Part shown: piece after piece, positions 1 through 64,000 of the stretch
How the letters are laid out: each line of letters starts with the position of its first letter
Position numbering within the stretch: the first letter of the stretch is position 1
Assembly: GCF_007747995.1 (NCBI RefSeq)
Contig: NZ_CP036276.1
Coordinates: 1,169,001 to 1,233,000, forward strand
From: Symmachiella dynata
Lineage (GTDB): Bacteria; Planctomycetota; Planctomycetia; Planctomycetales; Planctomycetaceae
Direction: 5' to 3'
Length of the DNA: 64,000 nucleotides
Translations under genes and position numbers: made by a program
Notes under the pieces: model-generated
Told to the model about the DNA's origin: nothing
Databases searched by the model: none
What the model saw: only the letters and a program-made list of their open reading frames with translations

Positions 1-1000
1 GAACAGCTTGGCCGAACAGGTTCATGCCGTAGCGTTCGCGACGAGACATCGGTTCGCGCGATATATCGAGTGCCTCGCGAATCTCCTGTGACCGCAGCAG
101 TGACCAAGCCATTTGTTGGTGTCGGCTAAGACTAGCGATAGCTTGCGATTCCTCAACAGTGCGGCGTTGCGACTCCAGTTGGCCTAGCAACGACTTCCGC
201 TTGTTGAGCCGATCAAGGGTCAATCCAGGTTGTTGTTGTGCCGCACCTGAAACGGAAAACTTCAGCTCTGGTTTTACGCTGACAAACGGATCCTTCTCTT
301 TTGTGCTACCGACACCAAAAACCCCGACCCGTTCAACCTCGCGTTTGGCCTCTCCATCAAATTCGGTATACACGGGGTCATATCCGCGACCCAGAAAACC
401 GCCGTATGGCCCCGAACGTTGAAACAGTGGATTGAATTTGCTGAACCGAAATGGCAAGGCAAGATTGCGCGGGATCCCAGGCGAGAGTGCGTCCGGCGAC
501 CGGCGTTCTGCCAAATAATCCAGAACACTTCCAAAGAACGGATGATGCCGTGTATCCAAAGGGTGCGTCTCACTCTGGAAATCAACAGCAGGGTGCCCTG
601 TTAATGTAAAGACATTTGAGTGATTGTTGTTGTCATGCGTCATGGACCGAATCAACGTCAAGCGGTCCATGATGCGTGCAGTTTGGGGGAGATGCTCGCT
701 GATGCGAACGGTGGGGATCGCTGTCTGAATCGCTTTGTGTTCCCCACGGACTTCAGCAGCGGCGTCTGGTTTGGGATCAAATGTTTCCAGCTGTGAGGCC
801 GCTCCGGCCAGATACAACAGGATGACGCGCTTTGCTTGCCCAAAGGTTGCTGCGCGTTGCACAGCTTTGGCTTGAGCGGTGGGTTCTCCCAGAAGTTGCG
901 AGAGCGTCAACGCCCCTAGGCCGCAGGAACCGATGTTCAACACATCACGTCGGTTGACGCCGCGACAGAGTCGCTTTTGGGATCCCAGGATTCTCAGCAT
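1..1000 (-). CDS. DUF1501 family protein, 3' end cut by window edge
   Basis: An open frame runs from ATG at 1000 leftwards off the window edge, so about 333 N-terminal residues are visible and no stop is present. The N-terminus resembles a twin-arginine-like leader: RRDVL at residues 18-22 followed by a Gly/Leu-rich stretch. Next come the AKRVILLYLAGAASQLETFDPK segment (about residues 52-73) and the SMTHDNNNH stretch, both typical of the planctomycete DUF1501 (sulfatase-like, alkaline-phosphatase fold) family. These secreted proteins are usually paired with DUF1549/DUF1553 cytochrome-type proteins; no such partner lies upstream here, where the divergent esterase begins 146 bp away. Function within the family is not established. 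The family call is fairly secure from the N-terminal pattern; the substrate is unknown. Confidence 0.75.
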   Translation of the reverse strand, partial: MLRILGSQKRLCRGVNRRDVLNIGSCGLGALTLSQLLGEPTAQAKAVQRAATFGQAKRVILLYLAGAASQLETFDPKPDAAAEVRGEHKAIQTAIPTVRISEHLPQTARIMDRLTLIRSMTHDNNNHSNVFTLTGHPAVDFQSETHPLDTRHHPFFGSVLDYLAERRSPDALSPGIPRNLALPFRFSKFNPLFQRSGPYGGFLGRGYDPVYTEFDGEAKREVERVGVFGVGSTKEKDPFVSVKPELKFSVSGAAQQQPGLTLDRLNKRKSLLGQLESQRRTVEESQAIASLSRHQQMAWSLLRSQEIREALDISREPMSRRERYGMNLFGQAV

Positions 1001-1146
1001 GAGGAGACGTCCGCTTGATCGGAATGGAGACACATTTCCGTCTTCGATGTTGTTTCAATATACTTAAAACTACCTCACGATGCCAACAGATTTTATAATG
1101 AAACCATCCTCGTATTTCGGCTCAAACCTCGCTGGGAGTATCTGTC

Positions 1147-3369
1147 ATGTCAAAATCCTTTACGCTTCTAAGCGCTTTGCTCGTGCTCTGGTTCACAAAC
1201 GCTTTGAATGCGGAGGATTTTGCCATTCGAGATGGCGAGACTGTCGGCTTTTTGGGGGATAGTATCACTGCAGCAAGGACATACGGAAAGCACATCGAAA
1301 AATTCACACTCTTGCGCTATCCGGAGCGGGAAGTGCATTTCATCAATTTGGGGAGAGGTGGTGACACAGCAGCGGGTGGCCTCAAGCGGCTTGAGCGGGA
1401 TGTGTTTGATAATGGCGTGACTCTGCTAACCGTTGCGTATGGCGTCAACGATATCGGTTGGGGGGCCAAGGCGGATGACGAACACCGGCAATTGTATCTC
1501 GATTCGATTCGCAAAATCGTTGCGGCTTGCAAGAAACGAGGCGTCCGGGTTTATATTTGTTCGGCAGCAATCACCGCGGGACATCCTGACAAGACCAAGA
1601 ATGATTTTCTCCAACAGATGTGCGATGCGGGATTGGCCATTGCCCGAGATGAGGGGGCAGGGACCATTGATATTCAGCGGACCATGCGAGACATCCAGCG
1701 GTCGGTTCTTACCGCGAATGAGTCTCTTCCAGTTGAGAAGCATGAATCGTTGCACGTTGCCGACGGCATTCACCTGAATGACTTGGGGCAAATGGCGATG
1801 GCCTATGCGATTTTGAAGGGATTGGGAGCGCCGGCTGATGTCTCATCCTGTGTCATCGATGCCGCGGCTGGTCAGGTTCTAGAAACAAACGGTTGTCAAA
1901 TCTCTGAGGTCACTGCTGCTGACGATACCATAACCTTCACGCGCCTGGATCGAGGCCTGCCGTACAACAGCGGCGCGTTCGCGACCTTGAAGTATCGCTA
2001 CGTGCCCATGAATCAAATCAACCAATATCGACTGACGGTGCGGAATCTCAATCCCGGCAAGTACAAGCTCACGGTTTCCGGACGAGAAATCGGCATCTGG
2101 CGCGCAGGCGAATTCGCCAAGGGGCTTAATATCGCTTCCACAACTCCGGATGCTTGGCAGCCAGGCGGTCCTTGGGATGCGCAAGCGACTGTGTTGAAGT
2201 CTCTCACTGAGGCAAGGTACGAAGTCGATTTAGCCCACTTGCACGCGAAGCGGTCGCTGCCCGAGACTCCGTTGCTAGATTCGCTGACCAACCAAGCAGA
2301 ACATGCCAATCAGGAAATTGAAGAAATGCAGCGATTTGTCGCCAAACCGCGACCGTATCAGTTTGTCCTGACCCGCGAAGCGGATGAGACGACAATTGCA
2401 TCCCCACTAGAAAATCAGGTGTTTCAACGGCATGCCCGCAACGCGGGTCGGATCCTCATTCGGGGGAGGACCACGAGGGATGTGGATCAGGTCCAGGTTC
2501 GTTTTCGTGGGCAGCCGTTACAAGGAGAAGTTCCGGGTGAGTGGCAGTCGATCAAGTTCAATCGCGAGGACGGGGTATTCCAGAAATCACTGGAGTTTCC
2601 CGCCGGGGGGTGGTTTTCAATGGATCTCAAGCTGACCAAGGCAGGCCAAACCGTCGCACAGCAAACTGTCGACAAGTTCGGCGTCGGCGAGGTTTTTGTT
2701 GGGGCAGGGCAGTCCAACTCGACTAACTCGGGACAGTTCAAGACAAAACAAACGACCGGCATGGTCTCCTCCTTTAGTGGAGAGCATTGGCAGATCGCCG
2801 ATGACCCTCAACCGGGAGTCGCAGACCGTTCACAGGGAGGGAGCTATTTCCCAGCGTTTGGTGATGCTCTGTATGAGGCGTATCAGGTTCCGATCGGTAT
2901 CGCAGCCACAGGATATGGAGGGACGAGCGTCAATGCCTGGCAGCCAAAGGATGAAGGGCTATTTCGCTGGATGATGACACGTATCGATCAACTCGGTCCG
3001 CATGGATTTCGGGCGATTCTTTGGCACCAGGGAGAAAGCGATGTGGAAATGCCCAGTGACGAGTACTACGACAAACTCAAGCGTGTGATCGACACGAGTC
3101 GTGATGAAGCGGGTTGGAACATTCCGTGGCTCGTCGCCCAGGTCTCGTATCACAATCCCGATGCGCCTTCATTTAAAACAACACGTACGGCGCAAGCAAA
3201 ATTGTGGGCCGAGGGCGTGGCCCTGGAAGGGCCGGATACGGACACACTGACAGGTGATCATCGTGACTTAGATGGAAAAGGAATCCACTTCAGCCCCAAA
3301 GGTCTCAAAGCACATGGGCTGCTGTGGAGCGAACAGGTCAAACCATTGATTGATAAGGCCATCCAATAG
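1147..3369 (+). CDS. Two-domain secreted carbohydrate esterase: SGNH hydrolase plus sialate O-acetylesterase-like domain
   Basis: The 740-residue product starts with a clear signal peptide (cleavage expected near residue 22, LNA-ED). The N-terminal half is an SGNH/GDSL hydrolase: GDSI at 37-40 supplies the nucleophile Ser39, GGDT near 72 and GVND near 99 the oxyanion-hole blocks, and DGIHLND near 205 the Asp/His pair. The C-terminal third has the sialate O-acetylesterase (DUF303/SASA) marks: GQSNS near 515, WHQGESD near 625 and a GIHFSP block near the end. Two esterase domains in one secreted chain suggest deacetylation of an acylated polysaccharide in the periplasm or outside the cell; the substrate is inferred only. 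GGGAG about 10 bases before the ATG supports the start. It diverges from the DUF1501 gene and converges on the sugar dehydrogenase. Confidence 0.85.
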   Translation: MSKSFTLLSALLVLWFTNALNAEDFAIRDGETVGFLGDSITAARTYGKHIEKFTLLRYPEREVHFINLGRGGDTAAGGLKRLERDVFDNGVTLLTVAYGVNDIGWGAKADDEHRQLYLDSIRKIVAACKKRGVRVYICSAAITAGHPDKTKNDFLQQMCDAGLAIARDEGAGTIDIQRTMRDIQRSVLTANESLPVEKHESLHVADGIHLNDLGQMAMAYAILKGLGAPADVSSCVIDAAAGQVLETNGCQISEVTAADDTITFTRLDRGLPYNSGAFATLKYRYVPMNQINQYRLTVRNLNPGKYKLTVSGREIGIWRAGEFAKGLNIASTTPDAWQPGGPWDAQATVLKSLTEARYEVDLAHLHAKRSLPETPLLDSLTNQAEHANQEIEEMQRFVAKPRPYQFVLTREADETTIASPLENQVFQRHARNAGRILIRGRTTRDVDQVQVRFRGQPLQGEVPGEWQSIKFNREDGVFQKSLEFPAGGWFSMDLKLTKAGQTVAQQTVDKFGVGEVFVGAGQSNSTNSGQFKTKQTTGMVSSFSGEHWQIADDPQPGVADRSQGGSYFPAFGDALYEAYQVPIGIAATGYGGTSVNAWQPKDEGLFRWMMTRIDQLGPHGFRAILWHQGESDVEMPSDEYYDKLKRVIDTSRDEAGWNIPWLVAQVSYHNPDAPSFKTTRTAQAKLWAEGVALEGPDTDTLTGDHRDLDGKGIHFSPKGLKAHGLLWSEQVKPLIDKAIQ

Positions 3370-3501
3370 TTATCGTTTGTTCATCAACATGAAGTTGTTG
3401 TAGTCATTATATTCGCCGTAAGGGCTTACTTACATCGCTTCGTACGGCAAGCAAAGTCAAAAGTCGGCAAGGATAGTTGCGTCTCTGCCGCACCTAAAAA
3501 A

Positions 3502-5760
3502 CTACTTCATCTGCTGAATCCACTCGCGGAGTAACTCCACCCCCTCTTCATCAATGACGCTTGAGCCAATGTGGGGCATGCGTCCGATTTTAAGCAAGCT
3601 CATGCGATGTGTGAGCAGTGAGCGGTCCGGGTGGCCGGGGGCGATGAGGCGCGCGTCTTTAATGCCGTAGTGGCCTCGTTCAGGCGTGGCATCAATGAGT
3701 CCAGCTTTGCTGAGTGGCAAATCGGCCAGCAACTGAAAATCGGTGAGACCTCCCCCCCAGAGTCGATGGCAGTGCGAGCAGTTGGCGTGGAGATAAGACC
3801 GCGCCCGGTCGTTGATACTTTGGGTATGGTCGTGATAGTCGGCCAGTCGAGGAAGAGCCTCCGGAGACTGGGGAAGCGGCTTGGCGAAAACTCCCCACTC
3901 TTCGAGTTGTGCAAGCTGATTCCGTGGTTGGCCATCGCCGTAATCGTGCAGCCGGTTCATTTGCAGTGTGTTGACACCGAGTGCATATTTGGCAGCCATC
4001 GTATGGCAGAGCGTGCATTCGGCCCGGCTGGGGAAGTGCCAAGTCTGCTGCCTCACTCCCCCGGGGGCGTTTTTATCCTGAATGTTCAGTACACGGTCCG
4101 CTCCTTGTGCATCGAGCAAAACAGCATCGGTCTGAGCGTCATTCCAGACGTAGGTGTAGCCTCGCCAAAACTGTGCCCCGTACCGCTCGCGATCGCCCGG
4201 CATGCTTTTGAAATGCAGGAGACGCGTCTCCAATCGGCGTGTGGATAAGGGATTGCCGGCTTCCATTTCCAGCGAAAATGTTTTGACAAGCACCGTTCCA
4301 TCGGGAAATCGCCAGCCGGGGGGTGGCGCGGGATAAGTGACGTCGTCGAAGAGAATTTGTGAATCGCCGGGCCTGGCGATAAATCGTTCCTTGCTGGCTC
4401 CATCCGACCAGAGTGGAGCATTGACCGAGTAAGGAATCAGCCCCGGCTGTGGAATGTGGTCGGTGGTGGAAACAAACAGGCCGGTCTCACTGAGCAAACG
4501 AGGGAATGTTGGCTCGTCCTCATCAGGCAGTGGCGCCGGGACCAACCGTTGGAGTGTGCCGCTCACATGGTCGACGACAAGCACTTCGCCTTGCTTGTTT
4601 TGAGCGAAGGCGACAATCCGGAATTGCGTGTCGGCCAGTTGACGTGGCTTCGTGGGCTGACCACCCACGAGTCGCACACTCCAGATCTTGCCCGTGTCGT
4701 AATCACCATAGATGTAACAGCCATGCAGGTCGGCCGGTTCGGCTGCTTCCCAAATGTATCCCCCGGTGATGGAACGTGATTCGCTGTGAGGATGTTCGAG
4801 CAACGGCGGCTGTATCGGTGTCGGTCCCAGCTGGCGGTCCGGTTTGAAATCATGGGTTCCCTCTTTGATGCTCCAACCGTAGTTGCCACCCGGTTGAACG
4901 AGCTCGATCATCTCCCACAAATCCTGACCAACATCCCCCGCCCAGAGATGGCCCTCGCCGTCAAAGCTGAACTTCCAAACGTTGCGATGTCCATAAGAAT
5001 AGACTTCCGGACAGGCATCGGGCGTATTGATAAAAGGATTGTCTGCCGGAATAGCATAAGGCTTGTCCCCTGCGGAACGATCGACGTCGATGCGGAGGAT
5101 GGAAGCGAGAAAATCGTCGATGCGCTGACCGGTCAAGTGCCAATCGGCCCAGCCACTGCCATCACCGGTAGAAACATACAACAGGCCATCGGGACCAAAC
5201 CGGACACAGCCGCCGTTGTGCCCTCCGGCTAGCCAAGACAGCAGGACGACTTCTGACAGCGGCTTGGCATGAAAACGATCATCGGCTGAAGTTTCGAATC
5301 GCGACAGCCGGGTCCCATCCTCAGCCCCCTCTTTCACGATGGAGACAACAAACAAGCGGCCATTGTTCACAAAGTCCGGATGCGCGGCGGCCCCGTAAAT
5401 AGTCCGCTCAAGATCCATCAACAGCTTGGGCTTGGCATCGGGAGTGTCTGCAAACGTGAACAGTTTGCCGTTCCGTTCGCAGAGCAGAAACCGGTTGGTC
5501 CCGGGAATCAGGCTGATTGCCAATGGCTCGTCAAACTTCAATTCTGGAAAAGCATTCTCCAGCTGATAGGGAAGCGGCGGGTCGGGTGTCCCGTGGATCC
5601 GAGAGGTGGTCCAGAGCGCACGATCACTTTTGGTTGAGGAGCCTTGCTCAGCAGTCAGGCTCTGGTCCCCGGTCAAGGAGACCAGGCCAATCAAGCCAAG
5701 AACTATTGGGAAAAAGTGCCGAGAGTCTCTCCCCAATCGTTGTTTTCTTTTTCCGAGCAT
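3502..5760 (-). CDS. PQQ-dependent sugar dehydrogenase with C-terminal cytochrome c-like domain
   Basis: I choose the ATG at 5760 (752 aa) over the in-frame ATG at 5853, because it is followed at once by a basic N-terminus and a hydrophobic signal peptide. The first half is a glucose/sorbosone dehydrogenase beta-propeller: HPDF, GGHNGG, GDGSGWAD, AGDVGQD and PGGNYGW blocks are all present and normally surround PQQ and calcium. The second half resembles the region that follows this propeller in many planctomycete proteins and holds two CxxCH haem-attachment motifs, CTLCH near residue 581 and CSHCH near residue 660. The expected role is periplasmic oxidation of an aldose or related compound with electrons passed to covalently bound haem. 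The sugar is not predictable. No cytochrome partner or PQQ gene lies nearby. Confidence 0.85.
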   Translation of the reverse strand: MLGKRKQRLGRDSRHFFPIVLGLIGLVSLTGDQSLTAEQGSSTKSDRALWTTSRIHGTPDPPLPYQLENAFPELKFDEPLAISLIPGTNRFLLCERNGKLFTFADTPDAKPKLLMDLERTIYGAAAHPDFVNNGRLFVVSIVKEGAEDGTRLSRFETSADDRFHAKPLSEVVLLSWLAGGHNGGCVRFGPDGLLYVSTGDGSGWADWHLTGQRIDDFLASILRIDVDRSAGDKPYAIPADNPFINTPDACPEVYSYGHRNVWKFSFDGEGHLWAGDVGQDLWEMIELVQPGGNYGWSIKEGTHDFKPDRQLGPTPIQPPLLEHPHSESRSITGGYIWEAAEPADLHGCYIYGDYDTGKIWSVRLVGGQPTKPRQLADTQFRIVAFAQNKQGEVLVVDHVSGTLQRLVPAPLPDEDEPTFPRLLSETGLFVSTTDHIPQPGLIPYSVNAPLWSDGASKERFIARPGDSQILFDDVTYPAPPPGWRFPDGTVLVKTFSLEMEAGNPLSTRRLETRLLHFKSMPGDRERYGAQFWRGYTYVWNDAQTDAVLLDAQGADRVLNIQDKNAPGGVRQQTWHFPSRAECTLCHTMAAKYALGVNTLQMNRLHDYGDGQPRNQLAQLEEWGVFAKPLPQSPEALPRLADYHDHTQSINDRARSYLHANCSHCHRLWGGGLTDFQLLADLPLSKAGLIDATPERGHYGIKDARLIAPGHPDRSLLTHRMSLLKIGRMPHIGSSVIDEEGVELLREWIQQMK

Positions 5761-5898
5761 TTGGTAATGCGTCCGAAAATGATATCGAAGCGGATTCCAG
5801 ATGTAATAAAACTCTGTTCCCTCGCCAGCCAAGCCGGTTTTGACAGATGCCATGCATCGCTAAATGCAATGAGGCAGCGCGGCATGGAATGCTGGGGT

Positions 5899-6477
5899 CT
5901 AGATATCTGTTTTCGGGCGAGTGCGGAACGCATCAGGCGTCTGCTTTTGGGCCATCTGCTTGTCTCCCAACCGTTTGACTGCCGCTTCGGTCACCGCCGT
6001 TCCCTTCAGATTCAATTCGTGAATCACGTAGATATTCGAAACGCTGTCGAGCCCAGCATCCGTGATTTTTGTATTGCTGAGGTCCAGGAAAAAGACTTTT
6101 TGCAGAACCTCATCCTTGTCGAGCTGTGCTAACTGTTCATCCGTAATCGAGGAATCGGCTAGATTGAGTTCATAGACCGATTTCTCCTTGGCGACTTCGG
6201 CGATGGCGTTGAGCAACGCATCATCAAGTTCCGCACCACTCAGGTCAATAAACCAGCCGACACCGTTCAACCCATGCATGGAACGCTTTTCCATGACGGC
6301 TGAACCACCGGCATCGGCGATCATTTCGGAAAAAGCATTTCGTTTGTCCAGCATTTGCTGGTATTCGCTTTTGCCCTCAAATAGGCCGCAACCCGTCAAC
6401 AGAAAGAATCCACTGGCGACAACCAGGCATTTTGCCCACCCAGCGCAACGTACCTGGGCATCTAAATCGAAGGACAT
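5899..6477 (-). CDS. Leucine-rich-repeat lipoprotein
   Basis: I place the start at ATG 6477 rather than the frame opening at 6540, because AGAGGA precedes it and a lipoprotein signal peptide follows (hydrophobic stretch ending LLTGC). The mature part, about 160 residues, contains short leucine-rich repeats of the kind LDLSNTKITDAGL and LNLKGTAVTEAAV, which match the cysteine-containing/RI-like LRR subtype common in planctomycetes. The product should be anchored to a membrane by the lipidated cysteine and act as a protein-binding scaffold; nothing in the sequence names a partner. It is transcribed in the same direction as the dehydrogenase downstream but separated by over 130 bp, so an operon is possible but not shown. 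Confidence 0.75.
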   Translation of the reverse strand: MSFDLDAQVRCAGWAKCLVVASGFFLLTGCGLFEGKSEYQQMLDKRNAFSEMIADAGGSAVMEKRSMHGLNGVGWFIDLSGAELDDALLNAIAEVAKEKSVYELNLADSSITDEQLAQLDKDEVLQKVFFLDLSNTKITDAGLDSVSNIYVIHELNLKGTAVTEAAVKRLGDKQMAQKQTPDAFRTRPKTDI

Positions 6478-6543
6478 CTGCAATCCTCTGCTAAAAATAA
6501 TCTTGCCATGACATAGCCCGGGTATCCGGGCGTGTATCAATGT

Positions 6544-6575
6544 CGGGGTGCAAACAATGCATTGTTTGCACCCCG
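6544..6575. terminator. Perfect 32-bp palindrome, possible bidirectional terminator
   Basis: The sequence from CGGGGTGCAAAC to GTTTGCACCCCG is a perfect uninterrupted 16 + 16 bp inverted repeat centred on TGCA. On the plus strand it is followed a few bases later by a short T run. It sits between the LRR lipoprotein gene and the end of the DUF1559 gene, so it could stop read-through or be a protein-binding site. Confidence 0.5.
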
Positions 6576-6623
6576 ATTCTCTTAGCTTTTTGCAGGTGAG
6601 ATGATTCCCACTTGCTGCGGTTT

Positions 6624-6657
6624 AATACTCCTGAGGCCTCCATGGCTTCGGGGTATT
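6624..6657 (-). terminator. Stem-loop after the DUF1559 gene
   Basis: On the minus strand AATACCCCGAAGCC and GGCCTCAGGAGTATT pair, with one wobble, around the loop ATGGA, about 30 bp past the DUF1559 stop. No strong U tract follows, so it may be an RNA 3'-end stabiliser rather than a classical intrinsic terminator. Confidence 0.55.
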
Positions 6658-6684
6658 ATTTCCAGCGAAAATTAGCAATACGTT

Positions 6685-7668
6685 TTAGAATTCGTTAACC
6701 ACAAGACCATCGTTCATCGACCCAAGCAGGTGGTAAATTCCCACATCGTTCGAATCATTCGGGGAATCGTTCCACTGAATGCTGTCATTGATGAAGTGCA
6801 CCGAACCGTCTCCCAACAAAAAGAAGGCACCGCCTTGGTGTTGGCTGCTAAACGCGATCTTCGGGTTGTCTACAGCGTTCGTGTCAGACGGGTCGAGGCT
6901 ATGTTTGCCGGTATTCATTTGATACTCAGTCAAACCAGCCAGACACCAAACGTTCGTAATGCCCTCTTCGGATAACTCTTGACCGGCCCAAATACCCGCC
7001 CAGAATCCATCCTTTGAGCGGCGTTCGCCGACCATAATCGTATTTGATAGACCATCGCTGACATTTTTAATCGCAACCGTTCCACCGCCACTGGGGAAGA
7101 TGCCATCGCCATCGCCCCGGTCTCCATTGCAAGCCATGTAGTTCGATTTTGCGAATGTTGTGTCAGTCGGAACCACCATCGTTCCAGATATCGGATCCGG
7201 GAAGGGGCGATTTTCATTAATCCCCTCGCCGATGTCCGAAGGACACAGAAAGGCGGGCAACGGACTGCGCAATCCCGTAAGACCCGCTGGATCATTGGCA
7301 GCTTGTTCAAACGTTTGATCGCCGATACCGAGTACTTTGTAGAGGTTGCCTTGGTCCAGATACGGCAGGATCATGACCGACCAAGCCCATTGACTGTTCA
7401 AACGAGAATCCCACACCGGTGGGTCTTCATCCAGGCCCGAAAAGTCATAGTAACTTGCGATCGGGAATACCTTGTGGACATCGTGATAGTTGTGCAGCGC
7501 CAAGCCAAGCTGTTTCAAATTGTTGCGACATTGCGTCCGCCGCGCCGCCTCCCGCGCCTGTTGCACCGCTGGCAACAGCAGAGCAATCAAGATCGCGATA
7601 ATGGCAATAACTACCAATAGCTCGATCAGCGTAAAACCCTGACTCTTCCTCCGGACATTAGTACTCAT
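6685..7668 (-). CDS. DUF1559 prepilin-like protein
   Basis: The 327-residue product begins with a type IV prepilin-style leader and helix: GFTLIELLVVIAIIAILIAL, with Gly11/Phe12 and the Glu at mature position 5 intact. A conserved stretch with QQAREAARRTQCRNNLKQLG follows, and a late DGSVHFI block ends the domain. This is the DUF1559 (SBP_bac_10) pattern, massively expanded in planctomycetes, whose members are exported by pseudopilin-type machinery; their role is not established. GGAGAG eight bases upstream of the ATG supports the start. The upstream 270 bp to the acyl-AMP ligase gene hold no other reading frame and should contain its promoter. Confidence 0.93.
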   Translation of the reverse strand: MSTNVRRKSQGFTLIELLVVIAIIAILIALLLPAVQQAREAARRTQCRNNLKQLGLALHNYHDVHKVFPIASYYDFSGLDEDPPVWDSRLNSQWAWSVMILPYLDQGNLYKVLGIGDQTFEQAANDPAGLTGLRSPLPAFLCPSDIGEGINENRPFPDPISGTMVVPTDTTFAKSNYMACNGDRGDGDGIFPSGGGTVAIKNVSDGLSNTIMVGERRSKDGFWAGIWAGQELSEEGITNVWCLAGLTEYQMNTGKHSLDPSDTNAVDNPKIAFSSQHQGGAFFLLGDGSVHFINDSIQWNDSPNDSNDVGIYHLLGSMNDGLVVNEF

Positions 7669-7941
7669 ACCAGCTCTCCAATTTTATGGGAAAAAGATAG
7701 GAAAATGTACCGTTGGCTGCGTCGCGTGGCGGATTCTGTGGTGCGAATTTATAAGGTGGTTGTCAATAGGAAAAACTCGAATCGCAATCCAGCTTAAAGC
7801 CATCGGGGATTCTCGCATAGTTTTTAAGCCCCGTCAAAGGATTTCTCTTGACAGCTAGAGAATTCTTGCAATGAACTTGCCCTCGAACCAGAGCGGAGCA
7901 CGCAATTTGCGCCTCCTGCGCGCTTGATTTATGTGCAAAGC

Positions 7942-9708
7942 TCAGGAGTTGATCTCCCGGTATATGCAGCTGATCTCATCGTCAATGTAACTTTGTCGAA
8001 ACGCCAGTCTCCGCAGTTTTCCACTAGTGGTCTTGGGCAATGTTGCCGGTCTCAGGAGGAGAATTTCTGCTGGATTGACGCCAAAAGATAAGTTCACCGC
8101 ATAGCGAATTGCCGCCACAACCGTTTCCGGCGATATCTGACGTATGGCAGTTCTTTGGAGCTCCGCAGAAACAATCAGTTCCTCCTGGCCGTTGATTTCG
8201 GTGGAAAACACCAAAACACCGCTGGGGGCAATCGCAGCGTCGGCAGCGCAAACGCGTTCCTCAATATCCTCGGGATGAAGGTTTTTGCCGCGCACGATCA
8301 TTAATTCTGAGTTCCGACCTGTAATAAACAGTTCACCAGCGGATAAAAAACCTACGTCCCCTGTGCGGAGAAAACGATGCGACTGGCCGTCTAAACTCAG
8401 CTCGAAGAATTGTTCGGCATTCAGATCTTGCCGCTGGAAATACCCGCGTGTTACGGAAGGTCCAGCGAGACAAACCTCGCCGATCTGTTCATCGGGCAAT
8501 GGTTCGCCCGCGGTATCGATGATCAAAACGCAAGATCCATCAAAGCATTGTCCGCTGCCTGAGAGGCTGGTTTCATCGTCCGGCGACGAAGGAGGGGTGA
8601 TTTGTTGCCGGGCCAAGGCGGCTGTGCTGACCTGTTTGATCACCGGCGCAGCATCCACCGGACCGCCGGTCGCCATCAGTGTCGCTTCCCCTAAACCATA
8701 ACAGGGAAAGAACGCCTCGCGACGAAAACCGCACCCCGAAAATCGTTTGACGAAACGGGCGAGTGTTTCTGACCGAACCTTCTCTGCCCCCACAAACGCG
8801 ACTCGCCAAGACGAGAAATCCAAACCCAACAGATCGTCATCGCGGATTTTTTCCAAGCAATGCCGATAACCGAAATCGGGACCGCCGGAGATTGTCACTT
8901 TATGATCTGACATCAATTGCAGCCAATGCAGGGGGCGCAGCACGAATTCCTCAGGGGGAATGCACCAGCTTGTGAGTCTTGCAAACATCGCACCGAGGTA
9001 GCTACCGACGAGGCCCATGTCATGGTAATGCGGCAGCCAAGTGACAGCCCGGTCGTGCTGCGCGTCTAGCTGCATGCGTTCACAGATGAACCGCAGGTTG
9101 GACAGTAAGTTCGCGTGTGAAATCTGCACCCCTTTGGGACGCGAGGTGGAACCGGACGTATATTGCAAAAAGGCAATATCCTGGGCAGCTGCATCGAAAC
9201 GCGGGGCAGCTGTTTGGTTACGCCACTGGCTGGGAGTGACCACGGGAAGACCATCGAAATAGGGATGCTGATCTCGACGCTTGTTCAAAACCTCCGCCAC
9301 TGAGTCGTCCACGACCAAGACTGACGGTTCGCAGTCTTGACACAAACTGGCGAATTGCTCGCTGTTTCGATTGAGATTGGGAACGTGCAATGGGACCGCG
9401 ATCACGCCGGTGGAGAGGCAACCCATAAACGCTTCCCAAAAGGCGGCCCCCGTGGGGAACAGCAACAGCGCGCGCTGACCCAAAGATGTATATTCCGAAA
9501 GCACCGCGGACGCTGCTGCGGCACGCGTCACCAGTTCCCCGTATGTCAACGAATCGGCAGCTTGCCACCGGGTTGCGGGAAATACAAACAGCGGTTTATT
9601 GGCGAATTGGGATGCCGCTTCGTAAAGCTCTGTGCAGAGTGTCATCATCATTTGTTCCAAGGTGTTGTCACCGGCTGACTGAAAGGCATTCGCCATCATC
9701 AATGACAT
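7942..9708 (-). CDS. Fatty acyl-AMP ligase (AMP-binding, ANL superfamily)
   Basis: The 588-residue protein has the ANL adenylation motifs: the phosphate-binding loop TSGSTSRPKG at 184-193 (Ser in place of the usual Gly), the LPHYHDMGLVG block near 225, FFPCYGLGEAT around 330, and GYFQRQ...FLRTGDVGFL...ITGRNSELMIVRGKN with the hinge and late Asp. LPHYHDMGL is characteristic of fatty acyl-AMP ligases, which load a fatty acyl adenylate onto an acyl carrier protein rather than CoA. A partner carrier protein gene lies 1.9 kb away on the other strand and an MBOAT-like transferase follows it, so the three probably form one acyl-transfer route. The start is the first of several Met codons; 9696 is an alternative. 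Confidence 0.85.
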   Translation of the reverse strand: MSLMMANAFQSAGDNTLEQMMMTLCTELYEAASQFANKPLFVFPATRWQAADSLTYGELVTRAAAASAVLSEYTSLGQRALLLFPTGAAFWEAFMGCLSTGVIAVPLHVPNLNRNSEQFASLCQDCEPSVLVVDDSVAEVLNKRRDQHPYFDGLPVVTPSQWRNQTAAPRFDAAAQDIAFLQYTSGSTSRPKGVQISHANLLSNLRFICERMQLDAQHDRAVTWLPHYHDMGLVGSYLGAMFARLTSWCIPPEEFVLRPLHWLQLMSDHKVTISGGPDFGYRHCLEKIRDDDLLGLDFSSWRVAFVGAEKVRSETLARFVKRFSGCGFRREAFFPCYGLGEATLMATGGPVDAAPVIKQVSTAALARQQITPPSSPDDETSLSGSGQCFDGSCVLIIDTAGEPLPDEQIGEVCLAGPSVTRGYFQRQDLNAEQFFELSLDGQSHRFLRTGDVGFLSAGELFITGRNSELMIVRGKNLHPEDIEERVCAADAAIAPSGVLVFSTEINGQEELIVSAELQRTAIRQISPETVVAAIRYAVNLSFGVNPAEILLLRPATLPKTTSGKLRRLAFRQSYIDDEISCIYREINS

Positions 9709-9924
9709 ATCGTATCATCATTGAATGAACAATCCCGCTTGTTTTCCATCCGAAGAATCGTTTCGCGACCAGACCTCGCCTTGCCGGTAGGTCACGACAA
9801 TGGCATGCGGCAGCGCAGTCGATGGACTAGTCGAGGCAGCATTACGGTTCAAATGGAGCAGAACCTTGTTGTAACCAATTCCAAATCCCCTTGTTGTTGG
9901 CTTCGTTTTCGTAAAAGGTGACTC

Positions 9925-11424
9925 ATGATTTCCTCCGTTTGTTTATTGCTTACGACGATCACCCTGGGAGCCCAAGACAGCACCGAGTATTTCAAAATCA
10001 CCGTTGTCGACGAGCAGACCAACCGAGGCGTCCCACTCGTTGAATTGAGAACTGTGAACGATTGCCGCTACTACACGGATTCCGCTGGGGTAGTTGCATT
10101 TCACGAACCTGGATTAATGGACAAAACAGTGCATTTCTTTGTGTCCAGCCATGGTTACGAATTTCCTGCCGATCGTTTCGGTATTCGCGGGACGCAACTC
10201 AAAGTGAGTCCAGGAGGCAGTGCCACGATCCGCATCAAGCGCAACAACATTGCCGAACGCTTGTACCGCGTGACTGGGGGAGGAATCTATCGCGATAGTG
10301 AACTTGTAGGAGATGAAGTTCCAATCGCCCATCCGGTACTTGGTGCACAAGTGCTTGGTTCAGACAGCGTTGTGAATGCTAAGTTTCAAGGACGCCTGTA
10401 TTGGTTCTGGGGAGATACCAACCGCCCATCGTATCCACTGGGGAACTTCCACGTCCCCGGTGCAACCACGCCACTTCCGGGATCTCAAGGCGTGGATCCC
10501 AGTCGCGGTGTGAGCCTGAATTATTTTATCGGCGATGATGGCTTTGCGAAGGAAACAGCCCATATGCCCGGTAAAGGTCCCACGTGGATCAACGGGTTGG
10601 TGACGCTCACGGACAAACAGGGCAACGAGCGAATGTTTGCGAAATATGTCAAAATTAAAAATTCTCTGACTGTCTATGAGCGCGGATTGGCAGAATTCAA
10701 CAATGACGAGAAAGTCTTTGAAAAACGACAACAATTCGACATGCAAGCGCCGCTTTATCCTTACGGGCATCCCTTCATTCACCGAGACGGTGATATGGAA
10801 TATGTATATTTCGCCGACCCTTATCCACTGGTACGGGTCAATGCGAACGTTGAGTCGCTCCAGGATCTTGAACAATATGAAACCTATAGCTGCCTCCGCC
10901 AAGGAAGCCGCGAGAAACAATTGGAGTTGGATCGTGACGCGAATGGCAAACTCGTCTACGCATGGAAGAAGGACACGACTCCATGGACGCTGCAGATACA
11001 GCAGGAGTTAATCAAACAAGGGCGCTTGAAAGAAGAGGAAGCCTATATCCACTTTGAGGATTCAGAAACCGGCGATACGGTGCTACCAAGCCGCGGGTCG
11101 GTGTATTGGAATGATTTTCGAAAAAAATGGGTGATGATCTTTGTGCAATTCGGCGGCCGTTCTTTTTTGGGCGAGGTCTGGTTCGCCGAAGCGGACGACC
11201 TGACCGGTCCATGGTCCAAGGCGGTTCGCATTGTCACTCACGATAAATATTCGTTTTATAATCCCAAGCAACATCCGTTTTTTGCCCAAGAGGATGGACG
11301 GTTCATTTACTTCGAAGGGACATACACGAAGACATTCTCCGGAAACGACCACCCGACTCCGCGCTATGACTACAACCAAATCATGTACCGGCTTGATTTA
11401 TCGGATCCGCGGTTGTCGCAATGA
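9925..11424 (+). CDS. Secreted protein with CarboxypepD-regulatory-like domain and a glycosidase-like beta-propeller
   Basis: The 499-residue product has a short signal peptide (cleaved near GAQ-DS at about 16). Residues about 20-115 look like an immunoglobulin-like carboxypeptidase-regulatory/transthyretin fold (ITVVDEQTNRGVPLVELRT, then TDSAGVVAFHEPG). The remainder, rich in Trp/Tyr/Phe with LYWFWGDTNRP, PTWINGLVTL, GHPFIHRDGD, RGSVYWNDFRKKW and HPFFAQEDGRFIYFEGTY, resembles five-bladed propellers of the GH43/GH117/DUF4185 type. I cannot identify a catalytic triad with confidence, so glycosidase activity is only a suggestion. AAAAGGTG upstream of the ATG supports the start. It sits between the acyl-AMP ligase and the carrier protein, which might mean it acts on the same acylated glycan. 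Confidence 0.6.
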   Translation: MISSVCLLLTTITLGAQDSTEYFKITVVDEQTNRGVPLVELRTVNDCRYYTDSAGVVAFHEPGLMDKTVHFFVSSHGYEFPADRFGIRGTQLKVSPGGSATIRIKRNNIAERLYRVTGGGIYRDSELVGDEVPIAHPVLGAQVLGSDSVVNAKFQGRLYWFWGDTNRPSYPLGNFHVPGATTPLPGSQGVDPSRGVSLNYFIGDDGFAKETAHMPGKGPTWINGLVTLTDKQGNERMFAKYVKIKNSLTVYERGLAEFNNDEKVFEKRQQFDMQAPLYPYGHPFIHRDGDMEYVYFADPYPLVRVNANVESLQDLEQYETYSCLRQGSREKQLELDRDANGKLVYAWKKDTTPWTLQIQQELIKQGRLKEEEAYIHFEDSETGDTVLPSRGSVYWNDFRKKWVMIFVQFGGRSFLGEVWFAEADDLTGPWSKAVRIVTHDKYSFYNPKQHPFFAQEDGRFIYFEGTYTKTFSGNDHPTPRYDYNQIMYRLDLSDPRLSQ

Positions 11425-11620
11425 GGTTCTCTGTTTTTGAACGGGGACAAGAATTCCGGAGTCGAGGAAGTATTTTGTGGTGCAAAACGGAGAACTGTGT
11501 TAGTCTGTGCGATCGTTTCCCAAGTCAATCCGCTGCCCGCAAATCAATATCGCTCCTGCCCAATTCCACGAACCATCAATGGTTGACGGCACGTTCGTCT
11601 CCGAGTCCACGGTTAATGCC

Positions 11621-11914
11621 ATGAACGATGAAACCACTTCTTCTCCAGACACTAGCCAGCCGCCTACACGCTCATCCGCTGAAATTCAGAATTGGTTGCT
11701 AGATAAATTGGCGGAAGAATTAGAGATCGACCGCAGCCAAATCCAGGTCAATGAACCGATCTTGGCGCAAGGAATCGATTCGATGCATGTGGTCGCCATT
11801 GTCGCACAATTGGAGGACTGGTTGGGCATTCGTTTTTCCAGCAATCCCTTGGAGGATTATCCGTCGATTGAAGCTTTGTCACAATCGTTGGGAGCAAATG
11901 ACGAGCCCGGCTAG
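11621..11914 (+). CDS. Acyl carrier protein
   Basis: The ATG at 11621 gives a 97-residue protein. An earlier in-frame ATG at 11507 would add 38 residues that do not look like carrier protein, so I reject it. After a Thr/Ser/Pro-rich lead of about 20 residues comes a four-helix carrier domain with the phosphopantetheine attachment motif GIDSM, Ser54 being the predicted modified residue, and the later LEDYPSIEALSQSL helix. It would carry acyl groups made by the fatty acyl-AMP ligase encoded divergently nearby and hand them to the MBOAT-like protein encoded 160 bp downstream. It differs from the housekeeping AcpP in its long polar N-terminus and in its context. Confidence 0.85.
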   Translation: MNDETTSSPDTSQPPTRSSAEIQNWLLDKLAEELEIDRSQIQVNEPILAQGIDSMHVVAIVAQLEDWLGIRFSSNPLEDYPSIEALSQSLGANDEPG

Positions 11915-12077
11915 TCCTTGCTGAAAATGAAATGAATGGTGTTGCAGTCTCGTTCAGTCCAGACGGTGGTGAGTATTTTTTCTAATCTGTAGCAGCGGTT
12001 ATTGCCTAACTGGCTCAGCAACTGCCGATCAGGCAGGCCAGGATGCGGTTAGGGGAATTCGGTCCCGGAGAGACAAT

Positions 12078-14594
12078 ATGCCGGAACAAGAACGAACAGA
12101 CGATCTTTCGCAGGCAACCGGAACCGACAGCAACCCATCGCCCGGTGGAGTTCCAGCCAATTTCCTGTTCGTGTTGGCCGAGTTGCTGCTGGCTGCCGGA
12201 ATTGTCTATCTCTTCGACATCGAAGGACAGCGTCTGTTGTTCCCGGTGATGTGCGTGATGATAGCTGGTTTCGCGGTACATACCTGGCTGCCGAAACCCT
12301 ATCGCATGGGATTCTTTGCGTGCCTGTCGGCCAGCTGTGTTTTGCTAGTCCTAGGAATGACCAACGGCCTGTACGTGCTAGGAATTGGCGGTGTATTGAT
12401 AGGCATTTGCTACTTGCCCATCGGTTTGTGGTTTCGCTGGCTCATGCTGATCGCCGTTGGCGTGGTACTCATCGTGCTACGAAATCAATGGCCGCTTCCG
12501 ATGTGGCCAGTCTTGGGATCGATGTTCATGTTTCGGCTGATGATCTATTGTTACTCCACGCGAAAAGCCGTGGCGAACCCGCCTTTGACGACAACCTTGT
12601 CCTACTTCTTCATGGCGCCGAACGTCTGTTTTCCACTCTTTCCCGTAGTCGATTTCAATACGTTTCGCGACTCGTGGTATAAAGAGGACACTTGGAATAT
12701 CTATCAGAAGGGCATTGTCTGCATCGTCCGCGGCCTGACCCATTTGTTGTTGTATCGCTACATCAAATTATATCTCGTTCCGGAACCGTATGAACTGTAT
12801 GACGTGCCGCACATCGCGCTGTTTATGGTGACGAATTTCGCACTCTATTTGCACGTGTCCGGCCAATTCCATTTGATCGCCGGATTGTTGCATCTGTTTG
12901 GATTTGACCTGCCGCGAACGCACGACCGGTATTTTTTGGCGTCGAGTTTCACCGACATCTGGCGACGGATCAATATCTACTGGAAAGACTTCATGCTGAA
13001 GTTGTTTTTCTTTCCCACGTTTTATTCTCTGCGCGGCCGAGGTTGGGGGCTGGGGCTGGCCACGGTTGTGGGGGTGCTGATCGTCTTTTTAAGCACTTGG
13101 CTACTGCATTCGTGGCAGATGTTTTGGTTGCTTGGCCGCTTTCCCGTAACGGCCAACGATGCCTCTCTGTGGATGGGTGTCGGTCTGTGTGTTGCCATCA
13201 ATGCGCTGCTCGACATGCGGCGAGGTCGTCGCCAAGATCATTCCGCGTGGCGAGCGGCATTTAGCCTTTCAGCCCGCACGGCAGGCATGTTTGCATTAGT
13301 CAGTTTATTCTGGGCCTGTTGGACGAAGCCTGGATTTTTGACGTTATTTGCAGGAGTCCTACGTCGTCCCGGTGCCATGAACGGCCTGATGCTGGTCCTG
13401 TTGGGTTTTCTACTCGTCATCCTCCTCGGGGCCATCGTGGTTCGTCTCAAGGGATATTACGATTCCCGCAAAACGCAGCGTCCTGCAGCTTCGTTTCGAG
13501 AGTCCGCTAAAGTGTATGTCATCGGCATGGCATTATTTGTAGCACTTGGTTCACCACGTTTTGCGACATTGCTCAGCTCAGACATTTCCAGTGCCCTTGC
13601 CGATTTCCGAGAGGATGCTGCGCGCGAAGATGCGATGGGACAAGTGGCCGGGTATTACGAGGATATGAATTCGACCGCCATTCAGGCCGGTCCAATGCTT
13701 TCCTCCTGGTCGCCTACCGACGAAACACAGCGTGCCCAGGCAGCCGGCTTTGACTTAATTTCCCGGCCATCTGACCTTGCGCAAATAACCGAATTGATAC
13801 CGGGCGTGCGCGTCGAATTGGACGGCAAACTAACGTCCATCAATCAGTTCGGTATGCGCGACCGGGAGACTCTCACATTGAACAAACCAACCGGCACGAC
13901 ACGAATTGCCATGGTGGGTTCCAGCGTGATCATGGGGTACGGCGTAGGGGACGACGAAACCTTCGTACGCCTTTTGGAAAATCGCATCAACGAAGAGTTG
14001 CCCGGCGGCGGGCAGTATGAACTTTTGAATTTCGGCGTCGGCAAACAGTGGCCCAGCCATCGGTTAGTCCGCATCCAACGCAAAGTGTTTGGGTTTGACC
14101 CCGACGCGATTTATTACTTCGCACACCAAGATGAATACCAGTCGTTTGTTGATCATTTGGCAAAGCTCATCGCCGCCGGCAAGCTGATTCGCTCGCATCC
14201 AATCGAACAATTGATCAACCAAGCCGGGATTACGCAGGACATGCCACCCGGGATTATTCATAACAAATTGAATCAGCAGCGCAACGAACTTTTAGTCGCC
14301 GTTTATCGCACCATCGTCGAAGAGTGCCGAGAACGCGGAATCTTGGCGGTATGGATCTACTTGCCGATTGGTGCCGATCCCGACAACCTAGCGGCACAAT
14401 TGATGCCACTCGCACGCGAGGCAGGTTTCATTGTTTGCGAAGTACCGAACTGGGCAGAGGGGCAACCGACCAGCGAACTCATGATTCCCGGCCAACAGTA
14501 TCATCCACACGCGGACGGTCATGCGATGATTGCCGAGGCCATGATGAAAATGCTCCAAGCACATCCAGAGGCACTTCCGCCGTCGAAACAGTAA
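12078..14594 (+). CDS. MBOAT-like membrane acyltransferase fused to a C-terminal SGNH-hydrolase-like domain
   Basis: The 838-residue protein has about a dozen hydrophobic segments in residues 25-480. Within them the stretch from VCFPLFPVVDF to WRRINIYWKDFMLK, and LLHSW near 341, correspond to the membrane-bound O-acyltransferase core, the latter to its catalytic histidine. After residue about 600 a soluble SGNH/GDSL-type domain follows: GSSVIMGYG near 613 replaces the usual GDS, a HQDE block lies near 680, and HPHADGHAMI at the end offers the Asp/His pair. The combination suggests acyl transfer across the membrane to an extracellular glycan or lipid, fed by the adjacent carrier protein and acyl-AMP ligase. 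GGAGAG precedes the ATG. The MBOAT assignment is by motif and topology and is less certain than the SGNH one. Confidence 0.7.
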   Translation: MPEQERTDDLSQATGTDSNPSPGGVPANFLFVLAELLLAAGIVYLFDIEGQRLLFPVMCVMIAGFAVHTWLPKPYRMGFFACLSASCVLLVLGMTNGLYVLGIGGVLIGICYLPIGLWFRWLMLIAVGVVLIVLRNQWPLPMWPVLGSMFMFRLMIYCYSTRKAVANPPLTTTLSYFFMAPNVCFPLFPVVDFNTFRDSWYKEDTWNIYQKGIVCIVRGLTHLLLYRYIKLYLVPEPYELYDVPHIALFMVTNFALYLHVSGQFHLIAGLLHLFGFDLPRTHDRYFLASSFTDIWRRINIYWKDFMLKLFFFPTFYSLRGRGWGLGLATVVGVLIVFLSTWLLHSWQMFWLLGRFPVTANDASLWMGVGLCVAINALLDMRRGRRQDHSAWRAAFSLSARTAGMFALVSLFWACWTKPGFLTLFAGVLRRPGAMNGLMLVLLGFLLVILLGAIVVRLKGYYDSRKTQRPAASFRESAKVYVIGMALFVALGSPRFATLLSSDISSALADFREDAAREDAMGQVAGYYEDMNSTAIQAGPMLSSWSPTDETQRAQAAGFDLISRPSDLAQITELIPGVRVELDGKLTSINQFGMRDRETLTLNKPTGTTRIAMVGSSVIMGYGVGDDETFVRLLENRINEELPGGGQYELLNFGVGKQWPSHRLVRIQRKVFGFDPDAIYYFAHQDEYQSFVDHLAKLIAAGKLIRSHPIEQLINQAGITQDMPPGIIHNKLNQQRNELLVAVYRTIVEECRERGILAVWIYLPIGADPDNLAAQLMPLAREAGFIVCEVPNWAEGQPTSELMIPGQQYHPHADGHAMIAEAMMKMLQAHPEALPPSKQ

Positions 14595-14618
14595 GTCATT
14601 GCAGGGCCACATTGACCG

Positions 14619-15290
14619 TCAACTCGTTTTTCGTTGACGAATATGTCTTAGCGATAATTCTGCGACATCCCATTCATCATCGCGTGAAGATGGTGATACC
14701 GCCCAAAGGAAAAGACCTGTAAAGCCACCGACGACCGGCCAAGCCCCCCAACCCGCGTTCACCGCCCCATCGCCACCTGCAAGTGCCATCCCAACGCCAG
14801 CGCCTGAAAGAAAACCTGCTCCAGCGCCCCAACCGGCGCCATCCCAACCACCCCACAAATACCCCAAAGAGCCACCAACTAATGTACCAATTGCCATCGA
14901 TGTCAGAAGTGAACCAACATTGAATGCTCTAAGGCCAGTCGGATCCCACCCATTCACCGGGTCCCCATGCGTATACAAATACTTATGCAGCGACTGCGGG
15001 GTACGCAAATTGCCAGAGAACGGGTCGAGGTGGTTAAACCGCCCAGAGTTCGGATCATACCATCTGGCCCGCAGGTATTGCATCCCAATCCGGCTGTCGA
15101 AGGCTTCGCCGCTGTAGAGTCGGGTTGTCAGGGCGGCTGCTTCGTCGAAGCCGATCGCCCGGCCGTAGGCGGTGTCGGCGTAGTGCTGCACGAACGCTGC
15201 TGTTGCGTCGAGGACGGTGTGGGGGTTGTCGTGGGTGTTGGGGCGGAGCGTGCGCGGGCTGGTTGTTGGGGGGGCGTCTTACGTGTGATG
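14619..15290 (-). pseudogene. Decayed third RHS tip (RHS core remnant plus Gly-rich C-terminus)
   Basis: The frame from GTG 15191 (190 aa) matches the end of the RHS core in its neighbours almost residue for residue: YSGEAFDSRIGMQYLRARW, then YDPNSGRFNHLDPFSGN, and the terminal DPTG at 14935-14946. After DPTG it diverges completely into a 105-residue, Gly/Ala/Trp-rich tail with glycine-zipper spacing. Upstream, recognisable but degraded core DNA continues to about 15290 with many substitutions, including loss of the DGHGSTRA block, and then vanishes. No immunity-like gene follows; the convergent MBOAT gene ends 24 bp away. I read it as a silent remnant of an older toxin cassette. Whether the 190-aa frame is expressed is unknown. 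Confidence 0.65.
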
Positions 15291-15502
15291 CTGTGGGAAA
15301 AACGAACCTTTGGGCCGACTTCAGTCACATTCCATCTCACCGGACGTCACAACAGGGTCCAGCGGCTCGTTGTCTGCAGGGCGGGCGAACTTGTCGTCAC
15401 GGGTGACTCGGGGCGGTTCTCGCTGGGCCAATGAAGTTGGTGGGTGGTTTTGCCGAAATTTACTGGCTATTTGCAAACCTCTCACACGGATGCGCACGAC
15501 GA

Positions 15503-16198
15503 TCATTTGTGTTCATCCATCCATTTTTGAATCGCCTTTAACTGTTGTTGAACTTCAGGCCGTTCAAAATACTTGTTCTTAATTAGATATCGTTCATCCA
15601 TGATCTCCTGAAACGGCCTCCCTCCACAAAGTGCATTCTGGTAATCTGCACCACTTTCAAGAAGAAGTAAAACGACTTCGTAATCGTTTTGTAAAGTGGC
15701 TACCGTTACCGGAGGACAGTCCAAGTGGTCTGGTTTATTGATATCAGCACCGTATTGAATCAGGAGTTTGATATTGTCGATGTGGCTGTTGGTAATGGCG
15801 AAATGAAATGGAGTCCCTTCAAAGGGAGACCCAGAACCAATGTTGACTAAGTTTGGATCGGCTTCATGCTCCAATGCTAGTTTTAACCATTTAGGATCAT
15901 CTTCTATAGCCGCCCAATGTGTGACAACGCGCTGCTTGCTCATAATGAAATTTGGATCCGCACCGCACTTCAAAAGCGCTTTATAGCTCTCGAAATGTTT
16001 CGAGGAGAGCGCGAGGAAAAGTGGTGTCTCTCCGCCGAAATTACGGATGTCAAGGTCGCCACCCGCATTGGAATAGGTTTTGATGGCCGCCGCATCGTTT
16101 TGTTCAACAGCGTCCCAAATATTGACGCCCCCAGCAGACCCGCCACAGCCTATCATGAATACATTAACCAAACCCAGCATGAATATTGTGCACTTCAT
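15503..16198 (-). CDS. Ankyrin-repeat lipoprotein, probable immunity protein for the lipase-tipped RHS cassette
   Basis: ATG at 16198 is preceded by GGGGTG and starts a lipoprotein signal peptide ending FMIGC. GTG at 16204 is the alternative. The mature part carries four or five ankyrin repeats (NFGGETPLFLAL, LLKCGADPN, LALEHEADPNL, EGTPFHFAI, LLIQYGADIN, LLLESGADY). It lies about 30 bp downstream of the RHS-lipase gene in the same direction. Ankyrin proteins are established immunity partners of some polymorphic toxins, and a lipid anchor would place this one at the membrane, where a phospholipase acts; that pairing is inference. The start of the gene is intact and its reading frame shows no damage, in contrast to the degraded cassette downstream. 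Confidence 0.7.
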   Translation of the reverse strand: MKCTIFMLGLVNVFMIGCGGSAGGVNIWDAVEQNDAAAIKTYSNAGGDLDIRNFGGETPLFLALSSKHFESYKALLKCGADPNFIMSKQRVVTHWAAIEDDPKWLKLALEHEADPNLVNIGSGSPFEGTPFHFAITNSHIDNIKLLIQYGADINKPDHLDCPPVTVATLQNDYEVVLLLLESGADYQNALCGGRPFQEIMDERYLIKNKYFERPEVQQQLKAIQKWMDEHK

Positions 16199-16230
16199 AT
16201 TCACCCCATGATTACCTTGGACTCAATGGA

Positions 16231-18606
16231 TTACATCATTTTTCGCATCCCCGAAAGTACTTCAGGCATTCCGTGGCGCATCGCTAATGAGAAACTATCG
16301 CCTTCCAGCCAAAATGGCGTTCCGACTGAATTTGGCATCAGCCCGCCAAGGACTCCGGCCAGAGCGATTCCTTGCTGTCCCCAAACAGCTGCACCGGCCA
16401 TAGCAATACTTGTGTCTTGAAGTGTGGAAAGAATGTCGCCTTGGACACGATAGGCGTGCACTCTTTGGTTGACACCCGCGGTATTGGCACTGGGGTACAT
16501 TTCTGCAAAATTGGCATTCAATCCGGACGCGTTAAAGGTTGTGGCAGGCCTGTTGTAAACAACCGCAGCTGCCGTCGCAAGTCCTCCTCCCAGTGAGTGA
16601 CCAACAAAACGATCAACCGAGCCATACTTGCTTTCCCATATGTCGGCAATTTCGATTGCCTGCGCGTATTGAAGAGAGGCTCCAAACAATCCTTGAGAAA
16701 TGTTGTTGATCCAATCTTGCCTGTCTTTGGGGTCAGTTCCAGCATAGGCAATCACGCGCTCGTTACCTCGCTGAAAAAGACGGGCACGAAAGCCAGTTGT
16801 GCCGTCACCTTCGTTATCATCAAGGGCAACCCACCCGGGTACGTCGCTGCGGTCATATGCGGCGTCTGCTAGCAGGGCATACTGATAGTCTTCTCGAACC
16901 TTCCCACTGTCAAGTGGAGTGATAAGTTGCGTGAATTTAGTTTGGAGCTTCAATACGGCATGAGCGTATGCAGCATGCACCGCCACCTTGAATAATCCAC
17001 GAACCGCCGCGCTAATGATTGCCTTGGCCCCTGTTGAGATTGCAGAGGCCATTGCTGACATGTTAACCTTTAGCCCTAATATGCTAAATTCCAGCCCAGT
17101 CGGATCAATCCCATTCACCGGGTCGCCATGCGTATACAAATACTTATGCAGCGACTGCGGGTCTCTCAAATTGCCAGAGAACGGGTCGAGCCGATTAAAC
17201 CGCCCCGAATTCGGATCATACCATCTGGCCCGTAGGTATTGCATCCCAATCCGGCTGTCAAACGCTTCCCCGCTGTAGAGCAGCGCCGTCAAGGCCTGTG
17301 CTTCGTCGAAGCCGATGGCCATGCCGTAGGCGGTGTAGGCGTAGTGCTGCACGAAAGCCGCTGTCGCGTCGAGGACGGCGCGGGTGCTGCCGTGGCCGTC
17401 GTAGAGCAGCGTGAGCGGGCTGCCGGCCTCGGTGCCGCCCGGCGTGAACGTCGTCTGGTCGATCACGTCGTGACCGAGCGTGAAGACTTTCGCATCGGTG
17501 ACATTCGCCGTGCCAGCTTCGCGGACAATTTTCTCGATGACCTGGGCATACCCGGTCGGGTTCATGTCGTCGACGAGGTAGGAGGTCTCCTCGTGCTTTG
17601 TCACAACCAGCGCAGTTGCCGGGTTTTGATCGGTGTCTTCCTCAACCTTGTACGTCGAACCGACACGGATGCCCCTGCCGTCGTAGACGTAAGTCGTCGT
17701 CTCCTTCTTCACGATGTCGCTATTACTGTCATAGGTGTCGATGACCACCTCGGACATGCGGCCCTGCAAGTCGTAGCTGTAGTCGACCACGCTCAGTGTC
17801 TGCGTGCTATAAGTCTCCTCGATAGTTTTCGAGGTTTGCAGCGTACCGGTGTAGCCGTAGGTCGTGGTCGTGTCATCGGTTTCCAGATTCACGCCGTCGT
17901 CGACGTCGCCGATGATTTTCCAACTGGTCAGTAACCGGTCATTATCGTCGTATGCATACGTCAACGTCTTATCAACGATCCCATCGATGACTTTCGACAG
18001 GCGATTGCCGACGAGGTCATAGGTAAACGTCGTCGTGTAATCCAAATCATTATTGTGGCTGTCGTAGTCTTCTTCGACCAAGCGGCCGAGGTTGTCGTAG
18101 GTCCAGGCGATGTCGGTGGTGTAGGCCGTGCCGCTTTCCCAGTACTTCTCGGTGACAGCGGTGCGACGGCCGTCGGCGCGGACGGTGTAGTCGTACTCGG
18201 CCAGTTTGTCGTTGTCGGCCAGGTTCTCCGGCGTTTCATCCGGCGAATAATGCGTCATCACGTCGAGGCGATTGAGTGCATCGTACTCGTACGTGGTGAT
18301 CATGCCATTAGCGTAATCGACGCGGGACAGGTTGCCGACAAGATCGTAGCTGTAGGTCGTCACCTCCGCCGTGTTCAGGTCGACGCCGTTGCGGCGGACG
18401 GTGCTGACGGTTTTTAAGCGGCCCAGCGCATCGTAGCTGTAGGTCCAATCGTGCGTCGGGTCGGCCGGGTTGCCGATCGATTTGCGGACCTGCCGGCCAT
18501 AGTTATCGTACTCATAATTCAGCACACCCTCAGGCGTATCGATTTGGGCGAGGCGGTCGAATTCGTCGTAGGTAAACAGCGTTTCGCTGCCATCGTTGCC
18601 GGGCAC
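16231..18606 (-). CDS. Orphan RHS cassette with class 3 lipase toxin tip
   Basis: The 791-residue frame has no signal peptide and opens with GTG nine bases after the preceding immunity-like gene. It contains only the last part of an RHS protein: YD-type repeats, then the RHS-associated core (YLRARWYDPNSGRFNRLDPF) ending at DPTG (17095-17106). It aligns along about 1.5 kb with the end of the giant neighbour but starts abruptly. After DPTG comes an Ala-rich linker and a lipase_3-like domain: RVIAYAGTD, DWINNISQG, and the nucleophile elbow GHSLGGG near residue 670. The expected toxic activity is phospholipid or acyl-ester hydrolysis. With no ribosome site seen at the GTG, it may be silent until recombined onto the complete RHS gene, or be translated by coupling. 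Confidence 0.75.
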   Translation of the reverse strand: MPGNDGSETLFTYDEFDRLAQIDTPEGVLNYEYDNYGRQVRKSIGNPADPTHDWTYSYDALGRLKTVSTVRRNGVDLNTAEVTTYSYDLVGNLSRVDYANGMITTYEYDALNRLDVMTHYSPDETPENLADNDKLAEYDYTVRADGRRTAVTEKYWESGTAYTTDIAWTYDNLGRLVEEDYDSHNNDLDYTTTFTYDLVGNRLSKVIDGIVDKTLTYAYDDNDRLLTSWKIIGDVDDGVNLETDDTTTTYGYTGTLQTSKTIEETYSTQTLSVVDYSYDLQGRMSEVVIDTYDSNSDIVKKETTTYVYDGRGIRVGSTYKVEEDTDQNPATALVVTKHEETSYLVDDMNPTGYAQVIEKIVREAGTANVTDAKVFTLGHDVIDQTTFTPGGTEAGSPLTLLYDGHGSTRAVLDATAAFVQHYAYTAYGMAIGFDEAQALTALLYSGEAFDSRIGMQYLRARWYDPNSGRFNRLDPFSGNLRDPQSLHKYLYTHGDPVNGIDPTGLEFSILGLKVNMSAMASAISTGAKAIISAAVRGLFKVAVHAAYAHAVLKLQTKFTQLITPLDSGKVREDYQYALLADAAYDRSDVPGWVALDDNEGDGTTGFRARLFQRGNERVIAYAGTDPKDRQDWINNISQGLFGASLQYAQAIEIADIWESKYGSVDRFVGHSLGGGLATAAAVVYNRPATTFNASGLNANFAEMYPSANTAGVNQRVHAYRVQGDILSTLQDTSIAMAGAAVWGQQGIALAGVLGGLMPNSVGTPFWLEGDSFSLAMRHGMPEVLSGMRKMM
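17095..18606 (-). repeat. Duplicated RHS core segment (second copy of about 19708-21200; third partial copy 14935-15290)
   Basis: The three stretches encode the same succession of RHS motifs, ending at the same DPTG codons, and share long DNA stretches. By eye the two downstream copies are closer to each other (for example the string encoding LHKYLYTHGDPVNG) than to the copy in the giant gene. Such homology could support cassette exchange by recombination. Confidence 0.8.
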
Positions 18607-18615
18607 GCCGCGAGT

Positions 18616-19038
18616 TCACGGCGAGAATGCGATAATAACTCGGACACGGTCTGGTCCGTATGTTTCCGCAAGCAATCCAACCACGGAGAAAAGCACAGCA
18701 ATTGGCTTAGGCAGTTCTTGCTGCTGCAGGCCAATATGTTCAATTGCATTTACCAATTCGTTGCCATCAAACCAAGTCATATAGTCGTCGTCAAACCACG
18801 CGTTACGAAGATCTGAAGAATCGGCGATGAACTCCGGAAACCCCCGTAACTCATACAGTGGTATTGGAAACTGACGGCTGGGATCGTAGCCAAACGCGGC
18901 AAATAACTTGGCATTGTGACATGTGATGATTCCGTAATCCTCCGCAAGCGACCACAATGACGGATCAAATGTAAATGTTTCCATGTCATGGGGTGTATTG
19001 TCATCTATCGCAATATATATAGTAATCGCCACACTCAT
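18616..19038 (-). CDS. Probable immunity protein for the giant RHS protein's C-terminal tip
   Basis: The 140-residue protein is not one I recognise. It is acidic, soluble and without signal peptide or membrane segment, with aromatic-rich stretches (FDPSLWSLAEDYG, AWFDDDYMTWFDG). Its ATG at 19038 overlaps the stop of the giant RHS gene by one base (TAATG on the minus strand), an arrangement typical of translational coupling. It lies exactly where polymorphic toxin loci place the cognate immunity gene, between the complete toxin and the first orphan cassette. I therefore infer that it neutralises the tip encoded at 19041-19707. A cytoplasmic immunity protein fits a toxin acting on a cytoplasmic target. 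The role rests on context only. Confidence 0.6.
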   Translation of the reverse strand: MSVAITIYIAIDDNTPHDMETFTFDPSLWSLAEDYGIITCHNAKLFAAFGYDPSRQFPIPLYELRGFPEFIADSSDLRNAWFDDDYMTWFDGNELVNAIEHIGLQQQELPKPIAVLFSVVGLLAETYGPDRVRVIIAFSP

Positions 19039-22000
19039 TATCTTGGTCTCCAGCCTTTTAAAGGAACAATTACCATCCGCACGTTCCTAAACTGCCTTTG
19101 TAGCATTCGTAATCCTAGAACGAAATCGGGATTTTGATATATTCCTATTCTCGTTTCAGGGATACCGAACAACACAACGCGCGACCCCACTTGACCTGGC
19201 ATCAATGCTGGTACTCTCGCACCAGGATTGGGTTCAAATTGCCGGTTAGTCGATATTCTGCGAGCTTTTGTACCCATCTCTTTCAATGCCCGTTGGATAA
19301 ATTTTTCTTCACTCATGAGTGGGTCGCCCCCTTTTGAACCAAGACTTACCACAGTATAACGCCCTTTGCTGTCCAATTCGCGATGATCAATGGATTGGTA
19401 GTCGGTTCCATTTGCACCCGTGACTTTTTCGAAGAAATTGCCGCCGTTGCGATCTGTGTGGGGAAGTTCATTTTCAATAGATTTTGTAACAGCTTTGTCA
19501 ACCCAGGATAACCCTGCATCAGCCACAGTTAATCCAAAATATGCAAACACCAGTCCCATCTCAACCTTCCAGAGATGGGCATACACGAGATACTGGACAT
19601 TGAGTGCAGCGGCTGCTGCGACCGGCAATATAGTACGGCCAATTGCCACACCGGTTAGGAACGCATTAATTGCCAATGCCTTAAGTCCAGTTACTAAATT
19701 GGCCATACCAGTTGGATCAATCCCATTGATCGGATCCCCGTGCGTATACGCATATTTATGCAACGACTGCGGGTCATGCATATTTCCCGCAAAGTCATCC
19801 AACCGATTAAACCCACCAACACTTGGACCGTAATACCGGCGCCGTAGGTAGTCCCACCCAATCCGCACATCGTGCAATTCTCCGCTGTACTGCAGCGCCG
19901 TCAACGCCGCCGCCTGATCGAAACCAATCGGCAGACCGTACGCCGTGTAAGCATAACGCTCCAGAATGGCAATCGCGTCGTCGACGACTGCTCGCGTGGA
20001 GCCGTGTCCATCATAGAGCAGAGTCAGCGCGCTGCCAGCGGTTTGCGTGCCGGGGACAAACGTCGTTTGATCGATGACATCGTGGCCCAGCGTGAAGAGT
20101 TTTGCGTTGGTCACATTCTGCGTAGCAACGTCACGGGTGATTTCTTCAACCACCTGTTCGTAGCCGGTGAAGTTCATTGAATCGACGAGATAGGACGTCT
20201 CTTCGTACTTCGTCACGACGAGGGCCGTATTGGGGTTTTGATCGGTATCCTCCTCAACTTTGTAAGTCGCCCCGCGACGCATCCCGTCGTAGCCATAGAC
20301 GTACTCGGTCGTCTCCCGCTTCACGACGTCGCCATTACTGTCGTAGGTGTCGATTACGACCTTCGACATCCGTCCTTGTAGGTTGTACTCGTAATCGACG
20401 ACCGACAAGGTCTGCGTGCTATAAGTCTCCTTGACGGTTTTCGACGTCTGCAGCGTTCCGGAATAACCATACGTCGTAGTCGTGTCGTTGGTTTCGAGAT
20501 TCACAGCGTCGTCGACTTCGCCAATGATCTTCCAGCTAGTCAGCAACCGGTCGTTGTCGTCGTATTCGTACGTCAACGTTTTATCAATGATGCCGTCGAT
20601 GACTTTGCTGAGCCGATTGCCGACCAAGTCGTATTCAAACGTTGTCGCGTAATCCAAATCATCGTCGTGGCTGTCGTATTCCTCCTCGACGAGGCGATTC
20701 AGTGCATCGTAGGTCCAATTAGTCGTCGTGACATACGGCGTCGTGCTGTCCCAATAGGTCTCGGTGAGCGCGGCGCGGCGGCCGTCGGCGCGGACGGTGT
20801 AGTCGAACTCGTACAGTTTGGCATTGTCCGACAGGTCGAGCGGTGTGCCATCGGCGTCGTAGTACGTCAGCACGTCCAAGCGGTTGAGCGTGTCGTATTC
20901 GTAGAATGTGATCATGCCGTTGGCATGGTCGATTCGCTGCAAGTTACCGATTGTGTCGTAGCCGTAGGTCGTCACCTCCGGGGTCGAGAGGACTTCGTCG
21001 TTGCGTTCGATCGTCTTGACATCCAGTAAACGGCCCCAGGCGTCGTAGGTGTACTCCCAATCGTGTGTGGGGTCGGCGGGTGAGCCGATGTAGGCCCGCG
21101 TTTTGCGGCCCAGCGCGTCGTATTCGTAATTGAGCGTCCCTTCGGGCGCATCGACCTGCGACAGACGGTCAAACTCGTCGTAGTCAAATTCCGTCTCCCC
21201 GCGACCATCGGTCACGGACGTCTGTCGGAATTCGTCGTCGTAAACAAACGCAACCACTTCATCCGCCGGATCAATAGAAGGATCATCACCCGGTTCATAA
21301 TACCGCAATTCATCCAGGAAGCCCAGATCGGAATAGACCGACTCGGTGAGGTTGCCTTCGAACGACGTATGCAATTCCCGCCGGCCGTATTCATCGTAGG
21401 TGAAGTATTCCGTCTGTCCCAGCGGCAATTCGCGGGTCACTTGTTGGCCGAATTCGTTGTAGGTAAAGGTCGTTTCGCGTCCCAACGGATCGCGGATTAC
21501 GGTTTGGTTGCCGTAATAGTCGTATTCGTATTCGTAGCGCGGGTTTTCGAGTTGGTCGGTGGCGGGGTTGATCACCGCCGGGAGGACGACGGCGGTCAGG
21601 CGGCCGTGCTGCGGATCGTATTCGTAGGTTTTGGTCTGCCCCATTTGGTCGGTTTCGCCGACGACGCGGCCGAATTTGTCGTACGTTGTTTCGACAAAGG
21701 TGCCATCGTCGAACGTCGTGCGGTCGGAGCGGCCGTATTCGTCGTAATGGGTCAGCGTATAACGGCCGAGGGCATCTTTGACGGCTGTTTGGCGGCCAAA
21801 ATCGTCGTAGGTGTATTCGGTTGAGCGCGATTCGCTGCCAGCGGTCTCAGTGATTTTCTTAGTGCGGCCAAAGTCATCGTATTCGTACGTGGTGACAACA
21901 CCCGTGCTGCCAGTCGTACTCAATAGCCAACCGCTGACGTTGTCGTACGTGCTGGAAGAAGAGTACAGCAGTGTGCCGAGCGTATTGAGGGACGTGGTCG

Positions 22001-25000
22001 AGTCGCCGCTCACCGTGTCGACGTCAATGACCATTCCGTCGTAGCGCTTCGACTCTACCACCCGATCCAGCGCATCGTAGATATAGTACGTCCCCTGCGT
22101 GTCATCGGCCGGCAGGTGGCGGTCGGTGGTGTAGACCGCGCGGCCTTTGGCGTCGTAGACGGTGCGGGTGATCGTGCCGTCGCTGTAAGTTGTCTGGATG
22201 TTTTGACCGCGGGGGTCGTAGAGCATCGTGGTGGTTTGGTCGTCGTTTTCGGCCGAGGTGCTGTCGTCTTCGCCGATGATGCGGGTGGTGCTGAGGACTT
22301 GGCCGGCGACGTCGTAGGTGGTGGTCGTCGTATGGCCCTGCGCGTCGGTGTGGCTGATGAGACGGTTGTTGTCGTCGTAGCTGCTGCTGGTGGTGAGGGT
22401 GACGGTGTTCTCGGCATCATTGGGGTCTTGCCAGAGTCGGCTGGTGCCGATTTGGTTGCCGTAGTCGTCGTAGGTGAAGCGGTTGGTCCGATAGTTGCCG
22501 TCGCCGGCGTTGGCGGGTGTGGACCATTGGTCCCAGTTGGTGGTGGAGATCAGGTTGCCTTCTTCGTCGTATTCGAAGGAGACGGCTGTGTTGTCGGAGG
22601 GACCGTGGTAGTCGTCGGTTTTCCAGGGGGTGACGATGTAGCGAACTTGTCCGTTGTCCGCAGCATTGGTACCGACGCCGTAGTAGATTAGTTGGGTTCG
22701 GTTTTCGAGGGCGTCGGTGAGGTAGAGCGGGCGGCCATATTCATCGACGACGGTTTCGGTGGTGTTGCCGAACGGATCGGTGACGATCAGCGGCGTGCCG
22801 GTTTCATGGTTGACATAGGTCGTCTCCAGACCATCGGGGGTGATGACGGAACTGACGAAGCCGTTGGTATCGTAGGTGTAGGTGGTCAGCAGGTCGTTGG
22901 TTTCTTCGCTGACGGTGTCCTCCAAACCGATGACCATAATTTCGGTGAGCAGGTTGTCATCGTCGTCGAAGGTCCGTTTGGTGATGCCGCCGAGGGGATC
23001 TTCCTCGCGGATGATATTGCCGCGGGCATCGAAGGTGACGGTGCTGGTGTAATTGAGTTGATCGGTGATCGTCTGGGTTTTGTTGCCGCTGTCGTAGGTG
23101 TAGCTGATGGTCTGGCCATCGGCATCGGTGACGGCCTCGACGCGGCCCCGTTCATCGTAAGTGGTCGTCGCAGCACTGCGGCCGAGGGGATCGATGATTT
23201 CGTCGAGGTAATGCTCGGGATCGTTCGGGCCGTCGAGGTAGGTGAATTGAGTGGTAGCACCGGTGCGATCGGTGACGGCGATTAAATTGCCGGTGTCTTC
23301 GTCGTAGTCGTACAACAAGAAATTGCCGACGTGGTCGGTAATTTTTGTGATGCGGTCGGCGTAGTCATGCTCAAAATCAACGCCGCGACCATTAGAACTT
23401 TCGATGCCATCGCCGGTGAAGTACAGGGCGTTACCGTAGCGGTCGTGGATGCTGGCCAGTTCGCCGCTGGTGGCGTTGATCGTTAACTCCACACCGGTCC
23501 GCAGGCGCAGGACGTAGGCGTTGCCGAATTCTTCCAGGGCGGGGTTGTAGGCGAGCCCCTGCTTGCTGTGGTCGACCCACTCATCGCCAGCCTGCTGGAG
23601 GTGGACGTCGGCTTCATTGACGAACAGTTCGCTATCGACACCAGCATCGGCAACAAATTTGGGTTTGTAGTCGTAGGCAATGATACCGTAGGAAAAGGCC
23701 GGTTCGGCGTAAAACGTGAAGCCCTCGGTCGTGCCGTCCGGAAGCGTGATGACGACGCGGTCGCCGTTTTTGAAGGGGGTGTACGGTCCGTGGTTGGAAA
23801 GCCCTGAGTCGGCGTGTTCGACGTTGACGGACGTATTGGCAATATCGAGGCTCCAGCCGTAGCCGAAGTCGCCCTGTTCACCAGCGTCCAGCGTGCTGTA
23901 ACTGCGGGTGATGGTGATCGGGAAGCCTGGGGCGGGGATTTGCATGTCGAGGAACGAAATCGAGAAGGCGCCCAGTTTCAAATTGCCTTCCACGGTGACC
24001 AGTTTGTTGTCGGTCGCGGTGTTGCCACCGGCATCAACAGCGGTCAGCGTCAATCGGTAGAGGCCATTGGCAATGGCGGTGGTGTCGAAATTGCCAAGCA
24101 GGGCAGGCGTGGTGATTTCATTGCCGCCTGTGGCGAGTGTAAATTCACGACCGGAATCAATTGCCGTGGCGATCAGTGTCCAGTAGACGAGATTGTCATC
24201 CAGATCGTCGACGGTGCCCAGAATGTCGGTCGGCTCGGTCAGTTCCTCACCGCCGGTAATTGAAGTGATGGCGACCTCCGGGGCGGTGACATCACCGGGA
24301 TCGATGACCGTGAGGTTGTCGACAACGATTGTTTCGTTATCGACAGTGTCGGTGGCGGTGACGGTCACGACCAACGGATCAAGCGACACGACGTCGTAGA
24401 CGGCGTTTCCATTGGCATCGACCGCCACGTCCACGCCGTTGATGTCGAGCGTGATTTCGTCGACTCCCACGTCGTCGACGGCTTGGATATAAATCGATAG
24501 CGGCGTCCCCAACTGGGCGGGATCGTGCGAGTAGGTGACGTCCACCACTGGCGGTGTATCGTCTGCAGCGACCGTCACATCAAACGTGTCGGTGTTGTAC
24601 AGTCCGAACTCATCGGTGACGGTGACCGTGATGTTCGCGTGCGCGCCAATATCACCGATGGCCGTCTGCCATTCAATACGGCCCGTGTCCGCATCGATCG
24701 TCATACCGGTTGGCTCACCGGAGATCGAATACGTCAGCGCGTCCCCGTCCGCATCGGCGGCCGAGACGTCGTACTGATACCCGTTCCCGGCGGTGACGGT
24801 CGCGTCGGGGATCGTGGTGATCGTTGGGGCCGTGTTGTCTCGGATTGATATTCCCAAGTATTGGGTGTCAGTGTCGTTGCCGTCGGAGACAATCACCTCG
24901 AAGGTATTCAAGCCGGTCTGCCCCGAAGTCGGTGTCCAGGAGAGCAGCCCTGTGTCGGGATCGATCGACATGCCGATCGGTGGGGTACCGCCGAGCGAAA

Positions 25001-28000
25001 ACTCCAGCGTGTCATCTTCCGGATCGGTGGCTGTGACTTGATAGCTGTAAGCCGTACCCACCATGCCGGTTAATACGGCTGTGGAGGTGATCTGCGGCGG
25101 CAGATTGGCGGCGGGTGCGAAGATGGTCAGGTCGTAATCTTGATGGACCGCGTAGCCCGCAGGATCGGCGACGGTCACGACCACGTCGAACGTCCCCTCG
25201 CCGGTGGGGGTCCAGGTAAGGACTCCCGTGTTCGGGTCGATCGTCATGCCCGATGGTCCGTCGCTCAGCGAAAAGGTTAGCGTCTCCTCTTCAGGATCGG
25301 TGGCCGTGACGTTGTACGTGTAGTCCTCGTCTGAATGGCCGGAGGCGGGGGGCGTTGACGTGAACTGCGGTGGCAGATTGTTATCCACTACAGCGACATG
25401 GATTTCTTGCAGAGACCAGGCACCATGCGGATCGCTGACAAGAATCGTGGCCGACACAGTGCCGATTTGACTCGCATCGGGCGTCCAGAGCAGTTCGCCG
25501 GTCGTCGGGTTGATCTCCATGTTGGCGACATCGGTTTCCAGCGACCACAGTAGCGTGTCGCCGTCGGGATCGGTGGCGGTCGCCTGATAGGTGTACTGCT
25601 CCCCCACAATCGCCAGACTGCCAGCCGTGGAAGTGATGTGCGGTCCACCATTTTGATTCGAACCGCCACCGCTCGTCGGAGGAGCAATGATTTCGAGGTC
25701 GAACGTTTCGCTAGCCGAGAGACCGTACTGATCAGTGACGGTGACGGTGATGTCAGCGTACGTGCCGATGTCATCGATGGTTGTGAGCCATTCGATGTTG
25801 CCGGTGAACTCATTAATCGTCATCCCGGCAGGTTCGCCAGATAGTTCGTACGTCAATGCATCGCCGTCTGTATCGCTGCCATAGGCCCTGAATTGATACG
25901 TCTCGCCAGCTGCGCGGGTCAGGTCGGGGATCGGCGCAATTGTGGGTGCAGCATTGTCGCGGACGCGCAGGTCAAAGCTCTGGACGTCACCAAGGCTCCC
26001 GTCAGAGGCAATTACCTCCAGAGAATGTGTCCCGATCTGTCCCCCATTAGGCGTCCAAGTGAGCAGTCCCGTGTCGGGGTCGATGGACATTCCGTTCGGC
26101 GGCGTGCCCGCCAGAGAATACTCCAGCGTATCGTCGTCTGGGTCGGTGGCAGTGACTTGATAGGTATATTCGCTGCCGACCAGCGCGATCCAATCCGGGG
26201 TGGAAGTGATTTCCGGTCGCCCATTTGTGGCAGCGGCGGTGATCACCAATTGATACGTCTGTTCGGCCGCCAAGCCTGAGGGATCGGTGGCGGTGACGAT
26301 GACTTCTGACGTCCCCGTTGCTCCCGGTGTCCAGGAGATCACACCGGTGATGGGATCGATGGTCATCCCGGTTGGCTCATCGAGCAGCGCGTACGTCAGT
26401 GGATCGCCGTCGGGATCTATCGCGTTGGCGGCATAACTATAGTCGTCCCCCACACGGCCGGACGTGATCGGATCTGTCGTAAACAGTGGCGTCTGATTCG
26501 TACCGACGACCGAAATCAAAAATGTCTGCTGCGACGAGGCACCAAACGGATCTCTCGCGCGGACCTTGACCTCGACATCACCGATTTGATCTTCGTCGGG
26601 ACTCCAGGACACTAAGCCGGTGTCGCGGTCGATCTGCATGTTGCGGACTGAGGAATCTAGCAACCATTCCAGCGGGTCGTGGTCGGGGTCGGTGGCGGTC
26701 GCTTGGTAGAGGTACAAGTTATCGACGACTGCCGTGTAACTTGGCGTCGACGTTATGTAAGGATACGAGTTGATGGACGGCCCGCCACCATCACCGCTGT
26801 TACCATCTCCACCATCGTCCGCTGCCGGCGGGACAACGTCCAGGTCGAACATGAGCGTATCGTACAGACCAAACGGATCGGTGACGGCAACGGTGATATC
26901 CGAATGCAAGTTGATATCATCCAGAGTTGTCTGCCAACGAATGCGGCCTGTGCCAGCGTCGATTGTCATATTGCTCGGCGCGCCGAGCAGTGAATAGGTC
27001 AATGCGTCACCATCAGCATCGGTTGCCGAGACGTCGAACTCGTACAACTGCCCGGCGGTCAGCGTTCCATCGGGGATGGCCGTGAGCACCGGTGCAGCGT
27101 TGTCGCGGACGGAAATCTCAAAGGTTTGATCGTCAGAGTCAGTGCCGTCAGAAACGATGACTTGCACCGAGTGCTCCCCGGTCTGTCCTGCAGCGGGAGT
27201 CCAAGTGAGCAGCCCCGTGTCGGGGTCAATCGACATACCGATCGGTGGCGTGCCCCCCAACGAATAGTCCAGTTCGTCTTCATCGGGATCGAAGGCGATG
27301 ACCTGATAGCTGTACGCGGTGCCCACCATCCCGGTCTGTTCAGGATTCGAATTGATTTGCGGCGGCAGGTTCGAGGCCGGTGCATAAATCGTCAGGTCGT
27401 AAGTCTGATAGGCGTACCAACCAGACGGATCGGTGGCGGTGACCGTGACGCTGTGGCTGCCCTCCGACGAGGGCGTCCAGGAGATGACACCCGTGTCGGA
27501 ATCGATCGACATCCCGGTTGGCGGATTATCCAATGCATAAACGAGCGTGTCTTCGTCCGGATCGGTCGCTTCGACGTTGTAAGTGTAAGCCTCACCTGAA
27601 CGGCCGGATTGGGGAGGATCGGATGTGATTTCCGGCGGGTGGTTGGAATCGGACACTGATATCACAAACGACTGTGTCGCCAAGCCGCCGAACGGATCGA
27701 TCACACGGATCGTCACTTCCGTGTTGCCGATCTGACTCGCATCGGGCAGCCACAGCAATTCGCCGGTCGCCGGATCGATCTCCATATTCGCCACATCACT
27801 GTCGAGTGACCACAGCAATTGGTCACTATCGGCATCGGTGGCGGTCGCCTGGTACCGGTATAACCGATCCACAATCCACACCTTATCCGGCGTCGACGTG
27901 ATTTCCGGCGAATGATTGACCGACGTCCCGTCATCGTCGACCAGAGGCGCCACGACGTGCAGGTCGAAGGTCTGCTCATCATAGAGGCCGCGGGCATCGG

Positions 28001-31000
28001 TCGCACGGACCGTGTATTGATGTGGTGCGGAGACGGCATTGACGTCCTCTAGCCCCGGCAACCACTGCACCATTCCGGTGGCCCCGTCGATCGTCATCGT
28101 GCTCGGGCCATCGATCAACGAATACGTAATCACTTCCCCTTCGGGGTCGCTGGCTGTGATCCGTGTCAGGAAAGTCTGATCGGCGATGGTATGTGTGCGG
28201 GGGGTAGAAAGGATCGTGGGGGCGGTGTTTGACCCGGTATCGATCACCGGCAATAAGAACATCTGCTGGTAGCCGTGCCCGGCCAGGTCATACACCGTTA
28301 CGACAAATAAATTGGTACCCGTTGCAGTGGGAGTCCAACTGAGCAGGCCATCGGACGCACCAATTGTGGCGCCGTCCGGCCCATAAGTCAGTTCATACTC
28401 CAACACATCGTTCGGCAAATCGGGATCGCTGGCTGTGAGTTGGTAGGTCCATTCGGTACCAACCGTCGCGGAGAGATTCGGTGAGGACGTAATAATAGGT
28501 AGCCCTGCTTGCAGATCGACGATAAATTTTTGCAGAGCAATTCCCCCACGACCATCGGTGACACGCACGGCCACATGATGCTGGCCCGCAATCGTATCGT
28601 CGAGATCGCTAAAACTGGGGACCCACGAGATCAGCCCGGTTACCGGATCAATCGCCATGCCGTCGGGGGCTAAAGCCAACTCGTAAAGGAGCGGGTCAAG
28701 GTCCGCGTCGGTTGCCTGGACGTCGTAGGTGTATTGGATACCCAGCATTGCCGATGTGACGGGCGTGGAAACGATGACAGGGTGAGCGTTGTCCAGAGTT
28801 TCAATAATCGTGGGAACGACCACCGTGATCGAGACGGTGATTGAATCAATCCCACCTCGGCCGTCGGCAGCGCGGATCACAATGTCATACTCGCCCGCCT
28901 GCAGGACATCGGGCGTCCAACTCACCACTCCGGTCAGCGGATCGATCGTCATCCCGGCTGGTTTGGCGTTGGCCGATCCCGGAATATCCAGAATCTGATA
29001 CTGCAATGCATCGCCGTCGACATCGCTTGCCACCGCCATGAACTCAAACGGACGTCCGGATTGGATCGTGAATGGTCCGGCTGATGCAAGTACCGGCGCA
29101 GTGTTACCGCTGGTCGTATCGCCTACGGTGACCGTCCAGGTCTGTAGATCGCTGCCGCCTCGCCCATCCTCGACGAGCGCCGTGAATTCATATTCACCCG
29201 TCACCGTCGGCGCCCAGCGCAATAGCCCGGTCTCGTTATCGAACGTCGCACCATGCGTCTCGCCCACGAGCGTGTAGGTCAGTTCATCGTCATCGGGATC
29301 GATGGCATCGACGTCGTAGAAGTAATCCACCCAGATTTCGGTGGGAATCGTCCCCACGACCACCCCTGGATTGTTTTCCCGGACGAACTGCAGATCGAAC
29401 GCGTGGGGATTGCCGTCACCGGTGATTCGGACGTCAAAATCGAACGACGTCCCGTTGTAGGTTTTAGTGAGGATTTCAAATTGAACATTCGGATCGGAAG
29501 CAGTTAACGTGACGTCCAAATCCTCACTCACATCGCCGCGAATCACATCAGCCAGCGCCGCAATGAAGGAATTGACTTCATCCGGCACGCCCCATTCCAA
29601 CGTCAACCCATCCCAGACGGTGCCGTCTGCATCAAAGGTGAGGTCAATGTATTCTGTCTCGATCGCCCAAGACGTCGAGAGGTTGGGAGCGGTGCCGCTC
29701 GTGACCGTGTAGTCGCCACCGGTTCCGATCCAGTACATATTGTCGGCAGCGGTGTCACCGTCGGTACCAAGCGCATAGGGACCGCTACCAGGGACTTCGT
29801 TCAGTATCACGTCGAGCAATGAGTGCAATGAAGCATCGTGCTCATCGAGTTCATCCAAAATTGTGTTGTAAGTCAGGTTCGCATCAGTGGTGTCGCGATC
29901 TTCATCGGTGATCAACACCAATTGCCGTGAAACCTTATCACGGAAATTCAGTCCATTGAGCGCCGTATGAATTGCCTCGTATCCGTCTTCAATCACACCC
30001 TCAGTCTTCAGTCTTGATGTCATGTCATCGACATCCTCCGCGTCCGCCCAGGCGTCCAACCGCAACACCATCTTCTGGCCGGCCGTCCCGCTGAAACGAT
30101 AGAGGCGATCTTCATCCGTGGCAGTAAACACTGAAGACGTTTCGTCGTCTAACACCAACTGCGACTGCGTCGCTTTATCTAACACGCGGAAGCTGTAAGC
30201 CCCGGTTCCACCCGCCGCATCGCCGACCAATAGGGTGTACGTCCCGGTTGTGGCCAGTGTGACCAGCGGGAACTTCGTGTAGTCCGACTCTTCACTGCGC
30301 GATTCGGACAGCAATAAATTGCCATCAGCGTCACGCAGCCAAAGCGTCATGTCGGTCGTGGCGCCGCTGAGCCAGTCGAGGAACAACTCCTGTCCGGCCG
30401 TCCCGCTGATCGAGTAGACATCGAACGTGTCGGCCGAATTGATTGTGCCGCTGGTCGTTGAGCCCAAAGTCAGCGCCGTCGGCGTCCCGCCTTGCGATAA
30501 CGTGGCGTCGAGCGTATAGCTTTGCGAGGAGGCGGTGTCGCTGATGTCTCCCTCGATCAACAGGTAGTATTCGCCGTGTGCGGTGATTGAGACCGTATCT
30601 TGTGACGCGGAGATCAGGCCGCTGTCTATCACAGTTCCATCCAAATTGACCACCCGCCACTGCGAGCCGGACGGACCGCTGTAGGAGCTGACATCGATCG
30701 TCAGTGTGTCACCCGGAATCGCCTGGAAACGATAGACATCGGTCGAATTCCCAGCGGAAAGAGCATCACCCGTTGTGCCCAAAAAGTCGCTGGCAGCGAC
30801 GTCAGCCAAATTCACCAGCCGCAGATCATAGTCACCCGTCGCGGAATTCAGGCTGAGAACGTCGAGGACGTATGTCCCTGCACTCAGATCCAAAACTGCA
30901 TTGGCGTCGGACACATCATCCCCATCGGATGCCGTGAACAGTCGCTGCGAGACGATCGTGCTGCCGCTGCTGTCAAGCAATTGCCAGGCAAAGTCCGCCT

Positions 31001-34000
31001 CGTCAGTCAAGGCGTCGAAGTACAGGAGTGCGTCCTCGTCGAGCGTGAAGCCATATCGGTGCGTTTCATCGGCAGCCAACGTCCCATCGGTCAGACTTCC
31101 CACGGTCGCTAATCTGAGCGACTGCACTTCAAAGCTGTAGGTACGGCTGGTGGAACTGTCATCGGTCCCACCTTCGATCAACAGTGCATAATCGCCGGTT
31201 TGAGTGATCACGTACACCGGCAAATCGGTCAAGAGTCCGTTGGTCGAGAGCACGCTGCCATCGGGGCCAATCAGCCGCCAGCGGGCACTACTTTGCGCCG
31301 CGGATGTCAGTGCATCAAACGCCAGCACGTCTCCCACAGTAGCAGAGAACGTATAGGAGTGTGTCTCCCGTGCAGAGTTGAGCGTCCCGTTGACGACCGT
31401 GTCGAGCGTCAGACTGGAAACGCCGGAGAGTAAGGTGCTATGAATGTCGACGACACGGAATTCGTAATCGTTTAGGCTGGAGTTGTCGATCGTGAGGTTG
31501 TAACCGCCTGCCGATAAGTCAAACACCAGCGGATCGGGATCGCTACCGCTGTAGCCACCGGCGTTTGATTCTTCCAACCAGCGCGAAGAGACAAACGTAC
31601 CATCGGCCCCTTCCAACGTCCAGGACATGGTCTGGGTTGTGCCGCCGGAAATCTCTTCCGTGACATCGAAATAAACCAACGCATCGGCCGAGAGCGTGAA
31701 ATTGTATTGCCCGCTGGTAAGGTTGTCCGAGACGGTTTGATCCAGTGAAATTGCCGTTCCGGAGAGCGAATAGGTCCCCGATTCGACGGTGAATTGATAC
31801 TGAGGCTGCGAGGCGGGGTCGTCGACGTCCCCGTCAATAATCAGCACGTAATCGCCCACCGCCAGACTAACCAACGACTGCGTCTCACTGAGCAATGCGT
31901 TGAAGACTTCCGTGCCGGTATCATCCACGAGTCGCCACCGCGCGGCGGCCGATCCATCCCACGACTCGGCGGTAAAGTCATATCGCGCGGCCGTGCTAAT
32001 CGTCACCGTGTATCCGACCGACTCGCCGACCGGATCGAGCGTGCCCGACGTTGAATTCCCCAGTGTGACTGACGTAGCGGCCGACAGGTCAACTAAACGG
32101 AACTGATAATCCTCGCTGCGAAAACCGACGGCCTCGATCGCCAGCGTATAGGAACCGCTGTCGAGGGATAGCACCGAGTCCGGTTGATCTAATGACCGGT
32201 CACTAACCACAGCACCAGCAGGACCGGTTAGAGACCACTGCAGCTGATCGTTATTCGCCAGGGCGTCAAATAGCACCAGCGTGTCGTCCGCCGCAATCGT
32301 AAATGTGTAATCATCCTGCGCCGCATAGGTCTCGATTGTACCGGAGTAGCTGGTCCCCAGCGTCAGACTTTGTGTGCTGACGTCCTCCTCGACTGTCTCC
32401 AGTACGAAACTGTATTCCGTCGCGGTCGAACCGTCTGTGTTCTCCACAACGACCGAGTATTCGCCGCTGCTCGGCAGTTCCCAGCCCGCTAGTGCAGATG
32501 AGAACAATTCCCTTTCTGGAACCCAGACCGACTTCACCAACGCGTCATCCGGGCCGTAAACCGAGACGCGGAATGGATCGTCGACTGTGGACAAGACTGC
32601 GGAATCAGCCGTAAAGCCGACGATGGCGAAGCGGTTTTCAAAATAACCGGCCGCTTCTAGTTCCGCATTGAGCGCCTCCGCGATCTCGTCCAACCACGCT
32701 TGCCCACCCGTCATCGACACCGATTCATCCACGATCAACACAATATCGGCTGAAAAGTTCCCATCATATTCGTAATCCAGCGAAACGATCTGCTCCGATA
32801 CCTCGCCAGCCGACAGGTGCAATTCCAATTCCGTCGGGGTCACGTCGCCGGTCGCCGTATTGCCGCTGAATCCGGGCAATTCGAAGGTCAACTGCGGATC
32901 GCTGATGATAATTGGATCGTGATTGCCGATCGCCTCGTGCACGGCAATCAGGTATTCCTGCGTCGCCTCATGTCCCGCGCCGCTTTCGCCCGTTTCCGTC
33001 ACCTGCAGCGTGACTGAAACCAATGTCCCCACCAACGAGACGTCAGTCACGTCCCAACTGATCGCGCCGGTGTCCGCATCAATCGCCATCCCCTGCGGCC
33101 CATCAACGAGTGAATACGTCAAGTCGTCGCCGTCGGGGTCGCTGGCATCGGAATCGTAGAAATATGTCGTGTGCAAATATGCATCGACGATCGGAATCGT
33201 CGTAAATAGCGGCGGGCGATTGGGAACGTTCTCACTGACCGACAGCGTATACGTCTGCAAGTCGTAGCTGCCCAACGGATCGGTCGCCTGCACGATGACC
33301 ACATGCCCGCCCACGTCGCCGGACGTGGGACTCCAGGTGATCATGCCGGTCTCGGCATCAATCGCCATCGTGCCTGGTCCGGAAAGAATCGAATACGTCA
33401 CTGCATCGCCGTCCGGATCGACCGCCGCCGCGTCATACTCGTACGACTCGCCGGCGACGACTTCCGTTACGGGGTCACTGACAAATTCCGGCGGCTGATT
33501 TAAATCGGCCAGGATCTGCAGTTCATAGTTGAATTGCACCTGCTGCGGATTGTGGAAACGCAGCGCCAAACCCGACAGCGCGGCCGCCGGATCCAGCATC
33601 CCGTCTTCCATAAGGTGCGTGACGTCGAAATACGCGTAGCCATTGGGCGTTAACCCGTCGTAACCGGTGGCTTGTACGCGAGGATTATCGATGTGATGCA
33701 CGGCCACCAACAGCGGCCCGCGGATCGGCGAGATTCCGTCATTCGTCAGCGTCAGACCGGTAAACAGCGTGTCGCTCGATTCGTCAAACGACGTCACCTG
33801 ATAGTCCCACGACACTGCTGCCGTCACATCGACCATATGGTCGAAATCGATCGTATTGGGCGCGTGACCGTCGCCGGATGGGGATGTCAGACTTGGATTT
33901 GCAACCGGTGATGTCGTGAGAATCGTCGGATGCACGTCGACTGAAACTGTCGATGTGGAATCGGCGTCATTATTCACCAACCGCACTGCCAGCGTCGCTG

Positions 34001-35654
34001 CCAGACCTTCCGGCAAATGCGAAATATCGAGCGTTACCGTCCCAGTTTCGGCGTCATATACAACGCCGCCTCCGAGTAAAGGATCTTCCCCTTCGGTCAT
34101 ATTGAAGAACGCATCCCGCCCGCCGCTGATCGTGCCCGCCAGCGGATTGCCGTTACTATCCAACAGCGCAATTTCGAAGGCATCGTTGATTGCAGCACCG
34201 TCGGCTGTATCGAATTGCAGGTCGAAGAACCGCAGTTCCAGCGCTTCGGCATCGGCGGGGATCGTCAACGCATCTTCGTAGAGCGTCTGGAAATTGCTGT
34301 TCTCAGTGAGTTGAACGTAATGCGTCCGTAGCGTGACCGGAATTGTTCCCAAGACCGTATCGGTGCCGTTCTGGTCCCGCACAAATTGCAGGTCGAACAC
34401 ATACTGCGTCCCGTCACCCGTGAAACGAATGTCGTATGAAATGTCGTCTTCTGTGAGTGTCTCGCTGAGGATCTCAAACGTCACATTGGGATCGGTCGAG
34501 ACCAAATCCATTTGATCAGCTGTGATCTTGTTGGTGAGGATGTCCACGAACGCCGCGGTGAACGATTCCGTGGCCAACACTTGGGCTGCCGTTGCACCTG
34601 TCAACCCTCCGGCACGCAGTTGATGCAGATCCCAGGTGGTCCCCTCTAAATCGAATGCCAGATCAATGTAGTCCGCCTCGGTGGTGATATTATTATTGTA
34701 GTCAAACACGGGAGTGGAGTAGCGCGTGAACGCCACTCCCCCACTGGTCTCCGACGTATAACCGCCCGAACCATCTGCGTAATAAGCGCTGTTGCTGGTC
34801 CCTGCACCATCGATCCCCAGCGCGTTCTCAGACTGGTTTGTGGTATCGACCTGCATATTGACAATACTGTGCAACGTGTAGCCAGCAGTATCCAGATCGT
34901 TGAAGATGTCGTTGTAAGTTAGGTTTGGAGAAGTGTTATCCCGATCTTCATCGGTGATCAAAATAAAATGTGTCGCGGCATTGTCACGGAATCGTAAATG
35001 CTGCAGTGCCTCGTCGATCGCGTCATAGCCGTCTTCCACGCCACCATTGTCAACCAGACGGCCACTGGCAGCCGACATTTGCGCCGCCGTCCCCCAAGCA
35101 TCGATCCGCAAATTGACTTCTCGTCCGGCGGCACCTTCGAAATGAAACACATCCCGCTCACCGCTGGCAGTGAAATCCCCAGCCGTATCTGCATCAATTG
35201 CTGTTAGGTTATTCCCATCCAACTCGACCAGCCGAAATTCGAAACTGCCGGTCGAACTGTTGTCGGCTCCTACGACGACGGTGTACGTTCCGGAATCAGC
35301 GACTGTGAAGGTCGACACCGAATTCGGTTGCGCTGCACTGTCGTAAGCAACCCGCGCGACCTCCACTCCTGCCGCATCACGGATGCTTAAATAGTGATCA
35401 GTCGTCGCCGCATCGGCAAAATCGACGAAGTAGTTCTCGCCTGCGGTGGCGCTGAACGTGAATGCATGCAGATCCCCTGAAGCAGAGATGCTGCCGCTAT
35501 TCGTTGCTGACAGGCTCGACGTCGACGACAATTCCAACAACTCAATCTGAAACGCATACGGCCGCGTCACGGGCGTATCATCCAGAGTTCCTTCGATCAG
35601 CAGGCTATAAGTCCCGCCGGCAGTCAATTCGAACAACCCTGTACTCGCACCCAA
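19038..35654 (-). CDS. Giant RHS toxin-type protein, main part (5538 codons; continues the frame of the gene upstream)
   Basis: The frame opens at TTG 35654 just past a TGA, so it is most likely the second part of the gene starting at 40690. In order: end of a PPC domain array; second half of a von Willebrand A domain (ITDEDRD near residue 235); Ig-like repeats; a second vWA domain with DESVS near 980, split by PPC repeats from its own ITDEDRD near 1915; about 16 Ig-like (He_PIG) repeats from about 2110 to 3695; an RHS region from about 3890 with dozens of YD repeats; the RHS-associated core ending at DPTG (19708-19719); and a 222-residue C-terminal tip. The tip has a hydrophobic lead and a basic, unrecognised final domain of about 130 residues. 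Its expected role is contact-dependent or secreted toxin delivery. The stop overlaps the next gene's start. Confidence 0.8.
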   Translation of the reverse strand: MGASTGLFELTAGGTYSLLIEGTLDDTPVTRPYAFQIELLELSSTSSLSATNSGSISASGDLHAFTFSATAGENYFVDFADAATTDHYLSIRDAAGVEVARVAYDSAAQPNSVSTFTVADSGTYTVVVGADNSSTGSFEFRLVELDGNNLTAIDADTAGDFTASGERDVFHFEGAAGREVNLRIDAWGTAAQMSAASGRLVDNGGVEDGYDAIDEALQHLRFRDNAATHFILITDEDRDNTSPNLTYNDIFNDLDTAGYTLHSIVNMQVDTTNQSENALGIDGAGTSNSAYYADGSGGYTSETSGGVAFTRYSTPVFDYNNNITTEADYIDLAFDLEGTTWDLHQLRAGGLTGATAAQVLATESFTAAFVDILTNKITADQMDLVSTDPNVTFEILSETLTEDDISYDIRFTGDGTQYVFDLQFVRDQNGTDTVLGTIPVTLRTHYVQLTENSNFQTLYEDALTIPADAEALELRFFDLQFDTADGAAINDAFEIALLDSNGNPLAGTISGGRDAFFNMTEGEDPLLGGGVVYDAETGTVTLDISHLPEGLAATLAVRLVNNDADSTSTVSVDVHPTILTTSPVANPSLTSPSGDGHAPNTIDFDHMVDVTAAVSWDYQVTSFDESSDTLFTGLTLTNDGISPIRGPLLVAVHHIDNPRVQATGYDGLTPNGYAYFDVTHLMEDGMLDPAAALSGLALRFHNPQQVQFNYELQILADLNQPPEFVSDPVTEVVAGESYEYDAAAVDPDGDAVTYSILSGPGTMAIDAETGMITWSPTSGDVGGHVVIVQATDPLGSYDLQTYTLSVSENVPNRPPLFTTIPIVDAYLHTTYFYDSDASDPDGDDLTYSLVDGPQGMAIDADTGAISWDVTDVSLVGTLVSVTLQVTETGESGAGHEATQEYLIAVHEAIGNHDPIIISDPQLTFELPGFSGNTATGDVTPTELELHLSAGEVSEQIVSLDYEYDGNFSADIVLIVDESVSMTGGQAWLDEIAEALNAELEAAGYFENRFAIVGFTADSAVLSTVDDPFRVSVYGPDDALVKSVWVPERELFSSALAGWELPSSGEYSVVVENTDGSTATEYSFVLETVEEDVSTQSLTLGTSYSGTIETYAAQDDYTFTIAADDTLVLFDALANNDQLQWSLTGPAGAVVSDRSLDQPDSVLSLDSGSYTLAIEAVGFRSEDYQFRLVDLSAATSVTLGNSTSGTLDPVGESVGYTVTISTAARYDFTAESWDGSAAARWRLVDDTGTEVFNALLSETQSLVSLAVGDYVLIIDGDVDDPASQPQYQFTVESGTYSLSGTAISLDQTVSDNLTSGQYNFTLSADALVYFDVTEEISGGTTQTMSWTLEGADGTFVSSRWLEESNAGGYSGSDPDPLVFDLSAGGYNLTIDNSSLNDYEFRVVDIHSTLLSGVSSLTLDTVVNGTLNSARETHSYTFSATVGDVLAFDALTSAAQSSARWRLIGPDGSVLSTNGLLTDLPVYVITQTGDYALLIEGGTDDSSTSRTYSFEVQSLRLATVGSLTDGTLAADETHRYGFTLDEDALLYFDALTDEADFAWQLLDSSGSTIVSQRLFTASDGDDVSDANAVLDLSAGTYVLDVLSLNSATGDYDLRLVNLADVAASDFLGTTGDALSAGNSTDVYRFQAIPGDTLTIDVSSYSGPSGSQWRVVNLDGTVIDSGLISASQDTVSITAHGEYYLLIEGDISDTASSQSYTLDATLSQGGTPTALTLGSTTSGTINSADTFDVYSISGTAGQELFLDWLSGATTDMTLWLRDADGNLLLSESRSEESDYTKFPLVTLATTGTYTLLVGDAAGGTGAYSFRVLDKATQSQLVLDDETSSVFTATDEDRLYRFSGTAGQKMVLRLDAWADAEDVDDMTSRLKTEGVIEDGYEAIHTALNGLNFRDKVSRQLVLITDEDRDTTDANLTYNTILDELDEHDASLHSLLDVILNEVPGSGPYALGTDGDTAADNMYWIGTGGDYTVTSGTAPNLSTSWAIETEYIDLTFDADGTVWDGLTLEWGVPDEVNSFIAALADVIRGDVSEDLDVTLTASDPNVQFEILTKTYNGTSFDFDVRITGDGNPHAFDLQFVRENNPGVVVGTIPTEIWVDYFYDVDAIDPDDDELTYTLVGETHGATFDNETGLLRWAPTVTGEYEFTALVEDGRGGSDLQTWTVTVGDTTSGNTAPVLASAGPFTIQSGRPFEFMAVASDVDGDALQYQILDIPGSANAKPAGMTIDPLTGVVSWTPDVLQAGEYDIVIRAADGRGGIDSITVSITVVVPTIIETLDNAHPVIVSTPVTSAMLGIQYTYDVQATDADLDPLLYELALAPDGMAIDPVTGLISWVPSFSDLDDTIAGQHHVAVRVTDGRGGIALQKFIVDLQAGLPIITSSPNLSATVGTEWTYQLTASDPDLPNDVLEYELTYGPDGATIGASDGLLSWTPTATGTNLFVVTVYDLAGHGYQQMFLLPVIDTGSNTAPTILSTPRTHTIADQTFLTRITASDPEGEVITYSLIDGPSTMTIDGATGMVQWLPGLEDVNAVSAPHQYTVRATDARGLYDEQTFDLHVVAPLVDDDGTSVNHSPEITSTPDKVWIVDRLYRYQATATDADSDQLLWSLDSDVANMEIDPATGELLWLPDASQIGNTEVTIRVIDPFGGLATQSFVISVSDSNHPPEITSDPPQSGRSGEAYTYNVEATDPDEDTLVYALDNPPTGMSIDSDTGVISWTPSSEGSHSVTVTATDPSGWYAYQTYDLTIYAPASNLPPQINSNPEQTGMVGTAYSYQVIAFDPDEDELDYSLGGTPPIGMSIDPDTGLLTWTPAAGQTGEHSVQVIVSDGTDSDDQTFEISVRDNAAPVLTAIPDGTLTAGQLYEFDVSATDADGDALTYSLLGAPSNMTIDAGTGRIRWQTTLDDINLHSDITVAVTDPFGLYDTLMFDLDVVPPAADDGGDGNSGDGGGPSINSYPYITSTPSYTAVVDNLYLYQATATDPDHDPLEWLLDSSVRNMQIDRDTGLVSWSPDEDQIGDVEVKVRARDPFGASSQQTFLISVVGTNQTPLFTTDPITSGRVGDDYSYAANAIDPDGDPLTYALLDEPTGMTIDPITGVISWTPGATGTSEVIVTATDPSGLAAEQTYQLVITAAATNGRPEITSTPDWIALVGSEYTYQVTATDPDDDTLEYSLAGTPPNGMSIDPDTGLLTWTPNGGQIGTHSLEVIASDGSLGDVQSFDLRVRDNAAPTIAPIPDLTRAAGETYQFRAYGSDTDGDALTYELSGEPAGMTINEFTGNIEWLTTIDDIGTYADITVTVTDQYGLSASETFDLEIIAPPTSGGGSNQNGGPHITSTAGSLAIVGEQYTYQATATDPDGDTLLWSLETDVANMEINPTTGELLWTPDASQIGTVSATILVSDPHGAWSLQEIHVAVVDNNLPPQFTSTPPASGHSDEDYTYNVTATDPEEETLTFSLSDGPSGMTIDPNTGVLTWTPTGEGTFDVVVTVADPAGYAVHQDYDLTIFAPAANLPPQITSTAVLTGMVGTAYSYQVTATDPEDDTLEFSLGGTPPIGMSIDPDTGLLSWTPTSGQTGLNTFEVIVSDGNDTDTQYLGISIRDNTAPTITTIPDATVTAGNGYQYDVSAADADGDALTYSISGEPTGMTIDADTGRIEWQTAIGDIGAHANITVTVTDEFGLYNTDTFDVTVAADDTPPVVDVTYSHDPAQLGTPLSIYIQAVDDVGVDEITLDINGVDVAVDANGNAVYDVVSLDPLVVTVTATDTVDNETIVVDNLTVIDPGDVTAPEVAITSITGGEELTEPTDILGTVDDLDDNLVYWTLIATAIDSGREFTLATGGNEITTPALLGNFDTTAIANGLYRLTLTAVDAGGNTATDNKLVTVEGNLKLGAFSISFLDMQIPAPGFPITITRSYSTLDAGEQGDFGYGWSLDIANTSVNVEHADSGLSNHGPYTPFKNGDRVVITLPDGTTEGFTFYAEPAFSYGIIAYDYKPKFVADAGVDSELFVNEADVHLQQAGDEWVDHSKQGLAYNPALEEFGNAYVLRLRTGVELTINATSGELASIHDRYGNALYFTGDGIESSNGRGVDFEHDYADRITKITDHVGNFLLYDYDEDTGNLIAVTDRTGATTQFTYLDGPNDPEHYLDEIIDPLGRSAATTTYDERGRVEAVTDADGQTISYTYDSGNKTQTITDQLNYTSTVTFDARGNIIREEDPLGGITKRTFDDDDNLLTEIMVIGLEDTVSEETNDLLTTYTYDTNGFVSSVITPDGLETTYVNHETGTPLIVTDPFGNTTETVVDEYGRPLYLTDALENRTQLIYYGVGTNAADNGQVRYIVTPWKTDDYHGPSDNTAVSFEYDEEGNLISTTNWDQWSTPANAGDGNYRTNRFTYDDYGNQIGTSRLWQDPNDAENTVTLTTSSSYDDNNRLISHTDAQGHTTTTTYDVAGQVLSTTRIIGEDDSTSAENDDQTTTMLYDPRGQNIQTTYSDGTITRTVYDAKGRAVYTTDRHLPADDTQGTYYIYDALDRVVESKRYDGMVIDVDTVSGDSTTSLNTLGTLLYSSSSTYDNVSGWLLSTTGSTGVVTTYEYDDFGRTKKITETAGSESRSTEYTYDDFGRQTAVKDALGRYTLTHYDEYGRSDRTTFDDGTFVETTYDKFGRVVGETDQMGQTKTYEYDPQHGRLTAVVLPAVINPATDQLENPRYEYEYDYYGNQTVIRDPLGRETTFTYNEFGQQVTRELPLGQTEYFTYDEYGRRELHTSFEGNLTESVYSDLGFLDELRYYEPGDDPSIDPADEVVAFVYDDEFRQTSVTDGRGETEFDYDEFDRLSQVDAPEGTLNYEYDALGRKTRAYIGSPADPTHDWEYTYDAWGRLLDVKTIERNDEVLSTPEVTTYGYDTIGNLQRIDHANGMITFYEYDTLNRLDVLTYYDADGTPLDLSDNAKLYEFDYTVRADGRRAALTETYWDSTTPYVTTTNWTYDALNRLVEEEYDSHDDDLDYATTFEYDLVGNRLSKVIDGIIDKTLTYEYDDNDRLLTSWKIIGEVDDAVNLETNDTTTTYGYSGTLQTSKTVKETYSTQTLSVVDYEYNLQGRMSKVVIDTYDSNGDVVKRETTEYVYGYDGMRRGATYKVEEDTDQNPNTALVVTKYEETSYLVDSMNFTGYEQVVEEITRDVATQNVTNAKLFTLGHDVIDQTTFVPGTQTAGSALTLLYDGHGSTRAVVDDAIAILERYAYTAYGLPIGFDQAAALTALQYSGELHDVRIGWDYLRRRYYGPSVGGFNRLDDFAGNMHDPQSLHKYAYTHGDPINGIDPTGMANLVTGLKALAINAFLTGVAIGRTILPVAAAAALNVQYLVYAHLWKVEMGLVFAYFGLTVADAGLSWVDKAVTKSIENELPHTDRNGGNFFEKVTGANGTDYQSIDHRELDSKGRYTVVSLGSKGGDPLMSEEKFIQRALKEMGTKARRISTNRQFEPNPGARVPALMPGQVGSRVVLFGIPETRIGIYQNPDFVLGLRMLQRQFRNVRMVIVPLKGWRPR
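24570..27915 (-). repeat. Higher-order Ig-like repeat: three tandem units of about 1.1 kb
   Basis: Four consecutive Ig-like domains, recognisable by endings of the types NMEIDPATGELLW, GMSIDSDTGVISW, GMSIDPDTGLLTW and NMTIDAGTGRIRW, recur as a block three times. Units begin near 27915, 26775 and 25655 and the last ends near 24570. Gly/Asn/Asp-rich linkers separate the blocks. The pattern implies block duplication of four-domain units rather than single-domain expansion. Confidence 0.8.
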
Positions 35655-38600
35655 TTCCCCGACTGAAACCCAAACTGATCACCCGCACCAGCCGTGAATT
35701 CGTAAACTGCCGTACGATGCGACGCGGCGAGCGCTCCCGTCACATCGCTCCCGGCTGTGATCGTTGTTGCCGACGACAGGTCCAAGACCGCGAACGCATA
35801 ATCCCCCGTGATCCCGCTGTCGGCATCGATCGTCAGCGTATAGGTCCCCGCCGAGAGGCTCAGCACGGCATTTGCATTACTGACTCCCGACGCGTCCGAA
35901 GCATCCAACGCGCGACTGTTGACGATAGTCCCGCCGCCATCGGCCAACGACCAGTACATATCGTCGCGACCGGTCAGCGAATCGAACGATACTAGTGCCG
36001 CTGATCCCAGCGTGAACGTATATTCATCTTCTTCCAACGACGCGCTGATTTCGCCACTGACGACTTGATTGAGTGCTAGCGGCGCTGGATCGGACGTGTC
36101 GCTCCCTTCATCCACCACCTCAAACGAAAACGCAGGGTTGCTCGTGGCATCATCGATCGCCCCTTCCAGCAACAGCGTGTAATCTCCCGCTGCATGGACG
36201 TGCAGGGTTGGCACGTCGTCACCAATCGCGGCACTAAATAATTCATTACCGAACGGGTCGATCAGCCGCCACTGCGCCGCGGCTGAACCAGCCCAGGAGA
36301 TTGCATCAAACGAATATTTATCCCCCGCTGCCGCTGTGAACTTATAGGCGGCTGAACTGCTAGCCGGATTGAGGTTGCCGCTCTCTGTCGAATCGACTGT
36401 TAACGACGTCGCTGACGCAAGGTCCAGGATTTGGAAATCATAAGCCCTGGTCGCATCCCCAGGAGGATCGATCGACAGCGTATACGTCCCCGTTCCCAAT
36501 CGCAAAACGAGATCAGACGCATCCAGAGGTACGTCCGCAATCACCGTCCCTGCCGTCGCTTCGCTGAGAGTCCAGGCCAAATCGCCATCATCGGTCTGCG
36601 AATCGAACGCCAATAGTTCGTCGCCGGTCAAAGTGAGCGTGTATTCATCCGCCTCACCCACTTTGGAAATTGAGCCGCTGTAACCCGTGCCAAACGACAA
36701 TGCCGTCGATAAGGTCGCGCCAAGACTTTCGACCGTGAAGCTGAATGCCCGCGTCGAAGCCGTGTCCGCCACGTCACCATCAACAACCAGATAATAGGTG
36801 CCAGTCGAGGAGGTCGTCAGCGGGTCGTGATCCTCAGAAAGCGATTGCGAGAACAGTTCCGTGCCCGAGGGATCAATCAATCGCCACTGCGCTCCGGCGG
36901 GCAAACTGGAACTCTGGCTGTTGAAGTAATACCGGTCCCCTGCCGTTGCCGACAGTTCATACACCAGCGAATCGGTCGCCGGATCGAGTGTCCCGTTGAT
37001 CTGTGTCCCAGCCGTGATGGAAGAGCCGGACAGATCCAGCAACCGAAACGCATAGGTCCCAGTCGCCTCCGTGGGACCATCAACGGTCAGCGTGTAACTG
37101 CCACTCTCGCCGTCAATCTTCAGACCTCCCGCATCGAAGTCGCGATCCGTCACGACCGCACCGGACGGCCCTGTCAAAGACCAGCGCAAATCGGTGTCGG
37201 TCGTAAGTGACTCGAAATACAGCGTGTCGCTACCGCTGAGGCTGAATGTGTACTCGTGTGTTTCACTGTCATTTTGAATCTGCCCAGCGGTCAATTCATC
37301 CAGCACCAGCGCTGCCGAACCTCCCACAGACGATGCATCTTCCAGCACGAAGCTGTAGTCGTAACTGCTCGTACTGCCGGCATGATCGACGACGATCGTG
37401 TAATCTCCCGACGCGGGCAGCGTAAAGCTCCCTTCAACTAGCCCGGTTGTCGAATCAATTGCCAACTGCTGGCTTTCGAGTTGTATACCATCCGGACTAT
37501 AGATCGTCACAATCACCGGTTCGGACGTCATGGAGAAGAGGGTTCCCTCTTCCAAGTAGCCGACAAGCGCATATCGATTGCCGGTCACTCCGTTAGCATT
37601 GAGCGACGCATCCAATGACGTCACCATATCGCCGATCCAATCATGCTCCTTGTCCATCGACCCAGACTCGTCGACAATGAACACGACATCTGCCGTGGGT
37701 GCGTACTCGTCGTCAAACGAAAGCGTCACCGTGTGCTCCGACTGCTCTTGCGGCAGCAGGTTGACTTCGATCGATGTCGGATCGACATCGCCGGTCGCCG
37801 GGTTTGTAGCGGGCAGTTCGCCACCACCGATGATTTGTACACCGTCATCCAATTCGACGTCGTCGTTAATGATCGTCGACGTGACCAGGATTTCGCTGAT
37901 CTTCGCACTACCCGATCCGCTGACCTCTGCGTTATGGATTGCGACGCTGTATTCTTTGTCCGGTTCGGGATCCGCATCGTTGTCGATCACGACGGTGAAG
38001 TCCAAACTCGTGTCGTTCCCCGTCCCGCCGCTGAATGTTAATGTCGTCCCAGAAAGAGAAATGCCCGTTGCACCGCTGACCGCCGTCGCCAGCGCCGCAG
38101 CCACCGTCGTGTCGTAATCGGCCACGTCGGTGTGTCCCAGGAGGTGGGCCACATCGATACTGGCCGTTTCGCCGGTTGCCAAGGCACCGGTATAGCCGAC
38201 CGTGTAGGTGATCGAGTTGCCGTCGCCGTCCGTGGGATCCTCAGTGACCTTCAGCGCCGAAGCGCTGATCGCAAATTCCACGTCGTTGTTAACGATAGTT
38301 GTGGCAGCCGTTGCCGTCTCGATCGAAGCGGCCCCTGAACCGGTCGTCACGGCATTGCTCAATGTGACGCTATACGCTTCTTCCTCTTCCGCAGCCGCAT
38401 CGTCATTAACCTCGACCGTAAAATCGAGGCTCTTCGACTCCGAACCGGCATTGCTACTGGTGTAGGCGACCTCAATATGTGCCGAGTAGAGCTCAAAATC
38501 ACCGTCCCGCAATTGCACGATCAGCCCGAAATCCGATGTATTGAGCTCAGCGGCCGTCCAGGTCGTCCCCCACAACGCGGTGGCATCTCCCAGTACCACC

Positions 38601-40690
38601 GAACCGCTCGACCAGGTGCCCGTCGGTGTAGGTGCCGTACCGGTCGCGGTGGTACCGTTCTTGATGATTTTAATGGCGGAACTGGCGTTATTGGGATTGT
38701 CGCCACCGGTGATCAAGGTCACTTTGATGCCGTCAATCGTCGCCCCAGTGGGGATGTTCAAATCAAAGTCCGTCAACAGCAGCTCGTCACTATAGTCGCC
38801 CCCGCCGGTATCGACGGTGGCAGCTGTGCCTGATGTGTTCCCCTCGGCGTTGCCGATGTCACTCCACGCATCGTCGGCAGTGGTCCCCACAGCGGCACTT
38901 CCGGCATAGCCGGAGCCGGTGGTCGAACTGACCTGCGGCCCCAGAAACGTAAGCGTCGTACCGTCAAAGCTAACATCGGCAACGTTAGCGGCCGCGGTGG
39001 TCAGCGCCTCCACGACGTTCGTCGTATAGTCGGCCGACAAAGTCTCGTTCAGCACATGGCTGACGTCCACGCTGGCCGATTCATTCTCTTCGAGCACGCC
39101 GTCGTAACTGATCGTATACGTCACTTGATTGCTGTCGCCGTCTGTCGTTTCCTCGGTGACTAATGCGCCCCCGGTCAGCGAAAACGCCACATCTCCGACG
39201 ATCACTTCGTGATTGACGATCGTGGCATTCGCAGAAGCAGTTCCGATTGTTGCCGTCCCCGAACCACTCACAGCGGCGTTGCTCAAAGTCACGCCAAATG
39301 CTTCGTCATCCTCCGCCTCGATGTCGTCTGCAACGACGACGGTGAAGTCCAGGCTGACATCGTTTCCGGCGCCGCCACTAAACGTCAGCGTCGTACCGTC
39401 AAACGCCACACCGGTTGCCGATAACTTGGCGCTATTGATTGCCGCGATCACGTCGGTTTCATAGTCGGCTAAGTCAGATTCGTTCAACACGTGGCTGACA
39501 TCCACACTGGCTACGGCTCCATCCTCCAACGTGCCGGTATAACCAATCGTGTAGGTAATCGCGTTCCCATCACCATCTGTGGAATCCTCGGTGACCGTTG
39601 TGGCCGTCGCACTGATCGCAAACTCAACATCGCTATTGACGATCGTCGTTTCGGCCGACGCTGTAGTGATTGCGGCGCTCCCAGAACCGCTGGCAGCGGC
39701 GTTGCTGAGCGTGACGCTGAAGTCTTCATCACTTTCGACAACAGAATCGTCATTCACAACGACCGTGAAGTTCAAACTAGTGGTCGGGGAACCGCCGGTC
39801 GTGTAATCGATCTTGAGGTTGGCGGTGTAGACATTGAATTCGTCGCCGTTGCTATCCCCCTCGACCTGAATCAGCAAACCAAAGGTGGAGGCGTTAATCT
39901 CTGCCGCTGTCCAATTTGTGCCCCATAGATTCGTGTCGCTGCCGACGGTCAGCGTCCCGCCCGACCAACTCCCTGATGCGATCGTGCCGGTCCCGGCGGA
40001 CGAGGTGCCGTTCTTGGTGATCTTGACCGATGTGCTCTCATTGTCCGGACCATCGGAACCGGTCGTCTTGAGCACAGCGGTGATGCCGTCAATCGTCGCG
40101 CCGGTCGGGATACTGAATCCGAAGTCTGTCAGGCGCAAGGTGTGCGACAAATCATTGCGGTTCGGTTCGACGACCGTAAACGTCGACGACGTATCGCCCG
40201 TGGCATTGCTGAGGTTGGCCCAAGCCTCGTCTCCGCTGGAATCCTGAGTCGCCGACCCGGCATAGGCATTAACGTCAGCAGAACTCGCCCCGATTCCCTC
40301 GAACGTGAGCGTCGTGCCGTCGAAACTGACATCGGTGTGATTGCCCGCTGCGGTCGTGATGGCGCTGACCACATTTGTCGAGTAATCCGCCGCATCGGTT
40401 TCATCGAGCAGGTGGCTGACATCCACGCTAGCCGTCTCACCCACATCGATCGTGCCGGTATAGCTGATCGTATAGTCCACCTCGTTGCTATCGCCGTCTG
40501 TCGTATCCTCAGTGACCGACGTGTCCCCGGAGATAGCAAAATTGACCGTCATCAACGTGCGGTCTTCTAACACCTCGATAGGATTGGACATGTTACGAAA
40601 CCGCCGCATCCGCCGCGATTTCTCTCGCCGTTTATATCGCTGGATCACCAACCGCGTCCGTACAGCTTCCAACCACGGAGTAAACAACAT
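35624..40690 (-). CDS. N-terminal part of the giant RHS protein: export motif, Calx-beta-like and vWA/PPC domains
   Basis: The 1688-residue frame starts at ATG 40690, preceded by AGGGAGAA. The basic N-terminus with LEDRTL at 41-46 is the planctomycete extracellular-protein motif (Planc_extracel type), which implies export. Four Calx-beta-like repeats follow, each starting like VEFAISA...VTEDSTDGDGN. Repeats one and three carry an inserted domain of about 130 residues. Near residue 1010 comes a vWA start with DESGS (metal-site motif), then PPC-type repeats of about 95 residues. The frame ends in a foreign 10-residue tail inside a PPC domain, while the next frame resumes that domain. This identifies a frame-breaking deletion, so the product is either truncated or the assembly has an error. 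If joined, the gene is about 21.6 kb. Confidence 0.8.
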   Translation of the reverse strand: MLFTPWLEAVRTRLVIQRYKRREKSRRMRRFRNMSNPIEVLEDRTLMTVNFAISGDTSVTEDTTDGDSNEVDYTISYTGTIDVGETASVDVSHLLDETDAADYSTNVVSAITTAAGNHTDVSFDGTTLTFEGIGASSADVNAYAGSATQDSSGDEAWANLSNATGDTSSTFTVVEPNRNDLSHTLRLTDFGFSIPTGATIDGITAVLKTTGSDGPDNESTSVKITKNGTSSAGTGTIASGSWSGGTLTVGSDTNLWGTNWTAAEINASTFGLLIQVEGDSNGDEFNVYTANLKIDYTTGGSPTTSLNFTVVVNDDSVVESDEDFSVTLSNAAASGSGSAAITTASAETTIVNSDVEFAISATATTVTEDSTDGDGNAITYTIGYTGTLEDGAVASVDVSHVLNESDLADYETDVIAAINSAKLSATGVAFDGTTLTFSGGAGNDVSLDFTVVVADDIEAEDDEAFGVTLSNAAVSGSGTATIGTASANATIVNHEVIVGDVAFSLTGGALVTEETTDGDSNQVTYTISYDGVLEENESASVDVSHVLNETLSADYTTNVVEALTTAAANVADVSFDGTTLTFLGPQVSSTTGSGYAGSAAVGTTADDAWSDIGNAEGNTSGTAATVDTGGGDYSDELLLTDFDLNIPTGATIDGIKVTLITGGDNPNNASSAIKIIKNGTTATGTAPTPTGTWSSGSVVLGDATALWGTTWTAAELNTSDFGLIVQLRDGDFELYSAHIEVAYTSSNAGSESKSLDFTVEVNDDAAAEEEEAYSVTLSNAVTTGSGAASIETATAATTIVNNDVEFAISASALKVTEDPTDGDGNSITYTVGYTGALATGETASIDVAHLLGHTDVADYDTTVAAALATAVSGATGISLSGTTLTFSGGTGNDTSLDFTVVIDNDADPEPDKEYSVAIHNAEVSGSGSAKISEILVTSTIINDDVELDDGVQIIGGGELPATNPATGDVDPTSIEVNLLPQEQSEHTVTLSFDDEYAPTADVVFIVDESGSMDKEHDWIGDMVTSLDASLNANGVTGNRYALVGYLEEGTLFSMTSEPVIVTIYSPDGIQLESQQLAIDSTTGLVEGSFTLPASGDYTIVVDHAGSTSSYDYSFVLEDASSVGGSAALVLDELTAGQIQNDSETHEYTFSLSGSDTLYFESLTTDTDLRWSLTGPSGAVVTDRDFDAGGLKIDGESGSYTLTVDGPTEATGTYAFRLLDLSGSSITAGTQINGTLDPATDSLVYELSATAGDRYYFNSQSSSLPAGAQWRLIDPSGTELFSQSLSEDHDPLTTSSTGTYYLVVDGDVADTASTRAFSFTVESLGATLSTALSFGTGYSGSISKVGEADEYTLTLTGDELLAFDSQTDDGDLAWTLSEATAGTVIADVPLDASDLVLRLGTGTYTLSIDPPGDATRAYDFQILDLASATSLTVDSTESGNLNPASSSAAYKFTAAAGDKYSFDAISWAGSAAAQWRLIDPFGNELFSAAIGDDVPTLHVHAAGDYTLLLEGAIDDATSNPAFSFEVVDEGSDTSDPAPLALNQVVSGEISASLEEDEYTFTLGSAALVSFDSLTGRDDMYWSLADGGGTIVNSRALDASDASGVSNANAVLSLSAGTYTLTIDADSGITGDYAFAVLDLSSATTITAGSDVTGALAASHRTAVYEFTAGAGDQFGFQSGNWVRVQGCSN

Positions 40691-41464
40691 AGCGCAATTC
40701 TCCCTAAAACAAGCGTGAGCAGCGATTACTTACTTGCGAATGCACCCACGCCACCGATGAAAATGCGCAGGGGGAGCGCACACCGGAACGCGAGACGAAT
40801 GGGTGTTAAGAATTCACGGGTATAAGCGGCGTGCTAAGATCGGACACGCACAGAACGCTCAAGCGCAAACCGCTGAGCCGACAGACACCGACCTCGACAA
40901 CAAACATCCGGCAAACAGCAACGCCGGGCTACGCGTCTCGAACATGGTTGAGCCACCATGGAGTTCCCTCTTCCTGAAAGCACCAAAAAACAGTGAAGAA
41001 TACAAACGTCGAGATGGAATTGTTGTCGCGTTCAATAAAACACAGTCGATTGGGAAGCAGTGAAGCAGCTTTACCACAGTCGATCAAGAAAAAATCTCGT
41101 AATAAACAATTTTCGAGAAATTTCATGACAACTTAATATCCCCCTGTTGAGGAAAGAGGGGCGTTTCAAGCTGCTGCCTTTTTTGAAACGTATGCCTGCT
41201 TATCATTAATAATGCGCGGGTGTGACATCTGGTGCGAAAATGCTGTTATTCCCACGGACCTAGCGGTGCCAATCCGAGAACGAAAACTCTTTCGGTGTCG
41301 ACCTCCGACATAATCGCGTGCATCATGAAGACGGTCGGTCAACAGAAACTATCTGGAACTATTCCACGTCGGTGGGGTTGCACATCAACCCTTAGCTGAG
41401 ATAGGGGCCAAAGTCGCCCCCCGTCATGCCAACGCAAATAAATCCCCCCGGCGCCCCATCGTCG
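40691..41464. other. Intergenic region upstream of the giant RHS gene
   Basis: No convincing gene is visible. The short frames here lack family features. It should hold the promoter of the giant gene near 40.7-40.9 kb. An inverted repeat CGTTTCAA/TTGAAACG lies at 41162-41190 with a T run in the loop. The far end borders the integrase fragments, so an attachment-site remnant could be present, but I found no direct repeat of the tRNA end by eye. Confidence 0.4.
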
Positions 41465-41689
41465 TCAGCCGTCACGTGTAAAAAACGCAGATGTGATGCT
41501 CACGTTGGCGTGTCCAGCAGCATCGCGGACTTCGGCCAAGATGCGGTGCCCCGCCAATGCGTACCTGATGAACGTGTGTCGGCCGTGATGAATCATCAGC
41601 ACTTGCAAACGCTCCAGCCCCAGCGCCTTACAGGCAGTCTTGAAGCGGTGGCGGTGGGCGTGGCTGACATTCGCGTTCGGTACAAAGTC
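41465..41689 (-). pseudogene. Tyrosine recombinase (phage integrase) C-terminal fragment
   Basis: On the minus strand a 74-residue frame follows a TAA and lacks a proper start. It encodes the catalytic end of a tyrosine recombinase: HGRHTF with the box II Arg/His, then AGH with the second His, and NVSITSAFF where a functional enzyme would have the nucleophilic Tyr in SAY. The Tyr is Phe here and the N-terminal domains are missing, so the fragment is inactive. It lies back to back with an integrase N-terminal fragment on the plus strand, so at least one rearrangement has occurred. Its closeness to tRNA-Pro fits an old integration site. Confidence 0.7.
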
Positions 41690-41691
41690 TT

Positions 41692-42063
41692 ATGGAAGTT
41701 CTGCGAGTTCATGTCATCGATCATGTCCGGAAGTATCTCTATATGAGATACACGGATCCCCTGACAGGACAGCAGGTCTCACGGTCCACCGGCGAAACCG
41801 AACGCAAGGCAGCCGATCGCACGACTGCCAAGTGGGAGGCAGAGCTCCAACAGGGGCGGTATTCGAAGCCTCACACAATCAGTTGGCAGAAGTTTCGTCG
41901 ACGCTTTGAAGACGAGAAGCTCCTGGGATTGTCCGATAACTACGCATCAAACATGAACCACATCCAAAAGGTGGGCATTAAAAGGCTCGCCGATATCGAT
42001 GCGGCGGCGGTCAGCAAGTTTCAGTCACGTCTGCGTCGCCCAGGATGTCGACGACGTCGATAG
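41692..42063 (+). pseudogene. Phage integrase N-terminal fragment
   Basis: The 123-residue frame has the arm-binding and core-binding pattern of tyrosine recombinases: LYMRYTDPLTGQQVSRSTGE, then KWEAELQQGRYSKPHTISW, then the SAM-like segment ending AVSKFQSRLR. It then runs into an unrelated Arg-rich tail and stops, with the whole catalytic domain missing. The usual next segment, with the ATI-type helix before the catalytic domain, is absent. Downstream, 130 bp away, lie the terminator and 3' end of tRNA-Pro. I read it as the relic of an element that used that tRNA gene as its target. The opposite orientation of the C-terminal fragment shows they are not one simple broken gene. Confidence 0.65.
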
Positions 42064-42139
42064 CAAATTATGGTGCGACCACAAGCGATCGCAAAAGGAC
42101 GCGGGGGGCGAATTAGGTGCCACCACCCCGAATTCGCGC

Positions 42140-42179
42140 AAAAAGAAAGCCCGCCATATGCTGTAACATCCTGACGGGC
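42140..42179 (-). terminator. Intrinsic terminator of tRNA-Pro
   Basis: On the minus strand GCCCGTCA pairs with TGGCGGGC (one wobble) and is followed by TTTCTTTTT, 15 bp after the tRNA end. Confidence 0.8.
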
Positions 42180-42194
42180 AAAAGCTTTACAAAG

Positions 42195-42268
<74 letters not shown>

Positions 42269-42718
42269 TGGTGGTTGGCGTCTGTGGTCACGTCGGGAAT
42301 TATTCCCAAAAGTGGAAGCACAGACGACGTTTGCTGTTATCGCAGGCATTCACGAGAATTGCAAGAGATGTCGATCGGGAAAATTGGTGGCAAATGGCAT
42401 CCCTCTCGGCGTTTCCTTGTGGAGGCAACATCTTGGCCCGTGTTGCTGGTATGGCCCGTCTTGTGGCCTACAACGGCGTTCTCGATTCTTGGCAGATTCT
42501 CAGGGGGGATTGACCGATGGTGTCCTGATCTTGAGGAAATCTCGCAAATCGTGTACTTTAGAGGTTTGATTCAGCGGGATTTTGGAATTCCCGTAGCATC
42601 ATTTTTTGTGGGCGGCCTTGGGAGTTGTTGCCGAGGTTTGCTCCCTTGAAACGTGGCTGTTGACGGAATTGATTCGTAGCAGGCCCGATTCGAGTTTTGA
42701 CGTGGAAGAAAGGTGAAT
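42269..42718. other. Intergenic region between tRNA-Pro and the ATL-like gene
   Basis: No supported gene. The left end must contain the tRNA-Pro promoter (minus strand) and the right end the promoter of the ATL-like gene. Open frames here run through the tRNA and have no family features. Confidence 0.4.
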
Positions 42719-43180
42719 ATGGCTTCGTCTCGTGCACAATTGGTCGCGGAAATCCTCTGGGAGTTGAAGCGAGCGGACAAGGTGGCAAATTTCAGACTCG
42801 TTGCAGAACGGGCCGGCTTTAGCGCCGGGGCTAACGGACGGGCCATGGAAACCTGCTTGAAAACAATTCGCCGTGATTGGCCGCATTTGCAGTGGTGGCG
42901 GGCAATTCCCATCCGTGATGATGGTCTGTTGGAAAAGGATTCCGAGCAAGTCGTCAAACTGCAAGAGTGCGGTTATGCTGTCGAAGACGCCGAAGGCAGC
43001 GAGGAACACGTGGTGGTTAGCGAGATCGAAGCGCATACGATGTCCTGGGAAGCACCGGTGGAAGCTCCGGTCGGTTCGCCGATCGATGAATCGCTCGACG
43101 ATGATGACGATGAGAGCGAAGAGAACGCGGACAACGATGACAGTCGCGCCGAAAAGCAGGAAGTGGAAGGAGAAGAATAG
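42719..43180 (+). CDS. MGMT-family alkyltransferase-like (ATL) DNA-binding protein with acidic tail
   Basis: ATG at 42719, five bases after AAAGG, gives 153 residues; the in-frame GTG at 42713 is less likely. Residues 5-90 follow the DNA-binding domain of O6-alkylguanine-DNA alkyltransferases: a winged-helix segment (FRLVAERAGFSAGANGRAME), then HLQWWRAI where the family has PCHRV, then DDGLLEKDSEQVVKLQECGY. The active-site Cys is replaced by Trp (WWR at 59-61), the mark of ATL proteins that recognise alkylated guanine and recruit nucleotide excision repair. The uvrA-type gene lies next to it in convergent orientation, which fits. The last 50 residues are extremely acidic (DDDDDESEE). Family membership is by motif; the tail's role is unknown. 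Confidence 0.6.
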   Translation: MASSRAQLVAEILWELKRADKVANFRLVAERAGFSAGANGRAMETCLKTIRRDWPHLQWWRAIPIRDDGLLEKDSEQVVKLQECGYAVEDAEGSEEHVVVSEIEAHTMSWEAPVEAPVGSPIDESLDDDDDESEENADNDDSRAEKQEVEGEE

Positions 43181-43372
43181 TTCTTCTACCTCCCCTGAAC
43201 TCTTCGAGTACAGGAAAATACTCGGCGGATTTATAGGCGTTCAGCGCAGTCGGTGAGGCTCTCCGATTAGGACACTAATTCTGCGAGGCTCCCGGTGCGC
43301 GCGGCGTGTCGTTGGGAGATGCTGTCTTTGACGATTGCCTGCGGGTAACTGCTTTAGCGGATCCCGTTTAGT

Positions 43373-45955
43373 TCACGGTTGGGCAATGAGCCTGCGCAAG
43401 GCGGCGGCGGTGTGACTGCTGGGGTGCTTGAGGATCTCCTCCGGTGTTCCAGTTGCCACGATCGCGCCTCCCTGCTCGCCGCCGTCGGGGCCCATGTCGA
43501 TCACCCAATCAGCTGCGCGGATCATGTCGAGGTCATGTTCGACGACGACGACGGTATGCCCTGAATCGACTAGGCGGTGCAGGACTCTCAGCAGTTGCTC
43601 GACGTCGGCCGGGTGGAGTCCAGTGGTCGGTTCGTCCAATACGAACAGCGTGGATTCGCCATGGGATGTCGGTGAGAGTTCGCTGGCCAATTTAACCCGT
43701 TGTGCTTCACCCCCGGAGAGTGTGAGCGCCGATTGACCCAGCCCCAGGTAGCCCAATCCGACGTCGACAAACGTCGTCAATTGTTTTTGGAGCTTGGGGA
43801 CGTTTTCAAAAAACAGAGCCGCCTCGGCAATGCTCATCGCTAGCACATCGGCCACGCTGCGGTCGCGAAATTGGATCTCCAGCGTTTGCGGATTAAAACG
43901 CGCGCCGTTGCAGGCGCTGCAGGTCACATACATGTCCGGCAAAAAATTCATGGCGATGCGCGTCACGCCTTGTCCACGGCACGTCTCACAGCACCCCGAC
44001 TTGCTGTTGAAACTGAAGCGGCCCGCCTTGTATCCCCGGATGCGAGCTTCGCGAGTTTTGGCAAAGACTTTGCGAACTTCATTCCAAATGCCGGAGTAGG
44101 TCGCTGGATTGCTGCGGCCCGTCTTGCCGATGGGGGATTGATCGACTTGAACCAACCGCACGATCTGCTCGACTCCCGTAATGTCTGCCTCGCCGTTGGT
44201 TGTCGTTTGGCTACGAGTTCGCTGCTGTGCCAATTTTCGCCGCATTGCCGGAAGGAGCGCATCGATCACCAGTGAACTCTTACCCGCGCCGCTGACACCG
44301 GTGATGCATGTCAGAACCTGTAGCGGCAGTTCCAACGTCACTTGCTTTAGGTTATGAGTGTCGACATCGCGTAACACAATGCCCGTTTCTGGATGAGCGG
44401 CGCGCCGTTGCGGTGTTGGCTCTGTATCGCGGCGCCCGCTGAGGTATTCCCCGGTGGGTGTGTCAGCCTCAGCGACTTGTTGCGGCGTCCCTGCGGCGAT
44501 GATTCGTCCTCCATGCTGTCCCGCTCCGGGACCGACGTCGACCATGTAGTCGGCGCGGGCCATCACCTCCGGATCGTGCTCGACCACGAGGACACTGTTC
44601 CCTTGCTCTTGGAGTTCTTCCAACGACTCCAACAACCGCCCCACATCGCGAGGGTGCAAGCCGATGGTCGGTTCGTCGAGGATATAACAGACCCCCGTTA
44701 ACCCTGACCCCAGGCAAGCGGCTAGGCGAGCGCGTTGGTATTCGCCGCCTGACAGCGTTTTGGTAGGGCGGTCCAGTGCCAAGTATTCCAATCCGACCTG
44801 CATTAAAAACCGTAATCGCGATTCCACGTCGTCCAGCACTCCGCCCGCCGCGAGTCGGGCTGCTTCGGTAGTGAAGATGCTAGTGGAGGAATCGCGTAAT
44901 GATTCCAGCAAACGCACGATGAATTCATAGACCTGCGAAATCGGCTGAGCCGTCAATTCATGAATCGCTACGCCATCAACCGTCACTGAATGCGCGATCG
45001 GTGCCAAGCGACTGCCGCCACAAGCATCGCAAAGCATTGGTTCGACTTCGTCGTTCTTGCCGGCGGACTCGGGAATCAGATGTCCCATCCCTTCGCATTT
45101 GGGGCAGGCTCCGTATGGGGAGTTGAAGCTGAATGTCCGCGGCTCCAATTCGTCAAAGCTAATGCCGCAAGTCGCACAGGCGAAGCGGGTGCCGAAACGC
45201 TGTTCTTGCCATTCCCCATCGACTTGTCGCAAAACAATGCAGGTCTCTTCCCCGTGCCGCAGCGCCAGGTCGACCGATTCGCTCAGCCGTGGAGCAATCC
45301 CCTCTTTGATCACGATGCGGTCGACGACGACATCGATTTTGTGTGTACGGGTTTTCTGCAAATCGGGTGGATCCGCCACGTCGACCAACTCCCCATCGAC
45401 GCGGGCGCGGACGAATCCTTCGCGGAATATCTGCTCAAAGACTTTTTTGTGCGCGCCTTTGCGACCTTTCACGAGCGGCGCGAGCAGCATGACCTTGGTT
45501 CGGTCCTCGAAACCCAGGATGGCATCGATGATCGCTTGGGGGGATTGTTGCTCAACCGGTTTACCGCATTGATAACAGTGCGCGCGCCCCGCCCGCGCGT
45601 ACAGCAGCCGCAGATAATCGTAGATTTCGGTCGTTGTTCCCACGGTACTGCGGGGTTGGACTGAGCCGACGCTCTGCTCGACGCTCAATGTCGGCGGCAA
45701 TCCCTCCAGCAAATCCACGTCGGGCCGTTCGAGCTGATTTAAAAATTGCCGGCTGTAGGTCGACAGGCTTTCCAGATACCGTCGTCGTCCTTCGGCAAAC
45801 AAGGTATCGAACACGAGTGAACTTTTGCCGCTGCCGCTGACGCCGGTGAAGACCACCAGTTTCTCGTGGGGGATATCGACATCGACGTTTTGCAGATTGT
45901 GGACCCGCGCACCTCGAACATGGATCGCATCGCTCGGCGGGGGATTCGCGGACAT
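43373..45955 (-). CDS. uvrA: Excinuclease ABC subunit A (UvrA)
   Basis: The 860-residue protein (ATG 45955; a TTG lies two codons upstream) contains both UvrA ATPase halves. Walker A motifs are GVSGSGKSS near 37-45 and GVSGAGKSS near 555. Both signature motifs (TLSGGEYQRARLA and TLSGGEAQRVKLA) and both LDEPT Walker B motifs (ILDEPTIGLHP, VLDEPTTGLHP) are present. Zinc-binding cysteines occur as CATC/CPKC with CDACGG, and as CETCRGQG with CSACNG. It acts in nucleotide excision repair, loading UvrB onto damaged DNA. At about 860 residues it is shorter than the common 940 or so, so it may be a second, shorter paralogue of the type several planctomycetes have. The ATL-like gene converges on it. 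Confidence 0.9.
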   Translation of the reverse strand: MSANPPPSDAIHVRGARVHNLQNVDVDIPHEKLVVFTGVSGSGKSSLVFDTLFAEGRRRYLESLSTYSRQFLNQLERPDVDLLEGLPPTLSVEQSVGSVQPRSTVGTTTEIYDYLRLLYARAGRAHCYQCGKPVEQQSPQAIIDAILGFEDRTKVMLLAPLVKGRKGAHKKVFEQIFREGFVRARVDGELVDVADPPDLQKTRTHKIDVVVDRIVIKEGIAPRLSESVDLALRHGEETCIVLRQVDGEWQEQRFGTRFACATCGISFDELEPRTFSFNSPYGACPKCEGMGHLIPESAGKNDEVEPMLCDACGGSRLAPIAHSVTVDGVAIHELTAQPISQVYEFIVRLLESLRDSSTSIFTTEAARLAAGGVLDDVESRLRFLMQVGLEYLALDRPTKTLSGGEYQRARLAACLGSGLTGVCYILDEPTIGLHPRDVGRLLESLEELQEQGNSVLVVEHDPEVMARADYMVDVGPGAGQHGGRIIAAGTPQQVAEADTPTGEYLSGRRDTEPTPQRRAAHPETGIVLRDVDTHNLKQVTLELPLQVLTCITGVSGAGKSSLVIDALLPAMRRKLAQQRTRSQTTTNGEADITGVEQIVRLVQVDQSPIGKTGRSNPATYSGIWNEVRKVFAKTREARIRGYKAGRFSFNSKSGCCETCRGQGVTRIAMNFLPDMYVTCSACNGARFNPQTLEIQFRDRSVADVLAMSIAEAALFFENVPKLQKQLTTFVDVGLGYLGLGQSALTLSGGEAQRVKLASELSPTSHGESTLFVLDEPTTGLHPADVEQLLRVLHRLVDSGHTVVVVEHDLDMIRAADWVIDMGPDGGEQGGAIVATGTPEEILKHPSSHTAAALRRLIAQP

Positions 45956-46084
45956 AATCAAAGGAGCTTACTGCAGGGATGGCTGGTCGGTATTCGTCTT
46001 GCCGATTGTATGCGCTGCGGCTGAAATTCACTAACATAGAAGCAAACGATAATTCCTCAGCTGGGCGTGAGACCGTAATTCATC

Positions 46085-46741
46085 ATGAACCAACTCCTTC
46101 CGCATCGCTTTTTGTTTCGGTACTCCCTCCCAGCGAAATACTCCGCGAAATTGCCGCTACGGGGAAAGTCCTTGCTGAAATTGTCGGCAGCCCACGCCTT
46201 GCCTGATTTCAGTGACTTGGATTCGGCAGCCAAATTCGGCGATATTCGACTTGCTTGGAACGAACAGGGGATTGGCCTCAGTGTTAAAGTGAGCGGCAAA
46301 ACTCGCCCCACGGTCTGTCGCGCTGTCATTCCAACCGAGACGGATGGGCTGCAAGTCTGGATTGATACGCGGAATACGCAAAACATCCATCGTGCCAGTC
46401 GCTTCTGCCACCACTTTGCATTTTTACCCGCTGGAGACGGACCAAAACGCGATCAGCCGTCGGCCTCGCAATTAGCAATTGCCCGCGCCCGAGAAGATGC
46501 GCCGCAAACGCACATCAATGACATCCAAGTGCGATCCGTCATTGCTGACGACGGGTATCAACTTGAGACTTGGGTTCCCGCAGCAGCGCTGCATGGGTTT
46601 GACCCGGAGTCGACGCGACAGTTGGGGTTTTACTACCTGTTGCAGGACAGCGAGCTTGGGCAGCAATATCCCAGCGTTGGCCCCGATTTTCCGATTGCCC
46701 ACGATCCCAGTTTGTGGATGACTGTCGAATTGGCTCGGTGA
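46085..46741 (+). CDS. DOMON/CBM9-like domain protein
   Basis: The 218-residue product has no signal peptide or membrane segment. Its central part (ALPDFSDLDSAAKFGDIRLAWNEQGI, then TDGLQVWIDTRNTQNIHRAS with FCHHFAFLP, and later YQLETWVPAAALHGFDP) resembles family 9 carbohydrate-binding or DOMON beta-sandwich domains, in which the DxxxFFIDTR-like strand is characteristic. In such proteins the domain binds sugars or haem; which applies here is not visible. It diverges from uvrA with about 130 bp between them and converges within 8 bp on the next small gene. No ribosome site of note precedes its ATG. Assignment is moderate. Confidence 0.55.
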   Translation: MNQLLPHRFLFRYSLPAKYSAKLPLRGKSLLKLSAAHALPDFSDLDSAAKFGDIRLAWNEQGIGLSVKVSGKTRPTVCRAVIPTETDGLQVWIDTRNTQNIHRASRFCHHFAFLPAGDGPKRDQPSASQLAIARAREDAPQTHINDIQVRSVIADDGYQLETWVPAAALHGFDPESTRQLGFYYLLQDSELGQQYPSVGPDFPIAHDPSLWMTVELAR

Positions 46742-46748
46742 GTCGGGG

Positions 46749-47042
46749 CTATTCGGACAAGGAGTCGAATTGCTCTCCATCAGAGATTGAGAGTCGCGCA
46801 AAGCGCAACTGGTCATTGTCCAGTGTCAGTCGGGCTTTCCAAGAAGCAGACTTGGGAAAACCGGATTCAAAGATCACTTGGCCTTCCATCAGCAAGGTGA
46901 CCGGCTGAATCGACAAATATTCAACCACCTCGTCGGTAATGACTTCAAAATCATTTCTCTTGAAGTATTGTTCGATGTGTCGCACAACCTCTTCAGCAGC
47001 GGCGGCTCTGTGGCTTGCCAATGATCCTATTACTTTATCCAT
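46749..47042 (-). CDS. Small protein of unknown function
   Basis: ATG 47042 is preceded by GGGAGGG at the right distance, so I prefer it to ATG 47054. The 97-residue product begins with a helix rich in Ala and Glu (ASHRAAAAEEVVRHIEQYF) and continues with beta-like stretches (PVTLLMEGQVIFESGFP). No signal peptide, membrane segment or motif is visible. I do not recognise the family. It converges on the DOMON gene, which ends 7 bp away. Confidence 0.55.
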   Translation of the reverse strand: MDKVIGSLASHRAAAAEEVVRHIEQYFKRNDFEVITDEVVEYLSIQPVTLLMEGQVIFESGFPKSASWKARLTLDNDQLRFARLSISDGEQFDSLSE

Positions 47043-47367
47043 GGTCCCTCCCATTGCCCGTTGCCGCTTAAGGGGACGCTCTGCGGTTGGCTTGTGTACC
47101 TCATGTCTAGGCAGGTCTGTTTGTATCTATGCATATCTAGTTTAGCTCACAGAGCGTTGCAAAAAGCGAACTGTTCAGGGAAAACCCTATGCTGGCCTTG
47201 GATTTGCGTGTTGGCTGGCATTAAGTCGCAGGATTCCTCGGTCCTCCCCAGTACTCATTACAGCGGCGAGGTTGCCTGGAATCGGCAATGGAGCGAGGGG
47301 AATCGGCGCAATTCGACAATTGGTCGGCAAGAGGCGTCGTGCCGTATTCTCGAGCTAAGAATTATGC
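47043..47367. other. Intergenic region left of the tRNA-Glu terminator
   Basis: I see no gene. It probably contains the promoter of the 97-residue protein near its left end. Confidence 0.4.
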
Positions 47368-47414
47368 ACAAAAAAAGCGACGGCGGTTGGCGTGATAAGC
47401 CAACTGCCGTCGCT
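47368..47414 (-). terminator. Strong intrinsic terminator of tRNA-Glu
   Basis: On the minus strand AGCGACGGCAGTTGGC pairs with GCCAACCGCCGTCGCT (one mismatch) around TTATCAC and is followed by a run of seven or eight T, about 40 bp past the tRNA. Confidence 0.92.
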
Positions 47415-47454
47415 AAAGGCATTGTCACTCGAAAGCCAAACGTTTTCGAGAAAG

Positions 47455-47528
47455 TGACCCCAAGGGGATTTGAACCCCTATTGCCGGGATGAAAACCCGG
47501 TGTCCTAACCGGATTAGACGATGGGGCC
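47455..47528 (-). tRNA. tRNA-Glu (TTC anticodon)
   Basis: Minus-strand cloverleaf with acceptor GGCCCCA/TGGGGTC and discriminator A, anticodon stem CCGGG/CCCGG with loop TTTTCAT (anticodon TTC), and T arm AGGGG-TTCAAAT-CCCCT. CCA is not encoded. A strong terminator follows. Confidence 0.95.
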
Positions 47529-47983
47529 TTGTGCCTGACGCGTCATACAATACAGAACCGCTTTACCGATTGTCAAGACGATGGCCGCCTCATAAAAGCG
47601 GGAAAAACGATGTTTTGTTTTCGCGGATTGAAAAACGTGTTAGAGAGCTTCGGCTCATTCGGTGGCTGTGCTTCAAACAAAAGGGACGAATTCACTGAAT
47701 CTCTCGGATGCGCTCAGCAGGAAACCAATTTTCGCAGTGTCGTGCCTCCTTGGCAGCGATCTGCATGTAGCCCCATTTTCCCGATCGAAAGAGAGAGGCG
47801 CAGTTCAAGCCGAGGAAGGACGTCAGGGAAGATGCGTGGAGATTCACGTAAAGAATTACGGGAACGCGAATTTTGGATCGATCACGTAAGTCACGTCACC
47901 GTCGAAATTACGGTGTAGCAAACGATTTGTGAGCAAAAGACAAAGTAAAGACCAACAATGCAACCACTTGATCCAACAGAATT
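47529..47983. other. Intergenic region between tRNA-Glu and csrA
   Basis: No supported gene. The frames that cross it have no family features. It should contain the promoter of the tRNA at the left end and the 3' untranslated part of csrA at the right. Confidence 0.4.
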
Positions 47984-48190
47984 CTAAGTCTCAGCGGAGG
48001 AAACTCCGGAGTGACCCGTCTTCTGTTCGAGGTTGTGGATTGCTTCGTAAACTTCACTGCGGTGAACAGGGATTTCCTTGGGCGCTTGGATTCCCAAACG
48101 CACTTTATCCCCACGAACTTCCACCACCGTGATGACGATGTTGTCGTCAATTACAATGCTTTCGTTCTTTTTACGTGAAAGAACCAACAT
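47984..48190 (-). CDS. csrA: Carbon storage regulator CsrA
   Basis: The 68-residue protein is a complete Csr[21 protein letters not shown] opens the beta-strand core, [13 protein letters not shown] is the conserved middle with the RNA-binding region, and [13 protein letters not shown] carries the key Arg of the second binding face. It binds GGA-containing loops in mRNA leaders and controls translation. A GGGAGAG lies 12 bases upstream of the ATG. It stands alone; the usual partner genes fliW or flagellin are not in the window. The C-terminal tail of about a dozen residues is variable in the family. Confidence 0.96.
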
Positions 48191-49117
48191 TGGACGCTAC
48201 TCTCCCAGTACTGCGAAGCCTGCTCCCCGTGAAGAGGGAACCAGGCCGACACTACGATGACGGCTCGGCTTCATGCAAGCGTATGGGTTGGCCGGCACTT
48301 CAGTGTCCCGCTACCAACCGATCATCTCAATTTATTCTAAGCGTCAAGCAAAAATAGGTCAAGGGGCGACTGTAGACCTTGGCGCAGGCAACCGAGGGCC
48401 AATCCTTAGCTTGCTCATTGTTAAAATGGGAGGAATCTCATAAGTCCTATCTGCTAAACATCTTGTGCTAAAAGCGGGGCGGGCTTCTTTTTGACCTAAC
48501 ATTTTAACAAAAACGAAACTTTTTGCCGACTTCCGGTGTTAATCCATGACCCAAATTGCGAATTCCAGACTTTCGTTTTGTCCAGGTCATTTCGCTAAGG
48601 GATTGGCTGGTGGAACGAATAGCGGGATAGCCGCATGTTGCAAAATGCCATGGTGCATTTTACTAGGTAGGCGGAGCCGAGCCTCCAAATGCGAAATGTC
48701 AATTCGGCGAAAAATTGGCATCCCTCTCCGAAAAGAGAACCGTTAATATTTATGCAGGACGCAAATGTTGAGACAAATTCGATTCTTGCGGGCGAACTTG
48801 GTCGTCATGGCGGCGAGGGCAGGTGTGGGGTTGTGCAAATAAGCGGTCGGATTTCCCGTCAGGTGAGGGATGTCGTCCGCTCAGTATCCTGTTTATTTCC
48901 AGTCCCCGCACCGGTTTTCGGACTCTCGTCTGCCTTCTGGCTGGCCAAGTTGTAGGAATTTATTTGCATGCGAGGCCATTTTCGGTTATGGCTAACGTTA
49001 TATCAATTGCGGAAGCATCCTTTCTGGTCATTCTTTTGGGTGATACTACTTAGATAACTTGTCATATTTTCCTAGCTGAGCATTTTATCGATTTCAGATC
49101 GTGAGAGTGAAAAGTCC
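48191..49117. other. Long gene-free region upstream of csrA and the receiver gene
   Basis: These 927 bp separate two divergent regulatory genes. The few frames in it (for example 48546-48746) have no family features. An inverted repeat AAAATGC/GCATTTT lies at 48642-48661. A small RNA or antisense regulator is conceivable because CsrA is often controlled by RNA, but I see no multiple GGA-loop structure that would support it. Confidence 0.4.
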
Positions 49118-49678
49118 ATGGTCGCAGAAGATTACTCTGGCCGCGCCCTCACCGATGTCGTTGTCAATCGGATTCTGCTTATCGAAGCGGACGCCGAGAC
49201 GGCGCAGTCCATGAAGACGCTGCTCGAAAGCCAAAAGTTCACCGTGTTAACTGCCAAAGACGGTGGCCAAGCGCAGTCGATCTTTGTCATGCGCAAGCCC
49301 GACTTTGTGATCACCGAATTGATTTTGCAAGGCGATACTGGATTCGAGATTTGCGAACGATTCAAACAAACAGATAAAACGGTGCCTGTCTTGGTCGTGT
49401 CTGAGATCGAACTGGATCAAGCCAAGAAGCTTGCCTCCCGAGTCGGCGCTGACGGTTATCTGGTCAAGCCGGTCCAGCCCGAAGTCCTCTTGTCGAAGAT
49501 CCGAGAAATCGCCGAAAACGCATGGTGGGAAGTCCATTCGGATCGTCCACGCGAAGACCGTCGCGTCCGCTTTTCTTGTTCCTGTGGAAAGCGGTTTCGT
49601 GTCAGTCCCGTACACCGCGGCAAATCGTTAACCTGTCCTGAGTGTGGAGAACCCACGATGGTTCCAATTCACGATTAG
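49118..49678 (+). CDS. Receiver-domain protein with C-terminal zinc-ribbon-like tail
   Basis: The 186-residue protein has a CheY-like receiver in residues 18-130: acidic pair E23/D25, switch residue Ser95 and Lys117 in LVKPV. The phospho-acceptor position in VITELIL is Glu67 instead of Asp, so the domain is probably not phosphorylated and may be locked in an active-like state. The tail has CSCG at 154-157 and CPECG at 173-177, a likely four-cysteine zinc ribbon. No DNA-binding or enzymatic output domain is present. It may act by protein contact. The FHA gene lies 215 bp downstream in the same direction. Confidence 0.8.
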   Translation: MVAEDYSGRALTDVVVNRILLIEADAETAQSMKTLLESQKFTVLTAKDGGQAQSIFVMRKPDFVITELILQGDTGFEICERFKQTDKTVPVLVVSEIELDQAKKLASRVGADGYLVKPVQPEVLLSKIREIAENAWWEVHSDRPREDRRVRFSCSCGKRFRVSPVHRGKSLTCPECGEPTMVPIHD

Positions 49679-49893
49679 CCGATCACCTCTTTTAACTGGT
49701 TTGCACGGGTTTCCCTTTCTGTTGAGAAGTTCAGAACTGACGTCGACAGAGTGTCAGTTCCAGGTTCGACCGCGCATTCCAAGCGGTGACTGTTGAGTTT
49801 TGACAATTATTATTTGCGGCATTATCCTTCCCGGTTTTTGCGTTTTATGCCGTTGATCTGAGTATTATTCCTATCCTTTCGAGGCGGTTGGTC

Positions 49894-50415
49894 ATGGCGA
49901 CGTTGATCGTTCAAAACGGTAAACACCAAGGCACAAAGATTCCGCTTCCCAACCGGGAAGTGACTGTCGGCCGCGACGACAAATGTTACGTCCGTTTAAC
50001 ATCGGGTGACGTCAGCCGGGTCCACTGTTCACTGCTGGCTACCAATGAAGGGATTCTCATCAAGGATTCCGGCAGCCAAAATGGTGTGATCATCAACGGC
50101 ATGAAGATCGAAGGGGACCACATGATGCGGCCGGGGGACCTGCTGAAAATCGGTCCTGTGAAGTTCACCATGGAAATCCCACAATTGGCCGCACCGGCGG
50201 GGTCAGCCGACGACGATAGTATTGCGACCTGGCTGGCCGAAGGGGACACCAACGCCAGTGCCGCCGATTCTGAAACGACCGAAATCCAAACTGTCGAAGC
50301 GAATCGCGAGCATTCAACCACCGCTGAGCTGCCCCCCGCCGAGCCGGAAGCCAAGTCGATTGCCGAAGAGGCACAAGACATCATCCGCCGGCACTTTGAG
50401 ATGAAAAAGAAGTAA
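49894..50415 (+). CDS. FHA-domain protein
   Basis: ATG at 49894 (GAGG about 10 bases upstream) gives 173 residues; TTG 49888 is the alternative. Residues 1-95 form a forkhead-associated domain with the phosphothreonine-binding residues intact: GR at 26-27, SRVH at 41-44, SQNG at 61-64 and NG at 68-69. The rest is acidic and probably disordered (AEEAQDIIRRHFEMKKK at the end is helical). FHA proteins bind phosphothreonine made by Ser/Thr kinases. No kinase gene is in the window. The short distance to rsmD (62 bp) suggests co-transcription. Confidence 0.9.
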   Translation: MATLIVQNGKHQGTKIPLPNREVTVGRDDKCYVRLTSGDVSRVHCSLLATNEGILIKDSGSQNGVIINGMKIEGDHMMRPGDLLKIGPVKFTMEIPQLAAPAGSADDDSIATWLAEGDTNASAADSETTEIQTVEANREHSTTAELPPAEPEAKSIAEEAQDIIRRHFEMKKK

Positions 50416-50477
50416 CCCGCTTTTTAGGCGGTTCAATCAGCAACGAACAAGCGACGAGACCTCGAAATTCACCATAG

Positions 50478-51086
50478 ATGCGCATTATTTCCGGAAAGTA
50501 CCGTCGTCGTAAATTGCTCGCTAATCCCGGTCAAACCACCCGCCCGATCATTGATCGGGTCAAAGTGGCCTTGTTTGATCGCCTAGAAGAAAAGCTTCAA
50601 GGCGCAGCGGTCGCCGATATTTTCGCAGGGACCGGTAGTTTTGGTTTGGAGGCCCTCAGTCGCGGCGGGCGGCTAGCGGTCTTTATTGAGCAGGACCATC
50701 GCGCCTGGGAATTGCTCAAGCAAAATGTCGAGTCGCTCAAGGCCGAAGAAGAGACGCTCTGTTGGCGCACCAATGCGTTACGGTCCTCCTTCAAACCCAA
50801 AGGGCTGAACGATTGGAGCCCTTACGACATTGTTTTCTTCGATCCCCCGTACCGATTCATGGAAGGGGCCGACGAAACCTCCGAGCCTTACAAGGCGCTC
50901 ACGCGCTTAGCCCGCGCCGATGTCACAGCCGACGATGCGTTGCTGGTCATCCGCACTGGGGGCAAGGCTGAATTTGCTGTCCCCCCGGAATGGACGCTTC
51001 AGGAATGCCTTAAGCCGTCCAGTATGGCTTTGCACTTCTACGTGAAAACGACTGATCCCCCGGCTCCCGGCACCGCCCAGGAGTAA
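50478..51086 (+). CDS. rsmD: 16S rRNA (guanine(966)-N2)-methyltransferase RsmD
   Basis: The 202-residue protein opens with MRIISGKYRRRKL, the typical RsmD start, and has the PIIDRVKVALFD segment, the SAM-binding loop FAGTGSFGLEALSRG at 49-63 and the catalytic DPPY at 122-125. It methylates N2 of G966 in 16S rRNA during 30S assembly. It lies directly after the FHA gene and before the short-chain dehydrogenase; coaD, often next to rsmD in other bacteria, is not here. Confidence 0.93.
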   Translation: MRIISGKYRRRKLLANPGQTTRPIIDRVKVALFDRLEEKLQGAAVADIFAGTGSFGLEALSRGGRLAVFIEQDHRAWELLKQNVESLKAEEETLCWRTNALRSSFKPKGLNDWSPYDIVFFDPPYRFMEGADETSEPYKALTRLARADVTADDALLVIRTGGKAEFAVPPEWTLQECLKPSSMALHFYVKTTDPPAPGTAQE

Positions 51087-51167
51087 TCACCGCCACGGTG
51101 GATTGCAATTCGCCGCCTCCTTTTGCATAGTCGGTCCAGTGACTAAGCAAAAATACGGAGACCAGCG

Positions 51168-51950
51168 ATGAGCATTTGGGATCGATTGCGGTTAGATGGG
51201 CGGAAGCTCTTCATCACCGGCGGGAGCCGCGGATTGGGCCGGGAAATGGCGCTGGCCATCGCCGAAGCAGGTGCCGATGTCGTGCTCGTTGGCCGCGATG
51301 CGGAGAGTTTAGAACGAACAGCTGAGGATATTCGCGGATTCGGACGCAACGCGCACACGATCATCGGCGACATCGGGCAACCGGAACAGGCGGAACAAAT
51401 TTGCCGCGATGCTCTCGCCGAACATGGTCCATTTGAGATTCTGATCAACAACGTGGGCGGGCGGCGGATCAATGTCCCGACCGAGGAATTGCCGCTGGAT
51501 GATTGGCAGACGATTCTCGATTTGAATCTCACCAGCACGTTCCTCTGCACAAAAATCATTGGCGGGGCGATGCTCAAATTGCCCGGCGGTGGACGGGTGA
51601 TTAACAACGCGTCTATTTCAGGCATGATTGCCAGCCGCAACATCGGTGGCCGCAGCTACGAAGCCTCCAAGGCGGCGGTGATTGCTTTCACGCGGGCGAC
51701 AGCCGCCGATTGGGCGCCGCAGGGCGTGACGGTCAATGCGATCTGTCCCGGCGGATTTATGACCGAACCCAACCAGCGCTGGGCCAAGGACAATCCCTCG
51801 GTCATCGAGTCCTTCGAGGCAGCGATTCCCGCGGGGAAATTCGGCGACCCGGAAGACCTGGGACCGTTGGCGGTCTATCTCGCCTCAGACGCTTCACGTT
51901 ACATGACCGGGGCGACCTTGGTCATCGACGGCGGATATACGTTGTGGTAA
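51168..51950 (+). CDS. Short-chain dehydrogenase/reductase
   Basis: The 260-residue protein is a classical SDR: cofactor loop GGSRGLG at 18-24, NNVGG at 94-98, catalytic Ser near 149-151, Tyr164 and Lys168 in SYEASK, and the CPGGFMTE block after it. The final GATLVIDGGYT is also typical. It probably oxidises or reduces a hydroxyl or keto group of a sugar acid or similar; gluconate 5-dehydrogenase is the nearest type I recognise, but the substrate is open. GGAG seven bases before the ATG supports the start. Confidence 0.88.
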   Translation: MSIWDRLRLDGRKLFITGGSRGLGREMALAIAEAGADVVLVGRDAESLERTAEDIRGFGRNAHTIIGDIGQPEQAEQICRDALAEHGPFEILINNVGGRRINVPTEELPLDDWQTILDLNLTSTFLCTKIIGGAMLKLPGGGRVINNASISGMIASRNIGGRSYEASKAAVIAFTRATAADWAPQGVTVNAICPGGFMTEPNQRWAKDNPSVIESFEAAIPAGKFGDPEDLGPLAVYLASDASRYMTGATLVIDGGYTLW

Positions 51951-52065
51951 TGTTCACAGTCCCTCGGATACTCTCCGCGGGGACAGGGACAGCGCCCTCC
52001 CGATTATCTCCATCAACCCTCGGATCCGCCGGGGGATCAATCCACCCTCCTTGGAAAGGCACTCC

Positions 52066-52512
52066 ATGAAATCCTCCTACCGATTGGCCGCCTGCGGCTT
52101 CGCGATCCTTGCGGCACTGGTCGCCACCACACGATTCACCACAAGCAACGACAGCCATGCCGACGAACCGGCCGAGAGTCGTATTTTTGAATTGCGGACC
52201 TATACCACTAACCCGGGAAAGCTGCCCGCACTGCACGCGCGGTTTCGCGACCACACAATGAAACTGTTCGAAAAGCACGGCATGAAAAATGTCGCCTACT
52301 GGACGCCAAGCGATGAAAAACTGGCCGACAATACGTTGATCTACGTCGTCTCCCACGCCAGCCCCGAAGCGGCCAAGGCATCCTGGAAGGGTTTCATCAG
52401 CGATCCGCAATGGAAAGAGGCATACGCCGAATCGATCGCCGATGGCAAACTCGTCAAAAAGGTCGAGAGCGTGTACATGACACCGACTGATTTTTCTCCG
52501 ATGAAGAAGTGA
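52066..52512 (+). CDS. NIPSNAP family protein with signal peptide
   Basis: ATG at 52066 follows GGAAAGG; an in-frame TTG at 52051 is rejected. The 148-residue product has an N-terminal signal peptide or anchor (FAILAALVA) and then a single NIPSNAP-type ferredoxin-like domain: RIFELRTYTTNPGKLPAL, FEKHGM, VAYWTP and a C-terminal VESVYMTPTDFSP. Related small proteins are abundant in planctomycetes; their function is not established. The stop lies 8 bp before the ATG of mtnA, so the two are likely co-transcribed. Confidence 0.85.
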   Translation: MKSSYRLAACGFAILAALVATTRFTTSNDSHADEPAESRIFELRTYTTNPGKLPALHARFRDHTMKLFEKHGMKNVAYWTPSDEKLADNTLIYVVSHASPEAAKASWKGFISDPQWKEAYAESIADGKLVKKVESVYMTPTDFSPMKK

Positions 52513-52520
52513 CGCACCAC

Positions 52521-53606
52521 ATGGCAACGACGAACCCCACCGACATCCCGCGCACGCTTTCCTGGCAAGGGGAGACGACTGGTTGTCTGCGGATGATTGA
52601 CCAAACATTACTGCCGATGGAGTTGCGCGAAATCGATTGCGACTCCGTCGAGCAGGTTTGGGAAGCGATCCGCGCACTGCGCGTCCGCGGCGCCCCGGCC
52701 ATCGGCGTCGCAGCGGCCTACGGCGTGGTGCTGGGCGTGCGCAGCGCAGCGTCCGGTTCGCGTGATGAATTCGATGCGGCACTCGACAAGACAGCCACAT
52801 ACCTCGCCAGCAGTCGGCCGACGGCGGTTAATCTGTTTTGGGCGCTCGACCGCATGCGGCAGTTCGCCGGTGGACATCCGGAGGCGTCACCGTCAGAGTT
52901 GACGGCGCTGTTGTTGGACGAAGCGCGGCGGATCGATGATGAAGACCGCGCCATGTGCGCCGCAATCGGACGCGTCGGTGCGGAGTTGCTCAGCGATGGC
53001 GATGCGGTGCTGACCCATTGCAATGCGGGTGGATTGGCGACCGCCGGTGACGGAACGGCCCTCTCGGTTTTCTTTGCTGCCGCCGCGGCTGGCAAAAAGA
53101 TCGAAGTCTATGTCGACGAGACCCGCCCGTTGTTGCAAGGCGCGCGGCTGACCCAATGGGAATTGATGCAGCGGAACATTCCAGCAACGTTGATCTGCGA
53201 TTCAATGGCCGGCTGGGTCATGAAGCAAGGCCGCGTGCAAGCTGTTGTGACCGGAGCGGATCGTATTGCCGCCAATGGCGATGCCGCGAATAAAATCGGC
53301 ACGTACTCTGTTGCCACGTTGGCCAAAGCGCATGGCATTCCGTTTTATGTCGCTGCTCCGACCAGCACATTCGACCTTGCGCTGCCTGACGGCTCGCAGA
53401 TCCCGATCGAAGAACGGGCTGCGGAGGAGATTACGCATGGTTTCGGCCGGCAAACCGCGCCCGACAATGCCCAGGTGTTTAATCCGGCCTTCGACGTAAC
53501 CGACGCGGCGCTCATCCAAGCAATTTTCACCGAGCGGGGAGTCATACGTCCTGTGACGACGGAAAATGTGCGCAAAATGGTCGGCAGTTCCGCCGCGGAC
53601 AATTGA
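52521..53606 (+). CDS. mtnA: S-methyl-5-thioribose-1-phosphate isomerase
   Basis: With ATG 52521 the protein has 361 residues, the usual length. A GTG at 52509 overlapping the previous stop is possible. The family marks are complete: RVRGAPAIGVAAAYG at 54-68, catalytic Cys167 in THCNAGGLAT and Asp247 in GADRIAANGD, and the AQVFNPAFDVTDA block near the end. It converts 5-methylthioribose 1-phosphate to the ribulose form in the methionine salvage pathway in the cytoplasm. No other salvage gene is in the window. Confidence 0.95.
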   Translation: MATTNPTDIPRTLSWQGETTGCLRMIDQTLLPMELREIDCDSVEQVWEAIRALRVRGAPAIGVAAAYGVVLGVRSAASGSRDEFDAALDKTATYLASSRPTAVNLFWALDRMRQFAGGHPEASPSELTALLLDEARRIDDEDRAMCAAIGRVGAELLSDGDAVLTHCNAGGLATAGDGTALSVFFAAAAAGKKIEVYVDETRPLLQGARLTQWELMQRNIPATLICDSMAGWVMKQGRVQAVVTGADRIAANGDAANKIGTYSVATLAKAHGIPFYVAAPTSTFDLALPDGSQIPIEERAAEEITHGFGRQTAPDNAQVFNPAFDVTDAALIQAIFTERGVIRPVTTENVRKMVGSSAADN

Positions 53607-53673
53607 TCACTATAATACGGCTGCGCTCCCGAAATCCGATGCACACACCGCGCGCCCGATCGAAAGCCGAGTG

Positions 53674-54870
53674 ATGAATTTTGCCCTCTTGGGTGACGCC
53701 CCCGAAGTCCAACCGCTGCTCAGGGCCATCTGCGCAACCCCTGACCATCAAGTGACGGCCCTCTACAAAGCCAACGACTCAGCCGGTTGTTGTCCTGCAG
53801 CGGTCGATTGTCCGTCCATCCAGGCCGTCCAACAGGATGCGACCATCGAAGCGGTGATTGTGGCCAGTGAATCGGATGAAGTTTTGAAGGCGGCCCGTGA
53901 AATGGCCGAAGCGGGAAAATCGTTGCTCGTGCTGCCGCTCTACGGCCAGGATTTGGGGGTGATTTATGAGTTATCGCTGGTGACGGCCGATGAACCGATC
54001 ACGTTGTTCCCCATTTGGCCGCTCCGCCAACATCCGTTGGTGGTGCAATTGCGGCAATTGCTCGATGACGGGGAATTGGGCGTCGTGCAGTATTTGGAAT
54101 TAAACCGCACCCTCGTTCCCGCGAGCGACAACAAACAATCGCCGTTTTTGACCAAGTCGCAAGTTGACCGTGCGTTTTTAGCGGACATCGATCTGCTGCG
54201 GGATTTGGGTGGGAATTACAGCCTCGTCACGACGCTACGGACCGGTACCGACGAAGCGCTTTCGTCACTGACCACCACACTGGCTTGCGACCAAGCGCCG
54301 CAGGCGACTTGGATGGCGAAGGTGGACCGGGAAGAATCGTGGCAACTGAAAATCGCCGGTATGCGTTCCACGGCGGTCCTGAGCGGTAATCCGGCTGACT
54401 CGTCTTTGACATTGCAGGCAGACGGTCCAGATTTTGAGTTGCCGCAACAAACGGCTGTCGACGATTGGGGACCGGCGGTCCTGGCATCGTTTTTGGCGGC
54501 GCGGGACAATGACACATCTGAGCCGAAATGGGAAGCTATTCAGCGAGGCATGGAATTGATGCATGCGACCGACCGTTCGCTGCGTCGCAAACGAACGATC
54601 GAGTTGTTCTTCGAAGCGCATTCGGAGCGGAGCAACTTCAAAACACAAATGACGGCCATCGGTTGCTGTTTGATCATGCTCACGTTGTTGGGAGTGATTG
54701 TGGTCCTTGTCGGTGGCCAAGCGGGGCTGCCACCGGTCGTCATGTCGGTGTTGCGGGTCGCGGTCTTCGCGCCGCTGGGGATTTTTCTGCTGTTGCAAGC
54801 ATTGTATGTGCTGGCCAAGCCGGCAGCGCCGGCGCGGCCTGCGGCAACGGCGCGGCACGATTCGTCTTGA
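53674..54870 (+). CDS. Oxidoreductase-like (GFO/IDH/MocA fold) protein with two C-terminal membrane helices
   Basis: I set the start at ATG 53674, where the Rossmann strand MNFALLGDAPE begins. The frame opens earlier at 53566, inside mtnA, with residues of no family likeness. The N-terminal 120 residues look like a nucleotide-binding fold of the GFO/IDH/MocA type (EAVIVASESDEVLKAAREMAEAGKSLLV), but the usual GxGxxG is not intact, so NAD(P) binding is doubtful. A second domain with LGVVQYLELNR and FLADIDLLRDLGG follows. Two hydrophobic helices at the end (about 330-385) would anchor it in the membrane. The function is unknown. Confidence 0.65.
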   Translation: MNFALLGDAPEVQPLLRAICATPDHQVTALYKANDSAGCCPAAVDCPSIQAVQQDATIEAVIVASESDEVLKAAREMAEAGKSLLVLPLYGQDLGVIYELSLVTADEPITLFPIWPLRQHPLVVQLRQLLDDGELGVVQYLELNRTLVPASDNKQSPFLTKSQVDRAFLADIDLLRDLGGNYSLVTTLRTGTDEALSSLTTTLACDQAPQATWMAKVDREESWQLKIAGMRSTAVLSGNPADSSLTLQADGPDFELPQQTAVDDWGPAVLASFLAARDNDTSEPKWEAIQRGMELMHATDRSLRRKRTIELFFEAHSERSNFKTQMTAIGCCLIMLTLLGVIVVLVGGQAGLPPVVMSVLRVAVFAPLGIFLLLQALYVLAKPAAPARPAATARHDSS

Positions 54871-55034
54871 TCCCTTGCATCGCGTATAATCGACCGGCAA
54901 TCGACGTGCGTTGACCATCGCATTCCTGAGAACCAATTGCAAAACTGAGTTGAGCATGTTCTAGCAATTTGTAGGTTCCTGTCAGTGGTGCGCGTCAAAA
55001 GGTTTTGAAACGAGTCGTAGAGAAAAGACCATTC

Positions 55035-57023
55035 ATGTCCGCTAGTGTGAGCAGTGCATCGATTCTCGGTCCCGACGGTCGCATTGCCGCGCGGTTGACT
55101 GACTATGAGCATCGGCCCGAACAATTGGAAATGGCCGAAGCGGCCGAACACGCGATTCGTGAACGGTCGCATCTAATTGTCGAAGCGGGAACGGGCGTGG
55201 GGAAGAGCTTCGCCTATCTCGTCCCGGCGATTCTACATGCCACTGCTGCTCAAGGAGCCACGCCCAACAAGAGCGACAAAAAGCCGATCATCATCTCCAC
55301 CAACACGATCAGCTTGCAAGAACAGCTCATCCTCCGCGACATCCCATTTCTCAACGCGGTGCTGCCGGTCGAATTCTCCGCTGTGTTGGTCAAAGGACGG
55401 TCGAATTACATCAGTTTGCGGCGGATGAATGGCGCCATCGATCGTGCGAAAACGGTCTTTTCCCAGTCCGAAGAGACCGAGCAATTGGCGCAAATCGCTG
55501 AGTGGTCGCAAGAAACGGGCGACGGCAGTAAGTCGGATTTACGGTTCCGCCCGCTGCCCAAGGTTTGGGATGAAATCCAAAGCGAGCATGGCAACTGCCT
55601 CGGCAAACGCTGCCCGACTTACGATGCTTGCTTTTACTACAAAGCCCGTCGCCGCGTGTGGAACGCAGATATCTTAGTTGTGAACCATGCGCTGTTCTTC
55701 TCCGACTTGGCCCTCCGTCGCGAAGGGGCCAAGGTGTTGCCCGATTATGATGTTGTGATTTTGGACGAAGCTCACAGTGTCGAAGGGGTGGCGGGCGCGC
55801 ATTTGGGGATGACCATCTCTAGTGGACAATTCGAATATCTGCTCAACAAGCTCTACAACGACCGGACGCAAAAAGGGCTGCTCGTTCCGCACGGTCTGAC
55901 CGCAGCACAGAAACTGGTGGTTCATTTGCGGCATGTGGTGGGCGATTTCTTCGATGCGTTGAAGGATTGGTTGCGCCTGCACGGCAACTCCAACGGTCGC
56001 TTGCGCACGCCACCGGATGTGATCAACGAAGTCAACGGTCCGTTGCGGGAATTGGCCGGCAGTATTGCCGTGCATGCGGAAAAACTCAAACGCGAAGAAG
56101 AGAAGGTCGAACTGACCGCCGCGGCCAATCGTTGCGTGACATTGGCCGACGGCTTGAGCAATTGGCTGCACCAAACGATGCCCGATTCGGTCTATTGGAC
56201 GGAGTACATGAGCGGACGCCGCGAGCGGGTGACTTTGTATTGCGCGCCGATTGAAGTGGCGGCGACGCTGCAAAAGGAACTGTTCGATAAGACGCCGACC
56301 GTGATTTTAACCAGTGCGACGTTGGCTGTGGCGGGGAAGGATTTTAATTTCACCAAACTGCGCTTGGGTGTCGGCAACAGTTTTGAGAACAAACTAGGCA
56401 GCCCGTTTGACTACCGCCAGAACGTGCAATTGATTTTGCCGAAATCGATGCCCGACCCGGGCGGGTCGCCGTCGGAGTACGAAGCGGCGGTGTGTGAGAA
56501 GATTAAAAAATACGTCGCGCAAACCGAAGGCCGGGCGTTTGTGTTGTTCACCAGTTACGGCATGCTCCGCAACTGTGCCGCACGTTTGCAGTATTGGTTC
56601 TCCGACAATAGCTTCGGACTGTACCAACAAGGGGAGGGGATGCCGACGTCGCTGATGTTGGAGCGATTCCGTAAAGACGAGCGGGGAGTGATCTTCGGCA
56701 CGGATAGTTTTTGGCAAGGCGTGGATGTGCCGGGAGATGCACTGCAAAATGTGATCATCGCCAAATTGCCCTTCAGCGTACCCGACCATCCGCTGTTGGA
56801 AGCTCGCATCGAAGCCATCAAGTCCCGCGGCGGAAATGCCTTTATGGAATATCAAGTCCCCGAGGCGATCATCAAACTCAAACAAGGCTTCGGCCGCTTG
56901 ATCCGCCGCAAAACCGATCACGGCCAAGTGGTGATCCTCGACCCCCGCGTCCGCACCAAACAATACGGCCGCATGTTCCTCAGCAGCTTGCCCGATTGCC
57001 AAGTCGTGATTGATGATGAATAA
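55035..57023 (+). CDS. DinG-family ATP-dependent helicase
   Basis: ATG 55035 gives 662 residues. Motifs: Walker A AGTGVGKS at 51-58, motif Ia STNTISLQEQL, Walker B DEAH at 244-247, TSATL near 430, GVDVPG and the closing QGFGRLIRRKTDHG with RxxR. This is an XPD/DinG-type superfamily 2 helicase that unwinds DNA during repair or replication restart. DinG proteins carry a four-cysteine iron-sulfur cluster. Three cysteines are present in CLGKRCPTYDAC (188, 193, 199), but the first, expected in KGRSNYxCLRR, is Ser127. It is cytoplasmic, with no clear operon partner. Confidence 0.88.
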   Translation: MSASVSSASILGPDGRIAARLTDYEHRPEQLEMAEAAEHAIRERSHLIVEAGTGVGKSFAYLVPAILHATAAQGATPNKSDKKPIIISTNTISLQEQLILRDIPFLNAVLPVEFSAVLVKGRSNYISLRRMNGAIDRAKTVFSQSEETEQLAQIAEWSQETGDGSKSDLRFRPLPKVWDEIQSEHGNCLGKRCPTYDACFYYKARRRVWNADILVVNHALFFSDLALRREGAKVLPDYDVVILDEAHSVEGVAGAHLGMTISSGQFEYLLNKLYNDRTQKGLLVPHGLTAAQKLVVHLRHVVGDFFDALKDWLRLHGNSNGRLRTPPDVINEVNGPLRELAGSIAVHAEKLKREEEKVELTAAANRCVTLADGLSNWLHQTMPDSVYWTEYMSGRRERVTLYCAPIEVAATLQKELFDKTPTVILTSATLAVAGKDFNFTKLRLGVGNSFENKLGSPFDYRQNVQLILPKSMPDPGGSPSEYEAAVCEKIKKYVAQTEGRAFVLFTSYGMLRNCAARLQYWFSDNSFGLYQQGEGMPTSLMLERFRKDERGVIFGTDSFWQGVDVPGDALQNVIIAKLPFSVPDHPLLEARIEAIKSRGGNAFMEYQVPEAIIKLKQGFGRLIRRKTDHGQVVILDPRVRTKQYGRMFLSSLPDCQVVIDDE

Positions 57024-57102
57024 CGGGATTTGCTAGACGACATTGCTTAAATACAAAATTGGCATATTGACCCGTTATTCGACTAGGCATAAAATTGCCA
57101 TC

Positions 57103-57468
57103 ATGAGTATCTTTCGTCTGCAATACGTCTGTCTGTTCTTGGCGCTGGCAATCGCCTTGCCGCCGATGACGTGTTGCGCCGAGAGCACCTCTGCGAAGCA
57201 GCCACCTGCCTGTTGTACGGTTCATGACAGGCAACCGCTGGGTGATGACCACCCAGCGCCAGTGGACGGGCAGTGCGACTGTTGCCTAGAGCGCGTTGCC
57301 GTGACGGCTGAAACAGTTGGCCTCACGCGCGTCGACGTGCAGTGGCAATGGGCTTTACCGCCTCTGTCCATCATCGTTCCCGCGACTCCCTGCTCGGGAG
57401 GCAATGAGTACCGTCTCGTCGACGGGGACACCTCTCTCCAAACACTCCAGTGCGTCTGGCGGATATAA
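57103..57468 (+). CDS. Small secreted cysteine-rich protein
   Basis: ATG 57103 is followed by a signal peptide (FLALAIALPPMTCCA); the frame's earlier opening at 57043 lacks this. The 121-residue product has several cysteines in CC pairs (TCC, ACC, CDCC) in its first 70 residues and no recognised domain. The CC pairs recall those of the next gene, so both could deal with a metal or redox condition; this is speculation. The gene follows the helicase by 80 bp. Confidence 0.5.
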   Translation: MSIFRLQYVCLFLALAIALPPMTCCAESTSAKQPPACCTVHDRQPLGDDHPAPVDGQCDCCLERVAVTAETVGLTRVDVQWQWALPPLSIIVPATPCSGGNEYRLVDGDTSLQTLQCVWRI

Positions 57469-57572
57469 GCTGCTCTTCCACGGATGATCTGTGAGTTTTT
57501 TTCTGTTTTTCAAAACGGTCTCCGTGCGCGCTGAAGTGCGCGATGTGAGGACCGCCTTTATGGAGAGATATC

Positions 57573-57887
57573 ATGTTTACGAAATTTGCATTGGCCTCGT
57601 TTGCAGCACTCGCAATGGCAATCACAACGGTAAATGCCGGCGGCACCGCCAATACCGGCGAAGACTGTTGTGCGTTGGGTTTACCCTGTTGTGAAGCGGG
57701 AGCCGCATGTTGCGCCTCTGCTGAAAAACCGGCTTGTTGCCAAAACGGCGAAGCTTGTTGCGATGGCCAAGAGAAATGTTGTGACGCCCAAGCCGAGTGT
57801 TGTGCTGCGGAAAAGGCCTGTTGCGAGAGCGGCAGCCAGGAGTGTTGCACAACGGCTCAACCCTGTTGTGCGGCTCAGACATCGTAA
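57573..57887 (+). CDS. Secreted CC-repeat protein, possible metal binder
   Basis: ATG 57573 is preceded by GGAGAG. A signal peptide ends near residue 22 (VNA-GG). The remaining 82 residues hold eleven Cys-Cys pairs at intervals of about 5 to 7 residues (EDCC, LPCC, AACC, PACC, EACC, EKCC, AECC, KACC, QECC, QPCC, preceded by acidic or small residues). This dense regular pattern with almost no large hydrophobic residues looks like a metallothionein-like or copper/zinc-binding extracellular peptide, or a disulfide-crosslinked wall protein. I know no family with this exact pattern. A terminator follows at 57927. Confidence 0.7.
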   Translation: MFTKFALASFAALAMAITTVNAGGTANTGEDCCALGLPCCEAGAACCASAEKPACCQNGEACCDGQEKCCDAQAECCAAEKACCESGSQECCTTAQPCCAAQTS

Positions 57888-57926
57888 GTCGCCAAGTTAG
57901 GCAACTGACGTTTCAACGATGAAACT

Positions 57927-57968
57927 CACCCCGGCAGAGCCGTTGCTTTGTCGGGGTGCTGTTTTTTT
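57927..57968 (+). terminator. Intrinsic terminator after the CC-repeat gene
   Basis: CACCCCG pairs with CGGGGTG (57952-57958), followed by a run of seven T. Confidence 0.88.
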
Positions 57969-58208
57969 ATCACTGGTGGAGCAGGCAGGGCAGCGAAACT
58001 GCTTGGCAGGGGCGTGAATTGCATAGCATGTAATTCGTCGCGGGGATGGCTTCCGGCGGATTTCGTGGTTGCCTTTGGTGTTTCTGGATTGGTAGGATGA
58101 AGGTTGTGCGGGCTTTGCGGAAAATGCGCGTTTTTTCTGCAGTCGAGGTTTGATAGGTCGGTCCGCTGCGATTTTCACCGACATTCATCATTGGTCAAGA
58201 GGTGCAAC

Positions 58209-58625
58209 ATGTTGAAATTGAACTGTTTACAGAAAATGGTCCTCAGCGGATCGGCGATCTGCGCGGTTGTCTTGGCGTTGCCTGCTGCCACTGCGTTGGC
58301 TCAGGACGATGCGGATTGGGAAATCACGATTCGTTATGCCGAAAAGGAAGAGGCCCCCAAATTTGAGAAGAACGGTGTGACCTACGAACAGGCTTACAAT
58401 GCCATTCCGTTCAATCGCGCCGAGTACGATGCCAACCCTTCGTATCGCCACGATTCGGCCATGGAGTTGTTGTTTGACCAAATGCGTCCCACGACAATCA
58501 TCCGCACGCAAGATGCCCGCGCTTCGAAATTTCCCGCTTACAACCGTTTGAACTACCGCTGGTCGCATCCGTTCAACTATGGATACGGCGGATATTACTA
58601 CGGTGGATGGCGTCGGGGGTATTAG
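58209..58625 (+). CDS. Secreted protein with Gly/Tyr-rich tail, unknown function
   Basis: ATG 58209 follows AAGAGGTG and begins a signal peptide of about 33 residues ending ALAQ-DD. The frame's earlier opening at 58104 has no such features. The mature part of about 105 residues is acidic and charged at first (ITIRYAEKEEAPKFEK) and ends in an aromatic Gly/Tyr/Arg tail (GYGGYYYGGWRRGY). No domain is recognised. The tail resembles that of other small planctomycete exported proteins with unknown roles. It ends just before a terminator and an array of hairpins. Confidence 0.65.
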   Translation: MLKLNCLQKMVLSGSAICAVVLALPAATALAQDDADWEITIRYAEKEEAPKFEKNGVTYEQAYNAIPFNRAEYDANPSYRHDSAMELLFDQMRPTTIIRTQDARASKFPAYNRLNYRWSHPFNYGYGGYYYGGWRRGY

Positions 58626-58681
58626 ACGACCACGATATGGTCGCATTGCTATGCGTTGGAGGCTAAAGCCGTTGCATCGAG

Positions 58682-58704
58682 AACCCCCGTGAACGGGGGT
58701 TTTT
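58682..58704 (+). terminator. Intrinsic terminator after the Gly/Tyr-tail gene
   Basis: ACCCCCG and CGGGGGT pair around TGAA and are followed by TTTTT. Confidence 0.85.
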
Positions 58705-59021
58705 AGTTCGGTGGATGTTGCAATCAAACCCGCCGTAAACGACGGGCCTACGACCCGCTTTCAGCGGGGCAAGTCCCGTGAACGGGACTGTTTCAGGGAC
58801 GCGTTCCATTGATCGGGAACGGTTCTGTGATTTGCCTCGAACCGCGCAGCCCATAAAGGAGCGGGTGCATCACCCACGACGTAACCGGGAGGGCGAGGCT
58901 CCGCCCGAGCCGCGCGCTATCGGGCGTGTCATTTTGCCCGATGATGTTGCAAGCCAAGTCGCAGGGACCGTTGCGGTCCAAACCGACGGCCTACGGTCTC
59001 ATGCCTACAGCCTCCGTCCCG
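58705..59021. repeat. Array of short GC-rich hairpins between convergent genes
   Basis: Within about 120 bp lie several consecutive palindromes: CCCG...CGGG near 58729-58746, CCCGCT-TTC-AGCGGG at 58754-58768, GTCCCG-TGAA-CGGGAC at 58773-58788 and GTTCC...GGAAC at 58803-58820, after the terminator hairpin with the same TGAA loop. The rest, to 59021, has another GC-rich imperfect palindrome near 58890-58910 and no gene. It looks like a clustered interspersed-repeat element. Confidence 0.6.
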
Positions 59022-62000
59022 TCATGCGGTGGCGTGGCGGTGGCGGATGGCTAGCCAGAGGGCTGCCAGCATCACGATCACGAATCCCACGGGGGCCAGC
59101 GGCAATAGGAAGTACCAGACGCCGCCGGCGATCATCAGGGCGATGGGCGCTAAATTCATAATGGCAGCCGAGGCGGTTGGGCGCCGTAGGGCGAGGACGA
59201 TGCTCAGTCCCAATCCGGCCCAGACGACCAGCCAAGCGGTGTCGAACAGGGTGTCACGAAAAGCTTGCGGTCGCAGGCTGAGAGCTAACTTTGGACGGCC
59301 GCCAACCTTGGAGAGGGTCAGTTTCTGGCCGGTGGTGGGGACATCGATCAACAATGACAGCCCGCCGGCGGCGGTCCATTGTTGGTCTTGGGGTACCGCC
59401 TCGCCATCATCGAGTGCTCTGCCTCCTCGTCCTGCGAACAGGACGCTTGACTCAAGAATGGCTTCGCTTACCGGACCTGCAATCCGAGAAAAATCATTCT
59501 CGCCGCGGCCCTGGTCGGGCTTCTCCCCATCAATCTCAGCTCCCGCGGAAAAACCATTTTGGTCGGAAAAACCAACGATACTGCCGTGCGTCGGGTACGA
59601 ATCCAAATCTAGAAGGGCTTGAGCCGGCGGTTCTGCTTCGCCGTCTCCCTGCGTTTGGCCTTTCCCGCGTCCCTGATCTTTGAGGGCGCCTTTTTGCTGC
59701 GCGAGCTGTTCCTGCAGGCGTCCGCGGCGTTGTTCGATGCTTTTAGATTTTCCCATTTGGGATTTGTCTTGCGGGGCGTCGTCTAGTGTAAACATGCTGT
59801 CCGAGTTGTCGATCGTGATACCGACTGCGCTATTGCTGTTGAAGAGATCGTTGCTGATGAAGCTGTTGCCGATAGCGCCGTTGTTGTCGCTGTTCACGCC
59901 GACTCCGATCATGAGTCGTCCCGTGCTTGCGGTTTGGGATGGAGACGACTCCTTGACGGTCTGTTCTTCAAGCTCAAGTTTCCGGCGGACTCTGCCTAAT
60001 TTATCCTGCAGACGCGCCTGTTGATTTTTCAACTCGGCGAGTTTTTTCTTGTCGTTCGTCTGAGAAATGCTTTCGTTCAGGCCGCGGTTGATCGATTCGA
60101 TTTTTTCCTCAGTGGAGCTAATCGAGGAAGATGAAATGTAGCGGCTGGCGCGGTTGCCTTTTTCTAAAGCCGTAGTGAGGACCTCCTCCGCTTCCTTCAT
60201 TAAGGTGATTCCCAAGTCATACCGCTGTTGGTCGGTGGTGACGAGTTTTAGGTTCGAGCGGGCGGGGTCGTCGATGATGCTGGCTTCGATGTCGTTGGGT
60301 AAGTAGACGGTCCAAGCTGTTTTTGAAACAGGTATGCCGAATTCGTCGTCCTCTTTAGGGGTTACGACGTCGGCGTGCGGTAGGTCGAAGTTCAGGGACG
60401 TGGCGCGGACTCCGTTGGGGAGCCGCTGGGGCAGGCGGCCGGCATAGACGATATCGACGGTGAAGGAAAAATCACCGGCGACTGTTTTGGGCAGCGCGAT
60501 CAGTGTGAGTTGTTTTCCATCCTTGGTCGTCTGCACGGGGCGCGACGGTTTGCCGGCGACAAACACCGACAGGATCCGTGATTCGGTCGGCATGGTGAGC
60601 GCCAGGAATTGCCGGTTGCGATTGTTGATGCGATAACTGGCCTGCGCTCGCCATGATCCGTCTTGGGCGATGACTAGTTTGTTGTCGGCCAGGTTTACCG
60701 AAGCGGGGAGCGATTTGACCTGTTGTAGTTTTCGCAGGTTCCAAGTGACGGTGACGTCTGGTTGCGTGACCCGCAAGATGTCGACTGCTTGTTGCAGCAG
60801 TGAGTCGGGCAGGTTGATGATGCGGACTTCTTCGGCATCAGTGGTCTGGACCGCATCGGTGGTAGCCAGATCAATTTGGTCGCGGGAATGGTTGACCAGA
60901 ATGAGATACTCGGTCTGCGTCTCTAGCTGAGAGATGGTGCCGTCGTCGTTGGGTTGCGCGTTTTCGAATTGAATCGAGGGGGCGATGATCTTGCCGTTGG
61001 ATGGCGGCGGCAGGGTGACGTTGGCGACGACGAAAAACTCATCGCGGCGGGGATCGTCTAATTCGACGGTCCAGCGGACGCGTTCCTCACCGGCGGGAGT
61101 TTCGGAGATTTGCCGGTAACCGGTCCCTTGGAAATCCATTTTGCCGGACAGCCAGGCGGGGGTGGTGAAGGAAAAGGTATCGGCCGCGGCGCGGGTGATT
61201 TTCCATTTGCAGGCGATTGAATACTCAACAGCTGTGTCTTTGGCGATGATGGTTGTCAGTGCGGCGGCGGCCAATAGCGGGCGGCGCTGCTGCAGAGTCA
61301 AACCGATGTCCGGCAGTTCGGTCCCGGCGGCGGTGAAGGCGAATTGTACAGGCCGTTGAATGCGGCTGCGCAGTTCTGATGACAATCGCTCGGGGTCGAC
61401 AGATCGCCATTCGCCGATGTTGTTCATCGTGCCGGAATAAATCGAATCGAGCCAGACTGCCACGGAGGAACGCATGCTGTCCGCCTCAGTCGCTGTCGGG
61501 ACTTGCAGGGCGGGATTCAAGTCGTCGGGCTGCCTTGGAATGACTCCGGAGATTTCCAAGGGGACCGCGCCTGTCATCGGCGAAGCCAACTCCAGGTGCA
61601 GGAGCGCGCCGTTGTCTGTGTCTGTCGTGGACCAATCGGACAAGTGGGGTGAGACCGCATCGAGCAACAAGTAATTCGGCGGGAGTTGCACGGTGATGGT
61701 CGATTTGGGAGCACCGGCCAATTTCAGATGCATTTGCGAACGCAGGCGAATTTTGCGCGTGCTAATCAAGATCGCATGTTCGGCCGATCCGGTCAGCCCG
61801 GGTTGTTGCCGTCGCACGAGCAGATCCAATTGGAAGGGCCGCGTGGTGAAGCGATAGGCGGCGACCGCTTGTTGTTTTCGAGGATCGACATGCGCGTAGC
61901 GGACCGGCAGGACGAGGTTTTTGGTTTCGATCTGCGTCAAACCGGAGATCACGCTGCTGGTGACGGCGAATTGGTTGCCGGCATAGACGGCAATGCGGCC

Positions 62001-64000
62001 TGTTTCGCGGGTGATTTGTAACGGCGCGAACGCGGGCAATGTGAGTACGTTGGACTCGGCGGTGAATTGTCGCGCGACGAACAGGTCGAAGGTCAGTTCG
62101 GTTTGGTCTTCGACTTTGCGTCCCAGAAAAACGCGCAGTTGGCGATCGTTGTCAGGTCCTTCGATGGCCCAACCGGCGACGTCATTTCCGCTGATTTTGC
62201 GTACAGTGACATCGGCTGGTAGCGCGAACAGGGCGAAGTTCATCGAACCTTGGCGTACGCGATAGTCGAACGTGGAGGTGATATTCACGCCCGCATCATC
62301 AACCGAGAGGGCGGTGGCTGTTTCGGTGTGGATCACGCCATCGACTCCCGCGCGGGTTTGGCGGGGTTGCCAGGCGACTTCGATTTCGCCACCGCGATCG
62401 ACGGGAATGACCGCCAACTCGGCGTCGCCCAATTTTTGACGTCGATAGGCGCCGCTGCCGCCATTGATGCGGAGGTTCAGATCGCTGCCGGGGAGTTGGA
62501 ACCGCAGTGCTCCGGCGGCGACCGGGCGGAGTGGGAGGGTGAAGCGTCCGGCTGGTCCGGTTCGTTCGTAGGGGATACGTAATTTCAGGTCGATGACGTG
62601 CATGCCGGGCCGGTCGAGTAGGATTTCGTAGTTGGTCCCCAAGTCACCTGTGCGCGGTGTGAGCGCTGCCGCTTTTCCGTCGACCTCGACCGAGTCGAGT
62701 GCGATGTTTCCCAGCGGCAACGTGAGCGCGACTTGCCGGTCGCGATAGCTGTAAGCGACGATGCGGCCGGTGATATTGATGATGGCCGATTCTTGCCGGG
62801 CAGTGGCATCGATTTCAGCGGCATACATCGCTTCGGCAACCATGACTTCGACGGGAGCAGGGGCGAGGATGCGTTGGTCGGGATGCGCCTGGTTCCACAA
62901 TTCGACGAATTTTTCATGCGGCAGGAAAATCCGTTCGGCCGCGGTTGGGTCGTTGCCGGTCTCGTAGGGAATCACGATCGATGGTTCGCGGATGGGTTGC
63001 GGCTGTACGATTGGTGGCGCGGGTTTTGCGATCCGTGTTTTTGATCGAGGAGTTGATTTCTGGTTCTCATCCGCTTGAAGTGGGCCGGCGAGGGCGGTGG
63101 TGATCAAGCTGACGAGCAGCATGGTGGCTGTCCGTTTGAGGATCGAGGTTTTCAGCGTACCGCCGAGGCTTTGTTCGCCGTCGAAGCATTCGCGGATAAT
63201 AGGAATGGCAATCCAGACGGCGATGCCGGCCAGCGTGCCCAGGAAAATTCCATCGAGTGCGGGCATCCAATTCGCCGGGGCCAGCGCAGCCAAGCCCAAT
63301 GGCAAGCTGAGCCCTAGCACGGCGACGGCGGCGCGGGCGGCGAGCAGTTTGGCCCGCAGGAACCAACAGACAACCAACATCCCGGCCATCCAGGCGATGG
63401 TGACAAAGGGGACGGGGCTGTCTTTGAGGTAATCGACTTCCAATTTGGGACCGACAGCAGCATCAGCGGCGCCGACGTAGTAATACTTCGATTCCCGACT
63501 GCCGGCTGGCGGGGTGAGTTTTACGTCCAGGGAGAGTAGTCCGCCGAGACTTGTGGGCTTTGCCGTGCTCGCTTGCTGGTTGGCGGCTTGCGGAGCTTGG
63601 ATGGCATTGGCACCGAATTGCGCAGCGAACGGCTCAGCATTTTCGGCGGGGGCGTTGGGTTCTTGTATTCCGTCGCCGTCTTGGTTTTGGGCGAGGTTAT
63701 CGTTGATGTCAGCGATATCTGTGCGGAAACGGGATTGCGCGCCGAATCCTTGCTCTTTGACGACCGGATGGCTTCCTTCATTGCCAGCGACGTTTAAGCT
63801 TGGCAGTTCGCCTTCGCTTATTTGTTCGTCCGCAACAGGCAAATCTGCGAGTTGTCTGTTGCGGCTTGACCGTTGCTGTTGTGGTCTGGTTCGGGATAGG
63901 GGACGGCTCAATTGTTTGCCGCGAGACGTTCGTCGTAGATGACTGAGTTCCAGCCATTCCTTTTGGATTTCGACAGAATCTTCCTCGACTGGTTGTTGCA
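59022..64000 (-). CDS. Very large membrane protein, 5' end beyond the window
   Basis: An uninterrupted minus-strand frame runs from the stop at 59022 to the right edge. A start at TTG 63911 is possible, but the frame stays open upstream of it with sensible sequence (EIQKEWLELSHLRR), so the gene probably begins outside. More than 1650 residues are visible. They comprise a polar Gln/Asn-rich N-terminal part, three or four membrane segments at about 165-290 of the TTG numbering, a long extracytoplasmic beta-rich region of over 800 residues, a coiled coil (IESINRGLNESISQ, then LKNQQARLQDKLGRVRRKLE), a Gln/Gly/Asp-rich low-complexity part and two or three membrane segments at the end. I recognise no enzymatic motif. 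Such proteins are typical planctomycete unknowns. Confidence 0.75.
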   Translation of the reverse strand, partial: QQPVEEDSVEIQKEWLELSHLRRTSRGKQLSRPLSRTRPQQQRSSRNRQLADLPVADEQISEGELPSLNVAGNEGSHPVVKEQGFGAQSRFRTDIADINDNLAQNQDGDGIQEPNAPAENAEPFAAQFGANAIQAPQAANQQASTAKPTSLGGLLSLDVKLTPPAGSRESKYYYVGAADAAVGPKLEVDYLKDSPVPFVTIAWMAGMLVVCWFLRAKLLAARAAVAVLGLSLPLGLAALAPANWMPALDGIFLGTLAGIAVWIAIPIIRECFDGEQSLGGTLKTSILKRTATMLLVSLITTALAGPLQADENQKSTPRSKTRIAKPAPPIVQPQPIREPSIVIPYETGNDPTAAERIFLPHEKFVELWNQAHPDQRILAPAPVEVMVAEAMYAAEIDATARQESAIINITGRIVAYSYRDRQVALTLPLGNIALDSVEVDGKAAALTPRTGDLGTNYEILLDRPGMHVIDLKLRIPYERTGPAGRFTLPLRPVAAGALRFQLPGSDLNLRINGGSGAYRRQKLGDAELAVIPVDRGGEIEVAWQPRQTRAGVDGVIHTETATALSVDDAGVNITSTFDYRVRQGSMNFALFALPADVTVRKISGNDVAGWAIEGPDNDRQLRVFLGRKVEDQTELTFDLFVARQFTAESNVLTLPAFAPLQITRETGRIAVYAGNQFAVTSSVISGLTQIETKNLVLPVRYAHVDPRKQQAVAAYRFTTRPFQLDLLVRRQQPGLTGSAEHAILISTRKIRLRSQMHLKLAGAPKSTITVQLPPNYLLLDAVSPHLSDWSTTDTDNGALLHLELASPMTGAVPLEISGVIPRQPDDLNPALQVPTATEADSMRSSVAVWLDSIYSGTMNNIGEWRSVDPERLSSELRSRIQRPVQFAFTAAGTELPDIGLTLQQRRPLLAAAALTTIIAKDTAVEYSIACKWKITRAAADTFSFTTPAWLSGKMDFQGTGYRQISETPAGEERVRWTVELDDPRRDEFFVVANVTLPPPSNGKIIAPSIQFENAQPNDDGTISQLETQTEYLILVNHSRDQIDLATTDAVQTTDAEEVRIINLPDSLLQQAVDILRVTQPDVTVTWNLRKLQQVKSLPASVNLADNKLVIAQDGSWRAQASYRINNRNRQFLALTMPTESRILSVFVAGKPSRPVQTTKDGKQLTLIALPKTVAGDFSFTVDIVYAGRLPQRLPNGVRATSLNFDLPHADVVTPKEDDEFGIPVSKTAWTVYLPNDIEASIIDDPARSNLKLVTTDQQRYDLGITLMKEAEEVLTTALEKGNRASRYISSSSISSTEEKIESINRGLNESISQTNDKKKLAELKNQQARLQDKLGRVRRKLELEEQTVKESSPSQTASTGRLMIGVGVNSDNNGAIGNSFISNDLFNSNSAVGITIDNSDSMFTLDDAPQDKSQMGKSKSIEQRRGRLQEQLAQQKGALKDQGRGKGQTQGDGEAEPPAQALLDLDSYPTHGSIVGFSDQNGFSAGAEIDGEKPDQGRGENDFSRIAGPVSEAILESSVLFAGRGGRALDDGEAVPQDQQWTAAGGLSLLIDVPTTGQKLTLSKVGGRPKLALSLRPQAFRDTLFDTAWLVVWAGLGLSIVLALRRPTASAAIMNLAPIALMIAGGVWYFLLPLAPVGFVIVMLAALWLAIRHRHATA

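What the first reader, a model, noticed from the sequence alone, without database searches (positions are those of the whole stretch)
15503..18606. Lipase-tipped RHS cassette paired with an ankyrin lipoprotein
The GHSLGGG nucleophile elbow gives a predicted phospholipase toxin. The next gene is an ankyrin lipoprotein that would sit at the membrane where such a toxin acts. The cassette itself has no signal peptide and no visible ribosome site, so it may be a silent reserve while its immunity gene is kept intact.
Basis: partly seen in the sequence, partly recalled or inferred. Interest (0 to 1): 0.72.

Follow-up and report, generated by a model that had tools for sequence, protein, structure and literature searches.

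The report
Displaced lipase toxin with ankyrin antidote
A bacterium, probably a planctomycete, carries the cut-off end of a giant surface toxin, a predicted lipid-cutting enzyme, next to an intact membrane-anchored antidote; toxin and antidote resemble a pair already known from another secretion system, but here they sit on a different carrier.

Summary
ORF 16231-18606 (-) is an RHS core fragment ending in an alpha/beta-hydrolase tip with an intact Ser-Asp-His triad; 15503-16204 (-) is a six-ankyrin-repeat protein with a lipobox. The tip is a homologue of Tle, the Enterobacter cloacae T6SS phospholipase (PDB 7ubz/9cys; E 2e-20), named Tle6 in 2024, whose immunity protein Tli is likewise an ankyrin lipoprotein. 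Of 80 related lipases, 66 have a same-strand ankyrin gene within about 2.5 kb. Toxin-immunity pairing is well supported, and its kind is known.

What differs is carrier and activation. The genome lacks two T6SS markers. The core fragment is 91% identical to the core of the intact giant RHS gene of a sister species, while the adjacent carrier here has a foreign core end, tip and immunity gene: the cassette is the displaced former end of the carrier. Residues of the Tle6 cross-link are absent. 'Silent reserve' is weak: 72% identity (longest exact run 27 bp) to the adjacent core, and the carrier is itself frame-broken. An immunity bank fits better: 5 of 10 judgeable close ankyrin places have no lipase. 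Delivery, expression and activity are untested.

The parts
17092..18606 (-). RHS core fragment, read as the displaced former end of the giant RHS carrier
   Evidence: Rhs_assc_core; 90.7% DNA identity over 1,489 bp to the core of the intact carrier of same-genus G001 against 72% to the adjacent carrier
16231..17091 (-). Lipase tip (Tle6-like alpha/beta hydrolase), 286 aa
   Evidence: phmmer to 7ubz_B/9cys E 2e-20; AF2 model pLDDT 82, Foldseek top hit 9cys_A E 1.2e-11, VIA Z 20.4, rmsd 2.8 over 188 residues
16594..16596 (-). Catalytic Ser671 codon (GHSLGGG)
   Evidence: aligns with Ser341 of Tle
16435..16437 (-). Catalytic Asp724 codon
   Evidence: aligns with Glu393 of Tle
16273..16275 (-). 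Catalytic His778 codon
   Evidence: aligns with His448 of Tle; invariant in 46 sequences
15503..16204 (-). Ankyrin-repeat lipoprotein, Tli-like immunity protein (start GTG 16204 or ATG 16198)
   Evidence: Pfam Ank; AF2 pLDDT 91.5 with six helix pairs; lipobox MIGC by eye; adjacency conserved
15262..15483 (-). Spacer between ankyrin gene and next core fragment, repeated at other tip modules
   Evidence: copies of 78-86% identity at two places of L005 and in G001 C2 (two) and C4 (partial)
14619..15191 (-). Second orphan: short RHS core fragment plus short hydrophobic tip
   Evidence: Rhs_assc_core E 1.6e-15
18616..19038 (-). Immunity-type gene of the current carrier tip, unknown family
   Evidence: position only; no Pfam (E 0.1), NCBIfam (0.01) or PADLOC (0.1) hit
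19038..19703 (-). Current tip of the carrier, family not identified
   Evidence: follows the last DPTGM of the core
19704..22090 (-). Incoming (foreign) core segment of the carrier
   Evidence: identity to the G001 carrier drops from 83-97% to 59-81% at about 22.09 kb in 150-column blocks; BLAST puts the edge at 21.66 kb
19038..35654 (-). Giant RHS carrier, downstream frame (5,538 aa)
   Evidence: in G001 one 7,495-codon frame spans the counterpart of both frames
35624..40690 (-). Giant RHS carrier, upstream frame (1,688 aa), separated by a frame break near 35.66 kb
   Evidence: window copy is 70 bp shorter than G001 there, not a multiple of three

Best explanation
The cassette is an effector-immunity module of the Tle6/Tli kind that used to be the C-terminus of the neighbouring giant RHS surface protein. 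An incoming module (new core segment, new tip, new immunity gene) recombined into the carrier at about 22 kb and pushed the old end, core plus lipase tip plus ankyrin gene, downstream. While it was the carrier's tip, the lipase would have been delivered to neighbours and would have cut membrane phospholipids; the ankyrin lipoprotein, anchored at the membrane, would bind and block it in kin cells. Cut from its carrier, the lipase has no export route of its own, while the ankyrin gene can still protect the cell against relatives that keep the lipase tip. Shown: homology, triad, pairing, displacement of the core relative to a same-genus genome, open immunity frame, constraint on its relatives. 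Inferred: enzyme activity, binding, surface location and delivery, present protective role.
For: Tip homologous to Tle (E 2e-20; Z 20.4). Tle's immunity protein is an ankyrin lipoprotein with six repeats that cups the lipase (PMC11470151, passages); the window protein models as six repeats. Pairing: 7 of 8 lipase places in 197 own and related genomes have an ankyrin gene beside them; 66 of 80 loci in GTDB contigs have a same-strand ankyrin ORF within about 2.5 kb, 89 of 89 ankyrin ORFs lie on the lipase's strand, 84 of 89 in the inner 347 kb against 5 in the outer 700 kb. Full-length version: in G026 a related lipase ends a 7,964-codon RHS frame with the ankyrin gene next. Displacement: orphan core 90.7% identical to G001's carrier core, about the level of the rest of the carrier (92% and 90%), while the carrier's present core is about 71%. 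Constraint: dN/dS 0.069 orphan core vs G001 core, 0.22 ankyrin vs own paralogue, 0.27 between two syntenic solitary ankyrin genes.
Against: No lipase match in G001, so that the lipase itself was the carrier's tip at this locus is inferred from the continuous reading frame. 14 of 80 lipase loci show no ankyrin gene by this test, some of them near contig ends, and G044 has none. The ankyrin fold match to Tli is no better than to generic ankyrins (Z 19.9 vs best 21.0; profile search likewise). A simple pattern found a lipobox in only 30 of 57 partner ankyrin frames (starts not trimmed, so misses and false hits are likely). The low dN/dS of the orphan core may mostly date from before displacement.
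Confidence: 0.8

Rival explanations
1. Silent reserve: the cassette is kept so that recombination with the adjacent carrier can put the lipase tip back into use, as shown for the Salmonella orphan Rhs.
For: Layout is of the same kind as the Salmonella orphan (PMC3967940, passages): core fragment, tip and own immunity gene downstream of the main gene; frame open, core conserved.
Against: 72% identity over about 1.5 kb with the adjacent core, longest exact match 27 bp, against 522 bp at 95% in Salmonella; the carrier has a frame break, so a fusion would still lack a continuous carrier.
Confidence: 0.12
2. The orphan is still translated, by re-initiation after the gene 18616-19038, and acts as a separate lipase kept in check by the ankyrin protein.
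For: Start GTG lies 9 bases after the stop of the preceding gene in the same frame; strong constraint on the core.
Against: No signal peptide or Shine-Dalgarno seen (by eye), no promoter above chance; an anchored ankyrin lipoprotein would not meet a cytoplasmic lipase, although E. cloacae also makes a cytosolic form of Tli.
Confidence: 0.15
3. The ankyrin protein is not immunity; lipase and ankyrin protein merely sit side by side.
For: 5 of 10 judgeable close ankyrin places have no lipase near; ankyrin repeats bind many things.
Against: 66 of 80 lipase loci have one near, one strand in 89 of 89; lipase and ankyrin distances correlate (rho 0.53 over 52 pairs, 0 of 999 permutations; shared ancestry not removed); solved Tle-Tli complex.
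Confidence: 0.05

Closest known systems
Tle/Tli of Enterobacter cloacae (Tle6 group), PDB 7ubz and 9cys, PMC11470151
   Same: Lipase fold and triad positions; ankyrin-repeat lipoprotein encoded next to it; six repeats
   Different: Carried on an RHS core; genome without TssC or TssK-type match; Asp for Glu in the triad; no equivalents of Glu458 and Lys461 and no recognisable Arg180, so the methylglyoxal cross-link cannot form in the same way
Orphan rhs-CT/rhsI modules of Enterobacteriaceae (Jackson 2009, PMC2935791, abstract; Koskiniemi 2014, PMC3967940, passages)
   Same: Displaced core fragment plus tip plus immunity gene in an array behind the main gene
   Different: Other phylum, carrier of over 7,000 residues, low identity between orphan and present core
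Tox-ABhydrolase-3 of polymorphic toxins (Zhang 2012, PMC3482391, passages and one section)
   Same: GHSxG hydrolase close to lipases, found on RHS proteins
   Different: In the table rows seen it is listed with Imm66 and Imm69, and Imm-ank with Tox-AHH; no sequence comparison with that family was made here
Immunity gene arrays of Vibrio cholerae T6SS (PMC5361080, passages)
   Same: Effector displaced, immunity gene retained
   Different: T6SS effectors, not RHS

Membership tests
Tle6 phospholipase effector | Sequence and fold homology to E. cloacae Tle lipase domain | tested here: met
   E 2e-20; Foldseek E 1.2e-11, TM 0.51/0.53, rmsd 11.9 over 295 columns; VIA Z 20.4, rmsd 2.8, 188 aligned, next row 17.0
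Tle6 phospholipase effector | Ser-Glu-His triad | tested here: met
   Ser671, Asp724, His778; Asp in place of Glu
Tle6 phospholipase effector | Encoded with an ankyrin-repeat immunity protein | tested here: met
   ankyrin gene next to it; immunity function itself untested
Tle6 phospholipase effector | Delivered by a T6SS | tested here: not met
   No TssC (PF05943) or TssK-type (PF05936) match in the genome; E. coli control rings in both; only these two markers searched
Tle6 phospholipase effector | Arg180-Lys461 AGE cross-link with Glu458 | tested here: not met
   Lys461 position is the last residue, Met; Glu458 position is Arg (ungapped from the catalytic His; model residue 286 is the one aligned with 461). 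Arg180 region not reliably alignable
Tli immunity protein | Secreted lipoprotein with six ankyrin repeats | tested here: met
   lipobox by eye, hydrophobic N-terminus, six helix pairs in model; secretion not tested
Tli immunity protein | Specific relation to Tli beyond the ankyrin fold | tested here: inconclusive
   Z 19.9 to 9cys_I/7ubz_A, close to unrelated ankyrins, best 21.0; profile search ranks 7ubz_A below many other ankyrins
Tli immunity protein | Binds and neutralises (and activates) the lipase | not testable with these tools
   needs binding and activity assays
Orphan RHS tip module | Truncated core continuous with tip, immunity gene next, behind a full RHS gene | tested here: met
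   the RHS gene in front is itself frame-broken
Orphan RHS tip module | Long near-identical stretch with the main gene that allows recombination (as in Salmonella; not required of every orphan) | tested here: not met
   72% identity, longest exact match 27 bp

The most novel reading that the evidence does not exclude
Tle6-type lipase/ankyrin pairs are shared cargo of two unrelated delivery routes: the T6SS, and giant RHS surface proteins in planctomycete genomes without T6SS markers. In the latter the lipase must become active without the AGE cross-link, so the ankyrin partner's activating role would be confined to the cross-link subgroup (17 of 85 lipases carry both residues by simple motif).
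Probability: 0.45. Interest if true: 0.6.

Novelty: new variant of a known kind. Interest (0 to 1): 0.42.

Why it matters
It puts a recently described T6SS effector-immunity pair on a different carrier, in genomes where two T6SS markers were not found, and shows the displacement by comparison with a same-genus genome. It also bears on a possibility raised in PMC11470151, that all Tle6 lipases are subject to AGE cross-linking: the residues are missing here, and by simple motif both are missing in 52 of 85 lipases counted, the window's included.

Tried and rejected
Housekeeping lipase: disfavoured by the conserved ankyrin pairing. SA1320 family (NCBIfam): hits residues 616-760 with E 7e-15 but 54.5 bits against a cut-off of 230. 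Dot/Icm-type ankyrin effectors: NCBIfam hits far below cut-off, taken as generic ankyrin similarity. Defence system: PADLOC hits for the ankyrin protein only (PDC-M72A E 7e-17, 'Ankyrin' E 2e-7), taken as generic. A first thought that the spacer also follows the solitary ankyrin gene of G001 was wrong: what they share is an intergenic hairpin-like stretch. No Rfam family at gathering score in 14.0-22.5 kb. A LEPR-XLL-like N-terminus of the carrier ('LEDRTL') is recalled; no such NCBIfam model hit it.

The ankyrin profile was built from nine planctomycete proteins and can match any ankyrin protein; 'within about 2.5 kb' means match start from 2.6 kb before to 2.3 kb after the lipase. Cross-link tally: 17 both, 13 Lys only, 3 Arg only, 52 neither, of 85 (80 loci, four G loci, the window); partial frames are included, and the Arg motif in L054 may be spurious. 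RHS-fused frames, 7 of 80, were counted by motif, some cut at locus ends, so a lower bound. For structure prediction, 11 of 80 loci lacked the exact motif and 3 more failed the length or N filter; of the 66 lipase ranges left, 45 went into A2 with the window tip; of 57 ankyrin ranges, 28 went into A3. dN/dS values are pairwise counts by my own script.
Full report
What is there. On the minus strand, in order of transcription: a giant RHS gene in two overlapping frames (35624-40690 and 19038-35654), an immunity-type gene (18616-19038), the cassette (16231-18606), the ankyrin gene (15503-16204), a spacer, and a second, shorter core-tip piece (14619-15191). The cassette's GTG lies 9 bases after the stop of 18616-19038 and in its frame. 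Its first 505 residues are RHS core, ending in DPTGL; the other 286 are the tip. The host is probably a planctomycete: G022, of the same family, has a contig of the same length (10,821 bases) and the same lipase as a record titled Planctomycetota bacterium.

The tip. Pfam alone is weak (Lipase_3 E 0.025, below its cut-off). A sequence search of the PDB gives one strong hit, the E. cloacae T6SS lipase effector Tle (7ubz/9cys), E 2e-20, aligned over the Ser, acid and His positions; the only other hit has E 0.087. The AF2 model has pLDDT 82, with blocks of 55-71 in residues 1-60 and of 59-72 at 121-140 and 221-250. Its best match is the same entry by Foldseek (E 1.2e-11, TM 0.51/0.53, rmsd 11.9 over 295 columns) and by VIA (Z 20.4, rmsd 2.8, 188 residues, next 17.0). 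Tle has phospholipase A1 and A2 activity; its ankyrin-repeat immunity protein Tli is a lipoprotein, and a cytosolic form is needed for an Arg180-Lys461 methylglyoxal cross-link that activates the enzyme; [quoted passage not shown] PMC10294624, part 1 of 2).

The pair. The window's ankyrin protein models as six repeats (pLDDT 91.5). In 197 own and related genomes, 7 have a lipase match at E<=1e-5 (8 places, two in the own genome); an ankyrin gene lies beside 7 of the 8, not in G044. In 80 loci from GTDB genomes, 52 have a same-strand ankyrin ORF from 100 bases before to 800 after the end of the lipase match, 66 within about 2.5 kb either side, 14 none; all 89 ankyrin ORFs are on the lipase's strand; 84 lie in the inner 347 kb and 5, all in the tandem arrays of two loci, in the outer 700 kb. 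Distances of lipases and ankyrins correlate over 52 pairs (rho 0.53; 0.39 among divergent pairs; 0 of 999 permutations each), with shared ancestry not removed. A simple pattern finds a lipobox in 30 of 57 partner frames.

Ankyrin without lipase. Of 11 ankyrin places at E<=1e-30, 5, the window's own included, have a lipase. In the own genome's second locus a gene that looks by eye like a transposase lies between two lipase pieces while the ankyrin frame is open; in G022 the lipase has an in-frame stop. Five have none by tblastn or profile in the stretches fetched (10-19 kb); one starts 48 bases from a contig end. Two of the solitary ones, own genome 6.86 Mb and G001 3.18 Mb, are syntenic at 91-92% DNA identity with dN/dS 0.27. 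They look like kept immunity genes.

Displacement. G001, of the same genus, has the orthologous carrier as one 7,495-codon frame. Window 21.7-35.7 kb matches it at 92% and 35.7-41.1 kb at 90%; in 150-column blocks identity falls from 83-97% to 59-81% at about 22.09 kb. The cassette's core (17085-18573) instead matches G001's carrier core at 90.7% over 1,489 bp. So the orphan core looks vertically inherited and the carrier's present end foreign. The lipase itself is not found in G001, whose carrier has another tip. In G026 a related lipase ends a 7,964-codon RHS frame, with the ankyrin gene next. In G022 the order core fragment, lipase, ankyrin, core fragment is the same as here. Jackson et al. 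describe tip displacement for enterobacterial rhs (PMC2935791, abstract); V. cholerae immunity arrays are read in a similar way (PMC5361080, passages).

Silent reserve? Identity to the adjacent core is 72% with a longest exact run of 27 bp; in Salmonella the recombining stretch was 522 bp at 95% (PMC3967940, passages). The window carrier is 70 bp shorter than G001's near 35.66 kb, which breaks the frame; an assembly error cannot be excluded. The two immunity-type frames are open. An immunity bank is the better description, though expression was not tested.

Delivery and activation. No TssC in the own genome; of eight genomes, no TssK-type protein in G000, G001, G022, G026, G044 and G083, but one each in G080 and G087. 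So some relatives with such a lipase have a T6SS marker and some do not. The window lipase ends at the position of Lys461 with Met, and has Arg at that of Glu458. By motif 17 of 85 lipases have both cross-link residues, among them an RHS-borne one from Vibrio cincinnatiensis (L102).

In print. Searches: ankyrin, phospholipase, immunity protein, lipoprotein and type VI secretion together give 7 papers; Tle6 with type VI secretion gives 1; Rhs, lipase, ankyrin and immunity give 8, of which I read passages or sections of five (PMC3482391, PMC8285248, PMC11481896, PMC11470151, PMC10294624) and saw three as listing only. Searches on planctomycetes with RHS or polymorphic toxins were seen as the 12 and 10 papers listed. 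In what I read, RHS-borne lipase-like tips are known (Tox-ABhydrolase-3), ankyrin immunity is known, and their pairing on an RHS carrier is not described; most subscription papers are not in the library.

Noticed in passing
window 35624-35658: The giant RHS carrier is split in two frames; the window copy is 70 bp shorter than that of same-genus G001, whose frame is open throughout.
   Followed up: partly
L005:6980-11430 (G000:C1 2.76 Mb): Second lipase-ankyrin module in the same genome, with a transposase-like gene (by eye) inserted in the lipase and the ankyrin frame open.
   Followed up: partly
L004:13710-14189: A macro-domain-like gene lies just upstream of the solitary ankyrin gene at 6.86 Mb (name by eye, no family search).
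   Followed up: no
L078, L072: Tandem arrays of six and five ankyrin genes behind one lipase in Dickeya oryzae and Oceanospirillum beijerinckii.
   Followed up: no
window 15262-15483: A 220-bp spacer is repeated before core fragments in this genome and in G001 and may mark the boundary of tip modules.
   Followed up: partly
window 19641-19697 and 14619-14930: The current tip and the second orphan tip begin with a hydrophobic or Gly-zipper-like stretch after the core (KD19 1.74 and 1.37; Gly-zipper model just below its cut-off), as a membrane-crossing segment might; for the lipase tip the signal is weak (1.31 against 1.28 in the rest).
   Followed up: partly
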